Shown here one piece after another: positions 1 through 64,000 of a DNA stretch of 64,000 nt. Source of the DNA: Methylotenera versatilis 7 (GTDB lineage: Bacteria > Pseudomonadota > Gammaproteobacteria > Burkholderiales > Methylophilaceae); the NCBI RefSeq assembly GCF_000799165.1, contig NZ_JUGF01000002.1:744001-808000 (forward strand). Reading direction: 5' to 3'. The stretch's first letter is position 1. Each line of letters starts with the position of its first letter. Under the pieces are notes generated by a model. That model was not told the origin of the DNA and made no database searches. It saw only the letters and a list, made by a program, of their open reading frames with translations. A program made the translations under genes and the position numbers.

Positions 1-340
1 TAGAAATTGCCAGCATGGGCCTTTCCGCAGTTCCAAAAGTCTCGCTTTCAAAAGGCAAAGGTAACGACAGAACCAAAAATTGTTGCGGGCAATATTGGAA
101 AGCCTGATTGCCAAGGTATCCCATTTTTCTTCCCTGCAAGACAACGACAATACAAGGCTCATATAGAACGGGCATTCTTGGTATGTATCTGTTGGAGCGC
201 ATCAGCTTGACACCATCCAAGATAGATAGAGTATATCCCTCATTTGGGGCAAGTTTCAGAAGCAGGTCAATCATGGACTGCTGGCATGTCATGGTTTTTT
301 CCGATTTAATACTGTTATAAATATGCATTATATTAGGCAT
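1..340 (-). CDS. AraC-family transcriptional regulator, N-terminal part (cut by window edge)
   Basis: The minus strand is open from about 340 to the left edge. It reads as the AraC N-terminal ligand-binding domain (PF06719 type): a stretch around PVLYEPCIVVVLQGRK is followed by FLVLSLPLPFESE and a conserved ERPMLAIS. The C-terminal helix-turn-helix would lie outside the window. Possible starts are ATG at 340, 328 or 292; none has a strong ribosome binding site, though GGAA precedes 292. Family members are usually cytoplasmic regulators of a neighbouring operon. It is divergent from the PQQ-type sugar dehydrogenase starting at 511, which makes that gene a candidate target. The ligand is unknown. 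Confidence 0.75.
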   Translation of the reverse strand, partial: MPNIMHIYNSIKSEKTMTCQQSMIDLLLKLAPNEGYTLSILDGVKLMRSNRYIPRMPVLYEPCIVVVLQGRKMGYLGNQAFQYCPQQFLVLSLPLPFESETFGTAERPMLAIS

Positions 341-510
341 TATTTTATATTTAATGTCTATATTGAAATAGGATTAGGCAATATATAAAGAATTTTAGGC
401 ATTTTGTTCTTGTTGCTGGAAAACTAAACTGATTACCAGTTCTAAACCACCAGTACGGATGAGAAGCAGTATTGCTAAAGAGTATTTATTCATTTTAGAA
501 AGAGGTCACT

Positions 511-2466
511 ATGCAAACCAGATACAAAGTAATGAATGCGTTAATCCTTGCAACATTGGGATTGCATGCAATTTCCAGTGTTGCTGGAATAGCAGATGTA
601 GAAGCAAATTTAAGCAAGCTTCATATGCCACCGGGTTTTAAGGTGGAGATTTATGCTGAAGTGCCTGGTGCAAGACAAATGGCGCTTGGTACGAATGGCA
701 ACGTATATGTGGGCACGCGTGGAAACAAAATTTATGCTGTAGTCGATAAAAACAAGGATCGTAAGGCAGACGGCGTTGTAACAATGATGGATGACCTGAA
801 AGTTGCCAACGGCGTCGCTATGTACAATGGTAATTTATATGTTGCAGAGCAAAACCGCATTACAAGATATGCGGCGCCTGACTTTGATTTAAATCTTCCA
901 TTTAGCCAAATGCGCGAGGTCATCTATGACCAGCTTCCAGATAAAGCCCATCACGGCTGGCGCTATATTACATTTGGACCTGATAATAAGCTCTACGTAA
1001 CAATCGGGGCGCCGTGCAATATCTGTAATCCTCAAGGTATAGAAGCAAGCATCATTCGTATGAATCCGGATGGTAGCAATGTGGAAACCTTCGCCAAAGG
1101 TGTGCGTAACTCTGTTGGTATGGACTTTCAGCCTGGAACCAACACGCTGCACTTTACTGACAATGGTGTGGATATGATGGGTGACGATATTCCTCATGAT
1201 GAATTAAATGCTGCACCTAAAAAGGATATGCATTTTGGTTTCCCATTCTATGCGGGCGGAAGCGCTAGACAGGCTGAATGGAAAGATAAAACACCTCCCA
1301 AGAATGTGACTTACCCAGCTACTGAATTCCAGGCGCACAGCGCCAACTTAGGTTTTAAGTTCTATACCGGCAACCAATTTCCTACCGAATACCAGAATAA
1401 TGCCATTGTTGCCCAGCATGGTTCATGGAATCGCTCCAAACCGGTTGGCTATCAATTAATGCGCGTCATCTTTGATGAAAATCATCAAGTAAAAGGTAGC
1501 GAAGTATTTATTGATGGTTGGTTGGATAATGGCGAAATATGGGGCCGCCCAACTGATGTATTACAACTGCCAGATGGCTCGTTACTGCTGTCTGATGACT
1601 ACAATGACGTCATTTATCGTGTGAGTTATGGTGAGAAATCGGCACCAACTGTGCTGAACACATCTGGCATTTCGCCCAAGACATTGACTGGTCTGCAGAT
1701 GCCAGAATCGTCTATTGCTCATCCGGATGGCCGCATTTTCATCACCGAAATTGGTGGCTTTGGTACAAATGGAGATGGCAAGGTTACTATTCTGAATACA
1801 GACGGCACAACTAAAACTTTAGCGGAGGGCTTAAATGATCCTAAAGGTATCGATCTTTTTAACAACCAACTGTACGTGGCCGATGTAAATCAGGTAGTTC
1901 GTATCGATCTGGATGGTAAAAAGACTGTCATCGCTAAATCAACGGATTTTCAAAACACACCTATCTTTCTGAATGATATTGAAATTGACGGCTTAGGTAA
2001 TGTGTATGTGTCAGACAGTGGTGATGATAATGGCAAACATGGGGCAATCTATAAAATCACACCTGCGGGTAAAGTTATTCAGATCATCAACGATAAATCA
2101 GGTATTAAACGTCCTAATGGTTTGTTGATGGATGGCCCCAATAAACTATTGGTTGCCGACTTTGGTACTGGCAAGTTGTTTCAAGTGACGTTTGATGGTG
2201 TATCCAGCAAACCGAAATCAAAAGCCACGTTGCTGAATAGTGGTTTTGGTGGTGCAGATGGATTAATCAGAGATGCAAATGGCATTCTATATGTCAGCGA
2301 TTGGGCAAACGGTAAGGTTTGGCAGTTAAGTGAACCTAAATCTACACCACAATTGTTAACAGAAGGTCATCAATCTGCAGCAGATATTTCATTGTCTGCC
2401 GATGGTAAATATATCCTGATGCCAGACATGAAAGCAGGAAAGCTGATTCCATTACCAATCAAGTAG
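511..2466 (+). CDS. Secreted PQQ-dependent sugar (sorbosone-type) dehydrogenase with extra C-terminal beta-propeller
   Basis: A 651-aa protein with an N-terminal signal peptide (about residues 1-26), so probably periplasmic. Residues about 35-390 resemble the soluble glucose/L-sorbosone dehydrogenase propeller (GSDH family). Signs are repeated blade motifs such as NGNVYVGTRGNKIYAV, the HHGWRYITFGPDNKLYV segment (candidate catalytic His147/148) and GAPCNICNPQG. Residues about 400-651 form a second propeller of SMP-30/NHL type (repeats like GLGNVYVSDSGDDNGK and DANGILYVSDWANGKV). Family members oxidise sugars or aldehydes and pass electrons to the respiratory chain; the substrate here is not predictable. 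The start has AAAGAGGT upstream. The gene is monocistronic, with a strong terminator directly behind it. Confidence 0.75.
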   Translation: MQTRYKVMNALILATLGLHAISSVAGIADVEANLSKLHMPPGFKVEIYAEVPGARQMALGTNGNVYVGTRGNKIYAVVDKNKDRKADGVVTMMDDLKVANGVAMYNGNLYVAEQNRITRYAAPDFDLNLPFSQMREVIYDQLPDKAHHGWRYITFGPDNKLYVTIGAPCNICNPQGIEASIIRMNPDGSNVETFAKGVRNSVGMDFQPGTNTLHFTDNGVDMMGDDIPHDELNAAPKKDMHFGFPFYAGGSARQAEWKDKTPPKNVTYPATEFQAHSANLGFKFYTGNQFPTEYQNNAIVAQHGSWNRSKPVGYQLMRVIFDENHQVKGSEVFIDGWLDNGEIWGRPTDVLQLPDGSLLLSDDYNDVIYRVSYGEKSAPTVLNTSGISPKTLTGLQMPESSIAHPDGRIFITEIGGFGTNGDGKVTILNTDGTTKTLAEGLNDPKGIDLFNNQLYVADVNQVVRIDLDGKKTVIAKSTDFQNTPIFLNDIEIDGLGNVYVSDSGDDNGKHGAIYKITPAGKVIQIINDKSGIKRPNGLLMDGPNKLLVADFGTGKLFQVTFDGVSSKPKSKATLLNSGFGGADGLIRDANGILYVSDWANGKVWQLSEPKSTPQLLTEGHQSAADISLSADGKYILMPDMKAGKLIPLPIK

Positions 2467-2477
2467 TTTATGTGTAA

Positions 2478-2504
2478 TAAAAAAGCCGGCAATGCCGGCT
2501 TTTT
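2478..2504 (+). terminator. Rho-independent terminator of the sugar dehydrogenase gene
   Basis: Perfect 10-bp stem AAAAGCCGGC / GCCGGCTTTT with an AAT loop, ending in a T run, 12 bp after the stop codon at 2466. Confidence 0.9.
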
Positions 2505-2587
2505 ATACAACTCATCCATTCATTTTGCCCGTATAAGGGGAGGATTATCAGGTACTGCAATGATAGGGCACACAACTCCAATAAGTA

Positions 2588-2965
2588 TTAACTATTAGCA
2601 ACACTCACAACTTTTAGACGTCTGGAAGGGTCGTTTGGAAAAGACCAGTCGATTGTTTGTCCTTCTTTAAGACCCAATAGTGCTGAACCCACGGGTGAAA
2701 GTATGGAAATTTTTCCGTGAGCTAAATCGGCTTCTTCTGGAAACACCAATTCCACCTCGCGGCTTACGCCATTACTTTCATCCATATAGACAACACGCGA
2801 ATTCATTCTGACGACATTTAACGGTACCTGGTCTGCTGGCACCACTATAGCCCGACTCAACTCGTCACCCAGTAATCCATTTTTATCTAGCCTAAACAAA
2901 CGGCTATAGTCAGTATCAGAGATGATTAAATCTTCAGTTTCCATTGTTTTCATAGTTGTATCCAT
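2588..2965 (-). CDS. rnk: Rnk-like nucleoside diphosphate kinase regulator (GreA/GreB C-terminal fold)
   Basis: About 125 aa. The C-terminal half is a GreA/GreB C-terminal domain: NSRVVYMDESNG, VELVFPEEADL, ILSPVGSALLGLKEGQTIDW. The short N-terminal region replaces the GreA coiled coil, as in Rnk of Escherichia coli, which contacts RNA polymerase and affects nucleotide and polyphosphate levels. Reading could begin at GTG 2974; ATG 2965 or 2953 are more usual starts, and no site stands out by its ribosome binding sequence. It is a single gene, divergent from the LysR regulator at 3100. Confidence 0.8.
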   Translation of the reverse strand: MDTTMKTMETEDLIISDTDYSRLFRLDKNGLLGDELSRAIVVPADQVPLNVVRMNSRVVYMDESNGVSREVELVFPEEADLAHGKISILSPVGSALLGLKEGQTIDWSFPNDPSRRLKVVSVANS

Positions 2966-3099
2966 TCCGCACACAAAGAATCCGCCATATTATTGATATG
3001 GCCAGCGGTGAATAATAGTGTATTTACCTAGATTAAATTAGTCCGTCCAATCGAACATAATTGTTTCCTATGGGGAGACAATAGCCCTACAATAGGCAG

Positions 3100-4005
3100 A
3101 TGTACGATTTAAATTTAATGGTTATTTTTGCGCATGTGGTAAACGAGCAAAGTTTTTCTGCCGCAGCCAGAAAACTTGGTGTTTCCCGATCATCCGTCAG
3201 CAAAGCTGTTGCAAAACTAGAGCGTACACTGGATGCTAGTTTGCTTAATCGAAGCACGCGGCATATCAGTTTGACTGAGGTTGGCAGGGTATTTTTTGAT
3301 CATTGCTCCCGCATTAGCAATGAGGCAGATGAAGCACGTGAAATGATTGATAGCCTGAATGCTCAACCGCGCGGGGTGCTTAAAGTAGCCACATCAGTTG
3401 CATTCGGCACGTTGCATATTGCACCGGCGATAGCAGATTTTATGCACGTTTATCCTGAACTCAGTATTGATATGACTATCACGGATCGGATAGTCGATTT
3501 GGCAGAAGAGGGTTATGACGTGATTATCTGTGTAGCGAGCGATTTGCCACAGACTTTAATCGCCAGAAAATTAGCACCTATTCGCCGTAAATTATGTGCA
3601 ACTCCAGAATATTTTGAAAAGTTCGGCATACCGCTTTTGCCGCAGGATTTAATGACGCACAACTGTCTGGATTACATTCATTCTGGTGATAAAGGCCTAT
3701 GGCGTTTTAATGGGCCAGGTGGTGAAGTTTCTGTGCCGGTTTCAGGCAGATTGCGTATCAATGATGATGAAGCTTTATCGCAAGTTGTGCTGGGTGGATT
3801 TGGATTGGCATTATTACCCACTTTTATTATCGGTAAGGATATTCAGGCTAAGCGCCTCAGATCGGTGTTGTCAGAATATATTCCTGTGTATCAACATGTC
3901 TACGCGCTATATCTGCCAAAGCGGAATCTGCCGTTGAAAATTCGCGTGTTAATTGATTTTCTAATAGAGCGTTTTGGCGCTGAACCGTACTGGGATATTG
4001 AATAA
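3100..4005 (+). CDS. LysR-family transcriptional regulator
   Basis: A 301-aa LysR regulator. The winged helix-turn-helix occupies residues about 1-60 (SFSAAARKLGVSRSSVSKAV, then LLNRSTRHISLTEVG). The rest is a substrate-binding-like effector domain (FGLALLPTFI near residue 245). The overall look matches the AaeR/DmlR-like group of small regulators. It is divergent from the rnk-like gene, with about 134 bp between them. The target and effector cannot be told; LysR proteins commonly control the divergent neighbour, but a role for rnk here is only a guess. Confidence 0.85.
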   Translation: MYDLNLMVIFAHVVNEQSFSAAARKLGVSRSSVSKAVAKLERTLDASLLNRSTRHISLTEVGRVFFDHCSRISNEADEAREMIDSLNAQPRGVLKVATSVAFGTLHIAPAIADFMHVYPELSIDMTITDRIVDLAEEGYDVIICVASDLPQTLIARKLAPIRRKLCATPEYFEKFGIPLLPQDLMTHNCLDYIHSGDKGLWRFNGPGGEVSVPVSGRLRINDDEALSQVVLGGFGLALLPTFIIGKDIQAKRLRSVLSEYIPVYQHVYALYLPKRNLPLKIRVLIDFLIERFGAEPYWDIE

Positions 4006-4070
4006 ACCGATATGCTTGAACTATACAAAAATGACCGTTATTACAACTGGCAGTTAAGTGATGGATATTG

Positions 4071-4304
4071 ATGACCACTCATTCCGAACAACGCAATAAT
4101 CCTTTACACGGCCTCACACTGGAGGCCATAGTCACCGCTTTATTTGACCATTACGGCTGGGATGGTTTAGCTGAACGCATACCCGTGAATTGCTTTATGA
4201 ACGACCCAAGCATTAAATCGAGCCTTAAGTTTTTACGTAAAACACCTTGGGCGCGTGAAAAGGTCGAGCGACTGTATTTATCACTACTGGAAAACGGTAC
4301 TTAA
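4071..4304 (+). CDS. VF530-family small DNA-binding protein (DUF2132)
   Basis: A 77-aa protein starting at ATG 4071; the TTG at 4068 is in frame but less likely. The sequence [33 protein letters not shown] and the later [21 protein letters not shown] match the VF530/DUF2132 family, small helical proteins with DNA-binding character named after a Vibrio protein. The cellular role is unknown. It follows the LysR gene by 65 bp in the same direction and may be cotranscribed. Confidence 0.8.
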
Positions 4305-4615
4305 CCAAAAACTTAACCCATTAAAAAGCGTAAATTATTCATAATCCGAATAGCCTTTCAGATTTTAGCCTTAATCTTGAAATGCCTGTGTCCATCTGAG
4401 TTGTCATCTTCGCGTGCACTTGCGGCGTGACGCCGTATCTTCCTTTCATAGCCCTTTACTTAACATTAGCATGTTGAGTTCTGGCAGGTCTTGTAACAAG
4501 AAAACGAGAGTAGATTGTAAGGATGATTAAATTTTAAATTAAACCATTCCCCACAATCCAAGTCACTCATAGTGATTACACTTTATTTTAATTTTAAAAA
4601 GAGAATATTTAGTTA
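4305..4615. other. Intergenic region, 311 bp, no gene seen
   Basis: No convincing coding sequence on either strand. It holds a short GC-rich palindrome GGCGTGACGCC near 4426-4436, standing out from the AT-rich surroundings, and a small dyad TCACT-CAT-AGTGA at 4563-4575 about 40 bp before the channel gene. That dyad could be an operator, but nothing confirms it. Confidence 0.4.
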
Positions 4616-5860
4616 ATGATGAATGACCTAAATTTAACCGCCGAATGGCTGGTAAATCATGCAGTGTTACAAACCTTTATTTATGCTGGCTTGCTGTTAT
4701 TAATTGCCTGGTTCGTCAATTCTGTCGTTAAAGTTTTGTTAGTTAAATTAGCATTCAATCTACTGAGTGTTATCTCACTTGAGAACGTACGTTCTGGCAA
4801 TAAGCTGATTAAACGTATAGCAAATATCCTTCCCGCTATCGTTATTGCCATCGGCATTCCTTTTATTCCAGGAGTCCCTGATGTCATCGATACAATCATT
4901 CAAAATATTGCGAATGCTTTTATCGTACTGACCATCGCACTTGCAGCAAATGATGCATTGAATGTTGGTAATAGCTTATATCTAAAGCGGCCAGATGCGC
5001 ATCTTCACCCAATCAAAGGCTACATACAGGTTGCTAAACTAGTGGTAATCATCATTGCGACGATTTTAATCGTTGCAACGCTAATCGATCGCTCACCCGT
5101 TATCTTATTGTCTGGTGTTGGTGCCATGGCGGCAGTTTTAATGTTGATTTTTCAAGACACTATCTTATCTTTAGTGGCAAGCATTCAAATAAACTCAAAT
5201 GATATTGTGCGAGTAGGAGACTGGATAGAAATGCCTCAGTTAAATGCAGATGGTGATGTGATTGATGTTGCGCTTCACACCGTTAAAGTACAAAACTGGG
5301 ACAAAACGATTACAACCATTCCGACCAAGAAGTTGATATCTGAATCTTTTAAAAACTGGCGTGGCATGCAGGAGTCAGGTGGGCGCAGAATTAAAAGAAC
5401 GCTTTATATCGACCAAAATAGTATTCAATTTATTGATGCGGATACGCTGGTAAAAATGCAGTCTTTCGGTGTGCTTAAAGATTTTATTAGCAAAAAATCG
5501 ACTGAACTGGAAGAGTGGAATAAAAAACTAGCCGATAAAGGACTTGAGCAAGTTAACGCACGAAAAATGACCAATATCGGTAATTTTCGCGCTTACGTAG
5601 AGCTATATTTACGCAACCATCAGAACATTCATCAAGACATGACATTGTTAGTGCGTCAACTTAACCCAACGCCAAATGGCTTACCAATCGAGGTTTACTG
5701 CTTTACAAAAACAACCAAGTGGGCAGAGTATGAATCCATTCAGTCCGATATTTTCGATCATCTTTTTGCCATTATTAACCATTTTGAGCTAAGAGTTTTC
5801 CAAAATCCAAGTGGCTTGGATTTTGCGAATTATGGTTCAGAGAAAGCACAAGCAGCCTAA
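4616..5860 (+). CDS. MscS-family mechanosensitive channel, YbdG/MscM type
   Basis: A 414-aa inner membrane protein, close to the length of E. coli YbdG (415 aa). About five hydrophobic segments lie in residues 15-190. The last (LSGVGAMAAVLMLIFQDTILSLVASIQI) carries the MscS pore-helix pattern, followed by the soluble beta-domain (NDIVRVGDWIEMP, VKVQNWDKTITTIPTKKLISESFKNWRGM). YbdG-type channels open under mild osmotic downshock and release solutes. ATG ATG at 4616 follows AGAGAATATTTAG, a weak binding site. It converges with the SDR gene, 14 bp away. Confidence 0.85.
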   Translation: MMNDLNLTAEWLVNHAVLQTFIYAGLLLLIAWFVNSVVKVLLVKLAFNLLSVISLENVRSGNKLIKRIANILPAIVIAIGIPFIPGVPDVIDTIIQNIANAFIVLTIALAANDALNVGNSLYLKRPDAHLHPIKGYIQVAKLVVIIIATILIVATLIDRSPVILLSGVGAMAAVLMLIFQDTILSLVASIQINSNDIVRVGDWIEMPQLNADGDVIDVALHTVKVQNWDKTITTIPTKKLISESFKNWRGMQESGGRRIKRTLYIDQNSIQFIDADTLVKMQSFGVLKDFISKKSTELEEWNKKLADKGLEQVNARKMTNIGNFRAYVELYLRNHQNIHQDMTLLVRQLNPTPNGLPIEVYCFTKTTKWAEYESIQSDIFDHLFAIINHFELRVFQNPSGLDFANYGSEKAQAA

Positions 5861-5874
5861 ATATTCAATTCTAG

Positions 5875-6666
5875 CTAAATGATTGTATTAATTAAACCAC
5901 CTTCAACATGAATGGCCGATCCGTTTGTTGCAGCCGATAATGGGCTTGCAAGATACGCCACAGTACTGGCGATCTCTTCAGGTTCAATCAAGCGCTGCAA
6001 TAGTGAGGCAGATCGGTGTTTTGCAAAGAATTCAGCTTCAATCTCTTGTTCAGACGCGTTTGGATCGCTTGCCACGCTACGTAAAAAGTCAAAAATTCCT
6101 TCAGAGCGAGTTGGTCCTGGCAGTACAGAGTTAACCGTGACGCCTGTACCTTTGGTGAGATTGGCCAAACCGCGAGCAATAGAAAGTTGGGCGGTTTTGG
6201 TTGTGGCGTAGTGAATCATATCGGCTGGAATCATAAGGGCGGACTCGCTGGAAATAAAAATAATGCGCCCCCAGTTACGCTCTAACATACCCGGAAAGTA
6301 GGCGCGTGATAGACGTACACCACTCATCACATTGACATCGAAAAACTTCAGCCAATCTGCATCTGTAATGTCAGCAAATGGTTTGCTTTCGTAAATGCCC
6401 AGATTATTGATTAAGATATCGACATGACTGACTTCCTTAAGTATTAATTGCATGCCATTTTCGCTAGTAATATCTGCCAGAATACCGCGCACACTTTTTC
6501 CACCTGATGATTGAATGGATTGCACAGACTCATCGAGTTTCGTTTGATTACGACCTGTCACAATAACATCTGCGCCTTCTATCGCCAGGCTACGTGCAAT
6601 CTCTAAACCAATACCGGCGGTTGAGCCCGTTATCAAGGCTGTTTTTTTATTCAGTTGTAAATCCAT
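5875..6666 (-). CDS. Short-chain dehydrogenase/reductase (SDR) oxidoreductase
   Basis: 263 aa, the usual size of classical SDR enzymes. The NAD(P)-binding motif TGSTAGIG lies at residues about 14-21. NNLG replaces the common NNAG at about 87-90. The catalytic Ser is in FISSES, and the Tyr/Lys pair in HYATTK at about 150-156. TGRNQ after the second strand has the Arg often seen in NADP-preferring enzymes. It is cytoplasmic and single, with AGGAAA just before the ATG. The substrate is not predictable from the sequence or context. Confidence 0.85.
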   Translation of the reverse strand: MDLQLNKKTALITGSTAGIGLEIARSLAIEGADVIVTGRNQTKLDESVQSIQSSGGKSVRGILADITSENGMQLILKEVSHVDILINNLGIYESKPFADITDADWLKFFDVNVMSGVRLSRAYFPGMLERNWGRIIFISSESALMIPADMIHYATTKTAQLSIARGLANLTKGTGVTVNSVLPGPTRSEGIFDFLRSVASDPNASEQEIEAEFFAKHRSASLLQRLIEPEEIASTVAYLASPLSAATNGSAIHVEGGLINTII

Positions 6667-7110
6667 TATTTTCCTTTTGAGTAGTTTTACCCGTCAATCT
6701 CTCTGGTCATCATGACATTAATTATTTATTTTTACAATTGGCTGTAATGGCATGTTAATGGTGAGAATAATGCACAAATTTAAGCAATTTGCGTGGCAAA
6801 TGCTATTAACTACTAGGAGAAGAGTATTTTATTTTGCTAAGTTATCTGGAGATATAGAACTAATCAACATTTTGCATATCAACCCTGCTAGTCAAAAATA
6901 TTAATAGTCATGCTGCAGTCATAATGCCCAACTAATAATCTTAAATATCGTTTTATAATCGATAGGTTACAATTTAAAACTTACGTACAAAGCGTACGCA
7001 TGCAATTCATTAATCAAAAAATCTGCGTCATTGATAATGGTTGCGGAATTTTAATTTACTTTATTCAAATGAATATCCTCTTGGTTTGCCAAAAAAATTA
7101 AAAGGTTGAT
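6667..7110. other. Intergenic region, 444 bp, between SDR and RND genes
   Basis: AT-rich DNA between divergent genes, so it should hold both promoters. One plus-strand reading frame at 6770-6904 (44 codons, GGTGAG five bases before its ATG) has no recognisable similarity and is not called as a gene. A dyad-like stretch TACGTAC AAAG CGTACGC at 6982-6999 may be a regulator site for the RND genes. Confidence 0.35.
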
Positions 7111-10100
7111 ATGTTCAACGTAGTTAGTATTGCTTTAAAGCGCCCGTATACGTTTGTGGTGATGGCATTGTTGATGCTCATCGCAGGCACACTGGCTGCG
7201 CTGCGAAGCCCGGTGGATATTTTCCCTGAGATTCGTATTCCGGTGATTGCGGTAGCATGGCAGTATGCCGGATTGCCGGCAGATGACATGGCAGGGCGTA
7301 TCACTACGCTGTACCAGCGAAGCCTCACTACTACAGTGAATGACATCGAACATATTGAAGCTAACTCCTATACCGGTTTTGGTATCGTCAAAATATTCTT
7401 CCAGCCGGGTGTGGATATTGCTACTGCAAATGCTCAGGTAACGGCTATTTCACAAGTTGTGACGCGTCAAATGCCAGCAGGCACAACGCCGCCACTCATT
7501 TTGAACTACAGCGCTTCCACGGTTCCAATTTTGCAGATTGCCCTGTCTGGTAAGGGTTTGACCGAGCAGAATCTGGCTGATTTGGGTCTAAATGCCGTTC
7601 GTTTACGTTTAGTGACTGTGCCTGGCGCTGGGGTGCCATATCCTTTTGGCGGTAAAAGTCGTCAGGTACAGATTGACCTTGACCCATCAGCTCTTCAGGC
7701 GCGGGAGCTATCTGCGCAAGACGTCGCTAATGCCTTGGCGGCACACAATCTGATATTGCCTGTCGGTACGCAAAAGATAGGTAGTTTTGAATATACGTTA
7801 AACCTTAATAATTCAGCCTCTGCGATTGAAGATTTAGGTAATCTGCCCGTTAAAGTCGTCAATGGCGCAACGGTTTATATTCGCGATGTTGCGCAAGTGC
7901 GTGACGGTAATCCGCCACAGACTAATATCGTGCATGTGGATGGTAGTCGCTCGGTATTGATGTCCGTGCTTAAAAATGGTGCAATTTCTACGCTTGATAT
8001 CGTTTCTGGCATTAAAGATAAACTTGAAGAAATCAAGCCTAGCCTGCCTGATAATTTAGTAGCAACACCGATTAATGACCAATCGTTATTCGTACGTGCT
8101 GCTATTAGCGGCGTCGCCTATGAAGGAGTTTTGGCTGCAGCACTCACTAGCTTGATGATATTGCTGTTTTTGGGTAGCTGGCGCTCTACCGTGATTATTG
8201 CTATCTCAATACCGCTATCCATCTTGGGCGCCATCATGGGCCTTTCTGCTATTGGCGAAACGCTCAACATCATGACCTTGGGTGGTTTGGCGCTTGCCGT
8301 TGGTATATTGGTCGATGATGCCACGGTGACGATTGAGAATATCAACTGGCATTTGGAGCAAGGCAAGGAAGTTGAAGAATCCATTTTGGATGGTGCAGCG
8401 CAAATCGTGACGCCGGCATTTGTGTCGTTATTGTGTATTTGTATCGTATTTGTGCCGATGTTCTTCTTGGAAGGTGTTTCACGCTTCTTGTTTGTACCGA
8501 TGGCGGAAGCCGTGATGTTCGCGATGGTAAGTTCGTTCATATTGTCGCGTACGCTAGTGCCAACCATGGCAAATTATCTGCTCAAAAAACATGCGCCACA
8601 TAAAGATGAACATGGTACGGTAACCACACCGACAAATAATCCGTTCGTGCATTTTCAGCGTGGTTTTGAAGCACGTTTTGAGCGTTTTCGCGCAGGTTAC
8701 AAAGACATATTGGAAATGGCGGTTGCGCATCGGCGAGTTTTTATAACGGGTTTTTTAGCGGTAATCATGCTGTCATTCTTGCTGATTCCATTTCTTGGTC
8801 AAAACTTTTTCCCAGCAGTTGATAGTGGACAGATACTGATACACGCACGCGTGCCTGTTGGCACTCGTGTAGAAGATACTGCTGCGCGCTTTGCACTCAT
8901 ACAATCGGCGATTAAAAAGGTAATTCCGCCCGAAGAAATTATCACGATTGTCGATAATATTGGCATACCAATCAGTAGTATCAACATGACTTACAACAAT
9001 ACCGGTTTGATTGGTGCGCAGGATGGCGACATACAGATTGCACTTAAAAAAGATCACGCACCAACTGCTGATTATGTGCGTAAACTGCGCGAAGTATTGC
9101 CACAGCAGTTTCCAGGCACGACATTTTCGTTCCCTCCAGCTGATATCGTCAGCCAGATATTGAATTTTGGCTCCCCCGCGCCGATTGATTTACAGATACG
9201 TGGCGGCAAGCTTAATGATAACTTTGATTATGCCAACAAGTTGCTGGAAAAAATTCGCTTGGTTCCAGGTGTGGCCGATGCCCGCATCCAGCAATCACGC
9301 GCTAGGCCAGTGTTTGATATTAATGTTGATCGCACCCGTTCACAAGAAATGGGTATTAGCACTAGGGATGTGACCAATAGTCTGGTCGTCAACTTGGCGG
9401 GTAGTTCGCAAGTTGCGCCTACTTTCTGGTTGAATCCAGCCAATGGCGTGTCTTATCCTATCGTGCTGCAAACACCGCAATATCGTCTTGATAGCTTAAA
9501 TTCTTTAGCTAGCATACCTATCAGCAGTGTTGGCGGTGCACCACAAACATTAGGTGCGCTGGCAACTTTCAAGCGTGGCACAGGCAACGCGGTGGTCAGC
9601 CAATATGATATTCAGGCGATGGTACAAATCAATGCAACGACACAAGACCGTGATTTAGGTGCTGTGGCTAAAGATATTCGTCAGATTATTGCAGACACGG
9701 CCGACCAAGTACCAAAAGGTGCGACTGTCGCACTATTAGGCCAAGTCAAAACCATGAATAGTGCTTTCTCTGGTTTGCTGTATGGATTGCTTGGCGCCAT
9801 CGTGTTAATTTACCTGCTGATAGTGGTTAACTTCCAGTCATGGAGTGACCCATTTGTGATTATTACGGCATTGCCTGCGGCTCTGGCAGGTATCGTATGG
9901 ATGTTGTTTGTAACCTATACGCCGTTATCTGTTCCGGCTTTAACAGGTGCCATCATGTGCATGGGCGTAGCGACTGCCAACAGTGTATTGGTCATCAGCT
10001 TTGCCCGTGAGCGACTGGCGCAATTGGGCGATGCCACTGCCGCCGCGATTGATGCGGGTTTTGTACGTTTCCGCCCGGTATTAATGACGGCGCTGGCAAT

Positions 10101-10302
10101 GATTATTGGTATGGCGCCTATGGCCTTAGGTTTAGGCGAAGGCGGCGAGCAGAACGCGCCATTAGGTCGCGCTGTGATTGGCGGCTTGATTTTTGCCACG
10201 ATTGCCACCCTGCTTTTCGTCCCCGTCGTGTTCAGCATTGTACATAGACGTTATCAAAAACAAACTATATCCAATACAACTGGAGAATTTCATGCAGTCT
10301 AA
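7111..10302 (+). CDS. RND-family efflux transporter permease (HAE1-like)
   Basis: A 1063-aa inner membrane permease with the RND layout: one N-terminal helix (residues about 12-32), a large periplasmic loop, six helices, a second periplasmic loop and six C-terminal helices. The proton-relay pair Asp402-Asp403 is present in GILVDDATVTIENI. Family permeases exchange protons for drugs, solvents or other hydrophobic compounds and work as trimers with an adaptor and an outer membrane channel. AAAGG precedes the start. The 3' end overlaps the adaptor gene by 11 bp. This order (permease first) is less usual than adaptor first, and no outer membrane channel gene follows. The substrate is unknown. Confidence 0.9.
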   Translation: MFNVVSIALKRPYTFVVMALLMLIAGTLAALRSPVDIFPEIRIPVIAVAWQYAGLPADDMAGRITTLYQRSLTTTVNDIEHIEANSYTGFGIVKIFFQPGVDIATANAQVTAISQVVTRQMPAGTTPPLILNYSASTVPILQIALSGKGLTEQNLADLGLNAVRLRLVTVPGAGVPYPFGGKSRQVQIDLDPSALQARELSAQDVANALAAHNLILPVGTQKIGSFEYTLNLNNSASAIEDLGNLPVKVVNGATVYIRDVAQVRDGNPPQTNIVHVDGSRSVLMSVLKNGAISTLDIVSGIKDKLEEIKPSLPDNLVATPINDQSLFVRAAISGVAYEGVLAAALTSLMILLFLGSWRSTVIIAISIPLSILGAIMGLSAIGETLNIMTLGGLALAVGILVDDATVTIENINWHLEQGKEVEESILDGAAQIVTPAFVSLLCICIVFVPMFFLEGVSRFLFVPMAEAVMFAMVSSFILSRTLVPTMANYLLKKHAPHKDEHGTVTTPTNNPFVHFQRGFEARFERFRAGYKDILEMAVAHRRVFITGFLAVIMLSFLLIPFLGQNFFPAVDSGQILIHARVPVGTRVEDTAARFALIQSAIKKVIPPEEIITIVDNIGIPISSINMTYNNTGLIGAQDGDIQIALKKDHAPTADYVRKLREVLPQQFPGTTFSFPPADIVSQILNFGSPAPIDLQIRGGKLNDNFDYANKLLEKIRLVPGVADARIQQSRARPVFDINVDRTRSQEMGISTRDVTNSLVVNLAGSSQVAPTFWLNPANGVSYPIVLQTPQYRLDSLNSLASIPISSVGGAPQTLGALATFKRGTGNAVVSQYDIQAMVQINATTQDRDLGAVAKDIRQIIADTADQVPKGATVALLGQVKTMNSAFSGLLYGLLGAIVLIYLLIVVNFQSWSDPFVIITALPAALAGIVWMLFVTYTPLSVPALTGAIMCMGVATANSVLVISFARERLAQLGDATAAAIDAGFVRFRPVLMTALAMIIGMAPMALGLGEGGEQNAPLGRAVIGGLIFATIATLLFVPVVFSIVHRRYQKQTISNTTGEFHAV

Positions 10303-11440
10303 TCACAAACCCTCTAGACTCTTGCGCGTCAGCGGTATTGTGGCAGTTATTGTCGCCATTGCTGTTGTAGTGATAGGCGTGACTACACGCGCTAACAACC
10401 ATAATAACTTAAAGGAATGGACAGACAAGCAAGCTATACCAACAGTCAGTGTGGGGCTGCCAACTAGTGCCGATGAAGGTGTCAGCCTTGAGTTGCCAGG
10501 TCGTTTTGAAGCTTACGCCCGCGCACCTATTTATGCACGCGTGAGTGGTTATCTGAAAAGCTGGAAAGCAGATATTGGTACTCAAGTAAAAGCTGGGCAG
10601 TTATTGGCTGAAATTGAAACCCCTGATTTAGATCAGCAATTACTGCAGGCAAAGGCGGATTTAGCCAGTGCACAGGCCAATGTCGATTTGGCTGAAACCA
10701 CTGCCACACGCTGGCAGGAAATGCTGGCAACACAATCTATTTCAAAACAGGAAGCGGATGAAAAAGCAGGGGATTACACCAGCAAAAAAGCCATGGTCAA
10801 AGCAGCAGAAGCGAATGTTAACCGTATTCTCGCATTAAAAAGTTACACGCGTATTGTTGCGCCTTTTGATGGGTCGGTAACTGCACGCAATACGGATACT
10901 GGTGCCTTGATCAATGCTGGCGGGGGTGCTGAGTTGCCGCTGTTTGAGATTTCCGATACGCGACAATTACGCTTATATGTAAATGTGCCGCAGAATTATG
11001 TTGGCAGCATTAAGCAAGGTACCAAGGCAAAAATTACCGTGCCGGAATATCCAGATAAAATCTACACGGCTACGGTAAAGTCGACTTCAGGTTCTATCAA
11101 TGTTGCTTCAGGCACAACCTTAGTGCAATTGGCTGTGGATAACGCAGCAGGCGAGTTACTGCCAGGTGGTTATGCCAATGTCAGCCTGGATTTGCCGAGT
11201 AATAAGACCGCACTTAACGTGCCTGCCAGCGCATTGATCTTTGACCAAGCGGGCCTGCGTGTTGCAACCGTGGGTGCAGATAACAAAGTGATCCTGAAAA
11301 CGATTGCCATCGCGCGTGACCTTGGTAAAACCATCGAACTGCATTCCGGTGTAGATGCTACGGATCAAGTGATTGAAAACCCGCCTGATGGTGTTAAAAA
11401 TGGCGATCAAGTCAACGTGGCAAAGAAACAATCAGATTAA
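10292..11440 (+). CDS. RND efflux periplasmic adaptor (membrane fusion protein)
   Basis: 382 aa from ATG 10292, chosen because TGGAGAA lies just upstream and the protein then begins with a normal membrane anchor (residues about 12-30). Longer reading to 10193 would run inside the permease gene. The order barrel-lipoyl-hairpin is visible: ARAPIYARVSGYLKSWKADIG, then KAGQLLAEIETPDLDQQLLQA, an alpha-helical hairpin of about 60 residues, then VAPFDGSVTARNTDTGALI. It bridges the permease encoded just upstream to an outer membrane channel, which must be encoded elsewhere. Confidence 0.9.
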   Translation: MQSNHKPSRLLRVSGIVAVIVAIAVVVIGVTTRANNHNNLKEWTDKQAIPTVSVGLPTSADEGVSLELPGRFEAYARAPIYARVSGYLKSWKADIGTQVKAGQLLAEIETPDLDQQLLQAKADLASAQANVDLAETTATRWQEMLATQSISKQEADEKAGDYTSKKAMVKAAEANVNRILALKSYTRIVAPFDGSVTARNTDTGALINAGGGAELPLFEISDTRQLRLYVNVPQNYVGSIKQGTKAKITVPEYPDKIYTATVKSTSGSINVASGTTLVQLAVDNAAGELLPGGYANVSLDLPSNKTALNVPASALIFDQAGLRVATVGADNKVILKTIAIARDLGKTIELHSGVDATDQVIENPPDGVKNGDQVNVAKKQSD

Positions 11441-11449
11441 GATATTCAT

Positions 11450-11505
11450 AGCACTTAAAAAGCCACGCCAGTAAATAGTTCTACTTGGTCAATTTTTTAA
11501 GTGCT
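11450..11505. terminator. Long inverted repeat between convergent genes, possible bidirectional terminator
   Basis: AGCACTTAAAAA at 11450-11461 is repeated perfectly inverted at 11494-11505, with a 32-nt loop. The right arm lies inside the last codons of the lipoprotein gene on the minus strand. A/T runs in both arms would give T stretches on either transcript. Confidence 0.5.
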
Positions 11506-12068
11506 TTCCAGCCTTTTTCATTCATACAGGTGATAAAGCCGACGGTGACGGTTTGAGTTTTACCTTCCGGTTTATGTATTTCACCTAATTTTTCTACGCA
11601 CATATTACTGTCTGTTTTAAACGCATCTGGTTTTACGCCCGTTTTCCACCAAGAACTCACTACATGTGTATCAAGCGGATTAGATGGCGCTGCCTTTGTT
11701 TTGGCTTTGCTTGTATTGGTGTTGTTAGATTGTTGTGGTTTATCTGCAACAACTACCTGAGAAGCGCTACTTTTTTCTGTATTTTCACTGTCCAAGTTGC
11801 TGGCAACTTCTGTTGCTTGAACATCATTTTGCGATTCATCTTCAACGGATGTTTCTGTGAATATTTCAAAAGAGTCCAGTTTTTGAATCGTCCAGCCGCT
11901 GTCTTCCATACATTTTTCAATGGCAACGTCGCTGCTTTTGGCTTGGCAGGTTTGTCTGGTATTTTCAAGCTGGGCAACGTTTGCACCGCGTTTATATGAA
12001 AACTCACCACAAGCAGTCAGCGCAATTGTGATTGCCATCAGCCATACATTTTTTCTTGTAGTTAACAT
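11481..12068 (-). CDS. Putative lipoprotein of unknown function
   Basis: A 195-aa protein with a lipoprotein signal peptide: basic start, hydrophobic core and lipobox LTAC with Cys20. The middle (residues about 75-135) is low complexity, rich in Ser, Asn, Glu and Lys, and probably a flexible linker. A short motif occurs twice, CMEDSGW near residue 53 and CMNEKGW near residue 183, suggesting two related Cys-containing segments. I do not recognise the family. It converges on the RND operon and is divergent from the porin gene. Confidence 0.6.
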   Translation of the reverse strand: MLTTRKNVWLMAITIALTACGEFSYKRGANVAQLENTRQTCQAKSSDVAIEKCMEDSGWTIQKLDSFEIFTETSVEDESQNDVQATEVASNLDSENTEKSSASQVVVADKPQQSNNTNTSKAKTKAAPSNPLDTHVVSSWWKTGVKPDAFKTDSNMCVEKLGEIHKPEGKTQTVTVGFITCMNEKGWKALKKLTK

Positions 12069-12145
12069 CTTAATACACCCATTTTCTACGTAAAAACGTC
12101 AATTTAAAGTGACTACAATATACGACTAATCCCCCTGGAATTGAC

Positions 12146-12190
12146 TACGCAATATGACGTATTTAATTCGCCCCTACCTATCGCTAATCT
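12146..12190 (+). promoter_or_regulatory. Promoter of the porin gene with TACG-N8-CGTA dyad, site 1 of 3
   Basis: The 16-bp dyad TACGCAATATGACGTA lies at 12146-12161. Exactly 23 bp later comes TAATCT (12185-12190), a -10-like hexamer. The spacer also shares CCCCTAC and CTAATCTA with the formamidase promoter. Dyad plus weak -35 suggests an activator-dependent promoter. Confidence 0.65.
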
Positions 12191-12205
12191 AGCCACATGA
12201 CAAAT

Positions 12206-12225
12206 GCATCCGAATTGCGGGATGC
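12206..12225 (+). other. Small hairpin at the start of the porin mRNA leader
   Basis: GCATCC at 12206-12211 pairs with GGATGC at 12220-12225 (8-nt loop), about 10-15 nt downstream of the expected transcription start. It may protect the 5' end of the mRNA, as seen for some abundant outer membrane protein messages. Confidence 0.35.
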
Positions 12226-12285
12226 GCTAGCTAAGTATCTGTATTAAGTATTTACAACTGTTTATCAATCTATAGGGGCATGGAA

Positions 12286-13455
12286 ATGAATTTAATTTTT
12301 AAAAAAAGTTTACTCACATCAGCAGTATTAGCGACACTGAGTATTTCAGCGATTCAGGCACAGGCGGCTGGAACCATTACATTTGGTGAGGATAAATATA
12401 TCAGTGTTGGTTTTGGCGCAATTGGTAGCTACAGCAGTGTAGAAGATGCAGCGGCAAATGGTAGTGACCGCTCAAACGATTTCTCTTTGGATAGTGCACG
12501 TTTATATGTGTCTGGTTCATTAAACAAATACATTAAAGGTATGCTGAACACAGAAAAATCTGGCAGCGGCGGCTCAATTGAAGTGATTGACGCTAATGTG
12601 CAATTTCAATTAACAGAAGATATCGCGATATGGGCGGGTCGATTCTTATCCCCTAGTGATCGTGCCAATATGGCGGGACCTTATTACTCAATGGGCGGTG
12701 GTTATTGGTCTAACATCGCTTCTCGCTATGGCTGGAACGGCGGTATTATTGGCCGTGATGAAGGTGTTGCGCTTGTTGGCAGTACGTTAGATAGCAAATT
12801 AGCTTATTCATTTGGTGCGTTTGAAGGCGATAACATTTTTAGATTTAGCCCAGGCATTACGGCATTATCAGAAACGCAAGGTACTAAAGATAAATTAATG
12901 TATGCAGGCCGCTTGCAATATGACTTTTGGGATGCAGAACCGGGTTATTACGGCACAGGTAACTACTTTGGTGCGAAAGATATTTTAGCCATAGGTATTG
13001 CCGGCCGCAGCAAAAAAGATGGCGTGGTTGCCGTGCCAGGTGCTGCAGGTGATTACACTTCATACAGCGTGGACTTTTTACTAGAGAAGAAAAATGTAGG
13101 ACCAGGTACATTCTCAGCAGAAGCGGCTTACTATGATTACGATACCGACGATATCTTTTTAAGTGAACAAGGTAAGGCATATTCAGCTGGCGCGGCTTAT
13201 TTATTCAATGCAAAAGCTGGCTGGGGTCAATTTATGCCATTCGTTCGCTACCAAAAGTTTGATTCAGACGCGACCACTTCATTCACACCTGGTGGGTCTG
13301 TTGCACTTGCAGGTGAGACAAAAAAATATGAGATTGGTACCAATTACGTTATGGAGCCCTATAACGCTTTAATAACTGCGGCTATCTCAAAAACAAAAGT
13401 GTCTGATGCCGATTCTATCAACGCAATCAACGTTGCATTGCAATTCCAGTTCTAG
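12286..13455 (+). CDS. fmdC: FmdC-like outer membrane porin for short-chain amides/urea
   Basis: About 389 aa from ATG 12286; the in-frame ATG at 12280 is only one base from the GGGG ribosome site, so the second is preferred. A signal peptide ends near AQA-AGTI. The mature part is an alternating polar/hydrophobic beta-barrel with many Gly and Tyr residues, ending in QFQF with C-terminal Phe, the usual outer membrane assembly signal. Its place just before formamidase matches fmdC of the Methylophilus methylotrophus amide cluster, whose product lets amides and urea across the outer membrane. It has its own dyad-containing promoter and a terminator behind it. The porin fold is clear; the substrate is inferred from context. 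Confidence 0.8.
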   Translation: MNLIFKKSLLTSAVLATLSISAIQAQAAGTITFGEDKYISVGFGAIGSYSSVEDAAANGSDRSNDFSLDSARLYVSGSLNKYIKGMLNTEKSGSGGSIEVIDANVQFQLTEDIAIWAGRFLSPSDRANMAGPYYSMGGGYWSNIASRYGWNGGIIGRDEGVALVGSTLDSKLAYSFGAFEGDNIFRFSPGITALSETQGTKDKLMYAGRLQYDFWDAEPGYYGTGNYFGAKDILAIGIAGRSKKDGVVAVPGAAGDYTSYSVDFLLEKKNVGPGTFSAEAAYYDYDTDDIFLSEQGKAYSAGAAYLFNAKAGWGQFMPFVRYQKFDSDATTSFTPGGSVALAGETKKYEIGTNYVMEPYNALITAAISKTKVSDADSINAINVALQFQF

Positions 13456-13488
13456 AAGATGTACCGCTAATAAGTTTTAACTACACAC

Positions 13489-13518
13489 CTAAAGCCCAAA
13501 GTTACGTTTGGGCTTTAG
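13489..13518 (+). terminator. Hairpin terminator after the porin gene
   Basis: Perfect 12-bp stem CTAAAGCCCAAA / TTTGGGCTTTAG with a 6-nt loop, 33 bp after the porin stop. Only a short T-rich tail follows. Confidence 0.7.
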
Positions 13519-13534
13519 CGTTTGTACTATTTGA

Positions 13535-13563
13535 AAAGTTAACCCATTTAATTGGTTAACTTT
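13535..13563 (-). terminator. Hairpin at the end of the adhesin-E-like gene
   Basis: Perfect 10-bp stem AAAGTTAACC / GGTTAACTTT with a 9-nt loop, directly after the minus-strand stop at 13570. It is followed by TT on that strand. It may serve both convergent transcripts. Confidence 0.5.
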
Positions 13564-13569
13564 ATCTGG

Positions 13570-14040
13570 TTAATTTCCGCCAACCATTTTATGTACTTGG
13601 CAAACAAGGCTTTCAAGTGCGGCATCTTTTGAGTTAGCAGCAACTGGCTTAAAAAAATCGTCACCTATTTCGCTGCCAACTAATTTTTTATTAGCATCAA
13701 AAAACTGCATAGCGTTAGTTTTAAACGTGTGCAGCGCGCAATTAAATTGGGTAGTGGAATGACTTTCCGAATAAATAAATTTAAGCGCATTTTTGCGGTA
13801 GTTCTGTGGCTTTAAAAATAGTGTTTTTGTGGTGATATAAGGCATGCCTGCAGACTCATTATAAGAATCCATATCCACTAGCATTTCCTCCTGTTTTGTC
13901 TTGCTGATAGACGTCCAATCAGCCGCTACCGCTTCCAAAGCCGTACAGAATGATAGAAAGGAAAGTATATAAATACAGGCTTTCTGGACGCTTTTACGAG
14001 GTTTTAGCATTGGTGCTATGGATTCGTTTTCTAGATGCAT
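13570..14040 (-). CDS. Exported protein resembling the surface-adhesin protein E family
   Basis: 156 aa with an N-terminal hydrophobic export segment (residues about 22-40, ending AVA-ADW). The mature part follows the protein E pattern (PF16747): a Trp-containing start, MLVDMDSY, a conserved FNCALHTF with Cys, a strand with FFDANKKLVG, and a second Cys in LVCQVHK, probably forming a disulfide. Family members are small periplasmic or surface proteins, many of unknown role. AAGGTAG precedes ATG 14040. It lies antisense between fmdC and fmdA, breaking the fmd order. Whether it has any link to amide use is unknown. Confidence 0.55.
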   Translation of the reverse strand: MHLENESIAPMLKPRKSVQKACIYILSFLSFCTALEAVAADWTSISKTKQEEMLVDMDSYNESAGMPYITTKTLFLKPQNYRKNALKFIYSESHSTTQFNCALHTFKTNAMQFFDANKKLVGSEIGDDFFKPVAANSKDAALESLVCQVHKMVGGN

Positions 14041-14110
14041 TTTGCTACCTTATAAATGAATGTTCACTCTGAAATTAACACAGTTCAAGCATTAAATCGC
14101 AACAATCAAC

Positions 14111-14155
14111 TACGCACTTTGACGTATTTCAATCATCCCTCTGCATCACTAATCT
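14111..14155 (+). promoter_or_regulatory. Promoter of the formamidase operon with TACG-N8-CGTA dyad, site 2 of 3
   Basis: TACGCACTTTGACGTA at 14111-14126, then exactly 23 bp to TAATCT at 14150-14155. Layout and sequence are nearly the same as at the porin promoter (12146). The distance to fmdA leaves a leader of about 140 nt. Confidence 0.65.
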
Positions 14156-14207
14156 AAGCATATAGAAAAACTCATTGGATTATTAACCGCGAGTCTTCTT
14201 TGAAATA

Positions 14208-14240
14208 CTTTAAAAACCTTAAACATAGCGGTTTTTAAAG
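14208..14240 (+). other. Hairpin in the fmdA mRNA leader
   Basis: Perfect 11-bp inverted repeat CTTTAAAAACC (14208-14218) / GGTTTTTAAAG (14230-14240) with an 11-nt loop, about 50 nt into the expected leader and 64 nt before the fmdA start. It could be an attenuator, a stability element or a regulator site. No known riboswitch class was recognised. Confidence 0.45.
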
Positions 14241-14304
14241 CGTGAGGAAACTTACTGTTGATTGTAACTGTTGAAAATAACTGAAATTAAGTAGGAGCAA
14301 GTAA

Positions 14305-15528
14305 ATGAAAACACTCGTTAAGTTAGATTTAGACAAAAAGCCTTGGGAACAAGATGGTCAGATTCATAACCGTTGGCACCCAGATTTACCCATAATCGCC
14401 ATGGTTAAACCGGGCGACGAATTTCGTGTGGAATGTATGGATTGGACTGGCGGCCAGATTGGCAATAACGACAGTGCCAACGATGTGCGCGATGTAGATT
14501 TGACGCAAGTGCATTATCTAAGCGGCCCAATCGGTGTTGAAGGTGCAGAACCAGGCGATTTGATGGTGGTTGAGATTCTAGACGTTGGCACATTTGAAGA
14601 GCAGCAGTGGGGTTTTAACGGTATTTTCGCTAAAGAAAATGGTGGTGGTTTCTTAGTCGATCAATATCCGGAAGCGCGTAAATCAATTTGGGATTTCCAC
14701 GGTATTTATACCACTTCACGCCATGTACCCAATGTGAGGTTCGCCGGCATTATGCATCCAGGTTTAATTGGCTGCTTGCCTTCAAAAGAGTTATTAGAAA
14801 CATGGAATAAACGTGAGGGTGATTTGATTGCAACCGACCCTGAGCGCGTTCCAGGTTTAGCATTACCGCCAAATCAGAAGTCAGCTGTAATGGGAAAAAT
14901 GACTGGTGATGCAGCTGCAAAAGCTGCTTCAGAAGGTGCACGTACTGTGCCGCCACGTGAGCATGGTGGTAATTGCGATATCAAAAATCTGACCAAAGGC
15001 TCAAAAGTTTATTTCCCTGTTTATGTAAAAGATGGTGGCCTTTCAATGGGTGACCTGCACTTCTCACAAGGCGATGGCGAAATCACATTCTGTGGTGCCA
15101 TTGAGATGGCCGGCTACTTGGATATCAAAGTCAGTTTAATCAAAGACGGCGTGAAGAAATATGGCGTTAAAAACCCAATCTTCGAACCGAGTGTGCTCAC
15201 ACCAACTTATAAAGACTACATCATTTTTGAAGGTATCTCAGTTAATGAGCAAGGCAAGCAGCTTTATTTGGATGTCAACGAAGCTTATCGCCAAGCTTGT
15301 TTAAATGCCATTGAGTACATGAAGAAATTTGGTTACACCGGTGCGCAAGCTTTATCAATTTTAGGCACTGCACCAATCGAAGGCCATATCAGCGGCATTG
15401 TGGATATTCCTAACGCCTGTGCCACTTTGTGGTTACCAACCGAGATATTTGACTTCGATATGAAGCCAAATGCGGATGGACCAAAAGTGATGGTGAAACA
15501 AGGCGTTGATACGGCTAAAACCAGCTAA
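14305..15528 (+). CDS. fmdA: Formamidase
   Basis: A 407-aa protein, the standard length of FmdA/AmdA-type formamidases (acetamidase/formamidase family, PF03069), which hydrolyse formamide to formate and ammonia in the cytoplasm. Typical stretches are seen: WHPDLPIIAMVKPGDEFRVE, LSGPIGVEGAEPGDLMVVEI, GIMHPGLIGCLP, GGNCDIKNLTKGSKVYFPV, and SMGDLHFSQGDGEITFCGAIE. The start follows GTAGGAGCAAGTAA. It begins the operon fmdA-fmdB-urtABCDE-ure, under the dyad promoter at 14111. For a methylotroph, formate can be oxidised for energy and ammonia assimilated. Confidence 0.95.
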   Translation: MKTLVKLDLDKKPWEQDGQIHNRWHPDLPIIAMVKPGDEFRVECMDWTGGQIGNNDSANDVRDVDLTQVHYLSGPIGVEGAEPGDLMVVEILDVGTFEEQQWGFNGIFAKENGGGFLVDQYPEARKSIWDFHGIYTTSRHVPNVRFAGIMHPGLIGCLPSKELLETWNKREGDLIATDPERVPGLALPPNQKSAVMGKMTGDAAAKAASEGARTVPPREHGGNCDIKNLTKGSKVYFPVYVKDGGLSMGDLHFSQGDGEITFCGAIEMAGYLDIKVSLIKDGVKKYGVKNPIFEPSVLTPTYKDYIIFEGISVNEQGKQLYLDVNEAYRQACLNAIEYMKKFGYTGAQALSILGTAPIEGHISGIVDIPNACATLWLPTEIFDFDMKPNADGPKVMVKQGVDTAKTS

Positions 15529-15554
15529 GCCAAAAGCAAATAAGGAGTTTCGGG

Positions 15555-15893
15555 ATGCCAGTTTATGAATATGGATGTGATACCTGCGGTGTTTTTACTG
15601 CGCTTAGAAAAATGAGTGAGTCTAGTGAGCCAGCATTTTGTGATGAATGTGGTTGCGAAAGCCCGCGCATTATGTCTGCGCCTCGCTTGGCGGTAATGGA
15701 TAAAACACAGCGTGTGGCACATGAGCGAAATGAAAAATCTGCGCATGATCCAAAAGTAGCTAAACGTTCAAGTTGCGGTTGTGCGGGATCACATACCTGC
15801 AAAACAAGCACAAAAGTGAACCAGGAAACAGGTAAGGCGGCTTTGCAAATGCAAACCAAAAAGACAGCAAGACCTTGGATGTTATCGCACTAA
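15555..15893 (+). CDS. fmdB: FmdB-family zinc-ribbon protein
   Basis: 112 aa. The N-terminal half is the FmdB zinc ribbon: PVYEYGCDTCG and FCDECGC supply two Cys pairs. The C-terminal half is basic and low complexity with a further Cys group (SSCGCAGSHTC), longer than the minimal family. In M. methylotrophus the orthologous gene sits after fmdA and was proposed to be regulatory; its biochemical role is not settled. It lies 26 bp after fmdA with GGAGTTTC before the start, clearly in the same operon. Confidence 0.9.
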   Translation: MPVYEYGCDTCGVFTALRKMSESSEPAFCDECGCESPRIMSAPRLAVMDKTQRVAHERNEKSAHDPKVAKRSSCGCAGSHTCKTSTKVNQETGKAALQMQTKKTARPWMLSH

Positions 15894-16015
15894 TTAATTG
15901 GGTGAGTTAATCAATAAATTGATGGGAAAAGTAAGTTTTGAAGTGTTTAGCAGGTTAAGTAGTTCCGTTTGATTTTGAAGTAAAAGTTGTATTTTTTTAA
16001 TATTAGGAGATCGTA

Positions 16016-17260
16016 ATGAGTACTTTGAATAGACGTGGCTTTATGAAAGCGGGTGGTGCCTTAGTCGGCGCATTACTAGCCGCTGGCTTAATTACAACTA
16101 ACGCATTTGCTGCAGATTTTCCAACAGCAAAAGTGAATACGACTGGCTTAGCTGTAACGGATACGACTGTAAAAGTCGGTATTCTGCACTCAGCGACAGG
16201 CACGATGGCAATCAGTGAAACAGGTTCGATTCAGGCTGAAAAATTAGCCATTGATCAAATCAATGCCATGGGCGGTATTTTGGGTCGCAAGATTGAAGTG
16301 ATTCAAGAAGATGGCGCTTCAGACTGGCCAACATTTGCTGAAAAAGCGAAGAAATTACTGGCATCAGACAAAGTGGCTGCCGTCATGGGTTGCTGGACAT
16401 CTGCTTCACGTAAAGCGGTATTGCCAGTGTTTGAAAAAGAAAACGGTTTACTGTTTTATCCAACATTCTATGAAGGTTTAGAACAATCTAAAAACGTGTT
16501 CTACACAGGTCAGGAAGCTACGCAACAGGTTATCGCCGGTTTAGATTGGATTGCTAAAGAGAAAAAAGCCAAAACTTTTTACTTGATCGGTTCTGATTAC
16601 ATCTGGCCACGTACTTCAATGAAAATCGCCCGTAAACATATTGAGAAAAACCTAAAAGGCTCAGTGGTTGGTGAAGAATACATTGCGTTGGGCGATACAC
16701 AATTTGGTTCTGTGATTAACAAAATCAAACTGAAAAAACCTGACGTGATTTATGCAGCGGTTGTGGGTGGCAGTAACGTTGCCTGGTTTAAACAGCTAAA
16801 TGCAGCGGGTTTAAACTCTACTAAACAAACCATGTTAACCATTTCAGTGACAGAAGATGAAGTGTTGGGCATTGGCGGTGAAAACTTAGCTGGCTTCTAC
16901 TCAGCGATGAAATACTTCCAATCGCAAGACAATCCAGCTAACAAGAAATTTGTAGCCGAATTTAAGAAAAAATGGGGTGCTAAATCTGTAATCGGTGACG
17001 TTACACAAGCCGCTTACTTGGGCCCATGGTTATACAAAGCAGCTGTTGAGCGTGCTGGTAGTTTTGATGTAGATAAAGTACAAGCCGCATTACCTGGTTA
17101 CGAGTTAAAAGATGCGCCAGAAGGTCCTGTGACAGTGGAAAAAAATCACCACTTAACAACCAAATTGCGTATCGGTCAATGGCAAAAAGATGGTCAAGCT
17201 AAGGTTGTTTACACCTCTGGCTACATCAAACCAGATCCGTTCCCAAAAGGTTATCAATAG
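16016..17260 (+). CDS. urtA: Urea/short-chain amide ABC transporter, substrate-binding protein
   Basis: 414 aa. The N-terminus has a twin-arginine signal (NRRGFMK at residues 5-11, hydrophobic core, cleavage after AFA near residue 32), so it should be exported folded by Tat. The mature part is a type I periplasmic binding protein of the UrtA/FmdD/AmiC group: VGILHSATGTMAISETG, INAMGGILGRKIEVIQEDGASDW and GCWTSASRKAVLPVFE are characteristic. TTAGGAGATC precedes the ATG. In Methylophilus the equivalent FmdD binds amides or urea. The urease genes downstream favour urea as one substrate. Confidence 0.92.
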   Translation: MSTLNRRGFMKAGGALVGALLAAGLITTNAFAADFPTAKVNTTGLAVTDTTVKVGILHSATGTMAISETGSIQAEKLAIDQINAMGGILGRKIEVIQEDGASDWPTFAEKAKKLLASDKVAAVMGCWTSASRKAVLPVFEKENGLLFYPTFYEGLEQSKNVFYTGQEATQQVIAGLDWIAKEKKAKTFYLIGSDYIWPRTSMKIARKHIEKNLKGSVVGEEYIALGDTQFGSVINKIKLKKPDVIYAAVVGGSNVAWFKQLNAAGLNSTKQTMLTISVTEDEVLGIGGENLAGFYSAMKYFQSQDNPANKKFVAEFKKKWGAKSVIGDVTQAAYLGPWLYKAAVERAGSFDVDKVQAALPGYELKDAPEGPVTVEKNHHLTTKLRIGQWQKDGQAKVVYTSGYIKPDPFPKGYQ

Positions 17261-17278
17261 TCTAGTAGTGATTTAAAA

Positions 17279-17314
17279 AGACGCGGTAGCTTAAAAAATA
17301 GGCTGCCGCAGTCT
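17279..17314 (+). other. Intercistronic hairpin between urtA and urtB
   Basis: AGAC-GCGGTAGC pairs with GCTGCCGC-A-GTCT (12 bp, one G-U pair and one bulge) across an A-rich loop at 17291-17301. No T run follows. This place after a binding-protein gene is typical for structures that stabilise the upstream mRNA, so that more binding protein than permease is made. Confidence 0.55.
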
Positions 17315-17373
17315 GCAAATAAGTAAGCGTATCAGCAACATTATTTTTTAGTAGTAATTAAGTAGGAGGCCAT

Positions 17374-18291
17374 ATGTTTGGTTATTCAATGGGTGATATC
17401 GGCAATATTATGATCATGCAGGGGTTTTCTGGCCTGAGCATGTTTACAGTGCTGCTACTCATGGCATTAGGTCTTGCCATTATTTTCGGCCAAATGGGCG
17501 TGATTAATATGGCGCATGGTGAGTTTATGACCATAGGCGCGTATACAACAGTGATGCTGTCAAAAGTGGCAGCCACTTATGGATTTGTAAATTATTACTT
17601 TCTCATTGCCATCGTGTTGGCGTTTATCTTAGCCTTTGCACTGGGATATTTTGTTGAATTCATAATGATTCGGCATCTCTACAAGCGGCCCTTAGATACC
17701 TTATTGGCAACATGGGGTTTGAGCTTGGTGATGCAACAGGCGTTTCGTTCCAGTTTTGGCGCGAAAGAGATGAGTGCTGAACTTCCAGAATGGATGTTAG
17801 GCTCATTTAAACCAACCCCCGATATTGATATTCCGATTAACGGTGTTTTTGTGATGGTGCTGGCATTGCTGGTAACCGCAGGCGTTTATATCTTTATGTA
17901 TCGCTCACGTTGGGGTTTAAGAGTACGCGCCACTGTGCAAAATCGCGTGATGGCAGGTGCGGTTGGTATCAATACCAAAAAAGTAGATCGCGTCACATTC
18001 GCTTTAGGTTGCGGCATTGCTGGTGTTGCTGGTGCAGCGTTTACCACGATCGCTTCAACAGGCCCAACCACAGGTACGCTTTATATTGTAGATAGCTTTA
18101 TGGTCGTGGTATTTGGTGGCGCAGCCAGCTTAATGGGTACGATCGCATCCGCTTTCGGTATCGCACAAGCACAGTCCATCCTTCAATTCTTTATGACCAG
18201 TTCAATGGGCAAGGTGACTACTTTGCTAGTGATTGTCGGCATATTGATGATGAAGCCAGAAGGCTTGTTTGCTTCCAAACTTCGTAAATAA
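17374..18291 (+). CDS. urtB: Urea ABC transporter permease UrtB
   Basis: A 305-aa inner membrane permease of the LivH type. About eight hydrophobic segments are seen. Family stretches are LGLAIIFGQMGVINMAHGEFMTIGAY near residue 32 and the cytoplasmic coupling loop YRSRWGLRVRATVQN near residue 180, followed by GIAGVAGAAFTT. It lacks the long N-terminal extension of some UrtB proteins. AGGAGG lies seven bases before the ATG. It pairs with UrtC to form the channel. Confidence 0.93.
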   Translation: MFGYSMGDIGNIMIMQGFSGLSMFTVLLLMALGLAIIFGQMGVINMAHGEFMTIGAYTTVMLSKVAATYGFVNYYFLIAIVLAFILAFALGYFVEFIMIRHLYKRPLDTLLATWGLSLVMQQAFRSSFGAKEMSAELPEWMLGSFKPTPDIDIPINGVFVMVLALLVTAGVYIFMYRSRWGLRVRATVQNRVMAGAVGINTKKVDRVTFALGCGIAGVAGAAFTTIASTGPTTGTLYIVDSFMVVVFGGAASLMGTIASAFGIAQAQSILQFFMTSSMGKVTTLLVIVGILMMKPEGLFASKLRK

Positions 18292-18320
18292 TAGCTGCGC
18301 AAATAAACGGGAGAATGAAC

Positions 18321-19481
18321 ATGAATGCATCCTTAAGTAAATTAGTTGGCGGTAAGCAGGGCGCAATCGGACTCGCATTGTTAGCCGCCTTGATATTTGT
18401 CGTATTGCCACTTGGCGTCGATATATTCAGATTAAATCTGGTGGGCAAATACTTAACCTACGCTTTTGTGGCTGTGAGTTTAGTGTTGTTGTGGGGTAAC
18501 GGTGGTATTTTAAGTTTAGGCCAAGGTATATTCTTCGGCTTAGGCGGCTACGGCATGGCGATGTTCATGAAGCTAGAAGCCTCAGATCCGATTACGACCA
18601 AAATCCAAACCACGCCAGGTATTCCAGATTTTATGGATTGGAACCAAATCACCGAGTTACCTTGGTTTTGGCATCCTTTCCAAAGCCTGCCCTTAACCAT
18701 ATTGGCGATATTAGTGATACCTGCTTTGTTTGCTTACTTCATTGGTTTTGCCATGTTTAAGCGTCGCGTGGGTGGTGTATATTTTGCGATTATTACGCAA
18801 GCGATTGCGTTGATTCTAAGTATCTTAATCGTTGGTCAACAAGGCCTAACAGGCGGAGTTAACGGTATTACAGACCTTAAAACTGTTATGGGCTGGGATA
18901 CGCGCACCGATAGCGCAAAATACATTCTTTATTATGTCAATGGCATCTTGTTGATCGGCTCGATCTTGCTGTCGAAATATATCTTGAATAGTAAATTCGG
19001 TATGTTGCTATTAGCCATGCGCGATAAAGAAGAGCGGGTACGCTTCTCTGGTTACGATGTTTCTAATTTCAAAATATTCATCTTCTGTGTAGCAGCCATG
19101 ATTTCAGCAGTCGGCGGCGCGATGTTCACACTGCAAGTTGGCTTTATGTCACCGTCATTTGTCGGCATCGTGCCATCCATTGAAATGGTGATCTTCTGCG
19201 CGGTTGGTGGTCGTATGTCGCTGATTGGCGCGGTTTACGGCACATTATTGGTTAACTACGGTAAAACCGTGTTCTCGGAAACTTATCCTGAATTATGGTT
19301 GTTCCTGATGGGGGGCTTATTTATCACTGTGGTGATGTTTTTCCCCAATGGATTAGCTGGAATCTATGAAAAGTACGCTAAGAAAATTAAATTTTTACGC
19401 AAGTTTTCTGATGCGCAACCAGAGAAAGCAGCGGACGTAGTGCCTACAAACGAGATTAAAGAGATGGGAGCAAAAGCATGA
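18321..19481 (+). CDS. urtC: Urea ABC transporter permease UrtC
   Basis: About 386 aa, a LivM-type membrane permease. ATG 18321 is preferred over ATG 18315 because GGGAG (18309-18313) is then seven bases away. Motifs include LLWGNGGILSLGQGIFFGLGGYGMAMF, GGVYFAIITQAIALILSILI, and the coupling loop LLLAMRDKEERVRFSGYDVSNFK. It lies 29 bp after urtB and overlaps urtD by 4 bp, so translational coupling is likely. Confidence 0.93.
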   Translation: MNASLSKLVGGKQGAIGLALLAALIFVVLPLGVDIFRLNLVGKYLTYAFVAVSLVLLWGNGGILSLGQGIFFGLGGYGMAMFMKLEASDPITTKIQTTPGIPDFMDWNQITELPWFWHPFQSLPLTILAILVIPALFAYFIGFAMFKRRVGGVYFAIITQAIALILSILIVGQQGLTGGVNGITDLKTVMGWDTRTDSAKYILYYVNGILLIGSILLSKYILNSKFGMLLLAMRDKEERVRFSGYDVSNFKIFIFCVAAMISAVGGAMFTLQVGFMSPSFVGIVPSIEMVIFCAVGGRMSLIGAVYGTLLVNYGKTVFSETYPELWLFLMGGLFITVVMFFPNGLAGIYEKYAKKIKFLRKFSDAQPEKAADVVPTNEIKEMGAKA

Positions 19482-20221
19482 GCAACACAGACTTTGTCCT
19501 AGCGATTGAAGACTTAACGGTATCGTTTGATGGCTTTAAAGCGGTTGATAACCTGACCATGTATATCGATAAAAACGAGTTACGTGTGGTGATTGGCCCG
19601 AATGGCGCAGGAAAGACAACGGTTTTAGACCTGATTTGCGGTAAAACCAAATCGACTTCAGGTTCTATTAAGTTTAGGAATACTGAGCTGACTAAATTAT
19701 CAGAGCATGAAATCGTGCGAGCTGGAGTAGGGCGTAAATTCCAAACCCCTTCTATCTATGAGAATTTATCGGTCTATCAAAACTTAGAAGTTTCCTATCC
19801 AAAAGGGCGTGGCGTTTGGGGCAGCTTGTTTTTCAAACGCTCGGAAGCAGTGGTTTCTCAGGTAAAAAAGATTGCCGAAGAAATCATGTTAACGGACTTT
19901 TTGGAGATGGAAGCTGCACTATTGAGTCATGGCCAAAAACAGTGGCTGGAAATCGGTATGTTGCTGATGCAGGATCCAGAACTGTTAATGTTGGATGAGC
20001 CAGTCGCTGGCATGAGTGCGAAAGAGCGCGACCAAACGGCTGATTTATTGAATAAGATCTGCAAAAACCGCTCCGTGATTGTGATTGAACATGATATGGA
20101 GTTTGTGAAAAAAATCGCCCATAAAGTCACCGTCTTGCATCAAGGCAAGATTCTGGCAGAAGGTGCGATGGACAAAGTGCAGGCAGATGAAAAAGTCATT
20201 GAAGTGTATCTGGGTCATTAG
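19478..20221 (+). CDS. urtD: Urea ABC transporter ATP-binding protein UrtD
   Basis: A 247-aa ATPase of the LivG type. Walker A is GPNGAGKTT (residues about 40-48), the Q-loop region is GRKFQTPSIYENLSV, the ABC signature is the variant LSHGQKQWLEIG usual for UrtD, and Walker B is LLMLDEPVAGMS. The ATG overlaps the urtC stop. It drives urea import with UrtE. Confidence 0.94.
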   Translation: MSNTDFVLAIEDLTVSFDGFKAVDNLTMYIDKNELRVVIGPNGAGKTTVLDLICGKTKSTSGSIKFRNTELTKLSEHEIVRAGVGRKFQTPSIYENLSVYQNLEVSYPKGRGVWGSLFFKRSEAVVSQVKKIAEEIMLTDFLEMEAALLSHGQKQWLEIGMLLMQDPELLMLDEPVAGMSAKERDQTADLLNKICKNRSVIVIEHDMEFVKKIAHKVTVLHQGKILAEGAMDKVQADEKVIEVYLGH

Positions 20222-20284
20222 GCTTATGGCATAAAACACAGCTCATTAACGTAGTTGATATTGCTCGGATTGAAGGGAATAAAT

Positions 20285-20974
20285 ATGATTGAAATTGAAA
20301 ATCTACAAGTCAGTTATGGCCAAAGCCAAGTGATTCATGGCTTGAATTTTAAGGCAGAAAAAAATGAAACACTGGCGATTATGGGACGCAATGGCATGGG
20401 TAAAACGACGCTGTTTAAATCGCTAATGGGTATCTTGCCGAGTAAAAGCAGCAAGGCAGTGGTAGACGGTGAAAACCTGCAAGGCGCGGATAGTTATGAG
20501 CGCGTGGCTAAAGGTTTGGCTTATGTGCCACAGGGCCGCATGATTTTCCCTAGTATGACCGTGCAAGAGAATATCGAAACCGGATTAGAGAAATCCAAAA
20601 CACGCGAGATTCCCGAAGATATTTTTGCGCTGTTTCCAGTGCTGTATGATATGCGCCACCGTAAAGGCGGCAATCTTTCTGGCGGTCAGCAACAGCAATT
20701 GGCGATTGCCCGTGCTTTGGTGACGAATCCTAAAGTGTTGCTATTGGATGAACCTACTGAAGGTATACAGCCGTCGATTATTAAAGATATCGCAAAAGTA
20801 TTAAACGAGATTCGAAAAATGCGTGAAATTACCATTATTGTGTCTGAACAAGTGTTAAGTTTTACCATGGAAGTTGCCGACCGTATTATCGTGATTGATA
20901 AAGGCAAATTCATTCATGAAGACAAACGTGGCGAAGTGGATGCTGCCAAAATTAAAGGATATTTGTCGGTTTAA
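20285..20974 (+). CDS. urtE: Urea ABC transporter ATP-binding protein UrtE
   Basis: 229 aa from ATG 20285, chosen for the GAAGGGAAT ribosome site; an in-frame TTG at 20255 lacks one. It is a LivF-type ATPase with Walker A GRNGMGKTT, signature LSGGQQQQLAIARAL and Walker B LLLDEPTEGIQPS, the last characteristic of UrtE. It completes the five-gene importer. The urease genes begin 40 bp downstream. Confidence 0.94.
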   Translation: MIEIENLQVSYGQSQVIHGLNFKAEKNETLAIMGRNGMGKTTLFKSLMGILPSKSSKAVVDGENLQGADSYERVAKGLAYVPQGRMIFPSMTVQENIETGLEKSKTREIPEDIFALFPVLYDMRHRKGGNLSGGQQQQLAIARALVTNPKVLLLDEPTEGIQPSIIKDIAKVLNEIRKMREITIIVSEQVLSFTMEVADRIIVIDKGKFIHEDKRGEVDAAKIKGYLSV

Positions 20975-21014
20975 TTGATGCGGTTATTCAAGTATTTTGT
21001 GGCATCATAAAGTC

Positions 21015-21920
21015 ATGGATGATGATTTTTCAGTGCCTGCTACAAACGCACAAATTGGCTTGGGTAATGATTTGGCTGGGGTAAAACCTGTCCACTGGTT
21101 AGCCACGTTAACACTGGATTTTGCTGCGAAAGATGGCCGTAGTTATCTGGCAAAAAGGCAACATAATGGCCCGTTAGTGATACAGAAAACGCTGTATCCA
21201 GAAGGTGATGCGCTGTGTCATGGCATTATCATTCATCCGCCGGGCGGTGTTGCGGGCGGTGATGAATTAATACTGAATGTGAATGTGCAAACCAATGCCA
21301 GCGCCTTGCTGACAACGCCAGGTGCAGGTAAATGGTACAAAGCGAACGGCGCAGCGGCCAGCCAGCATTTGCAGTTTGATTTAGCTGAAAAATCCAGTTT
21401 AGAGTGGTTACCGCAGGAAAATATTTTGTTTGATGACTCAATAGTCAATTTTTCAGCTGACATTAACTTAGGTCAAGAGGCTTGTTATGCTGGCTGGGAA
21501 ATTTTGTGTTTTGGCAGGCAGGCAAAAGGTGAAAGTTGGCTGACAGGCAAATTGAATCAAAAATTAGTGATTAAGCGCGCAGATAAAACGATTTGGCAGG
21601 AAAGTGCATATTTACAAGCCAATGACCGATTTTTTCATTCAGCAATTGGTTTGGGCGGCAATGTTGTGAGTGCCAGTTTTGTGGTTGCTGCGGGTGCTGT
21701 ACCAACAGAGTTGTTCGCGAAATGCCAACAATTTGAAAGTGATAGTGCATCAGATAGTAAAGCTAAATTTGGCGTAAGTGCGCTGTCAGAAGTTTTTTCA
21801 GCACGTTATATTGGTATGTCAGCACAATCAGCAAGGCACTATTTTGAAGGGCTTTGGCAGATATTACGACCGTGGTACGCAAGCCGCTCAGCCGCAAGAC
21901 CACGCATTTGGAATACCTAA
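21015..21920 (+). CDS. ureD: Urease accessory protein UreD (UreH)
   Basis: 301 aa from ATG 21015; TTG at 20997 is a less likely in-frame start. UreD hallmarks are present: LYPEGDALCHGIIIHPPGGVAGGD, LLTTPGAGKWYKANG, LEWLPQENILFDDS and GWEILCFGRQAKGESW. UreD binds apo-urease and, with UreF and UreG, forms the channelled complex that delivers nickel and CO2 to the active site. It heads the urease block. Confidence 0.94.
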   Translation: MDDDFSVPATNAQIGLGNDLAGVKPVHWLATLTLDFAAKDGRSYLAKRQHNGPLVIQKTLYPEGDALCHGIIIHPPGGVAGGDELILNVNVQTNASALLTTPGAGKWYKANGAAASQHLQFDLAEKSSLEWLPQENILFDDSIVNFSADINLGQEACYAGWEILCFGRQAKGESWLTGKLNQKLVIKRADKTIWQESAYLQANDRFFHSAIGLGGNVVSASFVVAAGAVPTELFAKCQQFESDSASDSKAKFGVSALSEVFSARYIGMSAQSARHYFEGLWQILRPWYASRSAARPRIWNT

Positions 21921-21947
21921 AATTAAACTCAATAAAGTTAAAAGACA

Positions 21948-22250
21948 ATGGAATTAACCCCTAGAGAAAAAGATAAGCTATTGATTTTTACCGCTGGCCT
22001 GCTGGCAGAAAGACGCAAAGCGCGCGGCCTGAAATTGAATTATCCAGAAGCCATCGCTTATATTTCTGCCGCTATTATGGAAGGCGCGCGAGATGGTCAA
22101 ACCGTGGCATATTTGATGGGTTATGGCGCCACTTTGTTGACGCGCGAGGATGTGATGGAAGGTATCGCGGAAATGATTCCTGATATTCAAATTGAAGCGA
22201 CATTTCCCGACGGGACAAAACTAGTCACCGTTCATCATCCAATTCCTTAG
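21948..22250 (+). CDS. ureA: Urease gamma subunit
   Basis: A 100-aa protein matching the standard gamma subunit length and sequence ([59 protein letters not shown]). It assembles with UreB and UreC into the (alpha-beta-gamma)3 enzyme that hydrolyses urea to ammonia and carbamate. It lies 27 bp after ureD and 8 bp before ureB. Confidence 0.97.
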
Positions 22251-22258
22251 AGGTAAAA

Positions 22259-22567
22259 ATGATTCCAGGCGAAATGCTCATCGAAGCGGGCGAAATCAGT
22301 CTCAACGTAGGACGTGAATCGATTACGATAGATGTGGCGAATACGGGCGACAGGCCGATACAGGTCGGCTCACATTTTCATTTTTTTGAGACAAATGAAG
22401 CTTTAACTTTTGAGCGAAAACGTGCCTATGGATTCAGGCTGGATATCGCCGCTGGCACAGCTGTGCGTTTTGAGCCAGGCCAAACGCGTACTGTGCAATT
22501 AGTGGCTTTAAGCGGTGAGCGCAAAGTGTATGGTTTTTCAGGAAAAGTGATGGGTGCATTGAAATGA
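22259..22567 (+). CDS. ureB: Urease beta subunit
   Basis: A 102-aa beta subunit, seen in [31 protein letters not shown] and [34 protein letters not shown] lies just before the ATG. It overlaps ureC by 4 bp (ATGA), so the two are probably translationally coupled. Confidence 0.97.
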
Positions 22568-24267
22568 GTGTCAGTATCGATAAACGCGCCTATGCGGAAA
22601 TGTTCGGGCCAACCACTGGTGATAGAATGCGCTTAGCAGATACCGATTTATGGATTGAAGTAGAAAAAGACTACACAATCTACGGTGAGGAAGTGAAATT
22701 CGGCGGCGGCAAGGTGATTCGTGACGGCATGGGGCAAAGTCAGTTGTGCGCCAAAGATGTGGCGGATACCGTTATCACCAATGCATTGATTATCGACCAT
22801 TGGGGCATCGTTAAAGCGGATATCGGCCTCAAAAATGGGCGTATTTCAGCCATCGGCAAAGCAGGCAACCCGGATATTCAGCCAGCAGTGACCATCCCAA
22901 TCGGTGCTGGTACCGAAATTATCGCCGGTGAGGGCATGATTGTGACAGCGGGTGGTATCGATTCGCACATTCACTTTATCTGCCCGCAACAAATAGAAGA
23001 AGCGCTGATGTCTGGCGTGACGACCATGCTGGGCGGCGGCACAGGTCCAGCGACTGGCACTTTTGCCACAACTTGTACGCCAGGCCCATGGCATATTCAT
23101 TGCATGTTACAAGCAGCAGATGCTTTTCCCATGAATTTGGGTTTTTTAGGCAAAGGCAACGTCAGCTTGCCAGAACCGCTGCGGGAACAGGTTGAAGCTG
23201 GCGTGATTGGCCTTAAATTGCATGAAGATTGGGGCACAACGCCAGCCGCCATTGATAACTGCTTGAATGTGGCCGAGGAAATGGATGTGCAAGTGGCGAT
23301 TCATTCGGATACTTTGAATGAGTCGGGCTTTGTGGAAACCACACTTGCCGCATTTAAAGATCGCACTATTCATACTTTTCATACCGAAGGTGCAGGCGGC
23401 GGGCATGCACCAGATATCATCAAGGCCGCTGGCTATGCCAATGTGTTGCCGTCATCCACCAATCCAACGCGGCCATTCACGGTTAATACCATCGATGAAC
23501 ATCTGGATATGCTGATGGTTTGTCACCATCTGGACCCTGCGATTGCAGAAGATATCGCTTTTGCGGAAAGCCGCATTCGCCGCGAAACCATTGCGGCAGA
23601 AGATATTTTGCACGACTTGGGTGCTTTTTCGATGATGTCATCTGACTCGCAGGCAATGGGTCGTGTGGGTGAGGTGGTGATTCGCACCTGGCAAACAGCA
23701 CATAAAATGAAAGTACAGCGCGGCGCATTAGCAGAAGATTCTGCCCGTAATGACAATTTCCGTGTCAAACGTTATATCGCTAAATATACGATTAATCCTG
23801 CGTTAACGCATGGTATTGCTGACACAGTAGGCTCTATTGAAGTGGGTAAGCTGGCCGATTTAGTGCTTTGGCGCCCGGCCTTTTTTGGCGTAAAACCGTC
23901 TATCATTTTAAAAGGTGGCATGATCGCGGCAGCGGCAATGGGCGACCCAAATGCGTCTATCCCAACGCCGCAGCCTGTGCATTATCGCCCTATGTTTGGT
24001 GCTTATGGGGGCGGTTTAAAAACTTCCGTCACATTTGTATCGCAGGCGGGATTGAAAAATCCGGCGGTCCAGGCGCTTGGTTTAAACAAAAGATTAGTAC
24101 CAGTTCGTGGCACACGCACGGTGAGAAAAGCCGATATGATCCATAATGGCTGGATGCCAAATATTGATGTAGACCCGGAAACTTATATTGTGCGCGCGGA
24201 TGGCATTTTATTGGCTTGCGAGCCCGCCAGTATTTTGCCGATGGCGCAACGTTATTTCCTGTTTTAA
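22564..24267 (+). CDS. ureC: Urease alpha subunit (catalytic)
   Basis: 567 aa, the full family length. The dinickel site is intact: HIHF around residue 137, the carbamylated Lys218 in GLKLHEDWG, and the later ligand-bearing stretches [11 protein letters not shown] and [15 protein letters not shown]. The mobile flap MVCHHLDP carries the catalytic Cys/His region. It is a cytoplasmic enzyme and needs the accessory proteins encoded directly around it. No truncation or missing residue is seen. Confidence 0.98.
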
Positions 24268-24285
24268 GTTTTTTTAAGATTAGCC

Positions 24286-24774
24286 ATGCTCAATATTACG
24301 CGGCGTTTGTTAGACAAGACCGCTCATCCAATCGATGACTATTTGGTCTTGCCATTTGATTTGCGGCAAAAAAGCCGCTTGCGTGTGACCTTGAAATCAG
24401 GCATTGAAGCGGCGTTAATGCTAGACCGTGGCACCATATTGCGCGGCGGCGATTTGCTTAAGGCGGAAGATGGAAAAATAGTGCAAATTGTAGCGGCGGA
24501 ACAACCTGTGACGGATGTCAGGGCTGAAACGCAGCAAGCGTTAATGTGCGCGGCATATCACTTGGGTAATCGACATGTGCCTTTGCAAGTCGGCGATGGC
24601 TGGCTGCGCTTAGAGCAAGACCATGTGTTGAAAGAAATGCTAATCGGTCTTGGCATGATAACGGTTGACCAGCTTGCACCATTTGAGCCTGAAGCGGGTG
24701 CTTATGGCGGTGGACACAAGCATCACGATGACGATGATAATTTATCCAGGTTACCTTCTGCGCGATTGCGGTGA
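24286..24774 (+). CDS. ureE: Urease accessory protein UreE (nickel metallochaperone)
   Basis: 162 aa. The N-terminal peptide-binding domain has DYLVLPFDLRQKSRLRV; the C-terminal metal-binding domain has CAAYHLGNRHVPLQV with the conserved His. The tail carries a short His/Asp-rich stretch (GHKHHDDDD), shorter than the polyhistidine tail of Klebsiella UreE. It brings nickel to UreG. It lies 18 bp after ureC; no strong ribosome site is seen. Confidence 0.94.
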   Translation: MLNITRRLLDKTAHPIDDYLVLPFDLRQKSRLRVTLKSGIEAALMLDRGTILRGGDLLKAEDGKIVQIVAAEQPVTDVRAETQQALMCAAYHLGNRHVPLQVGDGWLRLEQDHVLKEMLIGLGMITVDQLAPFEPEAGAYGGGHKHHDDDDNLSRLPSARLR

Positions 24775-24789
24775 CATGGTTAGCTAAAT

Positions 24790-25503
24790 ATGCAAATGCA
24801 AAACATTAAACCACAAAATATTGCCTCAAATATTGCGTTAAGTCGCTTGCTGCAATTGGCTAGCCCAATGTTACCTGTGGGTGCTTATAGTTATTCGCAA
24901 GGGCTTGAATGGGCGATTGAATGTGGTGAAGTGATCGATTTAGCAAGCGCCAAAACTTGGATCAGTGATGCGCTGATGATTTATCAGGGCAGGTATGAGT
25001 TGCCTGTGCTATATCGGCAATATCAGGCATGGCAATTGAATGACATTGCAGCTGTAAAAGAGTGGGATACGTATTTCCAAGCAGGGCGCGATACCAGCGA
25101 AGCCTTGGCGGAAACGCGGCAAATGGGCTATTCATTATGCCGTTTACTGAATGATTTAGGCAGCTTGCCAGCAGATTTTATGTTTAAGATTAACGAATTA
25201 GTTAACCCTGCCTTTCCAACCGTTTACGCGGGTATTACACATTTATGGTCAATTTCAGCGCAAGATATGTTGCAGGCTTACGCATGGTCATGGGTAGAGA
25301 ATCAGGTCAGTGCCGCCATGAAAACCGTGCCACTTGGGCAGGTTGCGGGGCAAAAAATATTACTGGAATTAGGCGCCTTTTTGCCTGAAATCGTTACTGA
25401 TGCGATGCAGTTAGAATATGCTGAAATCAGTAACTTTACGCCGGGACTTAGCATTGCTGGGTGCCGCCACGAAACACAATATAGCCGCTTATTTAGGTCA
25501 TAA
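24790..25503 (+). CDS. ureF: Urease accessory protein UreF
   Basis: A 237-aa all-helical protein with UreF hallmarks [53 protein letters not shown], and the C-terminal [15 protein letters not shown]. UreF binds UreD-urease and recruits UreG during activation. It sits 15 bp after ureE and 5 bp before ureG. Confidence 0.94.
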
Positions 25504-25508
25504 ACAGA

Positions 25509-26162
25509 ATGAATCAACCTGCAGAACTATCACAAGGAAATCTCAATCAATCCTCAGTAGAGCCGCTACGTGTTGGCATCGGTGGCCCGGTTGGCTCGGG
25601 CAAAACAGCACTTACATTATCACTTTGCAAACGTTTACGCGAAGAGCTGAATATCGCCGTGGTGACCAATGACATTTACACCAAAGAAGACGCGGAATTT
25701 TTAACACGCAACGAAGCACTGGCACCAGAACGTATTATCGGTGTAGAAACGGGCGGTTGCCCGCATACTGCGATTCGCGAAGACGCATCGATGAATCTGG
25801 AAGCGGTTGCACAACTTTGCAAACGTTTTGTCGGTTTGGATATCGTGTTTGTTGAAAGTGGCGGTGATAACTTAGCCGCCACTTTCAGCCCGGAATTATC
25901 CGATTTGACGATCTATGTGATCGATGTGGCAGCAGGCGAAAAGATACCGCGTAAAGGCGGGCCGGGCATCACAAAATCGGATTTGCTGATTATCAATAAA
26001 ATAGACTTGGCGCCCATGGTTGGTGCATCGTTGGAAGTGATGGACAGGGATGCGAAAAAAATGCGTGGCGAGCGGCCATTTATTTTTACCAATTTAAAAA
26101 CTGGGCAAGGCCTAGAAGAGATTGTGCAATTTATCAAAAAACAGGGGTTAATGCATGACTAA
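25509..26162 (+). CDS. ureG: Urease accessory GTPase UreG
   Basis: 217 aa. The P-loop is [11 protein letters not shown] (residues about 26-36), followed by [12 protein letters not shown], the metal-binding CPH motif in [29 protein letters not shown], and the NKID guanine-specificity motif. GTP hydrolysis powers nickel insertion into urease. No obvious His-rich N-terminus is present. Confidence 0.96.
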
Positions 26163-26208
26163 GCCTGAGGCAGGATTAAATTTTAGTGCATCATTTAGGA
26201 GTTAAAGT

Positions 26209-26790
26209 ATGAAGAAAATAGTGTTAACCAGTTTGCTAGTGGGGTTTTCTAGCTTGGCAATCGCACATCCTGGGCATGAATTAGTGGGTACGAGTTTAGA
26301 TAGTGCTTATGCCGGTTTTATACACCCGTTAACCGGCTGGGATCATCTCTTGGTCATGCTGGCGATTGGTATCTGGGCCAGCAAGCTGGGCGGCAAAGCA
26401 CGCTGGCAATTGCCGCTTACATTCCTTACAAGCATGACTTTAGGTGCAATATTGGGTTTAGCAGGCATCACTTTTTCTGGTGTAGAAACCGCAATCGCTG
26501 CCAGTGTGATGGCGATGGGATTATTACTGGCGATTAACTTACCTATTCCAGCCATCAGCCGTATCGGTATTGTGGCGATTTTTGCAGTATTTCACGGCAT
26601 GGCACATGGCGTTGAATTGCACTCACAGCAAAGCTATGCGGCATTGGGCGGCATGTTAATGGCCACAGCTTTATTGCATGCGATTGGTTTGATGCTGGCT
26701 TCACGTCGATTGAATTTAGCAAACTGGATTCAATCGCTGCTGGCTTGGGGCATTGCGCTGGTGGGCGGATATATGCTGGTTGCAATCTGA
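26209..26790 (+). CDS. HupE/UreJ family nickel permease
   Basis: A 193-aa membrane protein with an N-terminal signal-like segment ending SLAIA-HPGHE. The HPGHE and HPLTGWDHLLVMLAIG motifs (HX5DH type) are the conserved metal-binding sites of the HupE/UreJ family. About six hydrophobic segments are visible. Family members take up nickel or cobalt. The place right after ureG, with GGAGTTAAAGT before the start, ties it to nickel supply for urease. Confidence 0.88.
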   Translation: MKKIVLTSLLVGFSSLAIAHPGHELVGTSLDSAYAGFIHPLTGWDHLLVMLAIGIWASKLGGKARWQLPLTFLTSMTLGAILGLAGITFSGVETAIAASVMAMGLLLAINLPIPAISRIGIVAIFAVFHGMAHGVELHSQQSYAALGGMLMATALLHAIGLMLASRRLNLANWIQSLLAWGIALVGGYMLVAI

Positions 26791-26804
26791 TTGAATGCTG
26801 TTTA

Positions 26805-26849
26805 TACGTCAAATGACGTACATATTTTTTCGCCATACTTTATTACGAT
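26805..26849 (+). promoter_or_regulatory. Promoter of the NCS1-kinase gene with TACG-N8-CGTA dyad, site 3 of 3
   Basis: TACGTCAAATGACGTA at 26805-26820, the most symmetric of the three copies (TACGTCA..TGACGTA), followed exactly 23 bp later by TACGAT at 26844-26849. Being upstream of the sensor/regulator pair, it would allow autoregulation. Confidence 0.6.
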
Positions 26850-26951
26850 ATCAAGGCTAAATTATTGATCTATTGATTAAAGGCATAGTTATTGCTCATC
26901 ACAACCTGTTATTAGGCAAAATTAATTTACTTAAATAGTAGGAATGATGAG

Positions 26952-29900
26952 TTGACGACAGCAAACCTGGCTTCAAACGTATCGGAAAATACCGAACCCA
27001 CACAGCGCATCGTTAAAATTCGCCGTGATTACAACACGTGGGTAGCAAATGAAAGCATCGAAGATTACGCACTTCGATTCACACCACGCTCATTCCGTAA
27101 ATGGTCGATTCTGCGTGTTTCAAATACCGCTTTAGGCGCGATTTCATTCTTAGTACTGGAAGCAATTGGCGGCACAATCGCGGTTAATTATGGCGTGGTC
27201 AACGCGCTTTGGGCGATTTTATCAGTCGGCATGATTATCTTTTCAACAGGCCTGCCCATTAGCTACTATGCCGCCAAATATGGCCTAGACATGGATTTGC
27301 TTACGCGTGGTGCAGGTTTTGGTTATATCGGTTCCACCATTTCATCGTTTATTTACGCGTCGTTTACCTTTATCCTATTTTCGCTGGAAGCAGCGATTAT
27401 GGCTTACGCGCTTGAGCTGTATTTTCATATGCCGCTCTATATCGGTTACCTGATTAGCGCGCTGATTGTCATCCCTTTGGTCACGCATGGCGTCACGTTG
27501 ATTAGTCGTATTCAAATGATTACGCAACCAATTTGGTTGATTTTGATGTGCATGCCGTTTATTGCAGTGTTGCATCATGATCCACAGATAATTTCTAAAT
27601 TATTGTCATTTGCCGGTGTTTCTGGAAATTCTGGTGAATTTAATCTGCTCATGTTTGGTGCAGCAACTGCGGTTGGTGTGGCATTAATTCCCCAAATTGG
27701 TGAACAAGTGGATTTTTTACGCTTTATGCCAGAAAAAACGCCCCAAAATCGTTGGCGCTGGAATTTTGGCGTATTAATGGCTGGCCCCGGTTGGATTTTT
27801 CTGGGTATGGCAAAAATGCTTGGTGGCGTGCTGTTGGCGTATCTGGTTATTCAAAGCGATATGTCGTTTGAACAGGCGGTAAATCCCACACATATGTATC
27901 TGGTGGGGTTTGGCTATGCTTTTAATTCATATGAAATCGCCTTGGCGGTGACCACTTTGTTTGTGGTGATCTCACAGGTGAAAGTGAATATGACCAATGC
28001 CTATGCAGGTTCGCTGGCATGGTCTAACTTTTTTGCACGCCTGACGCATAGTCATCCCGGTCGCGTGGTATGGGTAGTCTTTAATGCGCTAATCGCTATT
28101 ATGCTGATGGAATTGGACGTTTTTAAAGCCATTGAACAGGTACTAGGGCTTTATTCCAATATTGCAATCGCCTGGATCACCGCCGTTGTTGCTGATTTAG
28201 TCATTAATAAACCACTGGGATTAAGTCCAAAAGGTATCGAGTTTCGGCGTGCTTATTTGTACGATATTAATCCTGTTGGTGTGGGTGCGATGTTTCTGGC
28301 GTCTGTTGTATCGATTGCAGCATTTTCTGGCATATTTGGAGAAGAAGCCAAAGCATTTTCTTCCTTCATTGCGCTGATAACCGCATTGGTCACGTCGCCA
28401 TTTATCGCATGGTTAACCAAGGGCAAGTATTACGTCGCGCGCAAGCAATATAGCTTTCCTGCAAAAACGCGTACGCAAAAATGTGTGATTTGCGAGCGAG
28501 AATATGAAACGGATGATATGGCACACTGCCCAGCTTACCAAGGCGCCATTTGCTCATTATGCTGCTGTTTAGACGCACGCTGTAATGACGCCTGTAAGCC
28601 GGAGGCACGTTTGTCGCAACAATGGTTAAGTGCCAATAAATTTATCTTTCCAGAATGGGTGTGGCCGCATCTTAAAGGCGGCGTTGCGCATTACCTTTTA
28701 TTGATGTTTATCGCATTGGCTTTTTTTGGCGTATTACTCGGTTTGATTTATTTCCATGAAACCATCACGCTGGAAGAAAGCGCTTCCGCCTTGCTGCCGC
28801 AATTGCGAGCGGGTTATTTAAAAGTATTTGCTTCGCTGGTTTTTGCCAGCGGCATCATTGCGTGGTGGCTGGTGCTAACCACAGAAAGCCGCCGCGTAGC
28901 CCAAGAGGAATCGAATCGCCAAACAGGGCTTTTATTGCGTGAGATCGATTTGCATAAACAAACCGATAATGAATTACAGTTGGCGAGGCACCTTGCAGAA
29001 CAAGCTAATCAGGCGAAAAGTCGCTATATCACGGGCATTAGCCATGAGCTCAGAACGCCACTCAATAGTATTTTGGGTTATGCCCAATTGTTGGATAACG
29101 ACAGCTCTATCCCTCTGCATCGCAAACATGCCATTAAAGTGGTGCGGCGCAGCGGTGAGCACTTACTATCGTTAATTGAAGGAACGCTGGATATTGCGTT
29201 GATTGAAAGCGGAAAGCTGACGTTTGATATCAAGCCGATTAAATTCCCCGAATTTATCAGCCAAATCGTCAGCATGTTTGAGTTGCAGGCACGCAATAAA
29301 GGTCTGGATTTTAAGTATGAAGCAATTGGTGAATTGCCTACTGTCGTTAAAGCCGATCAAAAGCGATTAACGCAGATTTTAATCAATATTCTGGGTAATG
29401 CCGTTAAGTTTACCAAGACAGGTAGCATTACTTTCCGCGTGCGATATGTGCGCGAGATTGCTTATATAGAGGTCCAAGACACAGGTCCTGGTATTTCTCG
29501 TGCAGAATATAACAAAATATTTGAGCCATTTTCACGCGGTAGCGCGGCGAACCAAATCAATATTGGCGGCACCGGACTTGGCTTAACCATTAGTAAATTA
29601 CTGACCGAATTAATGGGCGGCGAGTTGAATTTCACCAGCGAAATTGGCAGAGGAACTACTTTCCAAATTAGACTATTCCTATCGCAGGTGCATCATTTAG
29701 AAGAAATTGACAGCAACGTTTTTGCCAATCGTGTGACATATCTAGGTGCCAGACGAAAGGTGTTGGTGGTGGATAATGAGCAAGTGGATAGGGAATTGTT
29801 AGTGAATATATTGGCGCCGCTGGGTTTTGAGATGGCGCAGGCAGCCACAGGGCAAGAGTGTCTGGATATTTATGAAGCATTTAACCCAGATGTTATCCTA

Positions 29901-30383
29901 ATGGACTTGGCGATGCCGGTAATGGATGGCTGGGAAGCGGCTTATGTCATTCGTAAAGTACACCAGTCGCCCATTCCGATTGGTATTGTTTCTGCAAATG
30001 CATATGACAAGAATCTTGAAAATTCAGCGGGAATAGCTAGCGATGACTTTATCGTCAAGCCGGTGAATGTTGAAGAATTATTAAATTGGCTGGGCAATCG
30101 ATTGAACTTGGAGTGGATAACCGACACGAGCATGGTGGAAAATTTATTACAAAACCAAGAAAGTATTGTTGATCACAGCAAAATGATTATGCCGCCAGAA
30201 AAAATCCTGACCGAGCTGTTGGCATTGATTAATCTTGGTTACATAAAAGGCATTAATGGCAAGCTGGACGAAATTCTTTTAATTGACCCTGTTTATTCCG
30301 CTTTTGTAGAGCTGATGCGAAAATTCTCCAGCCAGTTTCAGATCGATATTATGAAAAATTTTATACAAGAAATTAGAGCATGA
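26952..30383 (+). CDS. NCS1-permease-fused hybrid sensor histidine kinase
   Basis: 1143 aa, started at TTG 26952 with AGGA eight bases upstream; no in-frame ATG fits better. Residues about 45-490 form a multi-helix NCS1 (cytosine/purine/hydantoin type) permease domain. A nine-Cys segment follows (C511, C514, C526, C534, C537-539, C544, C548). Two more hydrophobic stretches (about 580-600 and 625-645) precede a HisKA domain with His698 in GISHELRTPLNSILGYAQ. The HATPase has N816 in GNAVKF, then DTGPGIS and GGTGLGL. A receiver has Asp985 in VILMDLAMPVMDGW. The tail from about 1060 is helical without a clear Hpt site. The permease part probably senses or transports a nitrogen compound. The stop overlaps the partner regulator by 4 bp. 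Confidence 0.85.
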   Translation: MTTANLASNVSENTEPTQRIVKIRRDYNTWVANESIEDYALRFTPRSFRKWSILRVSNTALGAISFLVLEAIGGTIAVNYGVVNALWAILSVGMIIFSTGLPISYYAAKYGLDMDLLTRGAGFGYIGSTISSFIYASFTFILFSLEAAIMAYALELYFHMPLYIGYLISALIVIPLVTHGVTLISRIQMITQPIWLILMCMPFIAVLHHDPQIISKLLSFAGVSGNSGEFNLLMFGAATAVGVALIPQIGEQVDFLRFMPEKTPQNRWRWNFGVLMAGPGWIFLGMAKMLGGVLLAYLVIQSDMSFEQAVNPTHMYLVGFGYAFNSYEIALAVTTLFVVISQVKVNMTNAYAGSLAWSNFFARLTHSHPGRVVWVVFNALIAIMLMELDVFKAIEQVLGLYSNIAIAWITAVVADLVINKPLGLSPKGIEFRRAYLYDINPVGVGAMFLASVVSIAAFSGIFGEEAKAFSSFIALITALVTSPFIAWLTKGKYYVARKQYSFPAKTRTQKCVICEREYETDDMAHCPAYQGAICSLCCCLDARCNDACKPEARLSQQWLSANKFIFPEWVWPHLKGGVAHYLLLMFIALAFFGVLLGLIYFHETITLEESASALLPQLRAGYLKVFASLVFASGIIAWWLVLTTESRRVAQEESNRQTGLLLREIDLHKQTDNELQLARHLAEQANQAKSRYITGISHELRTPLNSILGYAQLLDNDSSIPLHRKHAIKVVRRSGEHLLSLIEGTLDIALIESGKLTFDIKPIKFPEFISQIVSMFELQARNKGLDFKYEAIGELPTVVKADQKRLTQILINILGNAVKFTKTGSITFRVRYVREIAYIEVQDTGPGISRAEYNKIFEPFSRGSAANQINIGGTGLGLTISKLLTELMGGELNFTSEIGRGTTFQIRLFLSQVHHLEEIDSNVFANRVTYLGARRKVLVVDNEQVDRELLVNILAPLGFEMAQAATGQECLDIYEAFNPDVILMDLAMPVMDGWEAAYVIRKVHQSPIPIGIVSANAYDKNLENSAGIASDDFIVKPVNVEELLNWLGNRLNLEWITDTSMVENLLQNQESIVDHSKMIMPPEKILTELLALINLGYIKGINGKLDEILLIDPVYSAFVELMRKFSSQFQIDIMKNFIQEIRA

Positions 30384-31327
30384 GCAAACCCGATTTAAAT
30401 CGACATCAATCATCCGTTGTACTGATTGTGGACGATGTGATGGATAATTTAGCCATTTTGCACGATGCACTGGATGAGTCCGGCTACACCGTTCTAATCG
30501 CCAATAACGGTCAAGTGGCAATTGAGCGGGCAGAAGCCGCTCAGCCAGAAATTATTTTGTTAGACGCGATGATGCCAGAGATGGACGGTTTTGAAGTCTG
30601 TCGCAAATTAAAATTAAATGCCAAAACCAGTCATATTCCGGTGATTTTTATGACTGGCCTGACCGAGTCGGAACATGTGGTAGCGGCGTTTCAAGCAGGT
30701 GGTACTGATTATGTCACCAAGCCAATCCGCACCACTGAGGTGATAGCCAGGATCGCAGCACATTTAAAGACTTCGCGTCAGATGCATCAGGCACGCGGTG
30801 CATTGGATGCCTTTGGTCAGGCTGCTATTGCCATTACACCGCAAAACGGGAAAATTGTCTGGCAGACGCCATTGGCACGGCAATGGCTGCAAAGTTACTT
30901 TTTTCCAGAAAATGAGACAAGTGAGTTTGTGACGCCAGAGCCGATATTAAATTGGATTGTATCTGCTTACAAAGCAGATGCTTCAGGCAAAACTTTACAG
31001 GCGATGACAATTATTCAAAGCACCAAGCGTTTGGGTTTTAGCCCGGCTGATATCAGCAGTGATGAACAGTGGGTTATTGTATTGAGAGAGGAGTCAGATA
31101 CGGCGCAGATAGAAGCGTTAATGTTGACTTTCAAGCTGACAAAGCGCGAATCCGAAGTGCTTTATTGGGCGATTAAAGGTAAAACCAGCCGTGATATTGG
31201 CGATATATTAAGCAGTAGCCCACGAACTATTAACAAGCATTTAGAACACGTTTTTGAAAAGCTAGGTGTTGAAACAAGAACGGCTGCTGCATCGCTTGCC
31301 GCTTCAAAATTACGCGGTTTTAATTAA
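30380..31327 (+). CDS. LuxR-type response regulator, partner of the NCS1 kinase
   Basis: 315 aa. The N-terminal receiver has acidic pocket D18-D19 and phospho-acceptor Asp62 in IILLDAMMPEMDGFEVC. A middle region (about 140-240) has a PAS-like look (FGQAAIAITPQNGKIVWQTPLA). The C-terminal LuxR helix-turn-helix (about 252-310) reads LTKRESEVLYWAIKGKTSRDIG then TINKHLEHVFEKLGVETRTAA. It overlaps the kinase gene by 4 bp, so the two form a cognate pair. It is the best local candidate for binding the TACG-N8-CGTA sites. A terminator follows at 31355. Confidence 0.9.
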   Translation: MSKPDLNRHQSSVVLIVDDVMDNLAILHDALDESGYTVLIANNGQVAIERAEAAQPEIILLDAMMPEMDGFEVCRKLKLNAKTSHIPVIFMTGLTESEHVVAAFQAGGTDYVTKPIRTTEVIARIAAHLKTSRQMHQARGALDAFGQAAIAITPQNGKIVWQTPLARQWLQSYFFPENETSEFVTPEPILNWIVSAYKADASGKTLQAMTIIQSTKRLGFSPADISSDEQWVIVLREESDTAQIEALMLTFKLTKRESEVLYWAIKGKTSRDIGDILSSSPRTINKHLEHVFEKLGVETRTAAASLAASKLRGFN

Positions 31328-31354
31328 TGGGAGTTTAAACAGGATTTAAAATTG

Positions 31355-31378
31355 AAAAAGGCCATTTAAGGCCTTTTT
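31355..31378 (+). terminator. Rho-independent terminator after the response regulator gene
   Basis: Perfect 9-bp stem AAAAAGGCC / GGCCTTTTT with ATTTAA loop and T run, 28 bp after the stop. It ends the amide/urea island. Confidence 0.88.
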
Positions 31379-31381
31379 TAT

Positions 31382-31477
31382 TTATTTAACTTTTTTAACA
31401 CAAACATACAAAAACGCACTAATAACCACCAATACAGTTAACAAATAATAAATACCAATTGCGCCAACAAATTCCAA
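31382..31477 (-). CDS. Possible 31-aa single-span membrane protein
   Basis: A small minus-strand frame with a TTG start at 31477, GGAGAG six bases upstream and a TAA stop. The peptide begins MEFVGAIGIYYLL, is hydrophobic for about 20 residues and ends in KKVK, the layout of a small inner membrane protein with a basic cytoplasmic end. No family is recognised. Rubredoxin is encoded upstream on the same strand, about 145 bp away. It could be a chance frame in AT-rich DNA. Confidence 0.4.
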   Translation of the reverse strand: MEFVGAIGIYYLLTVLVVISAFLYVCVKKVK

Positions 31478-31622
31478 AATACTCTCCGATTTAAATTTAC
31501 GATTGATTTAAAAGTATTACGCTAAATAATTAACGACTAATTTTGTGGGGAATATTTTAGCGGAATTTAAAAAAACCTCAATAACTTGGTGCGTTAAATT
31601 TCAGGACAGCATAAGTTTTTCA

Positions 31623-31787
31623 TTACAATTCAACCATTTGAAACGTGGCTTTGCTGGCCCCACATTCTGGACATAACCAGTCGGCTGGTACATCTTCCCA
31701 GCGCGTGCCAGGGGCGATGCCTTCTTCTGGCCAGCCTTTTTCTTCTTCATAAATGAAACCGCACATGAGGCATATCCAAGTTTTCAT
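31623..31787 (-). CDS. Rubredoxin
   Basis: A 54-aa protein starting at 31787. It has the two iron-binding knuckles CLMCG (residues 6-10) and CPECG (39-43), the core [26 protein letters not shown], and the expected length. Rubredoxin is a one-iron electron carrier that in aerobes often feeds peroxide- or superoxide-reducing or alkane-oxidising enzymes. It lies downstream of katA on the same strand but behind a terminator-like hairpin, so it probably has its own promoter. AGTATTTC before the start is a weak ribosome site. Confidence 0.93.
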
Positions 31788-31859
31788 AGAAATACTCCAA
31801 TCATTGATGTTAATTATTTCATTAGTCGGCCATAAGTTTTAAGACTTACATTAGAAAAT

Positions 31860-31876
31860 GCCCGCTTTGTGCGGGC
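31860..31876 (-). terminator. Terminator of the catalase gene
   Basis: GCCCGC / GCGGGC stem with a 5-nt loop (ACAAA on the minus strand), followed on that strand by ATTTTCT, about 25 bp after the katA stop. Confidence 0.75.
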
Positions 31877-31902
31877 GATTAATTTAATACCTGCCCATTA
31901 TA

Positions 31903-33390
31903 TTATGCCGCAGCAAGTGCCTGTTTAACGCCTTCTGCATATGCGGGATCTGCTTTTGCGAACTGTGCCAACATGCGTTCTTGAATACTTGCACTAGCGG
32001 TTGATAAGCCGCCTGCAATATTGCCGAATAATTGCGCTTTTTGATTATCGTTCATGATGCGGAATAAATTACCTGCTTGCGTGTAGTAGTCTTCAGCATC
32101 TTGATTGTGATAGCCAATCCAGGCATCCCCCAATACTGGCATAAGCGGTGGTGCAACGTGCGGCGTTGTAACTGGCGCACCATCGCTGGCTCTATCGTTA
32201 GGGAAAAAGTTAGCCGCGCTGATTGTGTGTGCTGCGTTGGTATAGCTTGCTTCGTCGCTTGAATGGCCAACGGGGCAACCCATGCCAGAAAAAGCACCAT
32301 CACGCTGGTAATGATTGACTGGGCATTTTGCAGCATTCACCGGAATTTGGTTCACATTTGCACCAATTCTATAGCGATGTGCATCTTGATACGCCAATAG
32401 ACGGCCTTGTAACATTTTGTCTGGACTTGCGTTAATGCCCGGTACAAAGTTACTTGGGGCAAACGCTACTTGCTCTGTTTCAGCAAAATAGTTGCGTACG
32501 TTTTTGTTTAATTCCAATTGACCAATCTCAATTAAAGGATAGTCTTTGTGCGGCCATACTTTCGTTAAGTCAAAAGGATTAATGCCATAAGTGCGCGCAT
32601 CAGCCTCGCTCATAATTTGTACTTTTACCGTCCAGCTTGGAAATTCTCCGCGATCAATCGCATCGACCAAATCTTTCTGTGCACCGTTAACAGGCATTTT
32701 TGCGGCTTCTTCATTGGTTAATGTTTTAATGCCTTGATTGGTTTTGAAGTGCCATTTCACCCAAGAGCGTTTACCTTGGGCATTGTAAAAACTCAATGTG
32801 TGGCTGCTAAAACCATGAACGTTGCGATATGACAATGGAATGCCGCGGTCTGACATCAGGATGGTCATTTGGTGCAATGATTGTGGGTGATTTGCCCAAA
32901 ACTCAAATGCGTTGGCTGAGTTAGGTAGGTTGGTGCGCGCGTCTTTTTTCTGGCTGTGGATAAAGTCTGGAAACTTGATTGGATCATTTAAAAAGAATAC
33001 CGGTGTATTGTTGCCCACCATGTCCCAGTTACCTTCATTGGTATAAAATTTCACCGCAAAGCCACGTGGGTCGCGAGCGTAATCGTTAGAGTCTTGACCA
33101 CCGCCTACCGTTGAAAAGCGTAAGAATACTTCAGTTTGACTGCCTACCGTTTGCAAGAAGTTTGCAAAGGTGTAATCACTTAAACTTTTAGTGACCGTGA
33201 ATGTGCCGTAAGCCGCCGTGCCGCGTGCATGCACAACGCGTTCTGGAATACGCTCACGGTTGAAGTGTGCCAATTTTTCAAATAAATAATGATTATCAAA
33301 AGTTAACGGGCCGCGTGCGCCGACTGAGATGCTGTTGTTGTCGTCTGCGACTGGCGCACCTGCCGAAGTAGTTAATGTTGTTTTACTCAT
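31903..33390 (-). CDS. katA: Monofunctional haem catalase
   Basis: 495 aa from ATG 33390, chosen because GGAGAG lies five bases upstream; an in-frame ATG at 33408 lacks such a site. It is of small-subunit clade size. The catalytic His54 is in RVVHARGTAAYG, the Asn in FFLNDPIKFPDF, and the proximal haem Tyr in RLLAYQDAHRYRIG. It converts hydrogen peroxide to water and oxygen in the cytoplasm. It is divergent from oxyR, the standard peroxide-response layout. A 24-codon frame lies between its start and oxyR. Confidence 0.95.
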   Translation of the reverse strand: MSKTTLTTSAGAPVADDNNSISVGARGPLTFDNHYLFEKLAHFNRERIPERVVHARGTAAYGTFTVTKSLSDYTFANFLQTVGSQTEVFLRFSTVGGGQDSNDYARDPRGFAVKFYTNEGNWDMVGNNTPVFFLNDPIKFPDFIHSQKKDARTNLPNSANAFEFWANHPQSLHQMTILMSDRGIPLSYRNVHGFSSHTLSFYNAQGKRSWVKWHFKTNQGIKTLTNEEAAKMPVNGAQKDLVDAIDRGEFPSWTVKVQIMSEADARTYGINPFDLTKVWPHKDYPLIEIGQLELNKNVRNYFAETEQVAFAPSNFVPGINASPDKMLQGRLLAYQDAHRYRIGANVNQIPVNAAKCPVNHYQRDGAFSGMGCPVGHSSDEASYTNAAHTISAANFFPNDRASDGAPVTTPHVAPPLMPVLGDAWIGYHNQDAEDYYTQAGNLFRIMNDNQKAQLFGNIAGGLSTASASIQERMLAQFAKADPAYAEGVKQALAAA

Positions 33391-33453
33391 ACTGCTCTCC
33401 TTGATCACAAAAGATAGAAATAGATTGTTTTGAGTGGTTAATTTTTGCCTGAA

Positions 33454-33528
33454 TTAATATGCCAGTGCGTAGGTTGCCAGCAGATCAATGAGCAGTTGGC
33501 TGTTTTGATTTAATGCAGGGTTTAGCAT
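33454..33528 (-). CDS. Possible 24-aa peptide in the katA leader
   Basis: ATG 33528 is preceded by AAAAAGGAGCGCAAC, a strong ribosome site with six-base spacing. The frame ends with TAA at 33454, 63 bp before the katA start and in the same direction. The peptide begins MLNPALNQNSQLLIDLLATY and has an amphipathic, helix-like pattern. No family is recognised. The good ribosome site suggests it is translated, either as a small protein or as a leader peptide affecting katA. Confidence 0.45.
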   Translation of the reverse strand: MLNPALNQNSQLLIDLLATYALAY

Positions 33529-33572
33529 GTTGCGCTCCTTTTTCGTCCTTGTATTAACCTTTTTAATCTTGT

Positions 33573-33671
33573 ATCAATAAAGTATTGATGACATGGATCG
33601 TATTCTAGGGAGGCTTTGTTAATTTGTATAATTGTCAATTTTGATGTTATTGATAAATAAAATTAATCAAT
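33573..33671. promoter_or_regulatory. Two dyads between katA and oxyR, candidate OxyR sites
   Basis: Dyad 1 is ATCAATA-AAG-TATTGAT at 33573-33589. Dyad 2 is ATTGAT-N11-ATCAAT at 33649-33671. Both fall in the 202-bp divergent region and share the ATTGAT/ATCAAT half-site; dyad 2 has the spacing of a LysR-type T-N11-A site. They do not match the E. coli OxyR consensus closely. Confidence 0.4.
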
Positions 33672-33730
33672 GTAAGATTCTTGATGACGATAAATTTTAC
33701 TAATCTGCTTTACTAATTCAATGGCAAAAA

Positions 33731-34633
33731 ATGACCTTAATCGAACTTAAATTTGTAATGGCGGTGGCGCAAGAGCGTAATTTCAGGCGTGCGGCCGAGA
33801 AGTGTTTTGTCACGCAACCTGCGTTGAGCTTGGGGATTAAGAAGTTAGAGGAAGAGTTGAATGTGATGATATTTGAGCGTAGCCGTAGCGACGTCACGCC
33901 AACTGAAATCGGGGCGCAAATTATTGAGCAAGCATCGCGCGTGCTAGAAGAAGCTGCGCGTATCAAGCAGTTGGCAGAATTGGGTAAAAATCAACTAAAA
34001 GGTGCATTGAAACTGGGTATGATTCATTCTGTTGGGCCTTATTTATTGCCAGAAATTATCCCGATATTACGTCAAACGGCACCAGAAATGCCATTGGAGG
34101 TAGAGGAAAATTTAACGGCGAATCTTGAAGCGCAACTGCGTAATGGCGTAATAGATGTAGCGATTATTGCATTGCCATTTGATGTGCCAGGCTTGCAATA
34201 TAAAGCCTTATATGACGAAGAGTTTGATGTAGTGGTGCCAAGCGATCATCACTGGGCGACGCGCAAACATATTAATCCAGAAGAGTTGTCTGATGAAAAA
34301 GTTTTGTTATTGAATAGTGGACATTGCTTTAGTAATCAGGTGACGCAAGCTTGTCCGGAATTGTCGCGTAAAGGCGAGGTTTTGCAGGGTAACTCCTTAG
34401 AAACGATTCGCAATATGGTCGCTTCAAATTTAGGCATCACGGTTCTGCCTTGTTCTGCTACAGCGGAGCGTTATAACAATCCATTGATTAAAGTAATTCC
34501 ATTTGCCAGTCCGGCACCAACCAGGCGCATTGCAATTGCCTGGCGTAAAAGTTTTGTGCGTTTAGAAACGGTAGAAAAGATTGTAGATGCGATTAAAGCA
34601 ATCCGCTCTGATTACATGAAGATGATTGCTTAA
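33731..34633 (+). CDS. oxyR: OxyR hydrogen peroxide sensor/regulator
   Basis: A 300-aa LysR-family protein. The helix-turn-helix is at residues about 1-60 (NFRRAAEKCFVTQPALSLGIKKLEE). The redox pair Cys199 (in SGHCF) and Cys208 (QACP) has the same numbering as in E. coli OxyR, followed by the conserved SLETIRNMVASNLGITVLP. Peroxide forms the 199-208 disulfide and switches on antioxidant genes. It is divergent from katA, its most likely target. The start ATG 33731 has only a weak ribosome site. Confidence 0.93.
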   Translation: MTLIELKFVMAVAQERNFRRAAEKCFVTQPALSLGIKKLEEELNVMIFERSRSDVTPTEIGAQIIEQASRVLEEAARIKQLAELGKNQLKGALKLGMIHSVGPYLLPEIIPILRQTAPEMPLEVEENLTANLEAQLRNGVIDVAIIALPFDVPGLQYKALYDEEFDVVVPSDHHWATRKHINPEELSDEKVLLLNSGHCFSNQVTQACPELSRKGEVLQGNSLETIRNMVASNLGITVLPCSATAERYNNPLIKVIPFASPAPTRRIAIAWRKSFVRLETVEKIVDAIKAIRSDYMKMIA

Positions 34634-34661
34634 GTGCGTAAAGAATACGATTTAAGAAAAC

Positions 34662-35657
34662 TTAGTAAGTAAGTAGCACGCGATAGCCCGCAACGGATAA
34701 ATTGTGTACATTAATCATCAGTTTAATACGCTCTTCTTCGTGTGCCGCAAGACCTTTTGCGGCATCAGTGCTAGCTTGCAAATATTCTTGCGGCTTAACC
34801 AGTTTTCTTAATACAGGTTTATCTTCAGCATCGGTTAGCGTGAGTTCAATATTAGGATAAGCTTGGACATAATTGGCGTTATTGATGACCAGGCTAGAAA
34901 AAGCAATCACATCTTGATAATCCTGACTTTCTTGCATATCTGAATCATCGATAGTGAGTAAATCCAACTGTTGCGGCAAATTAATTTTACAGCGTAAATA
35001 TTCACAAGCTTGCACCAAATAAGGCTTGAATTGAGGGTAATTAGCTGCAATCTTTGAGCGTGAAAAATAAGTACTTTGCAAGATTGCGACAATTAACAAC
35101 AAACAGATTGCGACTAACAGCCAGACATTACGTTTTGGTTTGGTCAGCTGGAATTTCGGATCGGCAGTTAAGTCTTCTATTAAGATAGGCGCACGAATCG
35201 ATTCGATATCAATATCATTTTCTGAAATCGTTTCTGTAATAGGCTTGCTGATATATGAATCACGCGTTGTTTCAGCAGAGTCTAAGTCTGGTGGTGCAGA
35301 ATCGGCTGATGTTAAGTCGGATAAATCGGGTACAGCTTCCAATACGACATTTAATTTCTCATTAATCGGCTTTTCGTCGCCGCTGGATGATAATTCTGTC
35401 GTTATAGATTCGCTGGGAGTAGATTCAATATCGGAGGCGCTTGTAACGATTTCATCTGATTCGATTTCAGAGCTCGTATGAGCTTCAGCGTGTTCTTCTG
35501 CATTTTGAAAGTCTTCAGAGACTTCGGTTAAGCGATTCTTGGCATTAAAAATATGGTTGCAATTACCGCATTGCACTTTGCCACGATAGGCTTTTAAGTG
35601 CTCTTTCGTGATCAGAAATTGTGTTTCGCAAGCAGGGCAAGCGGTAATGTAATTCAT
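34662..35657 (-). CDS. Zinc-ribbon and DUF3426 domain membrane protein
   Basis: 331 aa from ATG 35657, which overlaps the prmA stop by 4 bp; a longer frame to 35720 would start inside prmA. An N-terminal MJ0042-type zinc ribbon (CPACETQF and CGNCNHIF) is followed by an acidic Ser/Glu/Asp-rich linker (about 45-165), one membrane segment (VWLLVAICLLLIVAILQST, about 178-196), and a C-terminal DUF3426 domain (VINNANYVQAYPNIELTLTD). The gene commonly follows prmA in betaproteobacteria. Its function is unknown. Confidence 0.85.
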   Translation of the reverse strand: MNYITACPACETQFLITKEHLKAYRGKVQCGNCNHIFNAKNRLTEVSEDFQNAEEHAEAHTSSEIESDEIVTSASDIESTPSESITTELSSSGDEKPINEKLNVVLEAVPDLSDLTSADSAPPDLDSAETTRDSYISKPITETISENDIDIESIRAPILIEDLTADPKFQLTKPKRNVWLLVAICLLLIVAILQSTYFSRSKIAANYPQFKPYLVQACEYLRCKINLPQQLDLLTIDDSDMQESQDYQDVIAFSSLVINNANYVQAYPNIELTLTDAEDKPVLRKLVKPQEYLQASTDAAKGLAAHEEERIKLMINVHNLSVAGYRVLLTY

Positions 35658-36553
35658 TTTTTTGTGCCGGTTAGCAATACCCAGGCATCTCGCTGATGCG
35701 GCGCATCCATGGTAAACCATTCACTATAACGTTCAATCAATGCGTCAGTCTGGGTTTCTAATATGCCGGATAATGCTAATTTTCCACCTGTTTTGCAGTA
35801 TTTTGCAAGTGCTGGTGCCAAGACCATGAGTGCGCTGGATAAAATATTAGCCACAACCACATCAAAGGTTTCATGGCTAAAGGTATCTGCATCAAAAAAC
35901 GCTGCATCGACTTGATTCTGTTGCGCATTGTAACGACTTGCCACAATCGCTTGAGTATCAATATCAACACCGACAACTTGCTGCGCGCCCAGTTTTTTTG
36001 CTGCAATGGCCAGAATGCCTGATCCGCAGCCATAGTCCAATACGCTTTGGCTCGGCATGGTTTTTGTCAGCCATTCCAAGCATAGATGCGTAGTAGGGTG
36101 GCTACCTGTGCCGAACGCTAGGCCAGGGTCTAATACAATATTAATCGCTTCTTGATTAGCCGTTTCCTGCCAAGTGGACTGGTGCCAAGTCGGCACGATC
36201 CAAAGTTTATCGGTGATTTTAATCGGGTCAAATTGCGCTTGCGTAGAGCGCACCCAATCTTGCTCGGCAATCATTTCAGTGCTGTATTGATAGTTTTGGC
36301 CTGCAGTTGTAGTGCTTAACTGCTGGATTATTTCCGTAACATTGACTGATTCATCAAACATGGCGGTGACGATATTTTGTTGCCAAATACCAGGTGGCGG
36401 GTCGCCAGGCTCACCAAATAATGCTTGTTCAGCTTGTGTTTCGGCATTGGCATCTTCAATACTGCAAGATAGCGCGCCCAAGTCCATTAGTGCGTCGCTT
36501 ATCGCATCAGCATTATGTTCATTTGCTTGAATTTTGAGTAGTAGCCACGCCAT
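35654..36553 (-). CDS. prmA: Ribosomal protein L11 methyltransferase
   Basis: 299 aa, the normal length. The N-terminal recognition domain starts MAWLLLKIQAN. The SAM-binding motifs are VLDYGCGSGILAIAAKKLGA and GVDIDTQAI, preceded by the typical LDPGLAFGTGSHPTTHLCLEWL. DVVVANILSSALM is motif IV. It trimethylates L11 at several positions. It is third in the row accB-accC-prmA, a common betaproteobacterial order. Confidence 0.96.
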   Translation of the reverse strand: MAWLLLKIQANEHNADAISDALMDLGALSCSIEDANAETQAEQALFGEPGDPPPGIWQQNIVTAMFDESVNVTEIIQQLSTTTAGQNYQYSTEMIAEQDWVRSTQAQFDPIKITDKLWIVPTWHQSTWQETANQEAINIVLDPGLAFGTGSHPTTHLCLEWLTKTMPSQSVLDYGCGSGILAIAAKKLGAQQVVGVDIDTQAIVASRYNAQQNQVDAAFFDADTFSHETFDVVVANILSSALMVLAPALAKYCKTGGKLALSGILETQTDALIERYSEWFTMDAPHQRDAWVLLTGTKK

Positions 36554-36598
36554 TATGTATTTTTACAGGTTAAGTTGTTACAGATTAAAACAGATGGA

Positions 36599-37948
36599 CT
36601 ACTTATGGCTAATCCCCAATTTTTGCTCCAGATAATGGATGCTAGTGCCGCCTAAATGAAACGCGGCATCGGCCATTAAATCTGCATGCAAAGGAATATT
36701 GGTTTTAATGCCATCAACTAACATTTCAGATAAAGCGATGCGCATACGTGCAATGGCTTGTTCTCGAGTTGCGCCATGCGTAACCAGTTTACAGATCATC
36801 GAATCGTAATGCGGCGGCACGGTATAACCAGCATACGCGTGAGTATCAATACGCACACCTGGACCACCTGGCATATGAAACGTAGTCAACTTGCCTGGCG
36901 ATGGTACAAAGCTGTACGGGTCCTCGGCATTAATGCGACACTCAATAGCGTGACCACGCAACTCAATATCTTTTTGGCGGAATTTTAATTTTTCACCAGC
37001 AGCAACAAAAATTTGCTGTTGCACTAAGTCAATGCCAGTAATCATTTCGGTTACCGTATGTTCAACTTGTAGGCGCGTGTTCATTTCAATGAAATAAAAC
37101 TCACCATTTTCGTACAAAAACTCAAAAGTACCTGCGCCACGGTATTTAATTTTTCGACAGGCTTCAGCGCAGCGCTCGCCGATTTTATCGCGAATTCTGG
37201 GGCTTAAAAGCGGTGAAGGTGCTTCTTCAATAATTTTTTGATGACGGCGTTGCATTGAGCAATCGCGATCGCCCAGAAATACCGCATTGCCATGCTGATC
37301 AGCCAGAATTTGGATTTCGATATGGCGCGGATTTTCTAAAAACTTTTCCATGTAAACCATGGGATTGCCAAAAGCTGCTTGTGCTTCGGCTTTTGTCATA
37401 TTCACGGCGTTAATCAGTGCCGCTTCCGTGTGAACAACACGCATGCCTCGTCCGCCTCCGCCGCCAGCCGCTTTAATAATAACTGGGTAGCCTACTCTTT
37501 TGGCGGTTTTGATAATTTCTATTGGGTCATCTGGCAAGGCGCCGTCAGAACCAGGCACACAGGGAACACCAGCCGCTTTCATTGCATTTTTGGCGGATAC
37601 TTTGTCGCCCATTAGGCGAATGGTTTCAGCGCGTGGGCCAATAAACACAAAGCCGCTTTGTTCTACGCGTTCTGCAAAATCTGCATTTTCCGATAAAAAC
37701 CCATAACCAGGATGAATAGCCTGTGCATCGGTCACTTCTGCTGCACTAATCACTGCAGGAATATTTAAATAGCTTAAATTAGAAGCGGCAGGGCCAATAC
37801 ATACGGACTCATCTGCCAACTTAACGTATTTAGCTTCTTTATCGGCAACAGAATGTACCGCAACTGTTTTAATGCCCAATTCGCGACAGGCGCGTTGTAC
37901 TCGTAGCGCAATCTCGCCACGGTTTGCAATTAATATTTTTTCAAACAT
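36599..37948 (-). CDS. accC: Acetyl-CoA carboxylase, biotin carboxylase subunit
   Basis: 449 aa, full length. It has the start [16 protein letters not shown], the ATP-grasp glycine loop [50 protein letters not shown], and [16 protein letters not shown]. It carboxylates the biotin on AccB at the cost of ATP, the first step of fatty acid synthesis. It lies 44 bp after accB and 45 bp before prmA on the minus strand. Confidence 0.98.
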
Positions 37949-37992
37949 ATTTAATTAACCAATCAGTCTTAACCACTTGTGTTGAATCTAAG

Positions 37993-38445
37993 CTATTCAA
38001 TAATGAAAAGCGGTTCACCGTACTCTACGGGCTGGCCATTTTCTAATAATATTTTCTTCACCACGCCAGCAACATCACTTTCAATTTCGTTCAGTAACTT
38101 CATCGCTTCAATGATACAGAGTGTATCGCCGACAGCGACTTTGGTGCCGACATCAACAAATGGTTTAGCGTCAGGTGAGGATGAGCGGTAAAACGTACCA
38201 ACCATCGGGGATTTAACAACATGACCTTCTACTTCAGCAATCACGGGAGTCGCCGCTGAAGGTACAGGAACGGTTTGTGCAACCGGCGCAGTCTGCGGCG
38301 CTGCCATATATTGCATCATAGGCGCTTGATTCGGCATAAGCGCACGGCTAATGCGCACTTTCTCTTCACCTTCGGTTAGTTCTAGCTCTGAAATGCCAGA
38401 CTCTTCTACCAAATCAATCAGTTTTTTAAGTTTACGTAAATCCAT
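37993..38445 (-). CDS. accB: Acetyl-CoA carboxylase, biotin carboxyl carrier protein
   Basis: 150 aa. An N-terminal dimerisation part ([26 protein letters not shown]) is followed by an Ala/Pro/Val-rich linker and a C-terminal biotinyl domain with the biotin Lys in [12 protein letters not shown]. The AACCTCGGAG stretch before the ATG, read on the minus strand, contains a weak ribosome site. It is the partner of AccC. Confidence 0.97.
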
Positions 38446-38509
38446 AATAACCTCGGAGATAATCTATTTATAAGAGTTTTTTTAGAAAAATAATGGCTTA
38501 ATAGAGAAA

Positions 38510-38965
38510 TTAAGCTGGCTGTTTGTTAAATTGATTGATTGCGTAATTGAGTGCAGCCACATAACTATCTGCACCTAAGCCACTAATCACACCAACGGCA
38601 ATATCGCTAAAATAAGAGTGATGCCTAAAACTTTCCCGCGCAAACACATTAGATAAGTGTACTTCAATAAACGGTGTTTTAATCGCAGAGAGTGCATCGC
38701 GAATGGCAATTGAAGTATGTGTGAACGCAGCCGGGTTGATAATGACAAAATCGACGGTTTTAACCGCTAATGACTGTATTTTAGCGACAATTTCTGCCTC
38801 TGAATTGCTTTGAAATGTTTCTAAACTAATAGTTGCTTGTTGCGCTAATGAGTTTAAAGCATTGTTAATGGCATCAAGTGTTAAGTTGCCGTAATGTTCT
38901 GGTTCTCGCAAGCCTAATAAATTTAAATTTGGACCATGCAATACCAATACAGAACGAGCAGCCAT
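38510..38965 (-). CDS. aroQ: 3-dehydroquinate dehydratase, type II
   Basis: 151 aa from ATG 38965 (AAGGCAG upstream), the standard type II length; the longer open frame to 39070 is not supported. Catalytic features: [18 protein letters not shown] with the active Arg/Tyr loop, [17 protein letters not shown], and the His in [17 protein letters not shown]. It dehydrates 3-dehydroquinate in the shikimate pathway. It often precedes accB-accC, as here. Confidence 0.95.
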
Positions 38966-39098
38966 TATCGAGCTGCCTTTAATTCTAGTGTTGATAGTTG
39001 ACGCATTGACGCATTTTTGCAAAATTTCATGTCGCCAAGTTTGCCGAACTTGAACACTTTTGTCCAGCAAATTCGCAGTAGTTAAGCGAACTTAAGCC

Positions 39099-39119
39099 TT
39101 AAAAACCGCATAAGTGGTT
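39099..39119 (-). terminator. Weak terminator after tlpA
   Basis: On the minus strand AACCAC-TTAT-GCGGTT (one mismatch) is followed by TTTTT, about 55 bp after the tlpA stop. It would separate dsbD-tlpA from aroQ-accBC. Confidence 0.45.
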
Positions 39120-39172
39120 GAATAGAATATGGAATTTCTTATAATGAATTGTATGTGAAAGTTAATACAATT

Positions 39173-39712
39173 TTACATTAAAGTTTTTAAAGTTTGCTCT
39201 AATAATGGCTTAGTCACACGTCCAAAATAAGTTTTGGCTAATGTACCATCTGATTTGATGATAACGGTAAAAGGCAGTACGCCTTTGTTATTGCCCAGGC
39301 TGCTAGCGATTTCCATGCCTTGCATATCGGCCGCAAATAATGGATAACTGACTTTAGTTTCCTTTAAAAAACCGTTAATCGCGGCAACGTCTTCGATCGC
39401 CATGCCTAATACGACCACATTGCGGTCTTTGTATTCGGTATGTAATTGCGATAACTCTGGCATTTCTTCGCGGCATGGTTCGCACCAGCTTGCCCAAAAG
39501 TTAAGTATCACAGTTTTGCCGGCATACTTTTCTAATGCTTGTGGGTGACCGTTTTCATCAGGAAAATTGGCCGCAAATAAAACTTGAGTCGATTGTTTGC
39601 CGCCATCTTCAACTTGTGTATTGAGAAAAAAGTAACGAATGGCAAAGCCGAGCGTCATCATTAATATGAGGTAAAAGATGGGCGTTTTAATTTTGTTGAA
39701 AAAATGGCGCAT
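39173..39712 (-). CDS. TlpA-like thioredoxin-fold protein, membrane anchored
   Basis: 179 aa. One N-terminal membrane anchor (residues about 10-30) precedes a periplasmic thioredoxin domain of the TlpA/ResA type, with the active site WCEPC in FWASWCEPCREEMPELSQL and the cis-Pro region GVLPFTVIIKSDG. Family proteins reduce specific periplasmic thiols, for example in cytochrome c maturation. Its ATG overlaps the dsbD stop (TAATG), so DsbD is the likely electron donor. Confidence 0.9.
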   Translation of the reverse strand: MRHFFNKIKTPIFYLILMMTLGFAIRYFFLNTQVEDGGKQSTQVLFAANFPDENGHPQALEKYAGKTVILNFWASWCEPCREEMPELSQLHTEYKDRNVVVLGMAIEDVAAINGFLKETKVSYPLFAADMQGMEIASSLGNNKGVLPFTVIIKSDGTLAKTYFGRVTKPLLEQTLKTLM

Positions 39713-41343
39713 TAAGGTTGATTCACTTTATTAAGTATTTTTAAGAAATCATTGGTATTTTTATAGCCAATGACTTTTGGTTTAATTTCGTTGCCCGCTA
39801 TATCAAAAAAGATAATGCCAGGCGGACCAAATAGCCCAAAGCGTTTAAGTAGAGCCTGATCCGCTGTATTATTTTCAGTCACGTCAGCTTGTAATAAAAC
39901 GGCATCTTTTAATGCGGTTTTTACTTTAGTGTCGCTAAAAGTAAATCTTTCCATTTCTTTGCAGGCCACACACCAATCCGCATAAAAATCCAGCATGACG
40001 ATTTTTCCATTAGCCGCTTGGATGGCAGAATCTAATTCTGCAGTATTTTTAATGCGAGTAAATGGCAGGTTGTGCTCAGCTGAGTTGCCGAGCAATTGAT
40101 TGACCGGTGCGGTAACGCTTGCAGGCAAAACAGGCCATACCAAATAAGCCGCCATTGCCAACATTAACACGCCGAAAAAGTTACGTACAACCGTCATCCA
40201 GCTACCTGTTTTTGGTAGCAAGCTACCGGCAGATGCGCCAATCAATAACAAGGGCACACCCATGCCGATGGCCAGCGCGAATAAGCCGACGCCGCCTAAA
40301 AGCACATTGTTGGTCTGGCCGATATAAATGAGGGCGCCAGCCAGTGGTGCGGCGACGCATGGGCTAACAATAAGCGCAGATAAAATGCCCATCACAAAAA
40401 CACCTAAAAACTCGCCGCCTTTTAATTTTTGGCTGGCACCTAATATTTTGTTTTCAAATGCCGCGGGTAATTTAAGTTCGTAAAAACCAAACATTGAAAA
40501 AGCCAGCGCGACAAAAATGAGTGCTGTTGCGCCAAGTGCCCACGGAGTCTGTAATGATTGGCTGAGTAAGTTGCCGGATAAACCTGCGGCGATGCCGGCC
40601 AGTGTGTAGCTCAATGCCATGCCCAATACGTAAGCCACTGATAAGCTGAAAGCGTGTAATTTGCTGGGTTGAGTGCGTTTGGCTTGGCTGCCGACAATGA
40701 TGCTGGATAGAATCGGAATCATCGGTAATACGCAGGGCGTGAAGGAGAGCAATAAGCCTGCGATAAAAAACACGCCAATAATTAGCCATAAATTGCCGCC
40801 TTTTAATGCTTGAGTCGTTTTATCCTCATCTGCGTTAGAAACAGCAATGTCAGAAACGTTGTTGCCATTCTTTGGTAGTGCAATTTCAATTATTTTTGTG
40901 ACAGGGGCATAGCATAAGCCTTTTTCGCTACAGCCTTGATATGTGGCCTGGATAACGGGATTGTTGGCGGCACTTAACTGTATTTTTGCATCAAAATCAT
41001 GGTGATAGACCTCTTGTTTGCCAAAATTAGGATCATCTTTAATTTCGCCAGCAGGTAAATTTACCGCTTGAATTTTGCCTGTATTGGCGTCTTTTATAAC
41101 AAACTTAATACGGTCTTTGTATAGATAGTAGCCAGGCACTGTTTTGAAATCAGCATTCAAATTTTCAGCATCGATGACGCTTAAATCTAGTTTAAAAGCC
41201 ACATCGGGTGATAAAAACTCATCCTCTTGAGCTTCTTCTATAAAAGCACTTCTGCCAACAGAGCTACTTTCGCCGGCATGCAATAATGGCAGTGTTAGCG
41301 TTGCCATAAAAGCGATTACAATGATGTTTAATAGGTGTTTCAA
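39712..41343 (-). CDS. dsbD: Thiol:disulfide interchange protein DsbD
   Basis: About 543 aa. TTG 41343 is preferred as the start because GGAG lies just upstream; an in-frame TTG at 41361 lacks this. Order: signal peptide, N-terminal DsbD-alpha domain (with CSEKGLCYAP), an eight-helix beta domain with the two redox Cys (FTPCVLPMIPIL and SPCVAAPLAGALI), and a C-terminal thioredoxin domain with YADWCVACKEM. It moves electrons from cytoplasmic thioredoxin to periplasmic partners. It is coupled to the TlpA-like gene. Confidence 0.95.
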   Translation of the reverse strand: MKHLLNIIVIAFMATLTLPLLHAGESSSVGRSAFIEEAQEDEFLSPDVAFKLDLSVIDAENLNADFKTVPGYYLYKDRIKFVIKDANTGKIQAVNLPAGEIKDDPNFGKQEVYHHDFDAKIQLSAANNPVIQATYQGCSEKGLCYAPVTKIIEIALPKNGNNVSDIAVSNADEDKTTQALKGGNLWLIIGVFFIAGLLLSFTPCVLPMIPILSSIIVGSQAKRTQPSKLHAFSLSVAYVLGMALSYTLAGIAAGLSGNLLSQSLQTPWALGATALIFVALAFSMFGFYELKLPAAFENKILGASQKLKGGEFLGVFVMGILSALIVSPCVAAPLAGALIYIGQTNNVLLGGVGLFALAIGMGVPLLLIGASAGSLLPKTGSWMTVVRNFFGVLMLAMAAYLVWPVLPASVTAPVNQLLGNSAEHNLPFTRIKNTAELDSAIQAANGKIVMLDFYADWCVACKEMERFTFSDTKVKTALKDAVLLQADVTENNTADQALLKRFGLFGPPGIIFFDIAGNEIKPKVIGYKNTNDFLKILNKVNQP

Positions 41344-41462
41344 ATAAGCTCCGCTGCACAAGATGCATGCATATTTAATCTATTCAATGTTAACGTCAGC
41401 GGTTGTAAATGCTTTATTTAACCCCCAATTAGTGTAATCAATTGGTCAGAAAGTTCGTTAAT

Positions 41463-41921
41463 ATGCGTTTTATACTAGGTTTAATTTTACTCGCTTTTCC
41501 ATTTCTCGAGATAATTCTGCTGGTTAACCTTGCAGATGAATACGGTTGGTGGTTATTGTTTTATTTAGTCGTGGTTGGTTTCTTGGGCTTACAATTAATT
41601 CGTGGCGAAAAACTATTGTTAACCGCCAAAATGATGCAAAGCCTGGCAGCTGGCGGCAATCCAGTTAAAACCATGTTAGGCAGTGCGCGTAATATGATCG
41701 CTGGCGTACTGTTAATTATTCCTGGAGTCATCACGGACATAATTGCGGTGATTCTATTGTTAATACCCATTGGCAAACCAAATGTAAATACCACTGCTAA
41801 CCAATATGAACAGCCATTTCAACAACCGCAATATCAACAAACGCCCAATAATCGCGCCGCCAATGATGACGTGATTGAAGGTGAGTACACGCATGTGCAC
41901 GATGATAATGACAAAAAGTAA
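41463..41921 (+). CDS. FxsA-family membrane protein
   Basis: 152 aa from ATG 41463; an upstream in-frame start at 41442 is less likely. The FxsA core is clear: MRFILGLILLAFPFLEIILLV, the short loop, then FLGLQLIRGEKLL and GVLLIIPGVITDIIAVILLLIP. The C-terminal tail is Gln/Asn-rich and hydrophilic. E. coli FxsA affects phage exclusion, but the general role is unknown. It is divergent from dsbD. Confidence 0.88.
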   Translation: MRFILGLILLAFPFLEIILLVNLADEYGWWLLFYLVVVGFLGLQLIRGEKLLLTAKMMQSLAAGGNPVKTMLGSARNMIAGVLLIIPGVITDIIAVILLLIPIGKPNVNTTANQYEQPFQQPQYQQTPNNRAANDDVIEGEYTHVHDDNDKK

Positions 41922-41942
41922 TCTTAAAAAAGTACGATAAAA

Positions 41943-42974
41943 ATGAGTAAAGTCACCATTAAGAACAGTGGTCACACATTTGATGTGCGCCCAAGTCAAA
42001 CCGTGTTGGAAGCAGCAATCGAGGCAGGCATCAATTTACCCTACGGTTGCCGAAACGGCGCATGTGGCGCCTGCAAAGCCGAGGTTATTACCGGCAAAGT
42101 CATGCATGACGATTACCAGGATAGCGCGATGACGGATGCTGAATTGGCAGCCGGAACGGCACTTTTGTGTTGCGCGAGACCATTGGAGGATTTAACGATT
42201 GAGTGCCGTGAAGTGGGTGGTTTGGCAGGTATTAAACCACGAATATTACCAGCGCGCGTGGCAAAAAAAGAACAGATCGCACACGATGTGATTGCGTTGC
42301 ACCTTCAATTGCCAGCAAGTGAGCGCTTACAATTTAAAGCTGGTCAGTATATTGAATTTATTTTAAAAGATGGCAAACGCCGTGCTTTTTCAATTGCCAG
42401 CGCACCGCATGATAGCGATTTTTTGCAGCTACATATTCGCGTTATACCAGGTGGCCAGTTTAGTGAATATGCCGCAAATGAATTGGTAGAAAAAGCCATC
42501 TTAAGGTTAGAGGCGCCATTCGGTAGTTTTTTCTTGCGCGAGGATTCAAACAAGCCGATTATTTTTGTCGCTGGCGGCACAGGTTTTGCACCAGTAAAAG
42601 GCATGATAGAACATATGCTGTATCACAATATCAACCGAGAAATTATTCTATATCGTGGTGCGCGGCAATTGCGCGATTTATATATGCATGACTTATGCGA
42701 AAAATGGGCAGAGCTCATTCCTAATATTCGCTATATTCCAATATTGTCTGAACCGGTAGAAAATGACGATTGGCAGGGCAGAACCGGGCTTGTGCATCAA
42801 GCTGTATTAGATGATTTTGGTGATTTAAGCGGCTATCAAGCCTACGCCTGCGGTGCGCCGGGCATGGTGGATATTGCGCATCAAAGCTTTGTGCAACAAG
42901 GTTTGGAGGCAGATGAATTTTTTAGCGATGCATTTACGTTTGCTAATCCTGCGCCAAAAATAGCTGCAATATAA
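41943..42974 (+). CDS. 2Fe-2S ferredoxin/flavin oxidoreductase (CDP-6-deoxy-glucoseen reductase-like)
   Basis: 343 aa in three domains. The N-terminal plant-type ferredoxin has Cys ligands in YGCRNGACGACKAEV and the fourth in LLCCARP. The FAD-binding domain has KAGQYIEFI and RAFSIASAP (RxxS motif). The NAD-binding domain has FVAGGTGFAPVKGMIEHML and the C-terminal CGAPGMVD. It should move electrons from NAD(P)H through FAD to the iron-sulfur centre for an unknown partner. Betaproteobacterial homologues are often named after AscD, but no deoxysugar genes are nearby. It starts 21 bp after the fxsA-like gene. Confidence 0.88.
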   Translation: MSKVTIKNSGHTFDVRPSQTVLEAAIEAGINLPYGCRNGACGACKAEVITGKVMHDDYQDSAMTDAELAAGTALLCCARPLEDLTIECREVGGLAGIKPRILPARVAKKEQIAHDVIALHLQLPASERLQFKAGQYIEFILKDGKRRAFSIASAPHDSDFLQLHIRVIPGGQFSEYAANELVEKAILRLEAPFGSFFLREDSNKPIIFVAGGTGFAPVKGMIEHMLYHNINREIILYRGARQLRDLYMHDLCEKWAELIPNIRYIPILSEPVENDDWQGRTGLVHQAVLDDFGDLSGYQAYACGAPGMVDIAHQSFVQQGLEADEFFSDAFTFANPAPKIAAI

Positions 42975-42980
42975 ATTAGT

Positions 42981-43745
42981 TCAGTCTGTGATATTGTCCA
43001 GCATTCCTATATCGCCTGGTGTATCCGCAACTTTAACTTTTAAGCCAAGTTGCGATGGCAATTCTGCAATCCGTGCATGATTGACAAATAAAGTCACATT
43101 TTTTAACCACTCGGAATCGCCTGCTAAATCTAGCAAATGACGCATGGCTTCACTGCTGGTGACTACAACGCCATGTAGTTTTTTGTCAGCCCAAAGCTGT
43201 GCCAGTAAATTGCAATTAGTTTGCGGATTAATGCGTTGATAACACTCTGCAAAAGTAACGGTTGCACCGCGCGCTTTAAGCGTTTCTGCTAATACATCGC
43301 GTCCGCCAACTCCGCGGAATAACATCACTTTTTTACCTTGCATAGCGTGCATCTCAGGCAGCGCGAGTAAAGACTCAGAATCAAAACGATTTGCTGGAGC
43401 GAGTATATGGTCAACGCCAAAGCTTTGTAATTCAGCGGCAGTAACAGGGCCAATGGCAGCAAACTTTAAGGAGGGCGGAATGCCTTTTTTCAGCAAGCGT
43501 GGCATGCTATTTTGCACGGCATTGCTGCTGATAAAAATGCCCCAGTCGTATTGCTTAACTTCATTTATTACAGATTCAAACTGGCTGTAATCGCTAAGCG
43601 GTGTAATTTCAATCAGTGGATACAAAAAGGGAGTGCCGCCTGCATCGCTGATTAATGCGCTCAATTTTTTTGCTTGGTCGAGAGGGCGGGTGATGGCGAT
43701 GCCAATACCCGTGAGCGATTTACCAGTAAACAATTGATCCGCCAT
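42981..43745 (-). CDS. hemD: Uroporphyrinogen-III synthase
   Basis: 254 aa from ATG 43745, ten bases after the hemC stop; the longer frame overlaps hemC. HemD is poorly conserved, but the two-lobe pattern fits: GIAITRPLDQAKKLSALI, IFISSNAVQNSMPRLL, KFAAIGPVTAAELQSFG, LFRGVGGRDVLAETL, GVVVTSSEAMRHLLDLAG. It cyclises hydroxymethylbilane with inversion of ring D in haem and cobalamin synthesis. Confidence 0.92.
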   Translation of the reverse strand: MADQLFTGKSLTGIGIAITRPLDQAKKLSALISDAGGTPFLYPLIEITPLSDYSQFESVINEVKQYDWGIFISSNAVQNSMPRLLKKGIPPSLKFAAIGPVTAAELQSFGVDHILAPANRFDSESLLALPEMHAMQGKKVMLFRGVGGRDVLAETLKARGATVTFAECYQRINPQTNCNLLAQLWADKKLHGVVVTSSEAMRHLLDLAGDSEWLKNVTLFVNHARIAELPSQLGLKVKVADTPGDIGMLDNITD

Positions 43746-43755
43746 GCTGAAAAAA

Positions 43756-44694
43756 TTACTTAATATGATCCAGCGCAGCCAAAATCTTATCAGCGCCTTG
43801 AGCAACCAACTTAGTGGCTAATTGTTTGCCCAGTGCTTCAGCATTATCCGCACTGCCACTGACTTTTTCGCGCAAAATCTGTTGGCCATCTACACTAGCG
43901 ACAAAACCTGTGATGTTGATGTTATGACCATCACGCACTGCATAAGCACCCAACGGCACCGTGCAACTGCCTGCCAAGGCGCGACTCATGCCACGCTCCG
44001 CTTCTACACATAATTGCGTATCAATATGGTTTAACGGCGCTAATATGTCGATCAAATCGGGACGGTTCGCATTAATCTCAATGCCCAGTGCGCCTTGACC
44101 CACCGCCGGAATACTCAGCTCTGCTGAAATAAATTGACGAATTCTGTCACCTAACTCTAGCCTGATTAAACCTGCTGCCGCCAAGATAATGGCTGCATAT
44201 TGGCCTTCGTCTAATTTTCGCAACCGTGTTTGCACATTGCCGCGTAGGGATTCAATTTTTAAATCAGGAAAACGTGCTTGAATCTGGCTTTGGCGACGCA
44301 AGCTGGATGTGCCGACAACGCTGCCAGCAGGTAAATCTTCTAGCGAATTAAAGTGGTTTGATACAAAGGCATCACGCGGATCTTCCCGTTCACCTGTCGC
44401 GGCTATGACAAAGCCTTCTGGTAGGTTCATGGGCACATCTTTCATGCTGTGCACGGCCAAATCTGCACTGCCGTCTGCCAACGCATTTTCAAGCTCTTTT
44501 ACAAATAAACCTTTGCCACCAATGCGCGCCAAAGGCGAATCTAATATTTGGTCGCCGGTGGTGGTCATACCCAGAATAGTCACGTCACAGCTAGGATATA
44601 GTTTTTGTAGTTTGGCTTGAATGTGCTTGGCTTGCCACATTGCCAGCGCACTTTCGCGTGAGGCAATCACGAGTTTTGCGGGTTGATTTTTCAT
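43756..44694 (-). CDS. hemC: Porphobilinogen deaminase (hydroxymethylbilane synthase)
   Basis: About 312 aa from ATG 44694; the frame is open further upstream to 44739 without support. Motifs: [77 protein letters not shown], and the dipyrromethane-attaching Cys in [12 protein letters not shown]. It is the first gene of hemC-hemD, with algR-like and algZ-like genes nearby as in many proteobacteria. Confidence 0.97.
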
Positions 44695-44884
44695 AACAGG
44701 AATTTTAGCATGTCTTTTAGTTTGCGAATGGATGTACAAAATTGTGTTTTTTGGGTTAAGCTAAAAAAGATAATTGATGCCAATTTAGTGGTAGCAATGG
44801 ATTTTAATGACAGATTTTAATTTATAAAATTGATTGATTTGTTAGATTAATCAACTGTTTTAAAACGTTTTTAAGGAGAAGCTC

Positions 44885-45562
44885 ATGCAATATCAATTAG
44901 ACACTTTCGTCAATTCACTGAATGAATTTTGGGTGCAACTGATTCACTTCGTGCCGAAATTACTAGCGGTTGTCGTGATTTTATTTTTCGGATGGTTGAT
45001 TGCTAAGCTAGCCAGAGCGGCTGTAAAACGCCTTTTAGTGTTGACACAATTTGACAAATTCGCGCAAAAATCTGGCCTGGAATCCTTTATGAGTCATGGC
45101 AGTTTGAATGTGACTTTAAGCGGCATTATTAGCCAAGTCGTGTATTGGTTGGTGATTCTATTATTTGTGATCACTGGCGCAAATGCCTTGGGTTTGAGTG
45201 AAGTCGCAGTTCTATTGCAACAATTAGCGAGCTATCTACCACACATTATCGTGGCGATTTTAGTGTTGATTTTCGGTACTTTATTAGCACGTTTTGTGAA
45301 CCGTCTGGTATTTGCATGGCTTTACAGCATTAAATTCAGCAACGCTTTAACCATTAGTACATCGGCTGAATACGGCATTCAGATTTTGGCGATATTTGTT
45401 GCGCTTGAGCAATTAGGCATTGGCCTGCAACTGATTCACTCATTATTTGTGATCGTTTTCGGCGCTTTCTTTTTGGCACTCGCACTGGCTTTTGGTTTGG
45501 GTGGCCGCGAATGGGCGGCGAAAGTGATTGCAGAGGCTGAAGCTAAAAAGAAACAACAATAA
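44885..45562 (+). CDS. Conserved-TM-helix membrane protein (CmpX/small-conductance channel-like)
   Basis: 225 aa with about five hydrophobic segments and two copies of the conserved TM-helix repeat (PF05552 type): LLAVVVILFFGWLIAKLARAAVKRLL near residue 28 and IIVAILVLIFGTLLARFVNRLVFAW near residue 122. Related proteins, such as Pseudomonas CmpX, are linked to envelope stress or mechanosensing, but the function is not proven. AAGGAGAAGCTC before the ATG is a strong ribosome site. The C-terminus is Lys/Glu-rich and cytoplasmic. Confidence 0.8.
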   Translation: MQYQLDTFVNSLNEFWVQLIHFVPKLLAVVVILFFGWLIAKLARAAVKRLLVLTQFDKFAQKSGLESFMSHGSLNVTLSGIISQVVYWLVILLFVITGANALGLSEVAVLLQQLASYLPHIIVAILVLIFGTLLARFVNRLVFAWLYSIKFSNALTISTSAEYGIQILAIFVALEQLGIGLQLIHSLFVIVFGAFFLALALAFGLGGREWAAKVIAEAEAKKKQQ

Positions 45563-45594
45563 CGCGACAGTGAATATTCATCTTGTTTCAGGTG

Positions 45595-46323
45595 TTAAGT
45601 TTCACGGACAAGATGTTGTTGGCGACGACTGATGGCGACGGTTTCGGAGACGCCTTTTAATAAGGCAACCCAGCGTTCTTCGTTAGCTTCATTCAGTCGT
45701 TTCTCATAGCCGGTAATAAATAACGGCGCAACTAGGCAGTTGCGATGCAAACGTAAAAATCGCTCACCAAATTCGGTTTCCAGATGGGTGAGCGATTCTT
45801 CAATCAGATATTCACGTTCAACCGTGCGCACCGTGATGTATTTCAGTTCTGCGCGCAGGTAAATCACTTGCTCAACAGGTATTAAGATAACGCGACCCCG
45901 CTCATGAATACTAAAGTGGCTGCGTATTTTTTGCAGCGGTTTTAAGGCTTCAATCTGTTTGGGTTTTAGTGCTTGTGCTTTATCAATCGCTGTTTGCAGA
46001 CGTTCTAAACGAATTGGTTTCAGCAAATAATCAATCGCGTTTAAATCAAATGCTTTAATCGCATAGGCATCAAATGCCGTGGTAAAAATAATGTGCGGTT
46101 TTGGTTCCAGTTTCTGCGCATGTTGTGCCGCTTCAATGCCATCCATTAACGGCATGCGGATGTCCAATAGCATTAAATCCGGTTTGGTTTGTATGGCCAA
46201 ATCAATGGCTTGCTTGCCATTTTTGGCTTCGGCGACAATATGCATTTCAGCAATATTACCCAGTAAATCCCGCAGGCGATTGCGCGCAGGTGCTTCGTCA
46301 TCAGCAATTAAAATAGTTAACAT
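45595..46323 (-). CDS. algR: LytTR response regulator, AlgR-like
   Basis: 242 aa. The receiver has Asp8-Asp9 and phospho-acceptor Asp54 (LMLLDIRMPLMDG). The C-terminal LytTR DNA-binding domain has VEQVIYLRAELKYITVRT and FLRLHRNCLVAPLFITGYEK. It sits next to hemC and the AlgZ-like kinase, matching the argH-algZ-algR-hemC neighbourhood of Pseudomonas, where AlgR controls type IV pili and exopolysaccharide. Its targets here are unknown. Confidence 0.85.
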   Translation of the reverse strand: MLTILIADDEAPARNRLRDLLGNIAEMHIVAEAKNGKQAIDLAIQTKPDLMLLDIRMPLMDGIEAAQHAQKLEPKPHIIFTTAFDAYAIKAFDLNAIDYLLKPIRLERLQTAIDKAQALKPKQIEALKPLQKIRSHFSIHERGRVILIPVEQVIYLRAELKYITVRTVEREYLIEESLTHLETEFGERFLRLHRNCLVAPLFITGYEKRLNEANEERWVALLKGVSETVAISRRQQHLVRET

Positions 46324-46363
46324 GTTTTTTTGTGCAACTTTTTAGTAGATTTTTTATATTAAG

Positions 46364-47353
46364 TTAACGCGTCAAGGGCAAGCGAATATGTACATCATAA
46401 CGATTCTGTTTAGCGGTTGTTCTTAACGCGGCTTCTAAATCAAAATGCAAACTCAAGCGTTCTTTAATATTCTTTAAAGCCATCTTGTTACCAGTAAGAT
46501 GTTGATTCTGTGCAGCATAAGGATTGTTGATGCTGATGTGCAATTCTTTGTGTCGGGTATAAATCGTGACAATAATTTCGCCGCCGTCAGTCATAGGCTC
46601 TATGCCGTGGTACACCGCATTTTCCAGTAGTGGTTGCAAAATCAAGGGCGGAATCAATGCATCCGGTGGCATATCATCAATTTGCCAGGTGACTTTTAGG
46701 CGCTCTTCCAAACGTAGTTTTTCTAAAGCTAAATATTGACGGCATAAAGCGATTTCTTGCGCTAATGGCACTAAATCGCGATTGTCTGCCATTAAGACGC
46801 GAAATAAATCCGCCATATCTTCCAACGCGGCTTCAGCACGTTTTGGCTGGCTACGAATTAACGATAACACAGCATTGATGCTGTTAAACAAAAAATGCGG
46901 ACGAATACGCGCTTGCAACGCTTGTAAACGTGCCTCTGCGATTGCGGGCGAATAGGCGCGTTGTTGTAAATGAAAGTAGTAAAAGACAATGCCAGTGACA
47001 ATCGCGCTCAACAGGCAAGCACGATAAGTATTGGGAATTGTTTCGAATAGAAAGAGTTGATTAAAAAATGTAAATACTAAAAAAGTCAGACCGATTTCTA
47101 ACAATAAAATGGCTACAATACCTTGCCAGTAATGCCATTTATTGATTAAAGGGAAAAGTGCGTACAGGCTTAACATGCTGAGCAGTAAAATCGGCTGTAC
47201 GACAGCGGATAATTCGGCTAGTAAAGGTAAAAAATCGTTGAGTTGTTTGCTGAATAAAACCGCGGTGATGGCGGCTAACAGGTTCACAATCAGCAAAATG
47301 CGCAGGTGAATGCCAAGGTTATGTAAATTGGGTAAACGGCTATTTTTGCGCAC
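46364..47353 (-). CDS. algZ: AlgZ/LytS-type sensor histidine kinase
   Basis: 329 aa. The N-terminal part holds about four to five membrane segments (residues 18-155). The His_kinase domain has the phospho-acceptor His in RIRPHFLFNSINAVLSLIRSQP, and a degenerate HATPase part with PPLILQPLLENAVYHGIEP. This is the unorthodox LytS/AlgZ class. It lies 40 bp upstream of the AlgR-like gene on the minus strand as an operon pair, divergent from argH. Confidence 0.85.
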   Translation of the reverse strand: MRKNSRLPNLHNLGIHLRILLIVNLLAAITAVLFSKQLNDFLPLLAELSAVVQPILLLSMLSLYALFPLINKWHYWQGIVAILLLEIGLTFLVFTFFNQLFLFETIPNTYRACLLSAIVTGIVFYYFHLQQRAYSPAIAEARLQALQARIRPHFLFNSINAVLSLIRSQPKRAEAALEDMADLFRVLMADNRDLVPLAQEIALCRQYLALEKLRLEERLKVTWQIDDMPPDALIPPLILQPLLENAVYHGIEPMTDGGEIIVTIYTRHKELHISINNPYAAQNQHLTGNKMALKNIKERLSLHFDLEAALRTTAKQNRYDVHIRLPLTR

Positions 47354-47472
47354 GGCGTATAGTTCGTTATAATATTGCCATAAGTATATTATTATTAAAG
47401 AAATTTTTCACAATTTAAAGCAAGCGGCTTCAACATTAAGTTTGCTAAACAATTACAAGAAAGTAGCTATTT

Positions 47473-48885
47473 GTGCAAGACAAACCAGTGCAAGACAACT
47501 CATTAAATAAAAAATCAACTGCATGGTCAGGCCGTTTTAACGAACCAGTCGCAGAACTGGTTAAAAAATACACGGCTTCGGTTGATTTTGACAAGCGCTT
47601 GGCTGAGTTTGATATTGCAGGCTCCATTGCGCATGCACAGATGTTGGGCGCACAAGGCATTATTAGTTTGGATGACGTTGCTAAAATTGAAAAAGGCTTG
47701 GCTGAAATTCTGACTGAGATTCAGGCGGGTAGTTTTGAGTGGTTGCTGGATTTAGAAGATGTACATTTAAATATTGAAAAACGCTTAACTGATAAAATCG
47801 GTGATGCAGGTAAGCGCTTACATACTGGCAGAAGCCGTAACGACCAGGTGGCAACCGATGTTCGGCTTTGGTTGCGTGCTACAGTCGATGATATTTTAGT
47901 GGCTATTAAAAAGCTGCAATTGAGTATTGTCGATCTGGCTGAGCAGCATGCTGACACGATCATGCCAGGGTTTACACATTTGCAAGTCGCACAACCAGTG
48001 ACATTTGGCCATCATTTACTGGCTTATTTTGAGATGTTAAAACGTGATGCAGAACGTTTTGTTGATTGCCGTAAGCGCATCAATCGCCTGCCATTGGGTG
48101 CAGCCGCTTTGGCTGGCACTAGCTATCCGATTAATCGCGAAATGGTCGCTAAAAGTCTGGGCTTTGATGGAGTTTGTGAAAACTCACTAGACGCGGTTTC
48201 CGATCGCGATTTTGCCATTGAATTTACCGCCGCCAGCGCATTGTTAATGACGCATTTATCGCGTTTTTCTGAAGAGCTGATTTTATGGTCCTCACCAAGG
48301 TTCGCCTTTGTGGATATTGCAGACCGTTTTTGTACTGGTTCATCGATTATGCCGCAAAAGAAAAACCCCGATGTGCCAGAATTGGTACGTGGTAAAACCG
48401 GGCGTGTGAATGGGCATTTGGTTGCCTTGTTAACCTTGATGAAAGGTCAGCCGCTGGCATATAACAAAGATAATCAAGAAGACAAAGAGCCGCTTTTTGA
48501 TACTGCCGATACGATTTTAATTACGCTGGCAATCTATGCAGATATGTTGCGCGGCGTGGACGTGAATAAAGCCAATATGCGTCAGGCGGCGTTGGAAGGT
48601 TTTGCAACAGCTACCGATCTGGCTGATTATCTGGTGAAAAAAGGCTTGCCGTTTAGAGACGCACATGAAGCGGTGGCTTTGGCTGTAAAACATGCGGTGC
48701 AAAAAAAATGTGATTTAGCCGATTTGCCTTTGGCTGATTTACAGCAATTTAATGCGTTAATTCAAGAAGATGTGTATGCTGTATTAACGCTGGAAGGTTC
48801 GTTGGCGAGCCGTAACCATATTGGCGGAACTGCGCCAGTACAGGTGAAAAAAGCGATTGAACGGGCGCGCCAAATATTCAATTAG
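47473..48885 (+). CDS. argH: Argininosuccinate lyase
   Basis: 470 aa started at GTG 47473. Fumarase-superfamily motifs are present: [55 protein letters not shown], and the signature [12 protein letters not shown]. It splits argininosuccinate into arginine and fumarate, the last step of arginine synthesis. It is divergent from algZ, with the FimV-like gene 3 bp downstream. Confidence 0.96.
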
Positions 48886-48888
48886 TGA

Positions 48889-50445
48889 ATGATTAAGGCT
48901 ATCTTGAAACTGAAACTGTTTTTAACTCTGCTGATTGCGCTCACTTTTGTAAGCAACGTGAGCGCGGTTGATGGCGCGTTAGACGGCGTGGGCGACGATG
49001 CGCTAGCTGCAGATAGCATTAATTCATCAACAGCTAGTGATACAGGGAATAGCTTGTCATGGACAGCAATACCTGGCGAAAGCCTGAATGATGTTGCACG
49101 CGCGTTTTATCCTAACAATAAGGCAATGCAGCGTTTATTTATTGCTAAAACTTTACAGTTAAACGCAGAGATCGAACCAAAACTTAAACCATCCATGGTT
49201 TTTGAAACACCAACTTTATTAACGATTCCCACACTTAAATCGCTATCAAAAAGCAGGCAAGCTGCTAATACTTCCCATCGTGCAAAGACGGCCAGCCCAG
49301 ATCTGAGCATGAGTTATGGCATGGAAAAATCGACGGGTAGCTTGCCCGCGCTATTAGCACAAGAGTACGAGTTATTACTAAGCAAGAATGATCTTTTGAA
49401 AGCGGAATTAGAGCGCTTACATGCCCAAATAAGCGTTTTGCAAGCAAAATTAAGTTATTTGAAACTGATGTTGGATAAAACATTGAGTATGCCTGATAAG
49501 CAGGCCGCTACAACTGGTTTAACAGACAATATCCAATCGTCAGAGCCAGAAACGCAAGAGGTCGCTAACACGCTATCAGCTAAAAAATCATTTAAAAATC
49601 TGAATGATGATAGTGCCAATGGAAACAAGGTAAATAGCGTTAATACTGTCACGAAGCAAGTGAAGCCATTGACGCAACAATCGCCAGTGTCAGCAGTTCT
49701 AGCAACAGAAAAAGTAGAAGAATCGCCATCTAATTTACTGAAGTATGGGTTATTGGCTGCGCTAGCTTTGCTTGCTTTATTGGTGCTAGCTGCTAACTTC
49801 CTTTTAAAATATCGCCAGCGTGTGGTGACCCGTTTTAGCGAGTCGGTGCCGATTATGGATGACACTTTGACGGATTTAGGCGGGCAATGGCAAGACACGG
49901 AACAAGAGGCCGTGGCTGCCGAAGCTGAGTATGTAGCTGAGCAGCAGCCACAAGATTCAACCAAGCGTTTTATGAATACGCAAATGCGCGATGAGCAAGC
50001 TAAGGCGGTTTCAACTTTAGAAGAAGCGAAATTGCTGATGAGTATTAATCGCACGCAAGATGCGATTGATCACTTAAAGTTAATCATCGAAACACAGCCA
50101 AAAAACTCTATTAATCATTGGCTATATTTGCTTGAGATATTCAGAACGTTAGGTTTAAAAGAAGATTTTGAACATTACGCGCAAAGCCTGCATCGCACTT
50201 TTAATGTGATGACGCCAGTATGGTACGAGACCAGCGCTGCAATTGTGGTGCCGCAAGACTTAGAGGAATTTCCGCATATCATGGAAAAGCTGGATGCAGT
50301 TTGGCCTAGCGATTTGGCGAAAGTGTATCTGGAAAGCTTGATTACGGATAATCGTGATGGCGATAGAGAAGGTTTTAGCCAAGCCGTGCTGGATGAAATT
50401 TTAATGCTGATTGCATTGCTGGATACGCGTAAAACGTTTGATTAA
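48889..50445 (+). CDS. FimV-like envelope protein
   Basis: 518 aa. Signal peptide (1-26), a LysM-like segment (about 57-100: AIPGESLNDVARAFYPNNKAMQRLF), a predicted coiled coil (about 160-205), a Ser/Thr/Gln-rich linker, one membrane segment (about 285-307, GLLAALALLALLVLAANFLL) and a cytoplasmic C-terminal part with TPR-like helices (EEAKLLMSINRTQDAIDHLKLIIETQP). This is the FimV/TspA layout, proteins that bind peptidoglycan and help polar assembly or type IV pilus function. The AlgZR-like genes nearby fit an envelope theme. It is much shorter than Pseudomonas FimV. Confidence 0.7.
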   Translation: MIKAILKLKLFLTLLIALTFVSNVSAVDGALDGVGDDALAADSINSSTASDTGNSLSWTAIPGESLNDVARAFYPNNKAMQRLFIAKTLQLNAEIEPKLKPSMVFETPTLLTIPTLKSLSKSRQAANTSHRAKTASPDLSMSYGMEKSTGSLPALLAQEYELLLSKNDLLKAELERLHAQISVLQAKLSYLKLMLDKTLSMPDKQAATTGLTDNIQSSEPETQEVANTLSAKKSFKNLNDDSANGNKVNSVNTVTKQVKPLTQQSPVSAVLATEKVEESPSNLLKYGLLAALALLALLVLAANFLLKYRQRVVTRFSESVPIMDDTLTDLGGQWQDTEQEAVAAEAEYVAEQQPQDSTKRFMNTQMRDEQAKAVSTLEEAKLLMSINRTQDAIDHLKLIIETQPKNSINHWLYLLEIFRTLGLKEDFEHYAQSLHRTFNVMTPVWYETSAAIVVPQDLEEFPHIMEKLDAVWPSDLAKVYLESLITDNRDGDREGFSQAVLDEILMLIALLDTRKTFD

Positions 50446-50453
50446 TTAAACGC

Positions 50454-51692
50454 TTATAAAAACAACGCTAATAAATCGTTTAAGTAACGTTGGCCTAATA
50501 AAGTCGGTGTTATTCGCTGCAAATCCTGCTGGATTAATTTTTTTTCTAAAGCAGTTTTTATCCCTAAATTAATGCTTTGTATGGATTTACCCGTACGCTC
50601 TTGAAAAAGCTTTGTTTCAAAACCGCTCGTTAACCTGAGTGCGTTCATCATAAATTCAAAACCTAAATCCGCTTGCGGAATCAGCCAACTATTATCCACA
50701 GCGTTGCTAGCTTCAGCATTTTCCATAAATGCTTTTGGATGTTTGTGTCGCGTTTCGCGGGTGATTTTATCGTGATAACTTAGCTTGCTGTGGGCGCCTG
50801 CGCCAATGCCCAAATAATCGCCAAATTGCCAATAATTCATATTGTGCCTTGCGTGAGAGTTTGGCTTGCAGAAAGCCGATGTTTCATAATGCTCGTAACC
50901 ATGTTCAGCCAATAAAGCTTCAATCTGTTCCTGCATGTCTGCGCTCAAGTCATCATCTGGCAAACTAGGTGGTGTGCGATGAAACGGCGTATTGGGCTCT
51001 AACGTTAAATGATAAAACGATAGATGATCCGGGTTCAGCGCGATGGCTTGGCGCGTGTCATTTAGCGCATGCTCAAGCGTCTGATTTGGTAATGCATACA
51101 TCACATCCAGATTCACGCGTTCAAAGGTACTCAGTGCCAGTTCGGCCGCTGTAATGGCTTGCTTATCATCATGAATGCGACCGAGTGCTTTTAAATAATC
51201 AGCATTAAAGCTTTGAATACCCAGTGAAATGCGATTGATACCTGCCTCTTTATAACCTGCGAAACGGCTGGTTTCCACAGTGCCGGGATTGGCCTCCAGT
51301 GTGATTTCTGCGCCATATTCCAGCGGCGTTAACATGCGCACCGTGCTTAAAATTTCGTCGATTGATTCAGCAGAAAATAAACTCGGTGTACCACCACCAA
51401 AAAATACGCTTCTGATTTTGCGCCCGTAAATGCGCGGCACGGATTGCTCTAAATCGGCAATTAACGCCGCTACATAACGCTTTTCAGGTATATCAGTGCG
51501 TGACTCATGCGAATTAAAATCGCAGTACGGGCATTTTTTAACACACCAAGGAATATGAATATACAGCGATAAAGGCGGCGGATTGGCCAGACCGGATAAT
51601 GTTGCCTGGCCTAAAAGTGGCGAAGTGCTATTGATTGGCTCAGTTTTCGTATTGAAAAGTGTGTCCGCTTTAATTGGTATAACTTTTTTCAA
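50454..51692 (-). CDS. hemW: HemW-type radical SAM haem chaperone (coproporphyrinogen oxidase-like)
   Basis: 412 aa started at TTG 51692, as no ATG is available before the core. The radical SAM cluster motif is CVKKCPYCDFNSH (CxxxCxxC) near residue 49. Further family stretches: VFFGGGTPSLFSAESI, ITLEANPGTVE, RISLGIQSFNADYLKALGRIH, and YEHYETSAFCKPNSHARHNMNYW. HemW binds haem and delivers it to respiratory enzymes. It overlaps the 80-aa gene upstream by 23 bp and belongs to the rph-rdgB-hemW row. Confidence 0.92.
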   Translation of the reverse strand: MKKVIPIKADTLFNTKTEPINSTSPLLGQATLSGLANPPPLSLYIHIPWCVKKCPYCDFNSHESRTDIPEKRYVAALIADLEQSVPRIYGRKIRSVFFGGGTPSLFSAESIDEILSTVRMLTPLEYGAEITLEANPGTVETSRFAGYKEAGINRISLGIQSFNADYLKALGRIHDDKQAITAAELALSTFERVNLDVMYALPNQTLEHALNDTRQAIALNPDHLSFYHLTLEPNTPFHRTPPSLPDDDLSADMQEQIEALLAEHGYEHYETSAFCKPNSHARHNMNYWQFGDYLGIGAGAHSKLSYHDKITRETRHKHPKAFMENAEASNAVDNSWLIPQADLGFEFMMNALRLTSGFETKLFQERTGKSIQSINLGIKTALEKKLIQQDLQRITPTLLGQRYLNDLLALFL

Positions 51693-51912
51693 GGGCCGCT
51701 TTAGTTTTTTGATAAGGGTTAATTAACTGATTGACGAGTTGATGCAGGGCTTCACGCATCTGCGCTTCGGATACTTCTAGCAGTAAACCATCTTCAAATG
51801 CATCTTGGGCGATCTGTTGAATCTCTTCAAAATTTTCGCGCATGACTTTGATTTTTTCGGTGCAAGAGACTATGCTACCATCATCTCGTAACCATATTGG
51901 TAGATTTTTCAT
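51670..51912 (-). CDS. Conserved small protein of unknown function
   Basis: 80 aa, ATG 51912, overlapping the rdgB stop by 4 bp (ATGA), so it is very likely translated. It begins MKNLPIWLRDDGSIVSCTEKI, is mostly helical and acidic, and ends with a basic tail. I do not recognise a domain. Its place between rdgB and hemW suggests a housekeeping role, but none can be named. Confidence 0.75.
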   Translation of the reverse strand: MKNLPIWLRDDGSIVSCTEKIKVMRENFEEIQQIAQDAFEDGLLLEVSEAQMREALHQLVNQLINPYQKTKAALEKSYTN

Positions 51913-52541
51913 ACTTTTAATGCCTTGATTTTAATCATTAATTGTTGCAACGCTTGGCCACGATGACTGATTTTGTTTTTGATGTCAGGGCTTAACTCTG
52001 CGCCGGTTTTGTGGTGACTCAAATCCAGAAACAAAGGGTCATAGCCGAAGCCATTTGACCCTCTTGGTGCTGTTAAAATTTCACCTGACCAAATGCCTTC
52101 TGCAATGATGGGTTGAGGATCGTCGTGCCGGCGCACCAATACTAACGCGCAGTAATAATAAGCGCTGCGGTTACTTTGGCCTGCCAGTGCGCTTAATAAG
52201 GCCAGATTATTTTTTTCATCGCGGTTTATTTTGTCCGCGTTTGTTTCGGCACACCCATCAGGGTTAATCATATCGGCAAAGCGTGCTGAATAAACACCAG
52301 GCCTCCCTTGCAACCCTTCAACACACAGGCCTGAATCATCTGCTAGTGCAGCTAAGCCACTATGTAAGCTGGCATGTCGCGCTTTGGCCAAGGCATTTTC
52401 GATAAAGGTGAAATGCGGTTCATCTGCTTCGCTAATATTCAAGCTGGCTTGTGGCAATACTTCAATATTAAGCAGGGTTAATAACGCTTGAATCTCACGC
52501 AATTTACCTTGGTTGTTCGATGCAATAACGAGTTTGTTCAT
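51909..52541 (-). CDS. rdgB: dITP/XTP pyrophosphatase (RdgB/HAM1)
   Basis: 210 aa from ATG 52541; TTG 52550 is also in frame. Motifs: IASNNQGKLREIQALL, FIENALAKARHAS, ALADDSGLCVEGLQGRPGVYSARFA, GSNGFGYDPLF and the C-terminal KNKISHRGQALQQL. It hydrolyses non-canonical purine triphosphates to keep them out of DNA. It lies 38 bp after rph. Confidence 0.96.
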   Translation of the reverse strand: MNKLVIASNNQGKLREIQALLTLLNIEVLPQASLNISEADEPHFTFIENALAKARHASLHSGLAALADDSGLCVEGLQGRPGVYSARFADMINPDGCAETNADKINRDEKNNLALLSALAGQSNRSAYYYCALVLVRRHDDPQPIIAEGIWSGEILTAPRGSNGFGYDPLFLDLSHHKTGAELSPDIKNKISHRGQALQQLMIKIKALKV

Positions 52542-52578
52542 CGGTATCAATTTTCCTACGCCAATATTGTCGTTTTAA

Positions 52579-53307
52579 TTAGCGTGCCAAGGCGGTTTTC
52601 TGTAAAGTCAGCAATTCACCAATGCCGCTGGCAGCCAAGTCCAGCATGCTGTTCATGGTGTCGCGCGCAAAAGGTTCGCCTTCTGCAGTGCCCTGAATCT
52701 CTACAAAACCACCATCCGCTGTCATCACTACATTCATATCGGTATCGCAGTCAGAGTCTTCAATATAATCTAAATCCAATACAGGTAAGCCTTTGTAAAC
52801 GCCCACTGAAATCGCCGCTACAGCTTGTTTAAGTGGGTTCTCAGTGATTTTCCCGCTGGTTAAAAGCGTAGAGATAGCATCATGCAAAGCGACATAAGCA
52901 CCCGTAATACTGGCTGTGCGCGTACCGCCATCTGCCTGAATCACGTCACAATCAATGTGAACGCTGCGCTCACCGAGTTTTTCCAGATCAATAATCGCGC
53001 GCAAACTCCTGCCGATCAAACGTTGAATTTCTTGTGTGCGGCCGGATTGCTTGCCTTTTGCGGCTTCCCTATCCATGCGGCTGCCGGTTGAGCGTGGCAG
53101 CATGCCATATTCTGCGGTTACCCAGCCTTGATTTTTACCTTTTAAAAATCCAGGCACTCTTTCTTCCACGCTGGCGGTACAAAGCACATGCGTGTCACCA
53201 AATTTAACCAATACCGAACCTTCGGCATGTTTGGTGTAATGGCGGATAATTTCTACGCTACGCAACTGATTAGTGGCGCGCTGGCTGGGGCGGGTTGTTG
53301 ATTGCAT
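52579..53307 (-). CDS. rph: Ribonuclease PH
   Basis: 242 aa, full length. [91 protein letters not shown] and [18 protein letters not shown] are all present. It trims tRNA 3' ends by phosphorolysis. It is the first gene of rph-rdgB-unknown-hemW on the minus strand. Confidence 0.97.
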
Positions 53308-53458
53308 GATAATGGCTTTAAAAAATGTGCGTTAAATAAAGGCACATTATAAGCCATGCGATATTGAGATGCGCTTAAAACTTGTTTGGCGACAAAAGCA
53401 CGAGCAGACTAACTTTAAGTTGAGTCTTGGTTTGATTTAACTTAATCCTAGTTTGAAA

Positions 53459-54388
53459 TTAAATTTTTGGTTTTTGCTGGGTTTTATTTAAAGCATTTTG
53501 AATTTCTGCGATGGTGTTTTCAATATCGTCATCAGAAAGATCGTTCAGATTCATATCATCATGTATATGTTGTTGCACGGTATTCATGATGGTAGTGGTT
53601 TCGCCCAAAGGCATCAGTTGTGTAGAAACTGCGTCACTACTTTGTTGCCTGTCACCCCATTGCAAACCGATGGCGCTCATATTATCACCACGTTCGTCGC
53701 TGGCAAATTCGGCGCTATCCATCAACCTGTTGGTGGCATCCGCAATCACGATGTTTTGCTGAATAATGTCTTTAATTTGTTGATCGCTTAACACGCCCCA
53801 AACGCCATCGGTACACAACAGAATGGTGTCGCCTTCTAACAATTCAAAGCGGTCAGATAAATCGATTTTTGGCTGCGTTTCACCGCCTAAGCAGTTATAC
53901 ACCTTATTTTTATAAGGATGCGTCGCCATTTCTTCTTTGGTGATCATGCCTTTTTTGTACAAAGATTGCACAACAGAATGATCTTCCGTGCGGAACAGCA
54001 AATGACCATCACGGAAGTGATACAAGCGAGAGTCGCCCACGTGCGCGCAATACAAAAATCCACGCTGGATAATGGCGACCACAATGGTTGTACGTGGCGA
54101 TTCGATTAACTCCTCACTTTGCGTCACGTTATCAATCATGTCGTGCACTTGCTGGATGTGATCGATTAAGAACTTGGCGGGGCTACTTAAAAAAGGCACG
54201 GCTAAACGTTGAAAAGCGTCGGTTAATGTTTTAACCGCCAAATGCGCGGCCACTTCACCATTGCGATGGCCACCCATACCATCGGCCAGCACCAGCAACA
54301 AGGCATCTTTGCTGTAAGAATAAGCCAAGCGGTCTTGGTTATAATTTCTCGGCCCCTGGCGGCTATTTTGGTAAATAGAAAATTTCAT
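53459..54388 (-). CDS. PP2C-family Ser/Thr protein phosphatase
   Basis: 309 aa. The metal-binding motifs of PP2C phosphatases are intact: LVLADGMGGHRNGE (residues about 33-46), AHVGDSRLYHFRDG, LLCTDGVWGVLSDQ and the late ERGDNMSAIGLQW. A C-terminal extension of about 60 acidic residues follows the domain. It lies 67 bp downstream of the kinase gene, forming the usual Stk/Stp pair that adds and removes phosphate from Ser/Thr residues. Confidence 0.92.
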   Translation of the reverse strand: MKFSIYQNSRQGPRNYNQDRLAYSYSKDALLLVLADGMGGHRNGEVAAHLAVKTLTDAFQRLAVPFLSSPAKFLIDHIQQVHDMIDNVTQSEELIESPRTTIVVAIIQRGFLYCAHVGDSRLYHFRDGHLLFRTEDHSVVQSLYKKGMITKEEMATHPYKNKVYNCLGGETQPKIDLSDRFELLEGDTILLCTDGVWGVLSDQQIKDIIQQNIVIADATNRLMDSAEFASDERGDNMSAIGLQWGDRQQSSDAVSTQLMPLGETTTIMNTVQQHIHDDMNLNDLSDDDIENTIAEIQNALNKTQQKPKI

Positions 54389-54455
54389 TTAAGTGGTGGT
54401 TTTTATTTAAGCAGTTTTTATTCAAATAGTGATGTTTTAAATGTTAATCAATATC

Positions 54456-55397
54456 CTAAAGCGGCCTGTTTAAAACATCTTTTATTTTTTTAGCCAAACT
54501 GGGTTTGGGAATGACTAACGGCGGCACTGTTTCAAATAATGTTTTCTGTAGCGAGAACACGCTTTGCGGCCGTTCCATGTAGTCTAATTTTAAGCAATTA
54601 TCAATAATTTGCAGCAACTCTTGCGTGTAAATACCTTTACCCACTTTGGTGGCTGGCGCTAAAAAATCTTTTTTGCTGCGTTGATTGGCAGCCATCGGTG
54701 CAGACCTTGCCAAGCACGAATACATGCTGGCGCCCACACTGTAAATATCGCTCCAGGGGCCTAATTGTTTACGTTCAAAATATTGCTCCGGCGGTGCAAA
54801 TCCTGGTGTATAGCTGGGTGATAATTTAGATTGCGTTTGGGTCAGTGTTTGGCGCGCAGAACCAAAGTCGAGCAATACCGGTGAGCCATCTAGGCGAATG
54901 TAAATGTTGGCAGGCTTAATGTCCAAGTGTAGCAATTTCTGTGTATGCACTTCACGTAGGCCATTTAACAGCTCACCAAACACACGGCGCACAAATCTTT
55001 CATTCACAGGTTCGGGCTGCGACAGAATAAAGTCTTGCAAGGATTTGCCGCGTTCATACTGCATCACCATGTAAACGGTATTGTTTTCTCTGAAAAAATT
55101 CAGCACGCGTACGATATTTTTATGGTCAATTTTGGCTAATGCCAGACCTTCCTCAAAAAAACATTTGAGGCCATGTTTGAATGTGGCGGCATCATCATCG
55201 TTGCCCAGCAATACGGTTGCGCCATCCTCGCGCAAGGCTAAACCGGTGGGCATATATTCTTTAATCGCCACGATATTTTTGTTCATATCCTGGGCAAGAT
55301 ACACAAAGCTAAAGCCGCCAGTACTTAAGACTCGGGTAATAATGTAGTCTTGAAGGATATAGCCGATAGGCAGAGATAAGTTCTTAAGTGTCGCCAT
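54456..55397 (-). CDS. Ser/Thr protein kinase (Hanks type)
   Basis: A 313-aa kinase domain without a membrane segment or sensor extension. It has a glycine-rich loop STGGFSFVYLA, the catalytic Lys in VAIKEYMP, the catalytic loop HLDIKPANIYI, the DFGSAR metal motif and GFAPPEQY. All key residues are kept, so it should be active. Only a short helical tail with KKIKDV follows. Substrates are unknown; the pair lies upstream of rph and divergent from yicC. Confidence 0.92.
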   Translation of the reverse strand: MATLKNLSLPIGYILQDYIITRVLSTGGFSFVYLAQDMNKNIVAIKEYMPTGLALREDGATVLLGNDDDAATFKHGLKCFFEEGLALAKIDHKNIVRVLNFFRENNTVYMVMQYERGKSLQDFILSQPEPVNERFVRRVFGELLNGLREVHTQKLLHLDIKPANIYIRLDGSPVLLDFGSARQTLTQTQSKLSPSYTPGFAPPEQYFERKQLGPWSDIYSVGASMYSCLARSAPMAANQRSKKDFLAPATKVGKGIYTQELLQIIDNCLKLDYMERPQSVFSLQKTLFETVPPLVIPKPSLAKKIKDVLNRPL

Positions 55398-55625
55398 TTA
55401 ATCAATTAAAATATCAAGGTTTGGAATGGATTAACCTAAATGCATGAATAGAATCATATTCTATGATACAGAAATTAACTAGATTCTCGCACACAATATG
55501 CATTAAATCATAATTAAATCATGGTTGTTTGTTACAATTGTCATAAATTACTTTAAGAAATTACATTAACGCACGACTTCTAGAAATAGAAACTAATTCT
55601 AGACATTAAATATAAGAGCCATCAT

Positions 55626-56492
55626 ATGATATTAAGCATGACCGGATACGCTGCACTTGAAAGCAATACTAAAAATGGCGTTTTGTTGTTGGAGTGCCGC
55701 TCGGTAAACCATCGCTATTTAGAGTTACAGCTTAAGTTGGATGATAATTTACGCCAGTTTGAAGCGACTGCTCGCGAATTGGTGCAGGCTAAACTGGGGC
55801 GTGGAAAAGTCGATATTCGCATGAACATGATGCGTGAAGCTGGTGCAGATGCAGCGCCACAGTTGAATCATACTGTTTTGCAGCAGATTGCAGAAAGTGC
55901 GAAAACTGCCGCCCAATATTTTCCACATACGCAACCGGTTAATATGCTGGATATATTGCGCATGCCGGGTGTGATGATGGCCGATGCGATGGATAACGAT
56001 GCATTGGAAGCGGATTTTAAGCAGTCGCTGAACCAGGTTTTGCAAAGTTTGATTGATGCGCGTGAGCGTGAAGGTGCAAAATTAAAAGCAATTATTTTGG
56101 ATAGATTGCAGCAAGTTGAGCAGCATGTGACCAAAGTGAAACCCATGATGCCCAATTTAATTGCTCAATATCAGGCAAAATTAAGTGTTAAGTTGCATGA
56201 AGCGACGAATAGCCATGACGATGATCGTATTCGTCAGGAAATCGTGCTGTATGCACAACGTATCGATGTGGATGAAGAGCTTTCACGACTAACGTCGCAC
56301 ATTTCGGAAGTAAAGCGTATTTTGCAGGCGGGCGGTGCGGTTGGTAAACGCCTGGATTTTTTAATGCAGGAAATGAATCGCGAAGCGAATACGCTTGGTT
56401 CAAAATCGGTAGCGATTGAAACCAGTCAAATTTCAATGGAGTTGAAAGTGTTGATTGAGCAGATGCGCGAACAGATTCAAAATATTGAATAA
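55626..56492 (+). CDS. yicC: YicC-family endoribonuclease
   Basis: 288 aa, full family length, with the start MILSMTGYAALE and ECRSVNHRYLELQLKL, and the C-terminal DUF1732 part ending in FLMQEMNREANTLGSKS then MELKVLIEQMREQIQNIE. YicC proteins are metal-dependent RNases; in E. coli the protein acts with small-RNA turnover. In many proteobacteria yicC lies close to gmk; here four unrelated genes lie in between. Confidence 0.93.
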   Translation: MILSMTGYAALESNTKNGVLLLECRSVNHRYLELQLKLDDNLRQFEATARELVQAKLGRGKVDIRMNMMREAGADAAPQLNHTVLQQIAESAKTAAQYFPHTQPVNMLDILRMPGVMMADAMDNDALEADFKQSLNQVLQSLIDAREREGAKLKAIILDRLQQVEQHVTKVKPMMPNLIAQYQAKLSVKLHEATNSHDDDRIRQEIVLYAQRIDVDEELSRLTSHISEVKRILQAGGAVGKRLDFLMQEMNREANTLGSKSVAIETSQISMELKVLIEQMREQIQNIE

Positions 56493-56728
56493 ATCTTTAA
56501 GAGTAAATTTTTAAACCTAACCGCAATAAATTAAACCCTTAAAGCACGCACTAATCTGTCGCGTGCGCTTGAATATCCACTTTTCTCACGCACTAAATCC
56601 GTGCATATTTTTGAATCATGAAATGGTTGTTTTTTAACTGGTTGATTTTATTGTAAAAATTAACTGGCATACGCCTTGCATAAGCTTTCATATTAATAAG
56701 TCTTTTACATTAAGCAAAGATTTAAATT

Positions 56729-58288
56729 ATGCAAAAATCGCTTCAATCGTTTTTTGATGAAATGCAGTTGGATATGACTGCTCCAGATGAGAATCGCGTG
56801 CGACATATTTATGCGGCTTATCAGGATTGGTTAAAAGATATTTCGCATCATCAGCTGGAAAGTAAACGCCAAGAAGCGGAGTTACTATTCCGCCGCGTGG
56901 GCATTACGTTTAATGTGTATGGTGAGGAAGATGGCTCTGAGCGGCTGATTCCGTTTGATGTGATTCCGCGCTTAATATCCGCAACAGAATGGTCAAAACT
57001 ATCTGCAGGTGCCATTCAACGCGTGCGTGCCTTGAATATGTTTTTGCATGATATTTATCATGGCCAAGAAATTATTAAGGCGGGCATTGTACCGACCAGT
57101 ATTTTAGCCAACAGCCAATATCGCCCAGAAATGTTCGGTGTAGATGTGCCGAATCAGATATACGCACACATTGCGGGTATCGATTTAGTGCGTACTTCAG
57201 AATCGCAATTTTATGTGCTGGAAGACAATTTGCGTACGCCGTCTGGCGTGTCATACATGTTGGAAGATCGCAAAATGATGATGCGGCTATTCCCCGACTT
57301 ATTTCGCCGTTATCCCATTGCGCCAGTCGACCATTATCCGCAAGTCTTGTTGAAAAACCTACGCGCGGTTGCGCAAATCGGTGTGCATGATCCGGTAGTG
57401 GTATTGCTCTCGCCAGGCGCTTATAACAGTGCGTATTTTGAGCATGCTTTTATCGCCCAGCAGATGGGGATTGAGCTAGTGGAAGGCCAGGATTTATTTG
57501 TGCGCAACAATGCGGTGTACATGCGCACCACGCAAGGTCCGCAACGGGTTGATGTTATTTATAGACGGATTGATGACGATTATATCGATCCGCTGGTATT
57601 TAACGCCGATTCTATGTTGGGCGTGCCGGGCTTGCTTTCTGTTTACAGAAATGGCGGCGTGACGCTAGCAAATGCGGTGGGTACAGGCGTGGCTGATGAC
57701 AAAGCGACTTATATTTACGTGCCTGAGATGATTAAGTTTTATCTGGGCGAAGAGCCTTTGCTGGAGAATGTGCCGACTTACCAATTGAGCAAAGAAGACG
57801 AACTGCAATATACCTTAGAGCATCTGCATGAATTAGTCGTCAAAGAAGTGCAAGGCTCTGGCGGCTACGGCATGTTGGTTGGGCCAGCTGCTACTAAAAA
57901 AGAGATTGAAGAATTCAGGTTACGTATTTTATCCAAGCCTTCAAACTATATTGCGCAACCGACATTAGCACTTTCTACTTGTCCAACCTTGGTCGAGGCG
58001 GGCATTGCGCCGCGCCATGTGGATTTGCGACCGTTTGTATTGTCGGGTAAAACGGTCACGTTGGTACCGGGCGCATTGTGCCGTGTAGCACTAAAAGAAG
58101 GCTCGCTAGTGGTGAACTCATCGCAAGGCGGTGGCACTAAAGATACATGGGTGCTGGAAAGTGATTTATTAGCGCCAACAGACTTAACACCTAAAAATGT
58201 CCAAAAAGTCGCAGGACATGCAGTTGGCGAAACGGAACTTAACACTCAAAAACAGGTGAAAAATGCCAAGGCAGAGTCCGTATGTTAA
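56729..58288 (+). CDS. Circularly permuted type 2 ATP-grasp protein
   Basis: 519 aa of the CP_ATPgrasp_2 family: GEEDGSERLIPFDVIPRLI, RVRALNMFLHDIYHGQEI, YVLEDNLRTPSGVSYMLEDRKMM, VLLSPGAYNSAYFEHAFIAQQMG, VDVIYRRIDDDYIDPL, and VVKEVQGSGGYGMLVGP. ATP-grasp enzymes join a carboxylate to an amine. In this conserved cluster it is predicted to make or attach a small peptide. The product is unknown. The stop overlaps the alpha-E gene by 7 bp. Confidence 0.93.
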   Translation: MQKSLQSFFDEMQLDMTAPDENRVRHIYAAYQDWLKDISHHQLESKRQEAELLFRRVGITFNVYGEEDGSERLIPFDVIPRLISATEWSKLSAGAIQRVRALNMFLHDIYHGQEIIKAGIVPTSILANSQYRPEMFGVDVPNQIYAHIAGIDLVRTSESQFYVLEDNLRTPSGVSYMLEDRKMMMRLFPDLFRRYPIAPVDHYPQVLLKNLRAVAQIGVHDPVVVLLSPGAYNSAYFEHAFIAQQMGIELVEGQDLFVRNNAVYMRTTQGPQRVDVIYRRIDDDYIDPLVFNADSMLGVPGLLSVYRNGGVTLANAVGTGVADDKATYIYVPEMIKFYLGEEPLLENVPTYQLSKEDELQYTLEHLHELVVKEVQGSGGYGMLVGPAATKKEIEEFRLRILSKPSNYIAQPTLALSTCPTLVEAGIAPRHVDLRPFVLSGKTVTLVPGALCRVALKEGSLVVNSSQGGGTKDTWVLESDLLAPTDLTPKNVQKVAGHAVGETELNTQKQVKNAKAESVC

Positions 58289-59229
58289 GTCGAACCGCTG
58301 ATCATTTATATTGGATGGCGCGCTACATCGAGCGTGCAGAGAACATGGGGCGCGTGCTGGAAGTGACTTACAGCATGTCATTGGTGCCAAATGCAGCAGA
58401 AAGTGAAGCTGCGCTTTGGCTACCAGCGCTGGAAATATCTGGCAATGTAGACGAATATGAAGCGGAATATGGCGACATTAACGCCGCCAATGTGATTCAT
58501 TATCTGGCGATGGATCCGAATAATCCTTCTAGTATTTATACCGCATTACGCAATGCGCGCGAGAATGCACGGGCTGTGCGCGTGGCAATGACCTCGGAAA
58601 CTTGGGAGAACATCAATGCACTATGGATTGAGTTTCAACAATTTAACGGACAGGATTTAGCCAAAAATGGCTTGCGCGAGTTTTGCGATTGGGTAAAAGC
58701 GCGCTCACATTTATTTAGAGGCGTTTGCTTTGGCACCATGTTGCGCGACGACGCGTTTAGCTTTGTGCGCTTAGGTACGTTTATCGAGCGTGCCGATAAC
58801 ACCGCGCGCTTATTGGATGTGAAATATCATTTGTTATTGCCCGAGCAAGAAGAAGTGGGCGGCGCGGTGGATTATTACGAGTGGAGCGCGGTATTGCGCT
58901 CTGTTTCTGCGTTTCAGGCGTACCAAAAAATATTCAGTGACACGATTGTGCCGTGGCGCGTGGCGGAGTTGCTGGTATTAAGACGCGATATGCCGCGCTC
59001 GCTGCATGCTTGTTTAGATGAGATTAGTCCGATATTAGATCAGCTTTCGGGCAGTCGCCATACCGAGTGTAGAAGACTTTCTGGCGAGCTACATGCGAGA
59101 TTGCGTTATGGAAAAATGCAGGATATTTTCCAGCAAGGATTGCATGAATTTTTAAGCGACTTTATTGACTCCAACAATATATTAGGTGCCGAAATCCAAC
59201 GGGCTTTTTTAAGTATTAATCCCAGTTAA
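58282..59229 (+). CDS. Alpha-E domain protein
   Basis: A 315-aa all-helical protein (PF04168): LSRTADHLYWMARYIERAENMGRVL at the N-terminus, then NPSSIYTALRNARENARAVR, FVRLGTFIERADNTARLLDVKYH and a second helical half with VAELLVLRRDMPRSLHACLDEI. The conserved YIERAEN and FIERADN motifs look like an internal duplication. The function is unknown, but it always travels with the ATP-grasp protein. It starts inside the end of that gene. Confidence 0.93.
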   Translation: MLSRTADHLYWMARYIERAENMGRVLEVTYSMSLVPNAAESEAALWLPALEISGNVDEYEAEYGDINAANVIHYLAMDPNNPSSIYTALRNARENARAVRVAMTSETWENINALWIEFQQFNGQDLAKNGLREFCDWVKARSHLFRGVCFGTMLRDDAFSFVRLGTFIERADNTARLLDVKYHLLLPEQEEVGGAVDYYEWSAVLRSVSAFQAYQKIFSDTIVPWRVAELLVLRRDMPRSLHACLDEISPILDQLSGSRHTECRRLSGELHARLRYGKMQDIFQQGLHEFLSDFIDSNNILGAEIQRAFLSINPS

Positions 59230-59241
59230 AAGCAATTTATT

Positions 59242-60096
59242 ATGCGCCTTACTATCGAACACCATACTCAATACGTTTATACCACGCCGGTCAATTATAC
59301 GATTCAGCAACTGCGACTGACGCCGCAAAGTGGTTTTGGCCAGCACGTTAAATATTGGGATATCAAAGTGCAAGGCCAAATGCATGAGTTTGAAGATGCT
59401 TTTGGTAATACCACACATACCTTGGTGGTTGATACGCCGCATACTGAGTTAAGCGTGACGGTTGTGGGAGAGGTGGAAACAGGCGTTAACGATTATTCGC
59501 AAGAGCAGACATTACCACTCACCATTTATTTACGTGATACGCCGTTAACATTAGCCGACGCGTCAATTAAAGATTTTGCCATGGCATTCAAGCAAAAACC
59601 GATTGATGACTTGATGCATGCGTTGGTGCAAAAAGTGGGTTATATTCCAGGCGCAACGGAAGTCACGACGACTGCGGTTGAGGCGTTCAGGCTGGAGCAG
59701 GGCGTTTGTCAGGATCACTCTCATGTCTTTATTGCCTGTTGCCGCAGTTTGGGTTATCCAGCGCGCTATGTGAGCGGATACTTATTTACCCAAGATGGCA
59801 GCTTGATGCAAAGTCATGCCTGGGTGGATGTATGGTTTGATAACGCTTGGCAAAGTATCGATGTATCCAACGGCTGCCACGCGGGCGAAACCTATGTGCG
59901 TTTGGCCACAGGTTTAGATTATCGCACTGCCAGTCCTGTCACGGGTATGCGTTCCGGTGGCGGCGTAGAAGGCATGGCCACTAGCGTGGTGGTGAATCAA
60001 GCAGGTGCGCCCATTCATCAAAAACATAAAATGAATCAAATTGAACTACTCAAGCAAGCGCAGTTGATACAACAAGCTCAGCACGCGCAGCAATAA
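59242..60096 (+). CDS. Transglutaminase-like protease/amidase
   Basis: 284 aa. The N-terminal beta domain (MRLTIEHHTQYVYTTPVNYTIQQLRLTPQ) precedes a transglutaminase core with the triad Cys in EQGVCQDHSHVFIACCRSLGYPARYVSGYL, His in SHAWVDVWFDN and Asp in WQSIDVSNGCHAG. In bacteria this group acts as peptidase or amidase. The C-terminus is Gln/Ala-rich. It lies 12 bp after the alpha-E gene. Confidence 0.93.
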   Translation: MRLTIEHHTQYVYTTPVNYTIQQLRLTPQSGFGQHVKYWDIKVQGQMHEFEDAFGNTTHTLVVDTPHTELSVTVVGEVETGVNDYSQEQTLPLTIYLRDTPLTLADASIKDFAMAFKQKPIDDLMHALVQKVGYIPGATEVTTTAVEAFRLEQGVCQDHSHVFIACCRSLGYPARYVSGYLFTQDGSLMQSHAWVDVWFDNAWQSIDVSNGCHAGETYVRLATGLDYRTASPVTGMRSGGGVEGMATSVVVNQAGAPIHQKHKMNQIELLKQAQLIQQAQHAQQ

Positions 60097-60161
60097 CCCA
60101 AGCAATTATTCAAAAATGGTATGATTCGCTTTTCGTAAACTTCTGTATTTTCACCATTATC

Positions 60162-60896
60162 ATGACATATTGTGTCGGTTTATCATTAGAGCAAGGTTTG
60201 GTTTTTGCGTCCGATACACGGACTAATGCGGGTATCGACCAAGTCGCTATTTCACCCAAAATGCATATCTTTGAAGTGAAAAATGAGCGCGTGATTGTGT
60301 TAATGACATCGGGTAATCTGGCGATTACACAATCCGTGATTAGCGCGTTGCGTTTAAAAATCAGCAATGCAGAAGAAAATAGTAGGCACTTACATAATGT
60401 TGAAAGTATGTTTGAAGCAGCCAGTTTGGTTGGCGCTGAATTACGCGCTACTTTCGAGCAAGAAGGTGAGCACTTTAAAAGCCACCAAATTGAATTTAAT
60501 GCCAGTATTTTAATTGGCGGCCAAATCAAAGGCGAAAAGCCACGGCTATTTAATGTGTATTCGGCAGGCAATTTTATTGAGACCTGCAATGAAACACCTT
60601 ATTTCCAAATCGGCGAAACCAAATACGGTAAACCAATTATCGACCGCGTTGTGCATTACGATACCGATATTATGGATGCGGTAAAGTGTTTGCTGATCTC
60701 ATTCGATTCTACGATTCGCAGCAATGTTTCCGTCGCTGCACCAATCGATTTATTAATTTATCGCGTTGATAGTCTGCATGCAGACTGCAAGCAGCGCATT
60801 GCAGAAGCAGATCCATATTATTCAAAAGTGAGGCAAGGCTGGGGCGCTGGACTAAAAGAAGTTTTTTCCGCGCTACCAAGCCCAGATTGGTGTTAA
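60162..60896 (+). CDS. Anbu-type proteasome homologue (proteasome-type peptidase)
   Basis: 244 aa, the typical Anbu length. It starts MTYCVGLSLEQGLVFASDTRTNAG, so Met removal would expose Thr2 as the N-terminal nucleophile, as in proteasome beta subunits and HslV. The stretch continues with VIVLMTSGNLAITQSVI. Anbu assembles into rings or helical turns and has no unfoldase partner in its cluster. The conserved neighbours (ATP-grasp, alpha-E, transglutaminase) suggest turnover of a peptide-modified product. It ends 3 bp before gmk. Confidence 0.92.
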   Translation: MTYCVGLSLEQGLVFASDTRTNAGIDQVAISPKMHIFEVKNERVIVLMTSGNLAITQSVISALRLKISNAEENSRHLHNVESMFEAASLVGAELRATFEQEGEHFKSHQIEFNASILIGGQIKGEKPRLFNVYSAGNFIETCNETPYFQIGETKYGKPIIDRVVHYDTDIMDAVKCLLISFDSTIRSNVSVAAPIDLLIYRVDSLHADCKQRIAEADPYYSKVRQGWGAGLKEVFSALPSPDWC

Positions 60897-60899
60897 AGC

Positions 60900-61535
60900 A
60901 TGACATTAAGCATGGTATTAAATCAGGTTCCAGGTAATCTTTTTATCGTCACAGCAGCCTCTGGCGCAGGAAAAACCAGTTTGGTTAAGTCGATATTGAC
61001 GCATGATGCGCAAGTGAAGCTTTCTATTTCACACACAACGCGCGCGCCAAGAGTCGGCGAAGAAAATGGCGTGCATTATCATTTTGTGAATGACGCGCAA
61101 TTTTTAAGCATTTTAAATAACGGTGGTTTTTTAGAAAGTGCGGATGTACACGGCGCAAAGTACGGTACATCGCAAGCTTCTGTAGATAGCGCTTTGCAGG
61201 CTGGTTACGATGTGATTCTAGAGATTGACTGGCAGGGCGCTGCGCAAGTGCGCGAGATTTATCCGGATAGTATCGGTATTTTTATCTTGCCGCCATCGGT
61301 CGAAACCTTGGAATTTAGACTGAATAATCGAGGTCAAGATAGTGTCGAGGTGATTAATAAGCGCGTTGCTGCCGCGCGCGAAGAAATGAGCCATGTGGTC
61401 GAGTTCGATTATGTTACAATCAACGATAATTTCGATGTGGCTTTGCAAGATTTAATGGCGATTATTCGTACTTGCAGATTAGAAACGCAATCACAATTAC
61501 AGCGTTACGCTGCACTGGTTAAACAATTAACCTAA
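60900..61535 (+). CDS. gmk: Guanylate kinase
   Basis: 211 aa. P-loop ASGAGKTSL (about residues 20-28), the GMP-binding SHTTRAPRVGEENGVHYHF, FLESADVHGAKYGTS, and EIDWQGAAQVREIYP. It converts GMP to GDP. An internal ATG (60912) is another possible start. The start is 3 bp after the Anbu stop, so the two are probably cotranscribed. Confidence 0.97.
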   Translation: MTLSMVLNQVPGNLFIVTAASGAGKTSLVKSILTHDAQVKLSISHTTRAPRVGEENGVHYHFVNDAQFLSILNNGGFLESADVHGAKYGTSQASVDSALQAGYDVILEIDWQGAAQVREIYPDSIGIFILPPSVETLEFRLNNRGQDSVEVINKRVAAAREEMSHVVEFDYVTINDNFDVALQDLMAIIRTCRLETQSQLQRYAALVKQLT

Positions 61536-61570
61536 ATTTCAGCCGGCATTATTTAAATATTCAACATTTA

Positions 61571-61592
61571 AAGCTTTATTTAGTTAAAGCTT
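61571..61592 (+). other. Short inverted repeat between gmk and rpoZ
   Basis: AAGCTTTA-TTTAGT-TAAAGCTT, an 8-bp AT-rich stem 35 bp after gmk and 31 bp before rpoZ. Too weak to call a terminator with confidence. Confidence 0.3.
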
Positions 61593-61623
61593 AATTAAAA
61601 CATAACTTAAGAAGGTAAAAATC

Positions 61624-61836
61624 ATGGCACGTATTACAGTAGATGATTGTTTAGACAAAATTCCGAACCGTTTTCAATTAACCTTGGTTGCGGCTTATCG
61701 TGCGCGTCAATTGGCTAATGGGTCAGATCAACTTGTGCATACTTCTGGCCAAAAAGATAAGCCAACGGTATTAGCTTTGCGTGAAATTGCAGCGGGTAAA
61801 GTGGGCGTAGAAATTCTAACTCGTACACATTCTTAA
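61624..61836 (+). CDS. rpoZ: RNA polymerase omega subunit
   Basis: 70 aa: [49 protein letters not shown]. Omega stabilises the beta-prime subunit and forms part of a ppGpp site on RNA polymerase in proteobacteria. AAGAAGGTAAAAATC gives a good ribosome site. It lies between gmk and spoT in the classic order. Confidence 0.97.
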
Positions 61837-61863
61837 GCATTTAAGCGGTAAGCATGTAACTCA

Positions 61864-64000
61864 ATGCCAAAATCTGCAACCAAAAACGGCATTCATAAAA
61901 ACACAGTCGACACATTTCAATCTGCCGAGCCTAGTTTATTGCCGGCAGATTCTGAAACCTCACAACTTACCTTATTATTAAAAGAATATTTTAGCCCAGC
62001 CGACATTGAACAAGTGTGGGCGGCTTACCGCTATGCAGCGAAAGCGCATGAAGGCCAAACGCGCAAAACGGGTGAGCCGTATATTACGCACCCTGTCGCC
62101 GTTGCATGTATTCTAGCCAAGCTGCATTTAGATTTACCAACCGTACTCGCCGCTTTATTACATGATGTGGTGGAAGACACTGGCGTGTCAGTATCGGAAA
62201 TTGCGGAACAGTTTGGCAAGCAGGTTGGCATCTTGGTGGATGGTTTAACCAAGCTGGATAAAATTGAGCTGCAAAGCGCCGCGCAAGCACAGGCCGAAAA
62301 TTTCCGCAAAATGCTGCTGGCGATGAGCCAGGATGTACGTGTGATTCTGGTGAAGCTAGCTGATAGATTGCATAACATGCAAACGCTGGAATCGATGCGA
62401 CCTGAGAAACAAAAGCGCATCGCACGTGAAACCTTGGAAATCTATGCGCCTATCGCCAATCGGCTTGGGCTCAATGTCATTTATCAGGAGTTGGAAGACT
62501 TAAGTTTTCAATATCTATATCCCATGCGCCATCGTGTGCTGTCTAAAGCCATCATGGTCGCGCGTGGAAATCGTAAAGAAGTTATTGCCAAAATCTTAGA
62601 TGCAATTAAACAGCGTTTAGAAGAAGTGCAGATTGAGGCTGATGTTAAAGGTCGCCAAAAGCATCTGTATAGCGTGTATCGTAAAATGGTCAGCAAAGGC
62701 GTTGCGCTAGAGCAAATTCATGACATTTATGGCTTCAGGATTTTGGTTAAAGACATGGCAAATTGTTATTTGGCCTTGGGTCATTTACATGCGCTTTATA
62801 AACCTATTCCCGGTAAGTTTAAAGACTATATTGCCATTCCCAAGGCCAATGGCTATCAGTCATTGCATACCACTCTATTTGGCCCTTTTGGTACGCCAAT
62901 TGAGGTGCAAATTCGTAGTGAGCAAATGCATAATGTGGCTGATGCTGGTGTTGCTGCACACTGGATGTACAAAACCTCGGATGCGAATTTAACTGCCTTG
63001 CAACAGCAAACGCATCAATGGTTGCAGCGTTTATTAGAGATTCAAACTGAAAGTGAAGACAGTTTTGAATTTCTGGAACATTTCAAAGTGGATTTATTCC
63101 CTGATGAAGTCTATGTATTTACGCCAAAAGGCAATATTCTGGCCTTGCCGCGCGGCTCTACTGCGGTAGATTTTGCCTATGCGGTACATACCGACGTGGG
63201 TAATAGTTGTGTGGCGGTTAAAATTAACAACGAGCTCGCGCCGCTGCGTGCTGAAATGCGCAATGGTGATCAAGTGGAAATCATCACCGCTGCTTTAGCC
63301 AAACCCAATCCAGCTTGGCTCAATTATGTAGTGACTGGCAAAGCGCGTTCACATATTCGGCATTATTTAAAAACCGTACAAGTATCTGAATCGGCGCATT
63401 TGGGCGAGCGCATGCTAAATCTGGCTTTGCGTGCCTTGCATGTAGATACCAGCTTGATCAGCGACAAGCAATGGCAAAAAGTCATGCGTGATTATGGCGC
63501 TAAAAATAAAGCGGAAATTCTGGCAGAAATTGGTTTGGGCAAGCGCATGAGCCTGATGGTGGCGCATCAATTAGTCGCTATCGGTCAGGAGCTAACTAAT
63601 GATGAGAATTCTAAAACCAAAAAACCACTCGATATCATTACTATTCGCGGCTCTGAAGGTATGGCAGTGCAATTTGCGCAGTGTTGCACGCCAATACCTG
63701 GCGATCCAATTTTAGGCTTTATCAATAAAGAAAAGGGCTTAATTATCCACACGCATGATTGCCCAACGGTAGCTAAATTCAAGCTAGACCCTGATAAATG
63801 GCTCGATGTGGAGTGGGATCCTGACAATAAAAAACTGTTTAAAGTCAATGTGCGCATTGTGGTTGCAAATGAGCGCGGTATGCTGGCTAAAATTGCTGCC
63901 GGTATTTCAGAGGCTGGTGCTAATATTGATAACGTCAGTGTTGAAGAGCCGGATGGCAGTCAGTATTCCAACGTGAACTTTACGGTGCAAGTGAGTGATC
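61864..64000 (+). CDS. spoT: Bifunctional (p)ppGpp synthetase/hydrolase, 3' end outside window
   Basis: The frame is open from ATG 61864 to the right edge (712 codons), so only the last residues are missing. The hydrolase domain has intact His100-Asp101 (LLHDVVEDTG); the synthetase domain has YGFRILVKDMANCYLALGHLH, FKDYIAIPKANGYQSLHTTL and EVQIRSEQMH. A TGS domain (VYVFTPKGNILALPRGSTAVDFAY) follows, then the helical/zinc-finger part and the start of the ACT domain (VNVRIVVANERGMLAKIAAGISEAG). Both activities look functional. It lies 28 bp after rpoZ. Confidence 0.96.
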   Translation, partial: MPKSATKNGIHKNTVDTFQSAEPSLLPADSETSQLTLLLKEYFSPADIEQVWAAYRYAAKAHEGQTRKTGEPYITHPVAVACILAKLHLDLPTVLAALLHDVVEDTGVSVSEIAEQFGKQVGILVDGLTKLDKIELQSAAQAQAENFRKMLLAMSQDVRVILVKLADRLHNMQTLESMRPEKQKRIARETLEIYAPIANRLGLNVIYQELEDLSFQYLYPMRHRVLSKAIMVARGNRKEVIAKILDAIKQRLEEVQIEADVKGRQKHLYSVYRKMVSKGVALEQIHDIYGFRILVKDMANCYLALGHLHALYKPIPGKFKDYIAIPKANGYQSLHTTLFGPFGTPIEVQIRSEQMHNVADAGVAAHWMYKTSDANLTALQQQTHQWLQRLLEIQTESEDSFEFLEHFKVDLFPDEVYVFTPKGNILALPRGSTAVDFAYAVHTDVGNSCVAVKINNELAPLRAEMRNGDQVEIITAALAKPNPAWLNYVVTGKARSHIRHYLKTVQVSESAHLGERMLNLALRALHVDTSLISDKQWQKVMRDYGAKNKAEILAEIGLGKRMSLMVAHQLVAIGQELTNDENSKTKKPLDIITIRGSEGMAVQFAQCCTPIPGDPILGFINKEKGLIIHTHDCPTVAKFKLDPDKWLDVEWDPDNKKLFKVNVRIVVANERGMLAKIAAGISEAGANIDNVSVEEPDGSQYSNVNFTVQVSD

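Follow-up and report, generated by a model that had tools for sequence, protein, structure and literature searches.

An NCS1-like membrane domain fused to a hybrid histidine kinase is linked to urea and amide utilization genes in Proteobacteria

In a 64,000-nucleotide stretch of the Methylotenera versatilis 7 genome (here called the window), we identified an open gene for a hybrid histidine kinase whose N-terminal part is predicted to adopt the fold of an NCS1 transporter. The gene is followed by that of a LuxR-type response regulator, and the kinase, a 16-bp palindrome, and the urt genes for uptake of urea and short-chain amides occur in strict association. Judged from sequence, the link between this protein pair and a urea/amide regulon is strong, and the pair very probably switches on urea and formamide uptake and breakdown in many Proteobacteria. 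The reading that we favor, and consider probable, is that a receptor derived from a transporter perceives urea or short-chain amides and causes its LuxR-type partner to activate the fmd/urt/ure regulon through the palindrome. The features of the locus are collected in Table 1.

TABLE 1 Features of the M. versatilis 7 window that bear on the kinase and its predicted regulon
Feature	Position in window	Strand	Basis
Copy of the palindrome, TACGCAATATGACGTA, ahead of the fmdC porin gene	12146–12161		Sequence, PWM, comparative
Outer-membrane porin, FmdC-like; predicted regulon gene	12280–13455	+	Position; resemblance to porins at the head of urt operons
Copy of the palindrome, TACGCACTTTGACGTA, ahead of fmdA	14111–14126		Sequence, PWM, comparative
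fmdA formamidase (14305–15528) and fmdB zinc-ribbon protein (15555–15893)	14305–15893	+	FmdA: NF045496, 781 bits
urtABCDE (fmdDEF-type) urea/short-chain-amide ABC transporter	16016–20974	+	UrtA, UrtB, UrtE above cutoff (TIGR03407, TIGR03409, TIGR03410)
Urease operon ureDABCEFG and hupE/ureJ	20997–26790	+	ORFs, conserved order; names given from sequence
Palindrome TACGTCAAATGACGTA upstream of kinase gene; predicted regulator site	26805–26820		Sequence, PWM, comparative
NCS1-fold (predicted) hybrid histidine kinase, 1143 aa, TTG start	26952–30383	+	ORF, Pfam, predicted fold; 158 family proteins aligned
Putative NCS1 (LeuT-fold) membrane domain, residues about 37–495	27060–28436	+	hhalign, fold search, conservation in 88 nonredundant members
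8-cysteine module, residues about 508–552	28473–28607	+	Family alignment, profile and fold searches
Two-helix membrane hairpin ahead of signaling helix	28674–28886	+	Sequence; AF2 helices 577–606 and 614–679
HisKA, phospho-acceptor H698 invariant	29013–29213	+	Pfam, family alignment
HATPase_c, N816 and D843 invariant	29355–29681	+	Pfam, family alignment
C-terminal receiver domain, D985	29760–30086	+	Pfam, family alignment
Response regulator: REC 14–125, LuxR/GerE DNA-binding domain 253–307	30380–31327	+	Pfam
Terminator-like hairpin (AAGGCC..GGCCTTTTTT) with T run, 3' of regulator gene	31355–31379	+	Read directly in sequence

The kinase gene, a single copy in the 2.5-Mb genome, starts 161 bp past hupE/ureJ of the urease operon. 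Upstream of it on the same strand lie, in order, the porin gene, fmdA, fmdB, urtABCDE, ureDABCEFG, and hupE; the name FmdC was given to the porin by analogy with the published fmd cluster of M. methylotrophus. FmdA, UrtA, UrtB, and UrtE all pass curated NCBIfam cutoffs, which, with the adjoining urease operon, bears out the urea/amide surroundings assigned by the first-pass annotation. Pfam matched HisKA (residues 688 to 754), HATPase_c (802 to 910), and Response_reg (937 to 1045) in the kinase, so the hybrid architecture proposed there also stands; the protein has the histidine of HisKA, the N and G boxes of the HATPase, and the aspartate of the receiver. The open frame of the regulator (315 aa) overlaps that of the kinase by 4 bp (ATGA). 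Its receiver and C-terminal GerE helix-turn-helix are those of a LuxR/NarL-type response regulator, and the region between them gave no convincing Pfam match.

To place this pair in a wider context, a search of genome contigs confirmed 288 relatives, of which 80 were kept for neighborhood counts; these come from Methylophilaceae, Oxalobacteraceae, Methylophaga, Rhodocyclaceae, and others, and the nearest named relatives are Methylotenera metagenome-assembled genomes. A regulator gene adjoins the kinase in 75 of the 80 loci, most exceptions being short contigs, which supports the pairing that had been read from the window. Genes of the urt cluster lie at most 10 kb from the kinase in 54 of these loci, and urtA adjoins the kinase in all 22 loci of one set (L322 to L343), urtA being 69 to 83% identical to the window's copy with one exception (47%). 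The kinase is present in 43 of 250 genomes surveyed within the order; urtA occurs in 41 of the 43 carriers versus 60 of the 207 noncarriers (Fisher P = 8e-17, uncorrected for shared ancestry). The proposed tie to nitrogen genes therefore holds in a survey of gene neighborhoods, with urtA usually adjacent. Across 398 Pseudomonadota genomes, including classes beyond the window's own, the NCS1-kinase domain was found in 58, about 52 of them full length, so that roughly one in eight sampled genomes has the kinase. Neighborhoods were of distinct types: urt, urease, and kinase together (Methylophilaceae and Methylophaga); a kinase gene divergent from urtABCDE-fmdA-fmdB (many Burkholderiales); and a kinase near a canonical urea transporter and urease. 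A member of the family has probably been seen before: in a Dechloromonas genome paper from 2009, UrtA is accompanied by a "histidine kinase" of 1131 aa and a "Che-Y like receiver," and the membrane domain passes without comment.

We then examined the membrane domain, which had been labeled a full-length NCS1-type transporter. A plain Pfam scan did not support this label: the NCS1 model PF02133 gave no match even at E ≤ 10, either in the kinase or across the whole 2.5-Mb genome. The N-terminal part of the protein has no match in Pfam or NCBIfam, and direct phmmer and profile searches of PDB sequences returned nothing relevant. More sensitive comparisons, on the other hand, did support it. When the N-terminal parts of 32 sequences were aligned and compared by hhalign with five genuine PF02133 proteins, the probability was 97.5% and the E value 4.9e-12 over 394 columns. 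The domain search also matched stand-alone permeases (E = 2e-5 to 3e-9), and these aligned with the kinase domain by hhalign at E values of 3e-8 to 4e-14, the best being L346. By contrast, E values were no better than 0.04 for seven membrane segments of the window that are unrelated to it. One of the permeases (L348) scores 26.2 bits against PF02133, above the Pfam cutoff, and two others come close to it; the Pfam model therefore fails on, or only just detects, stand-alone permeases that are close to the kinase domain. An AlphaFold2 model of residues 1 to 680 (mean pLDDT of 71, much of the membrane part 80 to 94), built on a shallow alignment (Neff of 1.8), was nearest to CodB (Z = 31.7) and Mhp1 (Z = 29.1, 27.5, and 25.2), with the next families (APC, NRAMP, NSS, SSS, and others) at Z of 23.1 or less. 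Since remote homology, bridging permeases, and predicted fold agree, we accept the membrane domain as a divergent NCS1 domain.

Next, we compared the predicted binding pocket with that of Mhp1. The mapping relied solely on alignments (family to L101, then L101 to Mhp1) and may be off by one or two positions; on this mapping, Q121 of Mhp1 corresponds to E146 of the kinase, W220 to I246, A222 to Q248, S312 to K344, T313 to V345, N314 to N346, and N318 to N349. E70, E146, Q248, E251, D254, Q342, K344, N346, and N349 are invariant in 88 nonredundant family members, and five of the mapped positions (E146, Q248, K344, N346, and N349) are among them. We take S312 and T313 of Mhp1 to be Na+ ligands and W117 and W220 to form a two-sided aromatic clamp. 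By this alignment, the Mhp1-type Na+ site is not kept in the family, S312 being replaced by K344 in 88 of 88 members and T313 by I or V. Because a lysine sits where Mhp1 holds Na+, the NCS1 domain may be Na+ independent. A Na+ site of the Mhp1 type is not universal in NCS1 proteins, and the bridging stand-alone permeases carry an arginine at the position equivalent to K344; thus, the charged residue there appears to be a feature of the branch and to extend beyond the kinase fusion alone.

These replacements also bear on the ligand, which had been proposed to be urea, an amide, or a purine- or hydantoin-type compound. Because the clamp residues are changed, the ligand may be something other than a flat aromatic ring. 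The regulon and DNA site could be the same and the NCS1 domain could nevertheless report nitrogen supply via a nucleobase, hydantoin, allantoin, or an ammonium or internal signal: the substrates of known NCS1 transporters include cytosine, purines, uracil, allantoin, and hydantoins (Pfam description, PDB titles), and the position of W117 is still aromatic (F) in 52 of the 88 members, with L in the other 36. However, the W220 position is I, V, or L across the family and the Q121 position is an invariant glutamate, so that, as mapped by alignment, the two-sided clamp is lost. In addition, we recognized no purine, cytosine, hydantoin, or allantoin genes beside the family (many neighbors in other lineages are unannotated), whereas urt, fmdA, and ure recur. 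We therefore regard such a ligand as unlikely. Because the recurring neighbors encode urea/amide uptake together with formamidase or urease, the urea/amide side of the proposal is retained and the list is narrowed to it.

A sensory role for the membrane domain is itself a point to be weighed. The SLC5 domain of CbrA has been reported as nonessential for signal perception, signaling surviving its loss (PMC9100948), and the NCS1 domain might likewise have no part in sensing; it could be a vestigial anchor or auxiliary transporter of a kinase whose sensing is cytoplasmic or relies on contact with UrtABCDE, and the kinase gene does mostly lie close to the ABC transporter operon. The pattern of conservation argues otherwise. 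In the family alignment, mean modal identity is higher in the NCS1 domain (74.5%) than in the HATPase (67.8%) or receiver (62.3%), which supports a role for the domain as a sensor or transporter, and invariant polar residues lie within its helices. We consider this alternative quite improbable.

Between the membrane domain and the kinase lies a linker composed of an 8-cysteine module and a transmembrane hairpin. All eight cysteines (C511, C514, C526, C534, C537, C538, C544, and C548) are invariant in the 88 members, and confident matches to the module in 299 Pseudomonadota genomes were confined to long open frames of the kinase family. The module and linker of the window's own protein have no match in Pfam or NCBIfam. 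Prok-RING_1 was weakly touched by 6 of 47 family members (best E value of 0.003), and a fold search with the module gave a weak, nonsignificant resemblance to RING, PHD, and FYVE domains (best E value of 0.15); that it binds zinc is a guess. From these searches, the module appears to be previously undescribed and lies outside Pfam.

To characterize the predicted regulon, we analyzed the promoter motif that had been noted as shared between the kinase and amide genes. The 16-bp palindrome TACGTCANNTGACGTA stands ahead of fmdC, fmdA, and the kinase gene, and these three TACG-N8-CGTA copies are the only sites of at least 14 bits in the 64 kb (0.35 expected by shuffling). With a loose form of the motif, the window has 4 matches versus 1.5 expected, which is not significant alone; thus, the case for the palindrome rests on comparative evidence. 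The exact form TACGN5TGACGTA occurs at four sites genome-wide, the fourth of which was rejected as a regulon member, being inside a catalase-like gene. Twenty further Methylophilaceae loci were scanned, and 19 of them have TACG-N8-CGTA 79 to 195 bp upstream of the kinase, porin, and/or fmdA gene and almost nowhere else in the 20 kb of each locus. The palindrome is also kept in the kinase promoter of Methylophaga. For Oxalobacteraceae, TACG-N8-CGTA came out among the top inverted repeats in an unbiased count, upstream of the porin-urt operon, and kinase promoters of this family lack the palindrome. Some loci of other classes have a degenerate site (13 to 15 bits). The shared motif is therefore real and reaches well past the window.

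We also built a PWM from 25 sites of this kind and used it, at a threshold of at least 14 bits, to scan the 2 kb that precede urtA in further genomes. Sites were found at 29 of 57 urtA places in kinase carriers (29 of 40 genomes) versus 0 of 62 in noncarriers (P = 3.5e-12). In carriers with more than one urtA, the threshold is reached by the kinase-linked copy alone, and in genera with both carriers and noncarriers (g107, g126, and g162), the noncarriers have no site. In one genome (G404), the site-bearing urtA is at 0.59 Mb and the kinase at 2.24 Mb, 1.6 Mb apart, so that linkage alone does not suffice to explain the site. Eleven of the 40 carrier genomes have no site in the 2 kb upstream of urtA; four of these are Methylophilaceae in which the urt genes follow fmdA in the operon, and only some of the 11 are explained by sites elsewhere or by contig ends. 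Although the palindrome is known from sequence and was not derived from the structure of the regulator, it is very improbable that a regulator other than the LuxR-type partner binds it and that the kinase pair is there for other reasons, given that urtA sites occur only in carriers, even where the kinase is unlinked, and that inverted repeats are typical of LuxR-family sites (PMC5715377).

Collectively, these data lead us to infer that the regulator is an activator that binds the palindrome, and to propose a ligand, a direction of signaling, and a coupling path, as follows. The NCS1-fold domain would be an inner-membrane receptor, a transporter turned sensor that possibly still transports slowly. 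Binding of urea or formamide would change its conformation, and the signal would pass through the 8-cysteine module, the transmembrane hairpin, and the signaling helix to HisKA/HATPase, which would autophosphorylate H698. Phosphate would then be transferred to the partner regulator, with the built-in receiver (D985) acting as a relay or modulator. The phosphorylated regulator would bind TACGTCANNTGACGTA and activate fmdC and fmdAB-urt-ure, as well as its own operon in Methylophilaceae and Methylophaga. Repression by ammonia may belong to a general nitrogen system that is independent of the kinase pair. More tentatively, and with somewhat less than even confidence, we suggest that the family is a widespread receptor class in which an NCS1 transporter without a Na+ site has become a dedicated sensor of urea and short-chain amides, coupled to the kinase via the (probably zinc-binding) cysteine module. 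If true, this would be the first "transceptor" kinase of the NCS1 type, and it would sense urea or formamide directly at the membrane.

This model addresses a regulatory response described in Methylophilus in the 1990s. The fmdCABDEF operon of Methylophilus methylotrophus, whose content matches the window, is induced by formamide and urea, and FmdB is the sole putative regulator that published work has proposed for it (PMC10781810). The review cited makes no mention of the kinase/regulator pair (PMC10781810), and we found no sensor for this induction identified in the open-access literature. M. methylotrophus (L053) has both the kinase pair and the palindrome. The pair is thus likely to be the missing sensor and regulator for induction of fmd, urt, and urease genes, and our analysis supplies a predicted DNA site and regulon for the formamide/urea response.

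The kinase can be compared with several known systems. We found no description of an NCS1-kinase fusion in the open-access literature; on the homology and predicted fold described above, it extends the transporter-kinase fusions CbrA and CrbS to the NCS1 family, unreported in such sensors in that literature, with a linker module outside Pfam and in about one of eight sampled Pseudomonadota genomes. The ammonia sensor GrtK/R was considered as a relative and rejected, being an unrelated PilS-like kinase with an NtrC-like partner. Mhp1 and CodB share the fold and a full-length remote homology with the membrane domain; they have no kinase, and the family differs from Mhp1 in having K344 and I/V345 for S312/T313, I/V for W220, and E for Q121. 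Ks-Amt5, an anammox ammonium transporter-histidine kinase, is likewise a transporter turned nitrogen sensor and fused to a kinase (PMC5764959). It has an Amt fold and responds to ammonium, whereas the present family is predicted to have an NCS1 fold and is associated with urea/amide genes; the Pfam scan of the kinase found no Amt domain. CbrA/CbrB (SLC5-STAC-PAS kinase, histidine transporter/sensor) is also a "transceptor" in which a transporter, here too a LeuT-fold membrane domain, is joined to a kinase (PMC13022988). CbrA belongs to another transporter family and is a nonhybrid kinase with PAS. Its partner, CbrB, is of the NtrC type. The likeness to CbrA drawn by the first-pass annotation, with a different transporter family, is upheld. 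SLC5-type structures compare with the predicted fold at Z of about 20 to 21, below the 25 to 32 of NCS1 structures, and the Pfam scan found neither an SLC5/SSF match nor a linker domain in the kinase; with NCS1 as the nearest predicted fold and a different linker, the present evidence does not place the kinase in the SLC5/STAC family. In CrbS/CrbR (MxtR/ErdR), a transporter domain, a hybrid kinase, a LuxR-type regulator, and an inverted repeat in the promoters of genes for uptake and utilization are likewise combined (PMC5715377, PMC9100948), CrbR working through that repeat (PMC5715377). CrbS, however, has SLC5 and a STAC linker, serves acetate utilization, and is associated with another repeat, whereas the present family combines a putative NCS1 domain with an 8-cysteine module and a transmembrane hairpin and is tied to urea and amide genes.

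Four loci (L344, L346, L347 and L348) encode stand-alone NCS1-like permeases of 446 to 485 amino acids that share an SQxRINxAN motif with the TM8 region of the kinase and carry an arginine (R) at the position of kinase K344. These permeases may represent the transporter branch that gave rise to the sensor.

Within Burkholderiales, the most divergent kinases are those of genomes G264, G271 and G207, which have longer open frames (1329 to 1417 amino acids). No urt genes were found near the kinase in G264 or G271, and these two kinases may sense something else. A phylum-wide genome scan matched the NCS1 and 8-Cys parts in genomes G533 and G633, where the open frames (894 and 899 amino acids, respectively) are shorter than those of other members and the output end is reduced in length; this end may be a different kinase or another domain. 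In one Methylophilaceae genome, G071, the kinase gene lies in four pieces with in-frame stops and is apparently a pseudogene.

Coordinates of the window feature and of shortened or broken kinase family members
Feature	Position	Strand	Remark
Small rubredoxin-like ORF	window 31625-31790	-	reads like rubredoxin; between regulator gene and catalase gene
G533 family member	C3:144245-146128		NCS1 and 8-Cys match
G633 family member	C2:111385-113274		NCS1 and 8-Cys match
G071 kinase gene	C26:209385-211280		in pieces

At five Burkholderiales loci (L282, L283, L284, L292 and L294), two palindromes lie between or beside divergent kinase and urtA genes. Separately, some Methylophilaceae (L136, L137 and L138) have, adjacent to the fmdC porin gene, an additional regulator gene that shares 34% identity with the LuxR partner.

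The urt-ure-hupE-kinase order is identical in Methylophaga (Gammaproteobacteria; L060 to L072) and Methylophilaceae, which suggests that the whole block was horizontally transferred between methylotrophs.
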